25,751 bases of DNA from a virus, in the IMG/VR virus record IMGVR_UViG_3300007344_000210, positions 1-25,751 of that record. One strand, given 5' to 3'. The notes beneath the pieces were generated by a model. It saw nothing but the letters and a program-made list of their open reading frames with translations. It was not told the origin of the DNA and made no database searches. Positions within the stretch are counted from its first letter, which is position 1; every line of letters begins with the position of its first letter. Positions 1 through 25,751 of the stretch are shown piece by piece. The position numbers and the translations under genes are program-made.

Positions 1-70
1 AGACACCTTTATTAAGCCCTAATTCAATAGCACTCTCTAGTACTTTCTTTACTGATTCTAATTCTTCCAT
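1..70 (-). CDS. 5' end of an unidentified gene (partial)
   Basis: An ATG at position 70 opens a minus-strand frame that runs without a stop to the window edge, giving the first 23 codons (begins MEELESVKKVLESAIELGLN). It starts six bases after the stop of the preceding gene, in the same packed style as its neighbours. The visible peptide is a predicted amphipathic helix rich in Glu, Lys and Leu. No family can be assigned from so little. It is called a gene because of the open frame, the spacing and the strand. Confidence 0.55.
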   Translation of the reverse strand, partial: MEELESVKKVLESAIELGLNKGV

Positions 71-75
71 AATTA

Positions 76-399
76 TTATACTGCTACCCAATTTCCTGTA
101 TCATCAGATTCTACTGTGTGACCTTCTGCTTTTAATAGAGTTGTAATCTCACTGTATGCTGCTGCAACATTAGAGTTGATATCTGTTAAAGTTAAAGCGT
201 AAACCTCTCTAACATTATCGTTAGTAGGTACTGAAACAGTATCGTTGTCGTTTGCTGTTCTCTCTGCTTCTGATTGATACCATCTAACGATTACTTTAGC
301 GTTACCGTTCTTTAAAATTCTGAAATCACTGATATGTAAATACGCCTCAGAAGTAGATCCTTTAGACGTTTGTAGTGATGATGTAATTTTTAATGCCAT
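76..399 (-). CDS. Small phage protein of unknown function (107 aa)
   Basis: A 107-residue protein beginning MALKITSSLQ. The first half looks beta-rich (DFRILKNGNAKVIVRWYQS) and the C-terminal half carries a short helix (AAYSEITTLLKAEG). It has no signal peptide or membrane segment. The ATG is preceded by AAACAAATAAAATT, the A/T-rich initiation context seen across this window. It follows the large fibre gene after an 83-base spacer and precedes another small gene by 5 bases. Position and size suggest a small virion or fibre accessory protein, but I do not recognise the family. Confidence 0.75.
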   Translation of the reverse strand: MALKITSSLQTSKGSTSEAYLHISDFRILKNGNAKVIVRWYQSEAERTANDNDTVSVPTNDNVREVYALTLTDINSNVAAAYSEITTLLKAEGHTVESDDTGNWVAV

Positions 400-485
400 A
401 ATTTTATTTGTTTATACTATTTCTATTTAATAAAGTTACTAAATATTAAGATAAAATCACTAAGGTATAATCCCTAACTTTACCA

Positions 486-2543
486 TTATGTTAGAGCAAC
501 TGTAGCTGTTTTAACAACACCCGATGAATATTTAACTTTAATTCCTAATGTATTTCCTGTTTCATCAACTGAAAAGTGAACTTCACTATTATTTAAATCA
601 GCATCCGCTGCTGCCGTACTAGGACAAGCCATATAACATTCACCTGCTGAATGATCTCCTCTATATAAGTCGTATAAAGAAACATAGTTACTTAATCCAG
701 TAGGAACTTCAATATCTAACCCAATAACACAGTTATTAGATCCACTTACAGCGTTGTAAGTTGATGTTCCTGCGTAAGAAGTATGGATAAAGATGTTACC
801 ATCTCCTGTTACGTTACCACTTTGCTGTACATTATAACCAATACAAACGTTACCATCCCCTAAGTTAGCTACTGTTCTACCTAGCATTACGTTCTTATCT
901 CCAAAAGAAGAACCCGATCCACTAGTAACACCAATCATAGTATTGTCATTACCTGCATTGTTACCAGTATAATAACCCATACAGATATTTCTATTACCAG
1001 TAACACCATTACCTGCTCTATGCCCGATCATGATGTTGTGTTGAGCTGTAGCTAGAGCATATCCAGCTTCCCTACCAATAGCAACATTAGAGAATCCACT
1101 TGTAAGATCTCGAGCCGCGTTACTTCCGATAGCAACATTAGCATCACCAGTAGTGGCAGCATTACTCATCGATCTATCTCCAATAGCTACGTTGTATCTT
1201 CCACTAGTAACTAAATACCCTGCTCTATACCCTCCAAAGAAACATCTCTGATTTGAAGTACCTGTTAGTGCAGTTCCCGATTGAGTTCCACCAAAAACGT
1301 TATCAGCAGCATCATTTGTGAATACACTAGAACCTCCTGCGGCTGCTTCTAAGCTAATAACTCCTGCTGAATGATCATAAGTTAATACATAATTATCCTG
1401 GCCAGCTCCAATCGTCTGATCTGCATCGAAAGTCATATTACCTAATAGAACATTACCTGTTCCGTTAGGCTCAATGTCTATATCACCATTACTAACTGAA
1501 ACAATCTTATTTCCATTTACATCTAGAGATCCACCAAGTTGAGGAGTAGTATCATCTACTATATCAGATAATCCACCTCCAGAGGCAGCTTGCCAAGTAG
1601 CGTGACCATTCGCATCAACACACGTTAATACATATCCTGTAGTCTCTGTTCCATCTTGTAATCTTGCAACATAAGCGTTCCCTGCTCCTGCATTATCTAC
1701 AGTAGCTCTAAAACCTATATTATTAGCAGAGTTACTTCCTGTAACATCTCCAATAACACCAACATTCTCATTAGCCGAAGCCGCTTGGCTGACATAACCA
1801 TGTAATCCTACATTTCCATCAGATCCAGTACCACCAACTATAGCGTAAACACCTTTTTGAGTAGATCCTGTAGTCCCCCCACTAACTTGGATCTCATGCC
1901 CATACTGTGAGTTAGCATTAGCTCCTGTTACCTCTGTAAATCTACCACTCTTTAATGCTCCCGTTCCACTTTGAGTAACATGATCTCCATATCTTAAAGT
2001 AGAATCAATATTAACTTGTTTATCTGCATCAGGAGTTGCGTTAATGCCTACTGTAGTACCATTATCTTGAATAGTACTATCTCCTAAAGTAGAAGATGCA
2101 GTGAATCTAGGTACATAATCAGAAGTACCACTTCCTCCTACACCACCTGAAGCTGCATTCCATGTAGTACCATCGAAAGTATATTCACTACCGCTATCCT
2201 TATCATCTGCTCTATAGAATCTAGAAGGTGTTACTGCATTCCATACAGAAGCAGTTAACTGATCGTATTCTACGATATCCTCAAAAGAAGCACCATCCCA
2301 ATCAGCATGAACTACACTAGTAGTTAACTCCTGGATAATGTATCTCTGACCTTCTGACTCTACTGGTGGTGCTAATGCTCCATCAACTATATCGTCTACT
2401 GGTATATGATTATAAATATCAATCCACTCTAACTCATCCTTAAAGTTCTTACTTGGATAACTCGCAGTATTTCCATCCTCAAATCCTTTTGGATCATGTC
2501 TCTGAGAGTTGATAATGTTCTTATGTAAATTCTCTTGTGCCAT
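486..2543 (-). CDS. Large tail fibre / receptor-binding protein with YadA-head-like repeats
   Basis: A 685-residue protein, very rich in Gly, Asn, Ser and Thr. Residues 1-130 are a non-repetitive N-terminal, probably virion-attaching, region. Residues 131-410 carry Gly-rich fibre segments, including DTTPQLGGSLDVNGN near 331-345, a phrase common in phage fibres. Residues about 450-609 hold at least ten degenerate repeats centred on N-V-A-I-G (451, 469, 486, 503, 519, 534, 551, 565, 583, 604), spaced 14-21 residues apart. These resemble the left-handed beta-roll head repeats of YadA/Hia trimeric adhesins. The C-terminus (IKVKYSSGVVKTATVALT) is a fibre-type cap. It sits at the distal end of the structural region. 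The likely role is host binding by a trimeric fibre; the receptor is unknown. Confidence 0.85.
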   Translation of the reverse strand: MAQENLHKNIINSQRHDPKGFEDGNTASYPSKNFKDELEWIDIYNHIPVDDIVDGALAPPVESEGQRYIIQELTTSVVHADWDGASFEDIVEYDQLTASVWNAVTPSRFYRADDKDSGSEYTFDGTTWNAASGGVGGSGTSDYVPRFTASSTLGDSTIQDNGTTVGINATPDADKQVNIDSTLRYGDHVTQSGTGALKSGRFTEVTGANANSQYGHEIQVSGGTTGSTQKGVYAIVGGTGSDGNVGLHGYVSQAASANENVGVIGDVTGSNSANNIGFRATVDNAGAGNAYVARLQDGTETTGYVLTCVDANGHATWQAASGGGLSDIVDDTTPQLGGSLDVNGNKIVSVSNGDIDIEPNGTGNVLLGNMTFDADQTIGAGQDNYVLTYDHSAGVISLEAAAGGSSVFTNDAADNVFGGTQSGTALTGTSNQRCFFGGYRAGYLVTSGRYNVAIGDRSMSNAATTGDANVAIGSNAARDLTSGFSNVAIGREAGYALATAQHNIMIGHRAGNGVTGNRNICMGYYTGNNAGNDNTMIGVTSGSGSSFGDKNVMLGRTVANLGDGNVCIGYNVQQSGNVTGDGNIFIHTSYAGTSTYNAVSGSNNCVIGLDIEVPTGLSNYVSLYDLYRGDHSAGECYMACPSTAAADADLNNSEVHFSVDETGNTLGIKVKYSSGVVKTATVALT

Positions 2544-2576
2544 CTATTTATTTTTATATGATCTAATCTCCATACC

Positions 2577-3074
2577 TTAGTAGCTTATAAATCCTTTGTT
2601 GTTCCCTCTCTGTTTGCAAGTCTCATATAAAGAGTAAGCACTAGAGTTATCCTCTTGCTCATCTTTAATAAACTGTATTAGATTTTCCTTCATTAGATCA
2701 CCATCAGCTAGTAACTTATTTCTTACAGTTCCCATACCTCTATTACCAGCATCACTAGAAATGTCATCTAAAGGATTTCTAACTCCTCTTGATCCTATTT
2801 GATTCTGAATATATGGCAACTCCTCAAACATAATATAATGTGAGAGCATCGGTTTTATATAACTTGTTAATAGAGTAGAATTTTCAGCAGTTAAAGAAGA
2901 TGCCGCTACCTCCGTAAGTAACTGATCGTAGAAGTCATCTCCTAATAAGGATCTAATATACTTCCTTTGATACTGAATTAATCTATCACTCAATAGATTC
3001 TCATCGAAGTCTAGAGTAGCTAATACGTTACTCTTAATCTCTGCCGCTGTAATTATTTCTGTATTATGTGCCAT
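2577..3074 (-). CDS. Putative head-tail connector / head completion protein (165 aa)
   Basis: A 165-residue, mostly helical protein. The segment YQRKYIRSLLGDDFYDQLL (around residues 34-52) resembles small phage connector proteins of the gp6/DUF6712-like kind, in which helical bundles add to the portal ring. The family recall is from memory and was not tested. There is no signal peptide or membrane span. The start context is AAAATATTAACATA-ATG, with no Shine-Dalgarno box. The gene lies between the membrane-anchored protein and the large fibre gene, about 3 kb from the portal, which is further than usual for a connector. A different virion role is therefore possible. Confidence 0.55.
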   Translation of the reverse strand: MAHNTEIITAAEIKSNVLATLDFDENLLSDRLIQYQRKYIRSLLGDDFYDQLLTEVAASSLTAENSTLLTSYIKPMLSHYIMFEELPYIQNQIGSRGVRNPLDDISSDAGNRGMGTVRNKLLADGDLMKENLIQFIKDEQEDNSSAYSLYETCKQRGNNKGFISY

Positions 3075-3078
3075 TATG

Positions 3079-3759
3079 TTAATATTTTATTTTTTTGAAT
3101 TTACCGTTCAAAGTTTCAAACGTAGTAAGCATATCTTTAGGTAATAAATCAATGCCCATAGACCACATCTCTAATACGGCTAAAACTCTATCAAAGTTGT
3201 CTTTATGATAGGTGCTTCCAAAAATAGAATTTATGCGATTCTCAAAACTCATTATAACGTCATATCTGAACTTTTCAAACAACATAATAACATAATCTAC
3301 ATCCTCTTGAGGAATCCCTTTGGAAAGCCAGTCTGCTTTAATCTTAGCTACATATTCTTCGTGCATAGCAGTCTGTAAAGCAAATATCAATTTCTTTAGA
3401 GCATCTGCATTTAATTTAAATAAGTCATCAGATATAAACTCTTCTATTCTCTTGCTACAAACCTCTACTTTGTGTCTAGCAAAATCACCACACATTCTAG
3501 TCTTAGTTGCATCGTACTCTCCATCTGTATAGAACTTCATTAAGTGAACCTCTGTTTTTACTCTAGAACAGGTACTAAAAATGTCGTGATCTTTTAGCTT
3601 ATTAATATTATTTTCTTTTTTATTACCTTTGATTATAATATTTACCCATTGAGGAATATTCTTTCTGAATATATAAATAAATGCAATAGAAAAGAGTAGT
3701 ATAGAACTAACTACACTACCCTCTATATTATCTGCTAATGTCTTTAATATTTCTTCCAT
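3079..3759 (-). CDS. Membrane-anchored phage protein of unknown function (226 aa)
   Basis: The protein begins MEEILKTLADNIEGSVVSS and then has one strong hydrophobic span at residues 15-31 (ending IAFIYIF). After that come positive residues (RK, then KGNKKENN) and a soluble, helix-rich domain of about 190 residues. The positive-inside rule predicts a periplasmic N-terminus and a cytoplasmic C-terminal domain. The soluble part holds three cysteines (in STCSR, MCGDF and EVCSK). The gene is tightly spaced, 2 bases after the upstream stop and 4 bases before the next start. It resembles no holin, endolysin or spanin that I know. Possible roles are membrane-associated assembly, DNA entry or exclusion. 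Confidence 0.7.
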   Translation of the reverse strand: MEEILKTLADNIEGSVVSSILLFSIAFIYIFRKNIPQWVNIIIKGNKKENNINKLKDHDIFSTCSRVKTEVHLMKFYTDGEYDATKTRMCGDFARHKVEVCSKRIEEFISDDLFKLNADALKKLIFALQTAMHEEYVAKIKADWLSKGIPQEDVDYVIMLFEKFRYDVIMSFENRINSIFGSTYHKDNFDRVLAVLEMWSMGIDLLPKDMLTTFETLNGKFKKIKY

Positions 3760-3761
3760 TT

Positions 3762-5024
3762 TTACACTCTTATAAATATACTATCATTCGCAGCATCATT
3801 GTATGCGCAGTATCCTACCACTATTTGAGAGGTATCATCCGTTGTGATTTTTGTGTAGTCAGAGCTATCTAAATATAGCGTAGTTCCTTCAGCCACTGTT
3901 TCTATATTTGTAGAATATGGAGTGTTAGGAGATAGTGTCATATTCCATCCGCTGTCCGTTGCGCTAGTATCTGACCTAAAGTAGAATCTTATATACCTAT
4001 AACCAGTGTTAAGGGTAACAGGGAAAGATCCACTGGAAAGTAGAGCAGCTCTTGTAGTGTCTTTTGGGAAAATATACCCATTATCAGCACCAGTGCTATT
4101 CCAGCTATTATTTCCATCAAAAAATTCACTCCAAGTTGGTGTAGATGTAGCTGATTTTTGCAACCATTGTACACTTAAATTAGTGAAGTTCACGCCATCA
4201 TTAGAGCCTTGTATGCCTAATCTGTCATACATTCTGCTAGTACTATGTTCAAAAGCAATACTATTAACTACGACCTTAGCTGTATATCCTGACTGAGCGT
4301 CAAAAGTAATGCTATAGTTCTCGTTACTTGTGTAATTACCACCAGTGTTTCCGCTATCTACAAAAGTAGTAGAATTGGTTAAATTTCTAGTTGTATTATT
4401 ACTTGTGTTATTTAATATCACTGTTTCAGACGATGTTAAAAAGGTAGTGTCTCTTTTGGCTGTAACTAATCCTTTTGTTAATACATTTACTGATTGACCT
4501 GCTGTAACTGTCTTTAAAGCTATTCCTATGTAATCGTGTTGCGAAGGCAAAGTACCAGCAGAAACGGCTGTAACTACACCTGTTGAACTATAATTATAAA
4601 ATACAGGTTGTCCACATTGAATATTACTACCTGCTGTGAATTTTATACCTCCTCCAATTTTCTCTTGAGTTGTTACACTTGTTAAATCTACTTTGTCATT
4701 AGTACCTGATACGTTTTCTAAGTTTAAAAATCCAGCTAATGTCGCTTCTAATACGTTTGCTTCTTGGTTTATGTAAGTCACACAATCTGAAGCGCTTGCA
4801 AAAGAGTTGCCGTTTGCATCTAAAAAATCAGTGTAAGGTATTCTATAAAACTCATAAAAATTAGAGCCACTTTGTGCAGTCCTAATGTCGTTTATTATAT
4901 TTATTAAAGTGTTATCTGATGAATCTATCTCACCACTTAAACAACTATTCCAATACACGGGATTAGAACTGCCTTCAAATGTTATACAGTTACCTGCTTC
5001 ATTTCTTTTTATCTTTATAGCCAT
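3762..5024 (-). CDS. Virion protein with a discoidin-like carbohydrate-binding region (420 aa)
   Basis: A 420-residue beta-rich protein. Residues 1-110 form an N-terminal domain (MAIKIKRNEAGNCITFEGSS). Around 125-195 is a compact beta segment (KFTAGSNIQCGQPVFYNYSS) resembling capsid-decoration or fibre modules. Residues about 220-370 resemble an F5/8-type C (discoidin) fold, with LGIQGSNDGVNF followed by TGYRYIRFYF, the two landmarks of that family. The C-terminal 50 residues are another small beta module. It lies between two other virion genes downstream of the portal, with a one-base gap on its upstream side. The likely role is a surface fibre or decoration protein that binds sugars. The discoidin call rests on motif recall only. 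Confidence 0.65.
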   Translation of the reverse strand: MAIKIKRNEAGNCITFEGSSNPVYWNSCLSGEIDSSDNTLINIINDIRTAQSGSNFYEFYRIPYTDFLDANGNSFASASDCVTYINQEANVLEATLAGFLNLENVSGTNDKVDLTSVTTQEKIGGGIKFTAGSNIQCGQPVFYNYSSTGVVTAVSAGTLPSQHDYIGIALKTVTAGQSVNVLTKGLVTAKRDTTFLTSSETVILNNTSNNTTRNLTNSTTFVDSGNTGGNYTSNENYSITFDAQSGYTAKVVVNSIAFEHSTSRMYDRLGIQGSNDGVNFTNLSVQWLQKSATSTPTWSEFFDGNNSWNSTGADNGYIFPKDTTRAALLSSGSFPVTLNTGYRYIRFYFRSDTSATDSGWNMTLSPNTPYSTNIETVAEGTTLYLDSSDYTKITTDDTSQIVVGYCAYNDAANDSIFIRV

Positions 5025-5025
5025 A

Positions 5026-5703
5026 TTACCTTAAAATTGTTACTAGCATTCCTAGTGGTTGAATAATTACTGGATTATCTGATTTAATCGCAGGAAGAGT
5101 TAAAGCATTAACATCTTCATTTGAAATAATCCATGCAGAAATATCTACCCTATTTAAGTATGTGTTTCCTACTGTCCCTGTCCCGTAGAATACAGGAGAA
5201 GAAGTAAGTGGGAAAGTGAATGTGATATCATCATTATCATTTCTATTTGAGTACCATAACGCTGGCTCAATAGTTGTATTTGCTATTTGTGGTATTACGT
5301 TGAAATCGAATCTAACTCTTAATTGATCCCCATATTGTAAATCATTAAGTCTAATTCTACCTGTAGAGCCTTCAAAACCTGTTCCTGTAGAAGAAGGATA
5401 CTCAGTATCAAAATCAAATGTATAATCTAATAGAGACGTAACGCCATCGGGTAACGCATAACCATTAAATAAGTCTACGTTAGAACCACCTGAAACGTCA
5501 GGAGTACTCCAGTAGGGATTATCTACTGCATTGTGAACGTCTTGGTCTAAACTAAAAACCTTGTATATTTCATTAGAAACGTCAGTAGAGTTATATTCTA
5601 TTCCCGTTCCTGCCTCCCACACATAGCTATTAGATAGTGGCTTACCTGCAAACCCTCCAGTATGAGCGTAACCCGTTCCTCCTGCTTTACTAAATAATGG
5701 CAT
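5026..5703 (-). CDS. Unidentified virion protein (225 aa)
   Basis: A 225-residue protein beginning MPLFSKAGGTGYAHTGGFAG. It is rich in Gly, Asp, Asn and Tyr, with alternating short beta strands and no long helix, signal peptide or membrane segment. The N-terminal Gly-rich stretch is typical of extended tails that dock small virion proteins onto a partner. It is separated by one base from each neighbour, inside a run of beta-rich virion genes after the portal. A decoration, minor tail or fibre-base protein fits the context. No family is recognised. Confidence 0.7.
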   Translation of the reverse strand: MPLFSKAGGTGYAHTGGFAGKPLSNSYVWEAGTGIEYNSTDVSNEIYKVFSLDQDVHNAVDNPYWSTPDVSGGSNVDLFNGYALPDGVTSLLDYTFDFDTEYPSSTGTGFEGSTGRIRLNDLQYGDQLRVRFDFNVIPQIANTTIEPALWYSNRNDNDDITFTFPLTSSPVFYGTGTVGNTYLNRVDISAWIISNEDVNALTLPAIKSDNPVIIQPLGMLVTILR

Positions 5704-5704
5704 A

Positions 5705-6220
5705 CTAGTTAAATTTTGTGATTACTAAATTCCCACTACCAGAGTGAGCAAAAACAACTTGAACAGCTCCAGAGTAGTTATAAGGAGTTTCGTAGATGTC
5801 ATCTCCACCATGAGACAATTTAACCGTATAGTTAGTCGCAGAAGCAGTACCACTACCTAGTAAAATATAAGCATCAGCATTAGATAGATTGACAAAACTA
5901 GCACCTACAGCAGCAGCACCATCGGATAAAGCCTGAGTACTAGTCTCTGTAACAGCAACAGTTTCAATAGCAGAAGAAGAAGAAGAACCTTCAACAATGT
6001 TAATGAATCCTGACAAAGAATCATATAAAGCAGATCCACTAGCTACTGAAGGAGAATCTACGCTATTATATTCAATATCAATCTTTACAGATCCATGTGA
6101 TAACCTAACTTTATCTCCATAGTGGTAAACCATCGTACTGTCTTTAGGGAAAAGCCATGAGTTATCTACCCCATCACTAATCTTGATACCCGTATTTTCA
6201 TTTGTTATTGTGTATCCCAT
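5705..6220 (-). CDS. Small virion protein, beta-rich (171 aa)
   Basis: A 171-residue protein. Residues 1-70 hold a motif region (SDGVDNSWLFPKDSTMVYHY, then a KVRL and IEYNS strand pair). A Ser-rich linker at about 78-85 (EGSSSSSAIE) follows, and the C-terminal region is a small jelly-roll-like run of strands (AYILLGSGTASATNYTVKLS). The gene starts two bases after the portal stop, so it is expressed with the portal. Candidate roles are capsid decoration or portal/tail accessory protein. The WLFPKDS string has a weak echo, YIFPKDT, in the 420-residue discoidin-like protein two genes downstream. Function unknown. Confidence 0.7.
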   Translation of the reverse strand: MGYTITNENTGIKISDGVDNSWLFPKDSTMVYHYGDKVRLSHGSVKIDIEYNSVDSPSVASGSALYDSLSGFINIVEGSSSSSAIETVAVTETSTQALSDGAAAVGASFVNLSNADAYILLGSGTASATNYTVKLSHGGDDIYETPYNYSGAVQVVFAHSGSGNLVITKFN

Positions 6221-6222
6221 TT

Positions 6223-7512
6223 TTATTCTTCGTTTTCTTGTTCTTGTTGTTCTGTTTGTTCGTTTTCTTCTAAAGGTGGTAACCCTAACATTTCTCTCTT
6301 CTCATTGGTAGTTAATACTGAATTAATATCAATATCTCCAATAAATGATACTGGTGACTTAGTATGTACGGATACCTTTATATCTCCGAATCCAGCCTCT
6401 TCTAACATCATATCAAAAGCCTTATTTAACTTTATCTGATATCCTCTGATAACTGTATTTTTAACGATCTCGAAAGCGTTTCTAATCTCTTGGTTATTAC
6501 CTAACTGACCTGCTGACTTAATACCGCTTAATGCTGGATGCCATCTATGAGCAGAGATAATATTCTGATCTGCTAACTCTTGTAATACTGTAAAATCTCC
6601 ATCCTTAACGTTATCAAATAATTGAACGTTAGTTTTCTGAGTCTCATCATCTAACATCTGGAATAAGATCTTACTGTTATTACCTTCTCCAGTAAACTTA
6701 GGCACTACAACATCTTTAATATATTGCTCTGCTGTCATACCTTCAGGAGCATCACCAAATAAATCTACAACTGCACTAGGCATAAATCCATTATCGAACC
6801 TATCTAGATTAAATTTAGGGATTCTATAACTTATATCAATCCAGTTTAAAGCACCTACATAGTCAGGTAATCCATAGTATCTATGCTCAGGAGTATATTC
6901 CTTTACATATAAGATAGAGTTAGGCTCTCTACTACCCTTCTCAAAAGCTGGTAACATCTCTAAGATTTCCTCTGCTTCTGTGTTTTCTGATTTATTGATA
7001 GTATCCCAGTCAGGAGAGATATAGTAATTCTCTACCTTATGGTCTTTGTTTTCCTTTTGACTCCTTACTTCGGTCCAATCTTGATGGTAGAACCCGAAGA
7101 AGTCTCCATTTCTTACTGGTTGTAACGCGAAAGCACCTCCAGTAATTAGATCTCTTGCGGCTTTAGTATAAATCTCATCTATACTCTCACCTTTAGCATT
7201 AACGCTGCTAACGTATTCTTTTAATCTAGGCTCTCTATCTAAATCTACAGCCTCACCATCTCTAGTAAAAGTAATTCCATCTCCACAAGTGAATACTACC
7301 TTAGTTTCAATGATTGCGTTATGTACCGCACATCTTTTAGATCTCTTTGCAAGATCGTTAGGGAAGTTGTTATTATCATTATCGAAATAATGTACCCAGT
7401 CCCCAGTGAAGTCTTTAATCTTATCTGTCTCTTTAGGAGTCATAGGCTTACTAACCGAAGCCACATAACCTGCTTTAACTTTCTTATTAGGATTTCTTCT
7501 AGATCTTGACAT
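6223..7512 (-). CDS. Portal protein
   Basis: A 429-residue protein with portal features. It has an early conserved region (NAIIETKVVFTCGDGI, 65-80), a wing/stem region, and the motif YYGLPDYVGALNWI (212-225), typical of PBSX/HK97-type portals in which Y-G-P-Y precedes the clip and stem helices. A long helical C-terminal crown domain (NNQEIRNAFEIVKNTVIRGY) ends in an acidic Gln/Glu tail (about 415-429). Portals form the dodecameric ring at one capsid vertex through which terminase pumps DNA. The start follows a terminator-like hairpin by 12 bases, and the next virion gene starts 2 bases after the stop. Its position after the capsid and tube genes, far from the terminase, is unusual. Confidence 0.88.
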   Translation of the reverse strand: MSRSRRNPNKKVKAGYVASVSKPMTPKETDKIKDFTGDWVHYFDNDNNNFPNDLAKRSKRCAVHNAIIETKVVFTCGDGITFTRDGEAVDLDREPRLKEYVSSVNAKGESIDEIYTKAARDLITGGAFALQPVRNGDFFGFYHQDWTEVRSQKENKDHKVENYYISPDWDTINKSENTEAEEILEMLPAFEKGSREPNSILYVKEYTPEHRYYGLPDYVGALNWIDISYRIPKFNLDRFDNGFMPSAVVDLFGDAPEGMTAEQYIKDVVVPKFTGEGNNSKILFQMLDDETQKTNVQLFDNVKDGDFTVLQELADQNIISAHRWHPALSGIKSAGQLGNNQEIRNAFEIVKNTVIRGYQIKLNKAFDMMLEEAGFGDIKVSVHTKSPVSFIGDIDINSVLTTNEKREMLGLPPLEENEQTEQQEQENEE

Positions 7513-7523
7513 ATGATATTTTT

Positions 7524-7556
7524 AAAAAAAGAAAGGGGATACCGAGTGATACCCCC
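7524..7556 (-). terminator. Terminator-like hairpin between tail tube gene and portal
   Basis: On the minus strand a 9-bp stem (positions 7556-7548 pairing with 7543-7535, loop ACTC) is followed by a T-rich run, TTTC then seven T. Two of the pairs are G-T, and both pair only on the minus-strand transcript, which fits RNA structure in the direction of transcription. The portal start is only 12 bases beyond the T run and I see no room for a new promoter, so this may act as a leaky attenuator rather than an absolute stop. Confidence 0.75.
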
Positions 7557-7567
7557 TACTATATTGA

Positions 7568-8104
7568 TTATTGCTCGAACTTAGCAGAGTCAGTAGTGTC
7601 TCCAGTAAATTCTCTTGCTAATTCAGCTGCTTGTCCCGAAAAAGCGATTGTATAAGCGTTACCATCTTGCAATGCTTTACCAGTAGCAGAAGATACTACA
7701 ACACTTAATGCCGCTGTTTCCTCTAATACCTCATCATAACCTACTGTGAAGAACTTATTGTTATAGTCCTCATAGATAGCTACTACCTTACAAGTGTTGA
7801 ATAACTCTTGAATAGTTGCCCCTTTAACTTTTTCTTGTTTAGGGATTTGGAAATCTCCAGAGATAGCTAAAACTTTAGATCCATTCTCTGCACTTCCTTC
7901 GTAGTTGAAATCTCCTGTGAAAGCCTCGAACTCAAACTTATAAAACTTAACCGCAGTAGATGTTAAAGTTACTGCTGTATAGTCATGGTCTGAACCTGCT
8001 GTGAAATCAGTAACGTTATCTCTCTCTGTAATCCAAAGAGTTTTAACACCACCTCTTCTATTCTCGTCTCCACAAGCGATGTCGATTCCTGTACTTAATG
8101 CCAT
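7568..8104 (-). CDS. Probable major tail tube protein
   Basis: A 178-residue protein beginning MALSTGIDIACGDENRRGGV. The pattern of an early Cys/Gly-Gly segment, then an acidic beta-sandwich (FEFEAFTGDFNYEGSAENGS), KQEKVKGATIQELFNTCKVV and a closing QDGNAYTIAFSGQAAEL is what I expect of small siphovirus tube subunits in Bacteroidetes phages. Tube proteins stack as hexamers around the tape measure. The gene is flanked by terminator-like hairpins on both sides, as expected for a high-copy virion protein with its own dosage control. An alternative is a capsid decoration protein. The tube role is inferred from sequence character and was not confirmed by search. Confidence 0.65.
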   Translation of the reverse strand: MALSTGIDIACGDENRRGGVKTLWITERDNVTDFTAGSDHDYTAVTLTSTAVKFYKFEFEAFTGDFNYEGSAENGSKVLAISGDFQIPKQEKVKGATIQELFNTCKVVAIYEDYNNKFFTVGYDEVLEETAALSVVVSSATGKALQDGNAYTIAFSGQAAELAREFTGDTTDSAKFEQ

Positions 8105-8111
8105 AATTTTA

Positions 8112-8129
8112 TTTTTAAACGTTTAAAAA
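8112..8129. repeat. 18-base perfect palindrome upstream of the tail tube gene
   Basis: The sequence TTTTTAAACGTTTAAAAA is its own reverse complement. It lies between the terminator after the capsid gene and the ATG at 8104, and shares its outer T run with that terminator. It could bind a dimeric protein, or could simply be a by-product of the A/T-rich leader and the T tract. Confidence 0.5.
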
Positions 8130-8152
8130 AAAGGGGAGCGATTGACTCCCCC
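8125..8152 (-). terminator. Terminator-like hairpin after the major capsid gene
   Basis: The minus strand carries GGGGAG (8151-8146), a seven-base loop region and CTCCCC (8138-8133), followed at once by eight T residues (8132-8125). This is a canonical intrinsic terminator. It lies 7 bases after the capsid stop codon and about 20 bases before the next start, so some read-through, or an undetected promoter, is needed to express the tube and portal genes. Confidence 0.85.
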
Positions 8153-8158
8153 GTTTTA

Positions 8159-9163
8159 TTATTTACCTAATGCTACTAAATCGTAGTGAACGATCTGAGC
8201 ACCTAACATGAATCTAGACTTGAAGTAAACCTTCTCATCTTTCTCATCGAACCATACCTTCATCTCAGACTCAGGACTTCTTACATCAGAAGCGATAACT
8301 AAGTTCTCAGGGATAGTTAAAACGATTGCGTTAGGAGAGATGTTTCCATCTTGTGGATTAGACGTATCAGCTAATGCTGCTGTCCAAGTGTACATCTTAA
8401 CAATCTCGATACCTCTGAAAGATAAACCTTGGTTTCCGTTTCTTTGGATTCTTTCGATTCCAGCAGAAGCACCAGTGTTCTCTAAAGAAGTTAATAAGTT
8501 GTTATATACAGATGGTGCTACGTAGAATCTCTTTTGAGTCTCAGGAATAGCCTCTAATACTGCTCCTTGACCTGCGTAGATGTTTCTTAATGCTGTTAAA
8601 GCACCGTCAGAATCTAATACTTCAGCAGTCTCGTGAGTAGACATAGTCTCAATGTGTGCTAAAGAAGCTGTGTTCTCTAACATTAATTGGAAGTATCCAT
8701 CCATAATTCCGTAGAAAGAATCTGCATCAGCGTCATCTCCGTTCCATACTAAAGTAGGGATATCTTCTCTCATAGAAGCTACGATTACGTTTCTAACCAT
8801 ATCCTCGATAACTGTACCTCTGATATCGTCAATCATAACTCCAGCTCTTCTCGCCTCAGCGAAAATAGTAGAATCAAACTCATCCTCACACATCTCTACG
8901 TTTAAAGCTAATTTCTTAACTGTAACAGTCTTATCAGAGATTGCCGCAGTACCTACTGCTGAGAATCCACATGATGATTTCTCTCTTAAAATCTTTTGTA
9001 ATTTTCCAGGAATATAAATACTCGCTGAAGTTTTCACGTTATCTAATACTTGATAAACTGCGAACGGATCTAATCCCTCAACTTGTGGAGAGTAAAAAAT
9101 CGGCTCCAAAATCTCTTTACCACCGTATGTATGTGAAAAGCTAGTTGTTAATGCACTTGCCAT
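8159..9163 (-). CDS. Major capsid protein
   Basis: A 334-residue protein with the general make-up of an HK97-fold capsid subunit. The N-terminal arm holds KEILEPIFYSPQVEGLDPFA, then comes a long spine-helix region (IDDIRGTVIEDMVRNVIVAS). The A-domain includes QKRFYVAPSVYNNLLTSLE and a G-loop stretch FRGIEIVKMY, and the protein ends in beta strands (KVYFKSRFMLGAQIVHYDLV). It follows the ClpP-type protease/scaffold gene by 31 bases, the standard partner order in phage head modules, and ends in a strong terminator. The start context is TTTAACAACA-ATG. No obvious extra surface domain is seen. Confidence 0.85.
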   Translation of the reverse strand: MASALTTSFSHTYGGKEILEPIFYSPQVEGLDPFAVYQVLDNVKTSASIYIPGKLQKILREKSSCGFSAVGTAAISDKTVTVKKLALNVEMCEDEFDSTIFAEARRAGVMIDDIRGTVIEDMVRNVIVASMREDIPTLVWNGDDADADSFYGIMDGYFQLMLENTASLAHIETMSTHETAEVLDSDGALTALRNIYAGQGAVLEAIPETQKRFYVAPSVYNNLLTSLENTGASAGIERIQRNGNQGLSFRGIEIVKMYTWTAALADTSNPQDGNISPNAIVLTIPENLVIASDVRSPESEMKVWFDEKDEKVYFKSRFMLGAQIVHYDLVALGK

Positions 9164-9194
9164 TGTTGTTAAATTTAATAGTTATTAATAATGT

Positions 9195-9566
9195 TTACTT
9201 TCTTAATTTAGCTGCGTAACCATCGAATGCGTTAGGCTCTTCTGCCTTTGGCTCTTCAGTAGGATCAGTATCTTCTGCTTTAGCAGTCTCAACTTTAGTT
9301 GCACCTAATTTCTCGATTTCGTTCTTTAATTTTTCCACTTCCTCTCCTAAGTTCTTGATTTCATCATCCTTAGTTTTGATAGTGTCATCCTTCTCGTTAA
9401 TCATCCACTCATAAGCGTTTGTTACCTCAGTCTTAGAGTCATTAACTAACTTCTCAGCTTCCTCACGTGTAACTGTGTTCTCAGCCTCTTTTGTACCACC
9501 AAAAACTTCATCTAATTTGTTTGTTAAGTTCTCGATAGCTAATTCAATTTTGCTCTTCTCAGCCAT
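9195..9566 (-). CDS. Possible nested scaffold protein from an internal start
   Basis: Codon 212 of the protease gene is an ATG (9566) that begins MAEKSKIELAIENL, exactly where the protease domain has ended and the coiled-coil scaffold begins. The bases upstream (AAAACAATTTAACT) resemble the A/T-rich leaders of true starts here, and an M-A start is shared by many genes of this window. Translation from it would give 123 residues of free scaffold, analogous to lambda Nu3 nested in gene C. This is inference from position and context. Confidence 0.5.
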   Translation of the reverse strand: MAEKSKIELAIENLTNKLDEVFGGTKEAENTVTREEAEKLVNDSKTEVTNAYEWMINEKDDTIKTKDDEIKNLGEEVEKLKNEIEKLGATKVETAKAEDTDPTEEPKAEEPNAFDGYAAKLRK

Positions 9567-10199
9567 AGTTAAATTGTTTTCAAATTGTTTTAAATAATTA
9601 GTAACGTCTGGAAGGTTTCTACCCTCTACGTTATTTAAGATAACACCCATCTCTGCTCTATTCATAATTGAATCTGCATCAACGATCTTATCTACGAAGC
9701 CTTTCGACTTTGCCTCTTTAGAGTCCATCCATCTATCTTCCATCATTAGATCTCTGATAAACTTTTCTGATCGACCCGTTTTCTTCATATATATGTTTAC
9801 TATGATATTATCAATCTTCTCTAGATTCTTAATATCCTCTTCTAAATCTTCCTTAGTTCCACCCGTCATTCCAAACCTTGCATTATGCACTAAGAATAAA
9901 GCATTCTCGCTCATGTGAATTTTATCTGCACCCATAGAGATAATGGTAGCTGCACTAGCTGTTAATCCAGTTACTCTAGCAGTAACTCTACCATTGAATG
10001 ATCTTAAGAAATCGTGAATTTGTAACGCCTCGTTAACCGAACCGCCTAAAGAAGATACATTTAACTTAAGTTCAGAAGCACCTGACTCCTTCACTTCATT
10101 AATAAAAGCCTCTGCTGTTACCCCGAAAAAACCAATATCTCCCACGATATCAATCTCGGCAGCTGTACCTTTATTATTTAAAATATACCATCTATCCAT
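9195..10199 (-). CDS. ClpP-family head maturation protease fused to a scaffold domain
   Basis: A 334-residue protein. Residues 1-175 are an S14 (ClpP-like) serine protease: the substrate-cradle phrase NVSSLGGSVNEAL (47-59), nucleophile Ser82 in TGLTASAATI, His105 in LFLVHNA, and probable Asp159 in DRWMDSKEA. Residues about 212-334 are a highly charged, coiled-coil-rich region (repeated E/K/D heptads), then a Glu/Pro/Lys-rich stretch and a short C-terminal tail (NAFDGYAAKLRK), as in scaffolds that bind the capsid shell. It would guide shell assembly and then cleave scaffold or capsid. Its gene lies directly upstream of the capsid gene. Confidence 0.9.
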   Translation of the reverse strand: MDRWYILNNKGTAAEIDIVGDIGFFGVTAEAFINEVKESGASELKLNVSSLGGSVNEALQIHDFLRSFNGRVTARVTGLTASAATIISMGADKIHMSENALFLVHNARFGMTGGTKEDLEEDIKNLEKIDNIIVNIYMKKTGRSEKFIRDLMMEDRWMDSKEAKSKGFVDKIVDADSIMNRAEMGVILNNVEGRNLPDVTNYLKQFENNLTMAEKSKIELAIENLTNKLDEVFGGTKEAENTVTREEAEKLVNDSKTEVTNAYEWMINEKDDTIKTKDDEIKNLGEEVEKLKNEIEKLGATKVETAKAEDTDPTEEPKAEEPNAFDGYAAKLRK

Positions 10200-10243
10200 A
10201 AAGACAAGTATATAAATAATAACGTTTGGTTGTTTTTTATTTA

Positions 10244-10552
10244 TTACTCGTTTTTAACATATCTCTTATTGAGTATGTTTGTTATGTGATTATTGATGAT
10301 GTGATAGATTCGATTCTCACTAATACCATACCTCTCCTCATTTGCTATACAGAAGTTACGCTTATTATCATCTTGATTATAGTACTCAGTAACTATCATG
10401 TGATTACGTAACCTTGATGTAGGTATTAACCCTCTCTTTACTAGAGTATTTAATAGCTTATAAATCTCCTCTGTGTTATCTATCTTAGACTCCTCGCATA
10501 TAACATCTATGAAGTCATCTAGTAAGCCTACGCTTATTGGTTTGTCAGCCAT
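10244..10552 (-). CDS. Small protein with a possible helix-turn-helix (102 aa)
   Basis: A 102-residue protein beginning MADKPISVGLLDDFIDVICE. Residues about 68-92 (FCIANEERYGISENRIYHII) look like a helix-turn-helix, with ERYGIS as the first helix and turn and ENRIYHIINN as the recognition helix. This weakly recalls the C-terminal part of Mor/Martha-type activators. Its ATG lies inside the last codons of the previous gene, a 19-base overlap that implies translational coupling. It sits between the tape-measure block and the head protease, so it could regulate late head genes or be an assembly factor. Family not identified. Confidence 0.65.
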   Translation of the reverse strand: MADKPISVGLLDDFIDVICEESKIDNTEEIYKLLNTLVKRGLIPTSRLRNHMIVTEYYNQDDNKRNFCIANEERYGISENRIYHIINNHITNILNKRYVKNE

Positions 10553-10749
10553 TTATCTATATTGTTCTTGAAGTAATTATATACCTTACCTCTGTCTCTT
10601 GGACAAGTATAACATGGTTTATCTCTAGGGAACACCTTACCATATATATCGTATAATCTTCTCAGACTCTTTTCGTCTGGCCTAGAAGTGCTTTTAATAT
10701 TCCCTAAACACTCCTGGATCTCATCTAAGTATAAATTAATATCTACCAT
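10534..10749 (-). CDS. Small CxxC protein of unknown function (71 aa)
   Basis: I start it at the ATG at 10749 (MVDINLYLDEIQECLG), which overlaps the upstream stop as ATGGTAG. A GTG five codons earlier (10764) is possible but would deepen the overlap. The protein is helical and carries CYTCPRDRGKVYNYFKN near its C-terminus, a single C-x2-C pair plus one earlier Cys. It is translationally coupled to genes on both sides. Small CxxC proteins like this recur beside tape-measure genes of Bacteroidetes phages as far as I recall, but the role is unknown. Confidence 0.65.
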   Translation of the reverse strand: MVDINLYLDEIQECLGNIKSTSRPDEKSLRRLYDIYGKVFPRDKPCYTCPRDRGKVYNYFKNNIDKWLTNQ

Positions 10750-11012
10750 TTCCCCATTGGACACCTCTCGTAATATAAAGCAGTTTTCTTATCTAGAAAG
10801 CACTTACATATATCACACTGTGAATGATTCTTTACTTTAAATATCCCTATCTCGAAATCAATATTCATATGGATACAACTCTCACATTGATCTAACCTAT
10901 CAGTCTTTAACTCAGGAGAGGCTTTCTTTAATGTTAAGTAATATCTATAATCCTCTATCTTATTATAGAGTTGCTTCGCTTTGGATGTTATTGATTGAAA
11001 TAATTGCATCAT
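10743..11012 (-). CDS. Small zinc-ribbon-like protein (89 aa)
   Basis: An 89-residue protein. An amphipathic N-terminus (residues 1-30) is followed by cysteines C43-x2-C46, C66-x2-C69, C71 and C84 (CESC, CDICKC, RCPMGKW). Two CxxC knuckles about 20 residues apart fit a treble-clef or zinc-ribbon metal site. The terminal CPxGKW ending is a distinctive signature. The gene overlaps the tape-measure end by 50 bases in another frame, so it was retained as a dedicated overlapping gene. It may assist tail assembly or bind nucleic acid; neither is shown. The next codon, also ATG, is an equally good start. Confidence 0.7.
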   Translation of the reverse strand: MMQLFQSITSKAKQLYNKIEDYRYYLTLKKASPELKTDRLDQCESCIHMNIDFEIGIFKVKNHSQCDICKCFLDKKTALYYERCPMGKW

Positions 11013-13587
11013 TGGTGTCGCTTACTACGTTCTTAACTTTAATATCCTTAAACGCATCTTTAATCGCACTAATCTGAGATTCTACTCCGCTTAAGTCATT
11101 AGTAACGTTTACGTTACCACTAATCAAAGAGTTAGCATTAAACCCTGCTGGAACTAATCCACCATCTGCAAATTTCTTACCATTGCCTCCGAAACTATTG
11201 ATAGCACTTAGTATAGGCTTAAACATTGCTGTGGATCTTTTGTTGATAATAGCCTCTCCACCTTCTGCTTCCATAATCCTTCCACCAGCTGCAAACTTAA
11301 CTCCTCCATCTGCATGACTTGGTCCTGAGAATACACCTCCTTGTATTAATCCCCCTTGCTCAAACTTAGCATTTTTAACAGCCCCTTTAGCTGCTGCTAT
11401 AGCTGCATTAATTAACCCTCCTAAAACCGCTGCTCTAGTAATACCAGTAGCACCAAACGTAGCAACAGAGTCAGGTTGTGCTATCGCTTGTGCTGTAGCA
11501 GCTGCCACTTGTATGTTAGCTAATTGTTGTAGAGCATTTAACCCTAATAATAGAGTCTCTTTTAAGAATGATCTATTCTTCTTATCTTGATCTGTAAGGA
11601 AGTCTCCAAAAGCAGAACCTACACTAGCAACAGTATCTACTAATACCTGCTCTTGCTTCTTTTGTATCTTCTCTTGTTCTTTGGCAGCATCTTCAGCACT
11701 CTTTACTAACTCCTTGTCTAAGTCTTTCTTAGTATCTACGAAATCTTGTTCTGCTGTTTTACGATCTCTTATTATCTCCAGTAATCTACCCTCTATGATC
11801 TCTGATAGTTCTAAGTTTCTGATCTTCTCATTAAGTACAGTAGCATCTGATTCTTTTATTAACTCATCAGCTTCAATCTTTTGTCCTGCGAACTCCTCTA
11901 TAATACCTATTTGTCTATCAAAAGACTCTTGACCTAATCTCTCAGTCTCTTCTAGTAATGCTCTCCTCTCTTCCTGAGTCTTAGTTTCATCAGCTATAAT
12001 TCTCTCGTTTATTGTTTTCTGATTATCGAATCCATCAATTAATATGTCTAAATCTCTCTCTAACCTATCTTGTCTTAATTCATTTCTAGTTCTCTCGTTA
12101 TCTCTGATAGTTAGGGTAAGTTGATTCTCTGCTTCTACTACTTTCAATCTAGCTTCTACTTGTTGATCTAATAACTCATCTGTTACTAGATTATTCTCCT
12201 CTGCTTCCTTAAGTCTCTGATCCGCTAACTCGCTTTCCATCCTAGCTAACTTCAATTGCTGCTCCGCTAACTCCTCTGCCTTAACTCGGAACTGTTCCGC
12301 TGCTTCTTCTCTAGCTTTGAATGATAATGTAGTATCATCCGCTGTAGCCTGTAATAGATCCTTCTGCTTTTGTAACTCAGCGTTAGATAGTTGTGTTTCT
12401 CTAGTAAGATTCTTGATGTTAATCTCTAACTCTTTTAATCTTACACCTTTATCAGCTGCTTCTACTATATCATTACCTAGATTAACAAAACTCTCTGCAA
12501 TCGCATTCTGTTGCTCTACATCTAACCCAGTTTGAAACTGAATAAATGCTTGACCTAGATCACCTACAGCTGACTTAGCCGCTGCAAAATCCCCTTCAAA
12601 TAAGTTACCCATAACATCAGCCAGGATACCACCAGCATTGATAATAGCCTTGAATCTATTAACGATGTTATTAACTAACAACTCTCCGAAAGATATTAAT
12701 GATTCTTTTGGATTCTCAAACACTCCAACAATAGCCTCTCCTAATGTTGCTGCTCTACCTACTAACACATTAAACACCGCAGTTACTCCAGCCGTAGCCT
12801 TAGATAATAACTCTGCACCTTTCTTAGTCTTTGTAAGGAAGGTAAATAAAGATCCTAAAGCAACCACTACCGCACCGATACCAGTAGACACTAACGCTAC
12901 TCGTAACGCTTTAAGTCCTCCGATCATTCCTCTTAAACCTCTACCACTCTTAATGAAACCTTTATTAGCATCATCTGTAGCCTCACTAAAGTTTACAAAG
13001 TTATTTGTAGTATTATCAATAGCAGTATTAACCTGAGTGATAACATTCTTAGTAACATTAAATACATTAGTTACCGTTTGTAGCTGACCTGACATTAAAG
13101 AAGTGGACTCGAAAGCCTCTTTCATGCTATCCGCATAGTTACCTACATTTCTGAAGTTATCACCTAACTCCTTATCAAAGGCTTTTAACTGTTCTGTATT
13201 AGCAGCGATCTGAGTCTTTAATTTATTAGCTTCCTCGTTAGTCTCATCGAATGCGTTAGGTAATGCTCTTAACTGAGCCTTTAATTCTCTAGTCTCCGCA
13301 GTTAACTGATCGTAAGAACCATTCAAACCATTAGCAGCTTTAACACCATCGTTAAATTGTTTCTTCAGTTTAGCTTGTTCTTTAGATACTTGTGAAGTCT
13401 CTTGCTTAACATTTGCTAATCCTCTTGCTAATTGCTCCTCTGAGATAGTACCATCTTTTGCTGCCGCTTGAAGATCTTTTCTCCTCTTAGCTAATCTCAA
13501 TAACTCTTTTTCTAAAGCTACAATCTCATTAGATAACTTATCAGTTCCTAAAGCCTCAATCTTAAAACTTATCTTTCTATCTGCCAT
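10963..13587 (-). CDS. Tail tape measure protein
   Basis: An 874-residue protein. Residues 1-160 are coiled coil with heptads (IVALEKELLRLAKRRKDL). A hydrophobic, probably membrane-inserting segment lies at about 229-252 (within RVALVSTGIGAVVVALGSLF). A second, very long coiled coil runs over about 390-660. An Ala-rich helical region (about 700-750) follows, and the C-terminus carries the Gly-rich beta repeat typical of phage tape measures (FEQGGLIQGGVFSGPSHADG, then KFADGG). Tape measures set tail length, sit inside the tube and help DNA cross the inner membrane. No lytic transglycosylase or peptidase motif is evident. The gene is 9 bases after the large tail-tip gene. Length points to a medium-length siphovirus tail. 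Confidence 0.88.
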   Translation of the reverse strand: MADRKISFKIEALGTDKLSNEIVALEKELLRLAKRRKDLQAAAKDGTISEEQLARGLANVKQETSQVSKEQAKLKKQFNDGVKAANGLNGSYDQLTAETRELKAQLRALPNAFDETNEEANKLKTQIAANTEQLKAFDKELGDNFRNVGNYADSMKEAFESTSLMSGQLQTVTNVFNVTKNVITQVNTAIDNTTNNFVNFSEATDDANKGFIKSGRGLRGMIGGLKALRVALVSTGIGAVVVALGSLFTFLTKTKKGAELLSKATAGVTAVFNVLVGRAATLGEAIVGVFENPKESLISFGELLVNNIVNRFKAIINAGGILADVMGNLFEGDFAAAKSAVGDLGQAFIQFQTGLDVEQQNAIAESFVNLGNDIVEAADKGVRLKELEINIKNLTRETQLSNAELQKQKDLLQATADDTTLSFKAREEAAEQFRVKAEELAEQQLKLARMESELADQRLKEAEENNLVTDELLDQQVEARLKVVEAENQLTLTIRDNERTRNELRQDRLERDLDILIDGFDNQKTINERIIADETKTQEERRALLEETERLGQESFDRQIGIIEEFAGQKIEADELIKESDATVLNEKIRNLELSEIIEGRLLEIIRDRKTAEQDFVDTKKDLDKELVKSAEDAAKEQEKIQKKQEQVLVDTVASVGSAFGDFLTDQDKKNRSFLKETLLLGLNALQQLANIQVAAATAQAIAQPDSVATFGATGITRAAVLGGLINAAIAAAKGAVKNAKFEQGGLIQGGVFSGPSHADGGVKFAAGGRIMEAEGGEAIINKRSTAMFKPILSAINSFGGNGKKFADGGLVPAGFNANSLISGNVNVTNDLSGVESQISAIKDAFKDIKVKNVVSDTNDAIISINNIQSEATL

Positions 13588-13596
13588 GTTTATTTG

Positions 13597-16362
13597 TTAA
13601 TCATCACTTAAATATACTTTTTCAATACCATCACGCGTTTCTGTGTATACTGGTACTATATCTCCGTTTGTATTCTCCATAAAGACCTCACCACCATAAA
13701 ACTTAGTTTTACCACTTCTATCTATGGTCATCACATTGGATCTATTACTTGAGCTAGTACCCGAACCTATTATTAACTGAGCATCTGGTTTCTCTTTGTT
13801 CCATCTACCTAATGTAGTCTGCTTATCCCCTACAGCACGACCTCCGAACCCTAAATTTAAAGATCCTGCTCCTGGCTTAACATATCCACCACCTCCAGTT
13901 TTAACATCAAACGACTCAGCACCTCTAGATCTAGCATCGTACTTAATCTCTATAGGCTCTTGTGGATCATCACCTATATTCCATACATTATCCGCATAAT
14001 CATCTATATCTTCAAGATCTGCAATAATATCACTGTTTCTATCTTTCTTATCTCCTCTCGTGAACCCTCCAGTAAATCCATCAGAGTAAATGTCTTTATC
14101 TTTATTCCCATCTTTACTAGAGAACCCCTCAGCTTCAGCTACGTTTTTAGCTGTAGTTACTTTTTTCCCAGTCTTTATAGTTTTAAGTAATTCAACCTTA
14201 GTAGTACCTCTCCTAGTTGGTTGGTAATCACTCACATTATTTATGTAATAATACCCAGCTATTTCAGTAGGTGCAGATATATGTATAGGTTTGGATAAAT
14301 CTAAAGCGTTAATATCTTCAAACGTTAAATCAAATCTAGCAGTTAGCATAACTCCTTCATCAATCACACCTAATTCTCCTTGATAATAATTCTCTATTAA
14401 TCCAGTAGTACCCTCAAATCCTAAATTATAACCAGTAGTTGATGTCTCTGCAAAATTCTCTTGAAAATAACCTGTAGGAATCTGAGTCTTACTTGATCCG
14501 TTAAACTTCCATCCAATATTACTCCCTCCTGAATCTAATTGAGTCTTATAATCATAATATAGTATTCTTGGAGCGAATTGGTAACTCGGAGTAGATGCTT
14601 CTCCTTCATATCCGACACTATTCCATAATGCAGGTAATATGTTCTTCTGATCTATTGATACACCTATACCACTCTGATTAATATCCATCCTTTGATGAAT
14701 AGTAGGAGAGAAGAAAGGATTAACTATACCTGTAACCCCTTCAGGAAATCTAGCACTTAGGTTAATTTCTCCTGCACCCAAATCTACTACTCTAGTCTTA
14801 TTAAATTTATCTACTAACTTATCGCCACTATCATCTTTATATTTATTATTAAGAATCCTCTTAAAGTTATCTATGAATTTAACTACATAGCCTGCTCCTA
14901 AATCCATCTTACTAGTCCAATCTATTGCATTAGTTGTATTCTGATAGAAATCATCTCTTGGCTCTATTGTGATAGTTTTAGTTATCTCGTTTGTGCTAAC
15001 ATATAAGTTAAACATATGAGCCAATCCCTTAAAGAAAGTACCCATCTTCATATCGGGTAATGTATCAGATATGTCTATAGATTGATTAAGCACAACCTGA
15101 GTAGATTTAGTTACATTTATCTGAGGTTGTTGTATCTTCATGAATTGAGTACCTGATATATAATTACCATCATTATCTCTAATATCTAATAGTATCATAT
15201 AAACGAATAACTCATCACCTTGATTAAGTGTTATATCATCCAAGTTTATCTTAATATTTACCCAGTTCCGATTAGGGAATGAAGCATCTACTCTGTGTAG
15301 TACATTAGTATTAGTAGTAGTATTAGGTCTAGCCGCAATCACAAAAGCGATGTCTTTAAAACTATCAATCTGACCTTGTGCTGATATTGGTGCAACTTGA
15401 CATGAGAAATCTAAACTAACTACACAGCTATTATCAGCATAATATATAGAGTTATTCTCATCCCAATAGTTACCACTTACAGCAGTTTGATCGTTACCAG
15501 TTACTACCTCCTGAATTTTTACTCTTTGCCTTGTTCCGTTTGTAGTTACTGCAGTATTTACGTAATAAGATGTACTAAACTCATACTCTTCTATATCACT
15601 ATCTCTAGCTTCAATATCTTCTGACTCATCTTTATTCACATCACTAGTCATTAATCCACTAGAGAAAGGCATAAATAGACGCTTAAAAAACGTACCGTCT
15701 AAAAAAGTTGAAGATATACTGTAATTTATATCTTCTGTTGAGTTAATCTGATCCCATGCTTTATCTAATATACTCTTAATCCATACAGCAGGTCTAAGAT
15801 CATCACTAGTTACTTCGTTGTTAGGGAACGTACCATAAGATATAATTGGATATAAATAATCTCTATCATCTGCATCAGCTGGATTACCATATTGATCAGT
15901 CCAACTAGCTTCGATAGTCGAATCATTATAAGTGTGAACCGCTGTACTAAAATCCAAATCTCGTAACTCGATATCTCTAAACTTTGAGATCCAGTTATAA
16001 TTGTCTCCAAAAACAACACACTCATATTCTATAAATCCGTTAGTGTTAATTACATTTCTTACTTTAAAGGTACCTTTCAATATAGGCATTGAGTTAACTA
16101 GAATCTCGCATCTATTAAAGTTCTTAACTCCCGAAGTATCATCAATACTAGAGTAATAAATGTTCTGAAGGTTCTTATTATTATCCTTAGTAGCAGGTAT
16201 CCTAAAAGCCTTTGAGAATGTTGATCGAGTACTAATAATATCTCTAACTTCACTAATACCATAATTAAGTGACAAAGGGAAATCCTCGTGATCCTGGAGA
16301 TCCAACTCAAAACCTGCATTAGTATCCTCATCTGTTATTACTCTTATTGTTACACTTATCAT
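13597..16362 (-). CDS. Large tail-tip / baseplate protein (921 aa)
   Basis: A 921-residue protein. The N-terminal segment (LNYGISEVRDIISTRSTFSK, then AFRIPATKDNNKN) is a signature I associate with large tail-tip proteins of Bacteroidetes phages. A long beta-rich middle follows. Near 740-790 is a charged Lys/Asp linker (GNKDKDIYSDGFTGGFTRGD), and the C-terminal 100 residues contain GRAVGDKQTTLGRWN and LIIGSGTSSSNRSNVMTI, which resemble fibre/YadA-head-like or intramolecular-chaperone-linked repeats. Placed just before the tape measure and one base after another tail gene, it probably forms the hub or tip that contacts the host. The exact role (hub versus distal tail) is unresolved. Confidence 0.72.
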   Translation of the reverse strand: MISVTIRVITDEDTNAGFELDLQDHEDFPLSLNYGISEVRDIISTRSTFSKAFRIPATKDNNKNLQNIYYSSIDDTSGVKNFNRCEILVNSMPILKGTFKVRNVINTNGFIEYECVVFGDNYNWISKFRDIELRDLDFSTAVHTYNDSTIEASWTDQYGNPADADDRDYLYPIISYGTFPNNEVTSDDLRPAVWIKSILDKAWDQINSTEDINYSISSTFLDGTFFKRLFMPFSSGLMTSDVNKDESEDIEARDSDIEEYEFSTSYYVNTAVTTNGTRQRVKIQEVVTGNDQTAVSGNYWDENNSIYYADNSCVVSLDFSCQVAPISAQGQIDSFKDIAFVIAARPNTTTNTNVLHRVDASFPNRNWVNIKINLDDITLNQGDELFVYMILLDIRDNDGNYISGTQFMKIQQPQINVTKSTQVVLNQSIDISDTLPDMKMGTFFKGLAHMFNLYVSTNEITKTITIEPRDDFYQNTTNAIDWTSKMDLGAGYVVKFIDNFKRILNNKYKDDSGDKLVDKFNKTRVVDLGAGEINLSARFPEGVTGIVNPFFSPTIHQRMDINQSGIGVSIDQKNILPALWNSVGYEGEASTPSYQFAPRILYYDYKTQLDSGGSNIGWKFNGSSKTQIPTGYFQENFAETSTTGYNLGFEGTTGLIENYYQGELGVIDEGVMLTARFDLTFEDINALDLSKPIHISAPTEIAGYYYINNVSDYQPTRRGTTKVELLKTIKTGKKVTTAKNVAEAEGFSSKDGNKDKDIYSDGFTGGFTRGDKKDRNSDIIADLEDIDDYADNVWNIGDDPQEPIEIKYDARSRGAESFDVKTGGGGYVKPGAGSLNLGFGGRAVGDKQTTLGRWNKEKPDAQLIIGSGTSSSNRSNVMTIDRSGKTKFYGGEVFMENTNGDIVPVYTETRDGIEKVYLSDD

Positions 16363-16363
16363 A

Positions 16364-17620
16364 CTATGATCTTTGTCTATTGTTGTGAGTTAATTCATAA
16401 GTTATCTTCATAGTAACTAATCCACTTGCCTTGTCCTCAGTTACCGCTTTAGAGTCTCTAATAATCACTGGGAAGTAATCACCATTCCTAACTACATACA
16501 CCTCAGGAGAAGTTATCAACTCCTCTAACCATAATAATTCATCCTCTTTTATTAGTCCGCTATGAGCAGTATATGAGATCCCTTTTCTATTACCTATTGT
16601 CGGAGTTAAATTAGTGGTTTGATCTGATTGTCTACCTAATGTTCTCTGCATCCTGGTTCTCTCAAATTTACTTGAAGCAGTCCTAACCTTAGCACCTTTG
16701 AAGTTAAATGAGTCGTAAAACCCAAACTGATTCATGAAGAAGAACCTCTCATAAGTCTCATCACAATCATCATCTAACCAAAATTGATAAGTGCCACTAT
16801 TCTCACTACCTACCGATCCAGTACCTGCGTAAGATATTGTGTAGTATGCAGCATTTGAAGGTAAAGCACTAGGATAATCAGCTAATACATTAGCAGCACC
16901 TACTCCATGCTGAAAAGCGTAAGGAGTACCACTTGCTGTATATAAGCTAACAGGTAAATCTATAGATATCGCTGTACCTGTAGCATCATAGACTCTCAGT
17001 TGATAAGTTATAGATGTGTCATTGTTTTCATTCCTAAAATGGCCCATAAAAGCACTATCTCCACGTCTAAGCCATTGCTTGTTAGGTGCATTAGATCTCT
17101 TAAATCCTTTAACTACACCGTCATTATTAGTAGATCCTATTACTCCATCTCCTAACTGGTAATCATCATAAGCTGCATTACAACATACAATCTTATTACT
17201 AGATCCCATATCTTCCAATGCAGTCTCTATTAAATCCCCGTTACCATTTTCGTAAATCTCCCTAATTCTTAATCTTAATGTTACAGCTACATTACCATCA
17301 GTAGTAACTGTATCAGATCCTTGTCCTATAGCAACTAACTTACCTTCTACATAGTTCCTCATAAAAGGTGCTGCATCAAACGTGAAATCTACATTACTAC
17401 CTAGATCGGGATCAATAATAATAGGAGAACCTACTTGAGCACCAGTTACTAACATCTCAATCTTACATCTCCTTGTAGTTCTCGAAGATGATTGAGCAAC
17501 TGTATTACTAATGTTGAATACAATCGGTCTATACACCGAATGATACTCATTAGATACATCATCCTTTACTGGATATGTAATATCCCAACTACTTAAACTT
17601 ACTGTACTCTCTAAAGCCAT
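16364..17620 (-). CDS. Tail protein, probable distal tail / baseplate component (418 aa)
   Basis: A 418-residue beta-rich protein. Notable segments are VYRPIVFNISNTVAQSSSRT near the N-terminus, a central jelly-roll-like region (residues about 190-290), and ERFFFMNQFGFYDSFNFKGA followed by TRMQRTLGRQSDQTTN toward the C-terminus. The phrase xxxNQFGxYDSFNFxG is one I recall in minor tail proteins of Bacteroidetes phages. Its ATG shares a base with the upstream stop, so it is coupled to the tail completion gene, and the large tip gene follows with a one-base gap. Likely part of the baseplate or tail tip. Confidence 0.7.
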   Translation of the reverse strand: MALESTVSLSSWDITYPVKDDVSNEYHSVYRPIVFNISNTVAQSSSRTTRRCKIEMLVTGAQVGSPIIIDPDLGSNVDFTFDAAPFMRNYVEGKLVAIGQGSDTVTTDGNVAVTLRLRIREIYENGNGDLIETALEDMGSSNKIVCCNAAYDDYQLGDGVIGSTNNDGVVKGFKRSNAPNKQWLRRGDSAFMGHFRNENNDTSITYQLRVYDATGTAISIDLPVSLYTASGTPYAFQHGVGAANVLADYPSALPSNAAYYTISYAGTGSVGSENSGTYQFWLDDDCDETYERFFFMNQFGFYDSFNFKGAKVRTASSKFERTRMQRTLGRQSDQTTNLTPTIGNRKGISYTAHSGLIKEDELLWLEELITSPEVYVVRNGDYFPVIIRDSKAVTEDKASGLVTMKITYELTHNNRQRS

Positions 17621-18132
17621 TATTTTAATTGTTTATCTACTCCTCTAATAATATTTGCTAAAACAACTTCCATTTCATTAAAGAAAGCATCATCAAAAGC
17701 CTTACGTATCTTATCCTCATTCTGCTCTAGCACATACTCTATCCACTCTCTTCTTCTTCCATTATTACTATACTTGAAAGATCCGAATGTAGGAGATCCT
17801 TCCTTAAATATTTTAGTCTGAATTGCGTAAGCTATTGATCTAATCTCTTTCTCTTCATTAGCTATACCTCTCTGCTCTACCCATGTCTCTAAAGCCTCTA
17901 GAGGAATCCTTTTGCCTCCAGGTCTCCTACCATTGTTTAGATAAACACCATAATCTAGAGTACTACCCTCTAATACAATACTAAACGCTTCTTCTCTGAT
18001 AACTACTCTAATACTTTCTAAAAGAGTACCAGTATTCTTATGCCCTTGACCTATTAATTCCTGAGCCATATCATTACTTAAATCATCAGCTAACTTCTCT
18101 AATATGTCTCTAGTGGTTTTAGATAACTCCAT
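17620..18132 (-). CDS. HK97 gp10-like tail completion / neck protein
   Basis: A 170-residue protein with the landmarks of the HK97 gp10 / minor tail completion family: an N-terminal helix, NTGTLLESIRVVI (SxR after TG-x-L), then DYGVYLNNGRRPGGKRIPLE (the Y-x-x-x-x-NxG-x-xPG region), then ALETWVEQRGI and a closing helix. These proteins join tail to head or complete the tail. Its start overlaps the stop of a 39-codon gene as TAATG, and its own stop overlaps the next start. The motif match is by recall but covers several separated blocks. Confidence 0.75.
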   Translation of the reverse strand: MELSKTTRDILEKLADDLSNDMAQELIGQGHKNTGTLLESIRVVIREEAFSIVLEGSTLDYGVYLNNGRRPGGKRIPLEALETWVEQRGIANEEKEIRSIAYAIQTKIFKEGSPTFGSFKYSNNGRRREWIEYVLEQNEDKIRKAFDDAFFNEMEVVLANIIRGVDKQLK

Positions 18133-18251
18133 TAGTTTAATACTATTATATGATCTTCCAGAACATTAGCTATGAATCTTACGTGAGTGTATATTACCTC
18201 ATCCTCAGTAGAACCGATCTCGATAGTTGCCACACACTCAAAGTTATACAT
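18132..18251 (-). CDS. Very small conserved-position ORF (39 aa)
   Basis: This frame runs from ATG 18251 to TAA 18132, giving MYNFECVATIEIGSTEDEVI and 19 further residues. The start comes 4 bases after the upstream stop and the stop overlaps the next ATG as TAATG, so it fills the gap exactly, as a real gene in a packed operon would. An in-frame ATG nine codons earlier would overlap the upstream gene and is less likely. The peptide looks like two or three beta strands. Function unknown, possibly a tail accessory peptide. Confidence 0.6.
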   Translation of the reverse strand: MYNFECVATIEIGSTEDEVIYTHVRFIANVLEDHIIVLN

Positions 18252-18255
18252 ATTA

Positions 18256-18735
18256 TTAGTAGCTAAACGTTCCTTCATCACAATCGTTAAAAGTTGTTAC
18301 TACAGCAGTTACTTCGATCCCAATTAACCCATCATTACCTATAACCTCTATAAAATTCGCTACAATCTCTTCTTGAATCCACCACTCTTGTGGAGTAGTT
18401 ACCTCTGTAGTTTGTCCATGAGAACGTTTCTTAAACTCCTTCACAAATTGATCGACCAAGTTTTCAAGATCTTTCTGTTTTTCATCGTATGATTTACTCC
18501 CTTGTTCGGTAATATCATAAGTATCATATATGCCAAAAGTAACGGGATACGTCTTAAACTTCTTCTCATGTGCTGGGTAAGTTACAGAAGGTTGTTTAGT
18601 AAGGATAAAGATTGGCTTTGCACTCGATCTATTTACGTTAATATCGGATTGCTTACCTAATACAAATGTGCTGATACCAGTTTGAGCCTCAGCGATTGTT
18701 TGCATTTCTGTTTTGATGTCGGAAATATCAGCCAT
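18256..18735 (-). CDS. Probable tail terminator / head-tail joining protein (159 aa)
   Basis: A 159-residue alpha/beta protein beginning MADISDIKTEMQTIAEAQTG. The middle (PVTFGIYDTYDITEQGSKSY, then a helix QKDLENLVDQFVKEFKKRSH) and the closing strands (GLIGIEVTAVVTTFNDCDE) resemble small tail-terminator-type folds that cap the tube. The call rests on size, fold pattern and its place just upstream of the gp10-like gene. It begins a tail block after the acyltransferase gene, separated by 47 bases in which I see no clear terminator. Confidence 0.5.
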   Translation of the reverse strand: MADISDIKTEMQTIAEAQTGISTFVLGKQSDINVNRSSAKPIFILTKQPSVTYPAHEKKFKTYPVTFGIYDTYDITEQGSKSYDEKQKDLENLVDQFVKEFKKRSHGQTTEVTTPQEWWIQEEIVANFIEVIGNDGLIGIEVTAVVTTFNDCDEGTFSY

Positions 18736-18782
18736 AATTCACAATATATACATAATAGGCTATGATGGTATTTTAGAACGTA

Positions 18783-19448
18783 TTATTTTATCATTTCAGT
18801 AAGCACCTTATCATAGTTCTTTATGAAGTTAGCCATATTATTAGCATACTCGTTCTCCATGTAGTTCCCCGATAATTTCAATGTCATATTTAGATTTTCT
18901 TGGAGATTAGATATCTTATCTGTGTCTAGTCCAGCTCTCTCCATACCTCTCTGATTGATCCCCATAATCTTTGCTGGAGATCCAGCGATAGTTAAGTAAG
19001 GTGGAACGTTCTTAGTTATTACGCTACCCATACCTACCATAACACCGTTACCTATTTCTAATCTTTGGTGTATTATCGCACCAAGTCCTAAGTTAACGCT
19101 CTTACCTATCTTACAATAACCACCGATTAAAGACCCAGTAGAGATAGTAGTATTATCCTCTATTATAACATCATGAGCAATGTGGCTCTTATTCATTATG
19201 TAGCAATCTTCTCCGATGTATGTAGCATTACCCTCTATACTTATCTGGATAGTACATTGCTCTCTAATAACCGTATTCTTACCTATGATAACATTACCAT
19301 TCTTCTCTCCTTCCCTTCTGAACTCTCCTCTAGTACCTACTACAGTGAATGCTCCTATTTCTGCACCTGCATGGACTGTTATGTTAGTTGTAGGATCTAA
19401 ATAAGCTAATGGATGAATCTTTGCTGTTGGATGGATTATGTGCATCAT
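18783..19448 (-). CDS. LpxA-like acyltransferase (left-handed beta-helix)
   Basis: A 221-residue protein with hexapeptide repeats from residue 5 to about 160 (IHPTAKIHPLAYLD, GAEIGAFTVVG, YIGEDCYIMN). Key LpxA landmarks are present: NTVIREQCTI (58-67), KSHIAHD with His89 and catalytic-type His92 (E. coli His125), AIIHQ with His127 (E. coli His144), KNVPPYLTIAGSPAK (146-160) and the family-specific ending INQRGMERAGLD (164-175). LpxA moves a hydroxyacyl chain from ACP to UDP-GlcNAc, the first lipid A step. It is about 40 residues shorter than the usual 262, one or more N-terminal coils being absent. Its ATG overlaps the glycosyltransferase stop as ATGA. Sugar acylation is likely; true lipid A activity is not proven. 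Confidence 0.85.
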   Translation of the reverse strand: MMHIIHPTAKIHPLAYLDPTTNITVHAGAEIGAFTVVGTRGEFRREGEKNGNVIIGKNTVIREQCTIQISIEGNATYIGEDCYIMNKSHIAHDVIIEDNTTISTGSLIGGYCKIGKSVNLGLGAIIHQRLEIGNGVMVGMGSVITKNVPPYLTIAGSPAKIMGINQRGMERAGLDTDKISNLQENLNMTLKLSGNYMENEYANNMANFIKNYDKVLTEMIK

Positions 19449-20107
19449 ACGTCTTTCTTTTTACCTAGTCCACCGTTATTACCGCAGCGAACCAATACTT
19501 TGTCTATAAATTTTGTTTCTATTACATTTTGATATAATCGGTTAATTACTCTGAAATCGGAGCATTTCCAACAATCCCATTTAGCATACTCTAACCATTT
19601 TACATGAAAGAACATACAACTACCTCCTATGTTACATATCTTAGGTGGCTTACCGTACATCTTATCGTTAGGGATAACCATACCATTCTCCAATTCAAAC
19701 CTACCTAATACTAATACATCTTCAGGTTGTACAACCAAACTACTATCTGCTTTAGCTACTAAGCTACTAATAACATCATCAGAAGCCATCATGTCATCAT
19801 CATCTACCCCAAAGAAGTAACCCTCATCCATTAACTTATAAGCCTCGTTTATGTACCAATTATAAACGAAGAAATCTCCAGTCATAGGATCGGGATCTAG
19901 ATCTCTTAGAGCCATCTCTATCTTATCTATCGGAAGCAGTACAAGATCATCGTACTCTTTTAAGTACTCTAGAGTCTCTTCATCATCATAAGATACTATA
20001 TGTCTTATGTTAGGATAATCCTGAGCCTTAACGGACTCGTAGCATTTACGAAATCCGTTAGGTCTGCCAGATGTTCTAGTGAATATGTTAACTAACGGCT
20101 GCTTCAT
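19445..20107 (-). CDS. Family-2-like glycosyltransferase (220 aa)
   Basis: A GT-A-type enzyme. The N-terminus VNIFTRTSGRPNGFRKCYES is the family-2 opening (TRTxxRPxxFxxCxxS), followed by QDYPNIRHIVSYDDEE, and the metal/nucleotide site GVDDDDMM has its Asp run at 102-105. The protein ends in a short cysteine- and lysine-containing tail (CGNNGGLGKKKDV). The likely reaction is transfer of a sugar from a nucleotide-sugar donor; acceptor unknown. It overlaps the upstream coiled-coil gene by 20 bases and the LpxA-like gene by 4, so the three are translated together. Confidence 0.82.
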   Translation of the reverse strand: MKQPLVNIFTRTSGRPNGFRKCYESVKAQDYPNIRHIVSYDDEETLEYLKEYDDLVLLPIDKIEMALRDLDPDPMTGDFFVYNWYINEAYKLMDEGYFFGVDDDDMMASDDVISSLVAKADSSLVVQPEDVLVLGRFELENGMVIPNDKMYGKPPKICNIGGSCMFFHVKWLEYAKWDCWKCSDFRVINRLYQNVIETKFIDKVLVRCGNNGGLGKKKDV

Positions 20108-20522
20108 AGTGTTGCTTCATTCCAGCTACAGTTCTATATCCTTGTATTAAGTGAGCCATCCCTTCCCATGTACCATTGTTATAATGATTCTTAATTGCTC
20201 TGAACATCTTCTTGTGATTCTTCTCCATATGCCCCTCTAACTTCTTTGTCTCATTCAACAATTCAGTAAAGTGTTCCGTTGCATAATCGAACTCTTTCTG
20301 CTGCTTCTCTTTCTCGTTCTCTAATAAAGGTAATAACTTATCCCTATACGCAGTCTTTTCTCTGATCTCTACCTTTAGCTTATGGATATCGATCTTATTA
20401 TCAATAGCCTTTAAAGGATCTGCTTTGTAATTTAAATTAGATAGGATAGTTAGCTTATTGCTTAATAATCCAATTAACTCGTTATAATCTGTTACTTTTT
20501 GTTCGATGTCTACTCTATTCAT
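20088..20522 (-). CDS. Coiled-coil protein of unknown function (144 aa)
   Basis: A 144-residue, almost entirely helical protein with heptads through most of its length (KLKVEIREKTAYRDKLLPLL, KEKQQKEFDYATEHFTELLN). The C-terminus is less charged (WEGMAHLIQGYRTVAGMKQH). It has no cysteine cluster, signal peptide or membrane span. It starts after ACAATAAAATTACAAC and lies between two glycosyltransferases, overlapping the second. It could scaffold or oligomerise the sugar enzymes, or be an unrelated virion protein. Family not recognised. Confidence 0.7.
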   Translation of the reverse strand: MNRVDIEQKVTDYNELIGLLSNKLTILSNLNYKADPLKAIDNKIDIHKLKVEIREKTAYRDKLLPLLENEKEKQQKEFDYATEHFTELLNETKKLEGHMEKNHKKMFRAIKNHYNNGTWEGMAHLIQGYRTVAGMKQHYEAAVS

Positions 20523-20531
20523 GTTGTAATT

Positions 20532-21254
20532 TTATTGTAATATAAAGTCGTTATGTTTATTCCAATCACTCCATTTATGCTCACATATCACACTTGTATC
20601 CATGAAAGCTGGAATCTGATTATCTTGTAAATCTTTGTAAAAATATGTATCAGAGAATACGCTCTCATTCATTGAGTACTCTCCCCCCTTTTTAGCACTT
20701 CTGAAGTTGATGTAATTGAATACTTGCATATCAATCAACGTACATCCGATACCGCAGCTAAACACCTTATGTAGTTCTCCATCCCATCTATTAAATACGC
20801 TCTCCCCACTTAGTAACATACTCTGCTTACTGATATACGTAGGCTCAATCTCCTGGACACATACCGTAGGATGATTATCTCTGTAGTTAATAAAGTAAGG
20901 TGCTGTTACTACTGGTCTCTCATGCGTTAACAAGTACTCTATAATATTCAGCGGAGGAAATACATCGCTCTCACACATAAATACATAGTCGTACTTCATC
21001 CCTTTAGCGTACTCTATGAGGATCTGCTGAGAATGGCTAATATACTCCACTACGTGACCTTTAGGCTCTAAGTGGTAGCAGTTAATACCTTTCTCTATAA
21101 ATTCCTTAACATAGTACTCAGGATCTTCTGAGTTATCGCAAATAAAGATGTCGTAATTAGTGTATGTAAGAGATTGAATATGCTTAAGCCATTCGTCTTT
21201 ACAATAGTGTTTCTTATCACTCGTAGGTGCTATTAATAATACTCTAGGATTCAT
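20532..21254 (-). CDS. Glycosyltransferase-like protein with a GT-A fold (240 aa)
   Basis: A 240-residue protein. It opens MNPRVLLIAPTSDKKHYCKD, followed by a Rossmann-like strand and helix (YTNYDIFICDNSED). The DxD-type site is YVFMCESDVFPP with E-S-D at 95-97, and the protein closes with VICEHKWSDW near 222-231, where His226 could bind the metal. The ATG overlaps the end of the -1 frame of the chaperone gene by 11 bases. The presumed donor is a nucleotide sugar; the acceptor could be a virion protein, a host polysaccharide or phage DNA. Specificity cannot be read from the sequence. Confidence 0.75.
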   Translation of the reverse strand: MNPRVLLIAPTSDKKHYCKDEWLKHIQSLTYTNYDIFICDNSEDPEYYVKEFIEKGINCYHLEPKGHVVEYISHSQQILIEYAKGMKYDYVFMCESDVFPPLNIIEYLLTHERPVVTAPYFINYRDNHPTVCVQEIEPTYISKQSMLLSGESVFNRWDGELHKVFSCGIGCTLIDMQVFNYINFRSAKKGGEYSMNESVFSDTYFYKDLQDNQIPAFMDTSVICEHKWSDWNKHNDFILQ

Positions 21255-21474
21255 CTGTTAAATCTCTTTTATAACTACAATACGCTAAGACTTGGTAGAA
21301 GTTTTGGTTAAGGATTCTGTCAATTTGGTAAATTTCTCCATTAATTGCTGTGTATATAGTATTGTACCATCCCCAGTGGCTAAGGTCTTTTCCAGTCCCT
21401 TTGCTAGAGCCTCCCGTATCTTTTCCGAATAGCTGTGGATATTGGCTTGAAACGTACTGCTCAAATCGGACAAA
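21244..21474 (-). CDS. -1 frame extension of the tail assembly chaperone
   Basis: After the T run at 21480-21472 the -1 frame stays open for 76 codons to a stop at 21244. It encodes a plausible conserved domain (DLSHWGWYNTIYTAINGEIY, then QIDRILNQNFYQVLAYCSYK), which resembles C-terminal parts of phage tail chaperones. Its codons (GGA, AAA, ATT, TAC) fit the neighbours better than the competing 0 frame. A ribosome slipping back one base would make a 281-residue protein (205 residues from the first frame plus 76). Its end overlaps the next gene start by 11 bases. An independent ATG at 21492 is possible but less likely. Confidence 0.7.
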   Translation of the reverse strand, partial: FVRFEQYVSSQYPQLFGKDTGGSSKGTGKDLSHWGWYNTIYTAINGEIYQIDRILNQNFYQVLAYCSYKRDLTDES

Positions 21475-22088
21475 AAAAAACTGATCTGCCATACAGTATC
21501 CATAGTAAGATCTTTAACATCTTCTAACCTGGAGAAGCATCTCTCCTCATCGAAATCCTCGCCTTTAGGTCTATATATAATAGCAATCTGCTTAGAGATC
21601 ATATCGAATTTATTAACGCCTTTATTGGTTGATAAGGTTGATAATTGTAAGTACTCTACTCCTTCATTGAATGTTAGCTTACCTAATGGTATATTATTAC
21701 CATGTATGTCTACTAATCTATCTGCTGGATAACATAGCTGCTCACCTACTTTAATCTCTAGTGGTGGCTCTCCTTTTGTTGGAGGATTTAGGAAGTTATG
21801 TGATATGATATTATAACAACCTACTATAACATCAAAATCTACTTGTGATAACTCCCTATCGTTTAATTCTGTCCAGAAGGAAACTATCTGAAGGATATAC
21901 TCAGGGTATCTAGTACAAATAAACTCTAATGTAGGTTCTTGATCTTCTTCTAACATACCATCTAGCTTGGTAGATAGTACATCAAATAGATCGTAAAAAG
22001 AGATGAATCTCCTAAGTGTTACCTCACTCCAGTCAGAAGGGATAAGTATAGGAGAATCATGCTCATCTACTAACGGCAAACTAATCAT
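21285..22088 (-). CDS. Probable tail assembly chaperone, 0-frame product (267 aa)
   Basis: A 267-residue protein opening MISLPLVDEHDSPILIPSDW and SEVTLRRFISFYDLFDVL, an N-terminal pattern (P-x-D-W-x-x-V-T-L) I associate with tail-chaperone-like proteins of Bacteroidetes phages. The role is to hold the tape measure soluble while the tube forms. Codons 203-205 contain a slippery T run, after which the 0 frame continues for 62 codons in a rather different style (more TCG, CGG, CTG and GGG codons). Its ATG shares a base with the preceding stop (TAATG). About 7.6 kb separates it from the tape measure, whereas such genes are usually adjacent. Confidence 0.65.
   Translation of the reverse strand: MISLPLVDEHDSPILIPSDWSEVTLRRFISFYDLFDVLSTKLDGMLEEDQEPTLEFICTRYPEYILQIVSFWTELNDRELSQVDFDVIVGCYNIISHNFLNPPTKGEPPLEIKVGEQLCYPADRLVDIHGNNIPLGKLTFNEGVEYLQLSTLSTNKGVNKFDMISKQIAIIYRPKGEDFDEERCFSRLEDVKDLTMDTVWQISFFLSDLSSTFQANIHSYSEKIREALAKGLEKTLATGDGTILYTQQLMEKFTKLTESLTKTSTKS
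21474..21480 (-). promoter_or_regulatory. Programmed -1 ribosomal frameshift site (T TTT TTT)
   Basis: The minus strand has nine T residues (21480-21472). In the 267-codon frame the first T is the third base of codon 203 and the next two codons are TTT TTT, so the register is exactly X-XXY-YYZ with T at every slip position. Slipping one base back joins the long open -1 frame. No convincing downstream pseudoknot was found by eye. A homopolymer sequencing error is the main alternative. Confidence 0.7.
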
Positions 22089-22348
22089 TAACCGAAGATT
22101 CTTTTTAAGTCGCTAACTGCTTTGTGTAATGCTGCTAACTTAGAAGCTGGAGGATTACTCATCTGTCTTAATATAGTTAACTTATCTGCTAATCCTTCTG
22201 CTGCTTTGAATACATACTTATCAATAGACTCTAATGCTTTCTTCTCTTTAGCTTGTCTATCTTCGTACTCTTCAATCTTAGACTTTAACTCGTCCTGCAC
22301 CTCTTGTGCTTCTTTAGGTATACTTACCTTAGTTGTTCTCTTTGCCAT
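22088..22348 (-). CDS. Small coiled-coil phage protein (86 aa)
   Basis: An 86-residue, highly charged helical protein (MAKRTTKVSIPKEAQEVQDE, then LKSKIEEYEDRQAKEKKALE), with a more hydrophobic end (LHKAVSDLKRIFG). It starts one base after a 58-codon gene and its stop overlaps the next ATG (TAATG). Being just before the chaperone and after the terminase region, it could be a small tail or head accessory protein. A small-terminase role is conceivable but no DNA-binding motif is seen. Unidentified. Confidence 0.7.
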   Translation of the reverse strand: MAKRTTKVSIPKEAQEVQDELKSKIEEYEDRQAKEKKALESIDKYVFKAAEGLADKLTILRQMSNPPASKLAALHKAVSDLKRIFG

Positions 22349-22349
22349 T

Positions 22350-22526
22350 TTAATCGTTTTTAGTTACTCTAATTTTCTTGATTTCCTTGTCTTTGAATCC
22401 TAAACTTAACCCAAGTCTGTACTTAAACATCCTGGTTATCTTATAAATGTCATCTAATGTTAAATCATCGTGATCATCCTCAATATGGACTCTTTCTCTT
22501 CCTTCTATTTCTATTGTAATTTTCAT
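22350..22526 (-). CDS. Small ORF (58 aa), likely a real gene
   Basis: An ATG at 22526 opens MKITIEIEGRERVHIEDDHD, continuing to a TAA at 22350, one base before the start of the 86-residue gene. The peptide begins with a strand, then an acidic turn (DDHDDLTLDDIYKITRMFKY), and ends in a basic helix and strand (GFKDKEIKKIRVTKND). Its tight junction with the next gene and clean start support it. Function unknown. Confidence 0.6.
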   Translation of the reverse strand: MKITIEIEGRERVHIEDDHDDLTLDDIYKITRMFKYRLGLSLGFKDKEIKKIRVTKND

Positions 22527-22543
22527 CTGATTAATATACGTAT

Positions 22544-22651
22544 TTATTTGTTTTTTGTTGTGTTATATTCTATTTCTTTAATCCACTTACTATTTTGATG
22601 TACTGCAACTGATATATCACATCGGGTATATTTTACATCAATATTACTCAT
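22544..22651 (-). CDS. Candidate tiny ORF (35 aa)
   Basis: The frame runs from ATG 22651 to TAA 22544 and encodes MSNIDVKYTRCDISVAVHQN followed by a lysine-rich tail. It fits the gap between the hairpin element and the next gene, 17 bases from the latter. The start lies 10 bases beyond one copy of TATACCCGAT, and the second copy lies within codons 7-11. The peptide shows no family. It may be a leader or a minor gene, or it may not be expressed. Confidence 0.4.
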   Translation of the reverse strand: MSNIDVKYTRCDISVAVHQNSKWIKEIEYNTTKNK

Positions 22652-22671
22652 ATCATACCCTATCGGGTATA
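22621..22671 (-). repeat. Pair of TATACCCGAT boxes 41 bp apart with a small hairpin
   Basis: The minus-strand sequence TATACCCGAT occurs at 22671-22662 and 22630-22621, 41 bp apart (about four helical turns), with partly similar flanks after each. The first copy also forms a 6-bp hairpin (ATACCC-TATC-GGGTAT on the plus strand, 22656-22671). Placement around a small-gene start suggests an operator pair. The winged-helix protein encoded just upstream (22960-23349) is a candidate binder, but this is inference. Confidence 0.45.
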
Positions 22672-22687
22672 ACTAACGTTTAATTTT

Positions 22688-22711
22688 AAAAATAAGCCAT
22701 TAAAACGGCTT
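22688..22711 (-). terminator. Weak terminator-like hairpin
   Basis: The minus strand has AAGCC, an eight-base loop (GTTTTAAT), GGCTT, then A and five T residues (22692-22688). The stem is short (5 bp), so it is at best a weak terminator. It directly follows the larger structured hairpin at 22712-22762, and the two may act together. Confidence 0.4.
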
Positions 22712-22762
22712 CTAACACTCCATAAATGCCATGCTATCGCACAGCACTTATTCCGGTGTTAG
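22712..22762 (-). ncRNA. Structured RNA or attC-like hairpin element
   Basis: The minus strand folds into a long hairpin. An outer 7-bp stem is CTAACAC / GTGTTAG. An internal loop (CGGA against GGA) follows, then a 13-bp inner stem (22751-22739 with 22734-22722) and the loop GATA. Three of the inner pairs are G-U on the minus strand but A-C mismatches on the plus strand, so the fold favours minus-strand RNA or single-stranded DNA. The ends (GCTAAC ... GTTAG) resemble attC recombination boxes, though they do not fit the strict RYYYAAC/GTTRRRY consensus. It could be a regulatory RNA or a cassette boundary. Confidence 0.5.
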
Positions 22763-22779
22763 CAACCATTAACTAAGGT

Positions 22780-22941
22780 TTAATTTTGTTTGTCAATAAA
22801 TACTTTTAATGTTCTACCATCATCTTGAAGGATAAGTGTTACTATATTATCTTTATCCGAATTAACATAGCTTCTTCCTTTTTCATCAATAACCTCCACT
22901 CTTGTAACAAGAGGAAGTGATTCGTTTAATATTTCTTTCAT
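22780..22941 (-). CDS. Small ORF (53 aa), likely a real gene
   Basis: An ATG at 22941 follows CCAAATAAAACATTAGTT, only 18 bases after the stop of the winged-helix gene, and reads MKEILNESLPLVTRVEVIDE to a TAA at 22780. The peptide predicts as a compact beta fold (VTRVEVIDEKGRSYV, then IVTLILQDDGRTLKVFI). I recall similar small proteins in Bacteroidetes and their mobile elements but cannot name a family. It probably shares an operon with the regulator. The structured hairpin lies just downstream. Confidence 0.65.
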   Translation of the reverse strand: MKEILNESLPLVTRVEVIDEKGRSYVNSDKDNIVTLILQDDGRTLKVFIDKQN

Positions 22942-22959
22942 AACTAATGTTTTATTTGG

Positions 22960-23349
22960 TTAATAATTCTCTAAACGAATATAATCCTTCTCAAACAGAT
23001 CTTTAAACTCATTCTCCATTCTTTTCATTAAACTCTTATACTTTTCCCTTCTTACATTCTCTGCTCTTATACCTTGATTAACTCTATTGGATTCAAAGGT
23101 ATAAACTGTAAATGTAACTGGCTTATCTCCTACTAGATCTTGTCTAGTCCCCTCCTCATATATCAATCCCATATCTTTGAGATCACTCACTCTGCTGGTC
23201 AAGGTCTGATGTGCCATACCTAACCCTTTCCTTAGATCGTTAACGGTGGCATCTTTATTATCTATAATAAACTTTAACACTTTAGCGTTATTAGTCTTAA
23301 TATTTCCAGTTCTAAACTGCTCTCTTAATGCTTCTACTTTTGGCTTCAT
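22960..23349 (-). CDS. Winged-helix DNA-binding protein (129 aa)
   Basis: A 129-residue protein. Residues about 20-88 form a winged helix: NAKVLKFIIDNKDATVNDLR (first helices), KGLGMAHQTLTSRVSDLKDM (recognition helix), then GLIYEEGTRQDLVG and VTFTVYTF (wing strands). This is the MarR/Rrf2-type general plan with no metal or ligand motif visible. The C-terminal 40 residues form a charged helix (RREKYKSLMKRMENEFKDLF). It lies between the terminase and the tail genes, 3 bases after the acidic protein gene. A late-gene or lysogeny regulator is likely, and the nearby TATACCCGAT boxes are possible targets. Confidence 0.75.
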   Translation of the reverse strand: MKPKVEALREQFRTGNIKTNNAKVLKFIIDNKDATVNDLRKGLGMAHQTLTSRVSDLKDMGLIYEEGTRQDLVGDKPVTFTVYTFESNRVNQGIRAENVRREKYKSLMKRMENEFKDLFEKDYIRLENY

Positions 23350-23352
23350 GGC

Positions 23353-23679
23353 TTATTGGTTTAATAGTTTATAATCTTCTTCTGTCATATCCTCTTCCCA
23401 TACTTCCACATCTTCCATCTCAATCTTACCGATTCTCATTAAGTCAGGATTGTAAGTACCGCTCACGTTAGCAGTTCTCTTAGTTCCTTTCCTCTCGTTG
23501 TAAGATAATACACCTTCCCATGTGTATCCATTGAAGCCATCTTCAAACTCCTCCTGGATCTCGCTAATCTCAAAGTAAACATCTTCAAAGTAATACTTCT
23601 CATGATCTACATTTGCAGTAAAATTAGCACCATCTGTAGTAGTGTAATCTTCTAATTCTGTTGTTTCTAAAAATCTCAT
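23353..23679 (-). CDS. Acidic phage protein of unknown function (108 aa)
   Basis: A 108-residue protein, strongly acidic with many Glu, Asp and Tyr (DHEKYYFEDVYFEISEIQEE, then GKIEMEDVEVWEEDMTEEDY). The predicted fold is a beta meander with a helical acidic tail. DNA-mimic or protein-inhibitor roles are sometimes associated with such composition, but nothing here shows it. It is the first gene after the terminator that follows the terminase, so it probably begins a new transcript that continues into the winged-helix gene. Confidence 0.7.
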   Translation of the reverse strand: MRFLETTELEDYTTTDGANFTANVDHEKYYFEDVYFEISEIQEEFEDGFNGYTWEGVLSYNERKGTKRTANVSGTYNPDLMRIGKIEMEDVEVWEEDMTEEDYKLLNQ

Positions 23680-23706
23680 ATCGTATCGTTTTTTGTTATT
23701 GATATG

Positions 23707-23714
23707 CTAATATA
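23707..23714 (-). promoter_or_regulatory. Candidate Bacteroidetes-type promoter element
   Basis: The minus strand carries CCG-TATATTAG-CAT, a near match to the flavobacterial -7 box TAnnTTTG (one mismatch), 28 bases before the ATG at 23679. No clear -33 TTTG is seen 19-24 bases further upstream; the stretch there is A/T-rich (TTAAACCAATT). Position fits, since a terminator lies directly upstream and a new transcript must start here. Confidence 0.4.
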
Positions 23715-23772
23715 CGGAGTTATTTTTAATTGGTTTAATTTTTCTTAAACTTTTTTTAAAATAATGCAGAAT

Positions 23773-23799
23773 AAAAAAAGGGAGACCCTAAGACCTCCC
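23773..23799 (-). terminator. Strong intrinsic terminator after the large terminase
   Basis: On the minus strand GGGAGGTC pairs with GGTCTCCC around the loop TTAG (8-bp stem, two G-U pairs that exist only on the minus-strand RNA), followed immediately by seven T residues (23779-23773). It lies about 70 bases after the terminase stop and before the promoter-like box of the next gene, so it closes the terminase transcript. Confidence 0.88.
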
Positions 23800-23867
23800 C
23801 CCAAATAACCAAATATACAATATGGAAAAACTGTTACGGTTGGTTATACGTAACGTCTTTTATAAAG

Positions 23868-25025
23868 TTACCCAAAAGCACGAACTTTTTGCTTACTTCC
23901 CCCAATTTTATTTAACGCTACATATCTGATCGCATCTATACCATGATTGAAGGTATCTATTGGTTGGTTAAGGTAGTTACCATCCTTATCTTGTTTCCAT
24001 TGGTAATGTCTGAACTCATCCAGGAGATTAAGACTATCCTTTGTTATATTGATCTTATATCTTTTAAGGATATCTAAGCCATTTAAAATAGAGTCCTTAC
24101 CTTTCTTAGCTGGTTTAACATTGAATCCCATACGCTTGATCTCTACGATGGATTTAGGCTCAGCTGAATCTGCTACTATCTCATCATATCTATCTAAGCC
24201 TATTCTCTTTAATTTCTCTCCTATATCCTGGTTAGTTAATCCTGTCTCAAAAACTAATTCCTTTAGCCATAACTCTCCACTAGCTAGAGAAACACTAATT
24301 AGAGTAGTCGGATCGTTAGTAAATCCGAAATCCATACCGTAATAAGTCCACTTGACATCCTCAGGTATATCATCACATACATCAAAGTTACTAAAGACTG
24401 TACCTTCTAATGCCCCAACTTCACCCAAACCATAAACACGCCACCAATTAAGGTCTGTAAACTCTCTTGCTTCGATAGATTTAATGATCTGTTCATCTAG
24501 GCAATCATTATCTTTATACGTTGATTTAATGAAAGCTACGTTATCCTGGAGCAGTACCTTCTCATGCACCCAAAAGTTTGCCACTGGATTAAAGTCTAAA
24601 AACACCTTTAGCTTGGTCCTTACCTCTAGCTGGTTGTAAGTTTCGTAACTCATGTTGTTACACTCATTCATGTACAGTATATCCCTCCTAGCACCTCTTA
24701 ACTTAGCATCATTATCTGCTGAGAAGAACTCTATACTACTTATTCCTACTTGGTAAGTATTATCTGTTTTATTGTGTTTATCCCTTTCGTATATCTCATT
24801 GCTCTTAAGGATATTGAAGAAGTCACGCATCGCACCCCTCTTTAAGTGAGGCATAGACTCAGATACTACAGATATTAGTAATGGCTTCTTACTATTTGCT
24901 GCGATTGTGTACAGTAATTGCAGTATGCTATACGTCTTAGAGGAAGATGTCCCGCCTTGATTAACGACAATACGCTTACCTTTACCTTCTTTTATATTTT
25001 TTTTATAGACGTTTGTAAACTTCAT
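23868..25025 (-). CDS. terL: Large terminase subunit (PBSX-type)
   Basis: A 385-residue protein. The ATPase part has Walker A GGTSSSKT (24-31), Walker B DILYMNE (115-121, Glu121 catalytic) and a DFNP coupling motif (144-147). The nuclease part (RNase H fold) has Asp232 in YYGMDFGF, Asp286 in EIVADSAEP and Asp364 in FNHGIDAIRY, the three metal ligands. Layout and length match PBSX/SPP1-type terminases, which cut and pump phage DNA into the procapsid through the portal. The start is the ATG at 25025, preceded by GAAAAATAATTT. The small subunit is not recognised in this window. The gene is followed by a strong terminator and is far from its portal partner. Confidence 0.92.
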   Translation of the reverse strand: MKFTNVYKKNIKEGKGKRIVVNQGGTSSSKTYSILQLLYTIAANSKKPLLISVVSESMPHLKRGAMRDFFNILKSNEIYERDKHNKTDNTYQVGISSIEFFSADNDAKLRGARRDILYMNECNNMSYETYNQLEVRTKLKVFLDFNPVANFWVHEKVLLQDNVAFIKSTYKDNDCLDEQIIKSIEAREFTDLNWWRVYGLGEVGALEGTVFSNFDVCDDIPEDVKWTYYGMDFGFTNDPTTLISVSLASGELWLKELVFETGLTNQDIGEKLKRIGLDRYDEIVADSAEPKSIVEIKRMGFNVKPAKKGKDSILNGLDILKRYKINITKDSLNLLDEFRHYQWKQDKDGNYLNQPIDTFNHGIDAIRYVALNKIGGSKQKVRAFG

Positions 25026-25063
25026 AAATTATTTTTCGTATACTTGCATACATTCATTCTTTT

Positions 25064-25115
25064 AAAAGGGGATTTCTGTCAGATACTAGTAAAGCGGCAT
25101 TGATCTCCTTTTTTT
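25064..25115 (+). terminator. Possible bidirectional terminator between the synthetase-like gene and terminase
   Basis: A 10-bp stem (AAAAGGGGAT at 25064-25073 with ATCTCCTTTT at 25103-25112) encloses a 29-base loop. One G-T pair forms on the plus strand only, where the stem is followed by more T residues. On the minus strand the outer stem has one mismatch and ends in TTTT. A large loop makes it weak. It could end transcripts reading in either direction. Confidence 0.35.
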
Positions 25116-25751
25116 ATTCCCTTAAGTTTTCTATACAGTGTTTAGCCCATTCATCATTAGTGAAGTGAGGATTGCTAAAACCTTTCTTCTTACCAGCTAT
25201 AACATCTGGATGTAGACCGCTTATATCTTTAAGGATTCTCTTATTCTCTAAATACTCGTCAGGTAATGATAGAGCAAAATCTACTAAGTCGTTATCTAAT
25301 AAAGGATATCTAGTCTCCATAGTATGCCATCCACTCATACGATCTTCTACCACTAATACAGCTTTTAAGAATCTCCAATCATACTCCTTATGTGTAAGCC
25401 AATAGTTCTCTATCCTATCCTTACGTGAAGTCCTCTTAACTACATCGTTAATATTCTTATCGTATCTGTGAGTATATCCGTTGAATACCTCATCTCCTCC
25501 AGCACCTGAGTAGTTTACTAGAGCGTAATTACTAGCCATCTCTGTTATAGCATAGTTAGTATAGCAACTACCTGCTTTTAAGTCATCTAGTGCATCTAAT
25601 GTTAGTTGTGAGTAATTCTCCACAAGATTATCATTACAGATAATAGTATAATGATTGCCATAGCTATTATGTTTTATGTTTTCAATTTCTGATAAGTTCT
25701 CATCCTGGTAATCTACAGAGAAACTATATTGTGGTTTGATCCATTGTGCTA
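25114..25751 (-). CDS. Asparagine-synthetase-like protein, C-terminal domain (partial at the window edge)
   Basis: The frame is open from the window edge to TAA at 25114, so the GTG at 25623 is not its start. Translation of the edge region adds a stretch including YSFSVDYQDENLSEIENI, as expected before the active-site region of AsnB. The C-terminal landmarks are YSGAGGDEVFNGYTHRYD (AsnB SGxGxDExxxGY), METRYPLLDNDLVDFALSLP (MExRxPxLD), KRILKDI (K-x-I-L) and GKKKGFSNPHF (K-x-G-F). AsnB amidates aspartate using ATP; phage or cluster homologues may amidate other acids, including sugars. The glutaminase half is outside the window. It lies just upstream of the terminase, and not beside the glycosyltransferases. 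Confidence 0.85.
   Translation of the reverse strand, partial: AQWIKPQYSFSVDYQDENLSEIENIKHNSYGNHYTIICNDNLVENYSQLTLDALDDLKAGSCYTNYAITEMASNYALVNYSGAGGDEVFNGYTHRYDKNINDVVKRTSRKDRIENYWLTHKEYDWRFLKAVLVVEDRMSGWHTMETRYPLLDNDLVDFALSLPDEYLENKRILKDISGLHPDVIAGKKKGFSNPHFTNDEWAKHCIENLRE

Follow-up and report, generated by a model that had tools for sequence, protein, structure and literature searches.

Four consecutive genes of an uncultured virus, lying amid its tail genes, are proposed here to make up most of a phage-encoded module for glycan decoration. They encode two putative glycosyltransferases (GT1 and GT2), a coiled-coil protein and an acyltransferase of the LpxA superfamily, and an AsnB-like amidotransferase gene at the edge of the available sequence probably belongs to the same pathway. 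We see about an even chance that this phage glycan module makes an acylated, probably amidated, sugar and attaches it in the cytoplasm, most likely to virion proteins. The block is a lineage-specific insertion; homologues of its acyltransferase gene accompany AsnB-like and glycosyltransferase genes in other phage backbones.

Genomic setting and conservation of the block

The window, by which we mean the whole stretch of 25,751 bases that was analyzed, corresponds to a virus record classed as linear and devoid of end repeats, and is therefore probably a fragment. All of the genes relevant here (the cassette, the AsnB-like gene, the terminase and the tail genes) lie on the minus strand, so that transcription proceeds from high to low coordinates. 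Read in this direction, the gene order is AsnB-like fragment, terminase, small genes, chaperone, GT1, coiled-coil protein, GT2, LpxA-like acyltransferase, tail-terminator-like and gp10/Neck1-like gene [Table 1]. Two large genes lie 3′ of the latter and are followed by the tape measure, head protease, capsid-type and portal genes, and the tail spike. Given that, among named relatives, the terminase is nearest to those of Bacteroides phages and the portal to that of a Nonlabens phage, the host of the window phage is likely to belong to the Bacteroidota.

The four minus-strand genes that the initial annotation had placed between the chaperone and tail-terminator-like genes are present as open reading frames (18783-21254), and the reported overlaps among the last three, 20 bases at 20088-20107 and 4 bases at 19445-19448, are correct. 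The GT1 gene, in addition, shares 11 bases (21244-21254) with the chaperone extension ORF on its upstream side, and a 9-base gap lies between it and the coiled-coil gene. Two further viral lineages, L003 (IMG/VR 3300034418_005037, with the near-identical pieces L002 and L004) and L006 (3300044724_004841), have the four genes in this order at the equivalent position, with identities to the window of 54-58% for GT1, 28-33% for the coiled-coil protein, 57-59% for GT2 and 47-50% for the acyltransferase. With all four ORFs conserved in order and place in two other lineages, they are not chance ORFs. In L003 and L006, but not in the window, GT1 is followed by an additional small gene (67-74 aa). Nearly all of the loci compared in this work are metagenomic fragments.

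Among the flanking genes, the chaperone and tail-terminator names rest on position and conservation, there being no match to a named family. A chaperone profile finds a gene at the equivalent place in most contigs of the survey described below, and a slippery T9 run (21472-21480) of the -1 extension ORF of the chaperone is kept in L003 and L006. A search with the tail-gene query 16364-17620 alone retrieved no relatives.

Table 1. Coordinates of the cassette genes and of the genes used as landmarks in the window.
Feature	Position	Strand	Basis or remark
AsnB-like glutamine-dependent amidotransferase, C-terminal part, cut by contig end	25114-25751	-	PF00733, 70 bits
Terminase large subunit	23868-25025	-	Landmark; closest named relatives from Bacteroides phages (about 43-44% identical)
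Tail-assembly chaperone (G-type), upstream flank	21285-22088	-	Conservation and place following the terminase
-1 frame extension ORF of chaperone (T-type)	21244-21492	-	Overlaps chaperone; 43-44% identity in L003/L006
GT1, 240 aa, GT-A-like nucleotide-sugar fold, ESDV motif	20532-21254	-	Fold match; 58/54% identity in L003/L006
Coiled-coil-type helical protein, 144 aa	20088-20522	-	28-33% identity in L003/L006, equal position
GT2, 220 aa, GT2-like, DDDD (DxD-type) motif	19445-20107	-	PF00535, 21 bits
LpxA-superfamily acyltransferase, hexapeptide repeats, 221 aa	18783-19448	-	Retains the catalytic His (E. coli H125); probably not LpxA
Tail-terminator-like gene, downstream flank	18256-18735	-	46-49% identical in L003/L006; position in backbone survey
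HK97-gp10/Neck1-like tail-completion gene	17620-18132	-	phrog_5, E 2.5e-8; survey landmark

The block occupies a site that is short in most relatives

To compare this site across the phage backbone, 80 contigs were collected by their terminase, and their chaperone and gp10-like genes were located with profiles built for this analysis. Both landmarks were present in 50 survey rows, corresponding to 48 distinct contigs, some of which are near-copies. The chaperone-gp10 interval spanned at most 1.16 kb in 45 contigs and, among the survey contigs with both landmarks, reached 3.15-3.43 kb only in the window, L003 and L006. The block is thus an added function rather than a part of the tail. In the human-gut contig L017, the genes at the chaperone, terminator and gp10 positions follow one another with nothing in between, while Bacteroides phage BC679P1 encodes a 778-aa solenoid-like protein between the same landmarks. 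The site therefore takes cargo, and relatives make the tail without the cassette. At 0.362, the G+C content of the cassette matches the window average of 0.356, leaving no trace of a recent foreign insertion.

An acyltransferase of the LpxA superfamily that is predicted not to be LpxA

Judged by its sequence, the acyltransferase is a member of the LpxA superfamily but is probably not LpxA itself. The protein (ACYLTRANSFERASE) contains Hexapep repeats (72 bits, Pfam), and the profile of the C-terminal domain of LpxA, PF13720, is matched over positions 2-45 of 82 only (34.7 bits for a cut-off of 24.5). LpxA was its best NCBIfam match, and nearly all of its top PDB matches were also LpxA; against the LpxA equivalogs TIGR01852 and NF003657 it scored 140.7 and 144.7 bits, respectively, compared to cut-offs of 231 and 226. 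Upon alignment with E. coli LpxA, residues H122, H125, H160 and N198 were found to be retained, and the catalytic HIAHD motif is kept in the acyltransferases of the window, L003 and L006. In E. coli LpxA, the 69-76 loop, H144, H191, E200 and R205 are substrate features, and G173 serves as the chain-length ruler. In the phage proteins this loop is missing, and H144 is replaced by Y or W, G173 by M, H191 by P, E200 by R or I, and R205 by A, M or L. The phage protein is also shorter than LpxA and has lost N-terminal coils.

In a tree with LpxA represented by 34 proteins, most of them encoded in Bacteroidota genomes, the window acyltransferase grouped with those of phage contigs L003, L006, L099, L100 and L146 and with PDB 8e62, its nearest solved relative (represented in the trees by its aligned part in the PDB search alignment), apart from LpxA (99/95). 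Placement outside the LpxA clade, which the best sequence tree thus favors, was less decisive under the AU test, where forcing the window trio into LpxA was disfavored but not firmly rejected (p 0.063). The AlphaFold model of the acyltransferase was poor (three-row alignment, pLDDT 65) and returned mostly right-handed solenoids with E > 0.7 in Foldseek; we judged this model to have failed, and it is no evidence against a left-handed beta-helix fold. At the sequence level, the protein shares with LpxA, a UDP-GlcNAc O-acyltransferase, the hexapeptide repeats and the catalytic His motif, and differs from it as a shorter phage protein of a separate clade with altered substrate residues. The combination of sub-cut-off scores, lost coils and substrate residues, and separate phage clade makes lipid A synthesis unlikely. 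Hence, what stands of the sugar- and lipid-modifying cassette of the initial annotation is a coupled, sugar-modifying block in the tail operon, for which adding sugars or acyl groups to virion proteins or to the host surface is a plausible role; an LpxA function is not supported, on grounds of score, residues and tree position. From what is known of the family, the LpxA-like enzyme likely transfers an acyl group to a sugar nucleotide.

Four other LpxA matches from GenBank entries labeled as phages were left out as phage relatives because their neighbors, as read from the sequence, look like bacterial DNA: Pseudomonas phage Y1 (FabZ- and LpxB-like neighbors), MT835680 (GlyA- and LpxB-like), MT836264 (LpxD- and LpxC-like) and MT836779 (efflux-type).

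Putative glycosyltransferases and a coiled-coil protein

GT1 had no match in profile searches for known families. Its AlphaFold model, in contrast, matched SpsA and other GT-A enzymes over the N-terminal half (Foldseek probability 1.00, E 1.7e-6), and the ESDV motif is invariant in the window, L003 and L006. Model confidence was low (mean pLDDT 52), particularly in the C-terminal half. The GT-A fold match supports the assignment of GT1 as a putative glycosyltransferase. The missing sequence-family match and low-confidence model of GT1 count against the decoration reading preferred here. Searching 296 Bacteroidota genomes for GT1, without a positive control, yielded no match.

GT2 matched PF00535 weakly, at 21 bits for a cut-off of 23.3; a homologue in contig L008 that is 37% identical to it passes this threshold (32.1 bits), and the DDDD motif is invariant in an alignment of four relatives. 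PDB sequence searches with GT1 and GT2 profiles produced nothing usable. The coiled-coil protein, for which profile searches gave no convincing family match, may have an accessory or scaffold role. A scan for hydrophobic segments (KD19 of at least 1.6) found none in any cassette protein and detected a holin-like control.

Acyltransferase and AsnB-like genes recur together in other phages

The AsnB-like fragment at the right end of the window lay outside the earlier finding. Its N-terminal half falls beyond the contig end, so that only PF00733 is visible; the part available is 61% identical to the AsnB-like protein of L003 and 60-63% identical to those of three further viral contigs, L146, L153 and L154. 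The L003 protein is full length (841-2190) and displays both a glutaminase and an Asn_synthase domain (PF13537, 54 bits; PF00733, 97 bits). Its gene, upstream of the terminase, is coupled to that of a family-2 glycosyltransferase (150-860, 32.7 bits). Against TIGR03108, the AsnB-like proteins scored 91 and 123 bits, for a cut-off of 817.

Homologues of the AsnB-like protein were found in four viral lineages (the L003 lineage, L146, L153 and L154), all four of which also encode an LpxA-like protein. The two genes adjoin in L146, L153 and L154 and are separated by the terminase in the L003 lineage. The LpxA-like proteins of L146, L153 and L154 share 36-42% identity with their window and L003 counterparts. 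In these same three contigs, an upstream glycosyltransferase is 43-52% identical to that of L003, and another glycosyltransferase-like gene lies downstream; across the four lineages, identities of the homologous glycosyltransferases span 42-52%. The homology concerns the L003 glycosyltransferase located upstream of the terminase; the two glycosyltransferases of the window block have no BLAST homology to those of L146, L153 and L154. The backbones differ: L146 carries a GpA-type terminase and a tail sheath; in L153, the module lies between lysis (endolysin) and replication genes; in L154, whose genes include a tail sheath and a GpA-like terminase, it runs opposite to the structural genes. As L153 and L154 indicate, the location in a tail operon is not constant. 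Elsewhere, the LpxA-like gene stands beside an aminotransferase gene, a dehydratase-like gene and glycosyltransferases (L099) or amid glycosyltransferase-type genes (L100).

The pairing of LpxA-like and AsnB-like genes, with glycosyltransferases flanking them, in three other backbones thus defines a recurring phage module. Of the evidence that the LpxA-like enzyme may act on a sugar destined for a glycosyltransferase, this recurrence is the strongest piece, and the suggestion, made when the sequence was first annotated, of a decoration pathway using acylated sugars gains support from it.

Discussion

In the mechanism that we propose, the host would supply a nucleotide sugar, which the LpxA-like enzyme would acylate, possibly on an amino group, and the AsnB-like enzyme would convert a carboxylate, for instance that of a uronic acid, into an amide, as does WbpS of Porphyromonas. 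Attachment of the sugar, most likely to proteins of the capsid or tail, would then fall to the small soluble glycosyltransferases and take place in the cytoplasm in the late phase of expression, and a virion glycosylated in this manner could evade binding proteins or tune adsorption. No gene for a sugar-nucleotide dehydrogenase or aminotransferase was seen in the window; the donor would thus have to be provided by the host or by genes outside the sequenced part. As to the target of the sugar, we infer that virion proteins are the first choice, given that the block has the orientation of the late tail genes, overlaps with them and encodes products of cytoplasmic appearance; the lack of membrane segments in the cassette proteins fits cytoplasmic targets such as assembling virions.

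The main rival to virion decoration is a modification of the host surface, whereby the O-antigen, capsule or another glycan would receive the acylated or amidated sugar and superinfection, or re-adsorption to debris at release, would be blocked. Such changes are known in serotype-converting phages and have been proposed for marine phages with glycosyltransferases (PMC3636060, PMC7029224, PMC11946311); AsnB-like amidotransferases and sugar N-acyltransferases are, moreover, O-antigen and A-LPS enzymes of Bacteroidota and Pseudomonas (WbpS, WbpD; PMC7468200), and the L153 module lies apart from the structural genes, while that of L154 is inverted with respect to them. Soluble cytoplasmic glycosyltransferases, too, can build lipid-linked surface glycans at the inner face of the inner membrane, an observation that weighs against the virion reading. 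The gtrA/gtrB/oac-type membrane parts are absent, however, which makes a classical gtr/oac system unlikely, and no polyprenyl-phosphate transferase or flippase was recognized in the window. Located as it is in the late tail operon, the window block would also be expected to alter the surface only late in infection. On balance, we regard surface modification as a rather unlikely explanation, albeit one to be taken seriously.

Two other explanations fare worse. Decoration of phage genome bases by the glycosyltransferases, acyltransferase and amidotransferase, as a protection against restriction, is in our opinion very unlikely. Phage DNA glycosyltransferases do exist, and the relative L103 encodes a C5-cytosine-methylase-like protein (12208-12852; PF00145, 34 bits), but no nucleotide hydroxymethylase was recognized among the ORFs read, and the cassette of the window lineage sits with tail rather than DNA-metabolism genes. 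A TET/JBP search of six records gave no match, the controls being silent as well. That the LpxA-like gene would rewire lipid A, by making its first intermediate or an altered acyl-chain pattern, appears extremely improbable despite the rank of LpxA among the NCBIfam and PDB matches and the retained catalytic His. Scores of 141-145 bits fall well below the cut-offs of 226-231, the substrate-binding features are missing or altered (the 69-76 loop; H144, G173, H191, E200 and R205), and the protein falls outside the LpxA clade, the AU test notwithstanding. In all phage relatives, furthermore, the neighbors are glycosyltransferase-type and not lpx genes.

Virion decoration, the reading that we prefer, has precedents in part. 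The capsids and tail tubes of mycobacteriophages Che8, Rita and Maravista are glycosylated (Freeman et al. 2023, as related in PMC11256854 and PMC10877033). As far as these accounts go, both systems have phage-encoded glycosyltransferases, directed in the mycobacteriophages at capsid and tail-tube proteins; the present one differs by the addition of LpxA-like and AsnB-like enzymes, by its occurrence in Bacteroidota-type phages, and in that its virion glycans are predicted. Cellulophaga phage phi18:1, a cultured flavophage, encodes a glycosyltransferase, gp41, in its structural module, which likewise lies within the virion gene block and is conserved in a genus (PMC11946311). In contrast to the block described here, gp41 is a single 407-aa glycosyltransferase encoded between head morphogenesis and prohead protease genes, with no acyltransferase or amidotransferase annotated beside it. 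The Wbp/Vim pathway of Porphyromonas, also a member of the Bacteroidota, combines a sugar N-acyltransferase (WbpD), the AsnB-like WbpS, which forms glucuronamide, and glycosyltransferases, and serves A-LPS (PMC7468200); unlike it, the phage loci have no recognizable WbpA/B/E in the available sequence, and their AsnB-like proteins score far under the TIGR03108 cut-off. The gtrABC/oac genes of Shigella phages are similarly phage-borne and modify sugars and add acyl groups, but gtr genes lie by attP and act on the O-antigen (PMC3636060), whereas the present block includes no membrane proteins and resides in the tail operon. For marine phage glycosyltransferases, a change of the host surface is the usual proposal (PMC7029224).

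Phage-borne glycosylation genes were thus already known, while no description of the recurring combination of LpxA-like, AsnB-like and glycosyltransferase genes was found in the open-access papers searched. A broader reading, which we offer tentatively and whose chances we put somewhat below even, is that AsnB-like, LpxA-like and small glycosyltransferase genes form a mobile module that would place a bespoke acylated sugar amide on virion proteins and would have been acquired independently across terminase and tail types. Where surface sugars are concerned, phages are mostly studied for removing them. If true, our proposal would add uncultured Bacteroidota-type phages to the small number of phages known to have glycosylated virions, and it points to a cousin of LpxA and a WbpS-like amidotransferase as enzymes to test for a part in phage disguise or host remodeling.

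Virion gene order and the chaperone region

The virion genes of the window (6223-16362, minus strand) are arranged, in transcription order, with the tail genes first and the head genes next, which is the reverse of the usual order (see the table). A run of nine T residues (T9) was found at 21472-21480, within the region covered by the chaperone gene and an overlapping -1 frame ORF, and this run is kept in L003 and L006, the two viral lineages carrying the same four-gene cassette at the same place. The chaperone gene probably undergoes a programmed -1 frameshift of the gpG/gpGT type, with internal initiation of the second ORF at its own ATG being a possible alternative to this frameshift.

Features of the window and of phage contig L099
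Feature	Location	Strand	Class
Portal	window 6223-7512	-	head gene
Protease	window 9195-10199	-	head gene
Tape measure	window 10963-13587	-	tail gene
Chaperone gene and overlapping -1 frame ORF	window 21244-22088	-	
AsnB-like amidotransferase, C-terminal part, truncated at contig end	window 25114-25751	-	
Phage cluster of UDP-sugar dehydratase-like, DegT/PseC-like aminotransferase, LpxA-like and glycosyltransferase-type genes	L099 5913-10388		

Cassette-related genes in other phages

Homologues of the AsnB-like amidotransferase of the window are accompanied in other phages by LpxA-like and glycosyltransferase genes. Within one such module (L154), a putative sulfotransferase-like protein (6373-7014), as read from its sequence, lies between a glycosyltransferase gene and the AsnB-like gene; an apparently sulfotransferase-like gene also adjoins the hexapeptide protein gene of L101. 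The L099 cluster is an apparent amino-sugar acylation pathway. Homologues at ~30% identity to GT2, the second glycosyltransferase of the cassette, form part of 584-822 aa proteins (L009, L010 and L011) on viral contigs reaching up to 296 kb. The phage-labelled GenBank records behind L147, L148, L149 and L151 harbor LpxA in bacterial housekeeping contexts and are likely host DNA within a phage collection.

The chaperone-terminator interval

In Bacteroides phage BC679P1, a backbone relative, the interval between the chaperone and terminator positions, where the cassette is located in the window, is filled by the gene for a 778-aa solenoid-like protein (18849-21185). This interval may be a general cargo spot.
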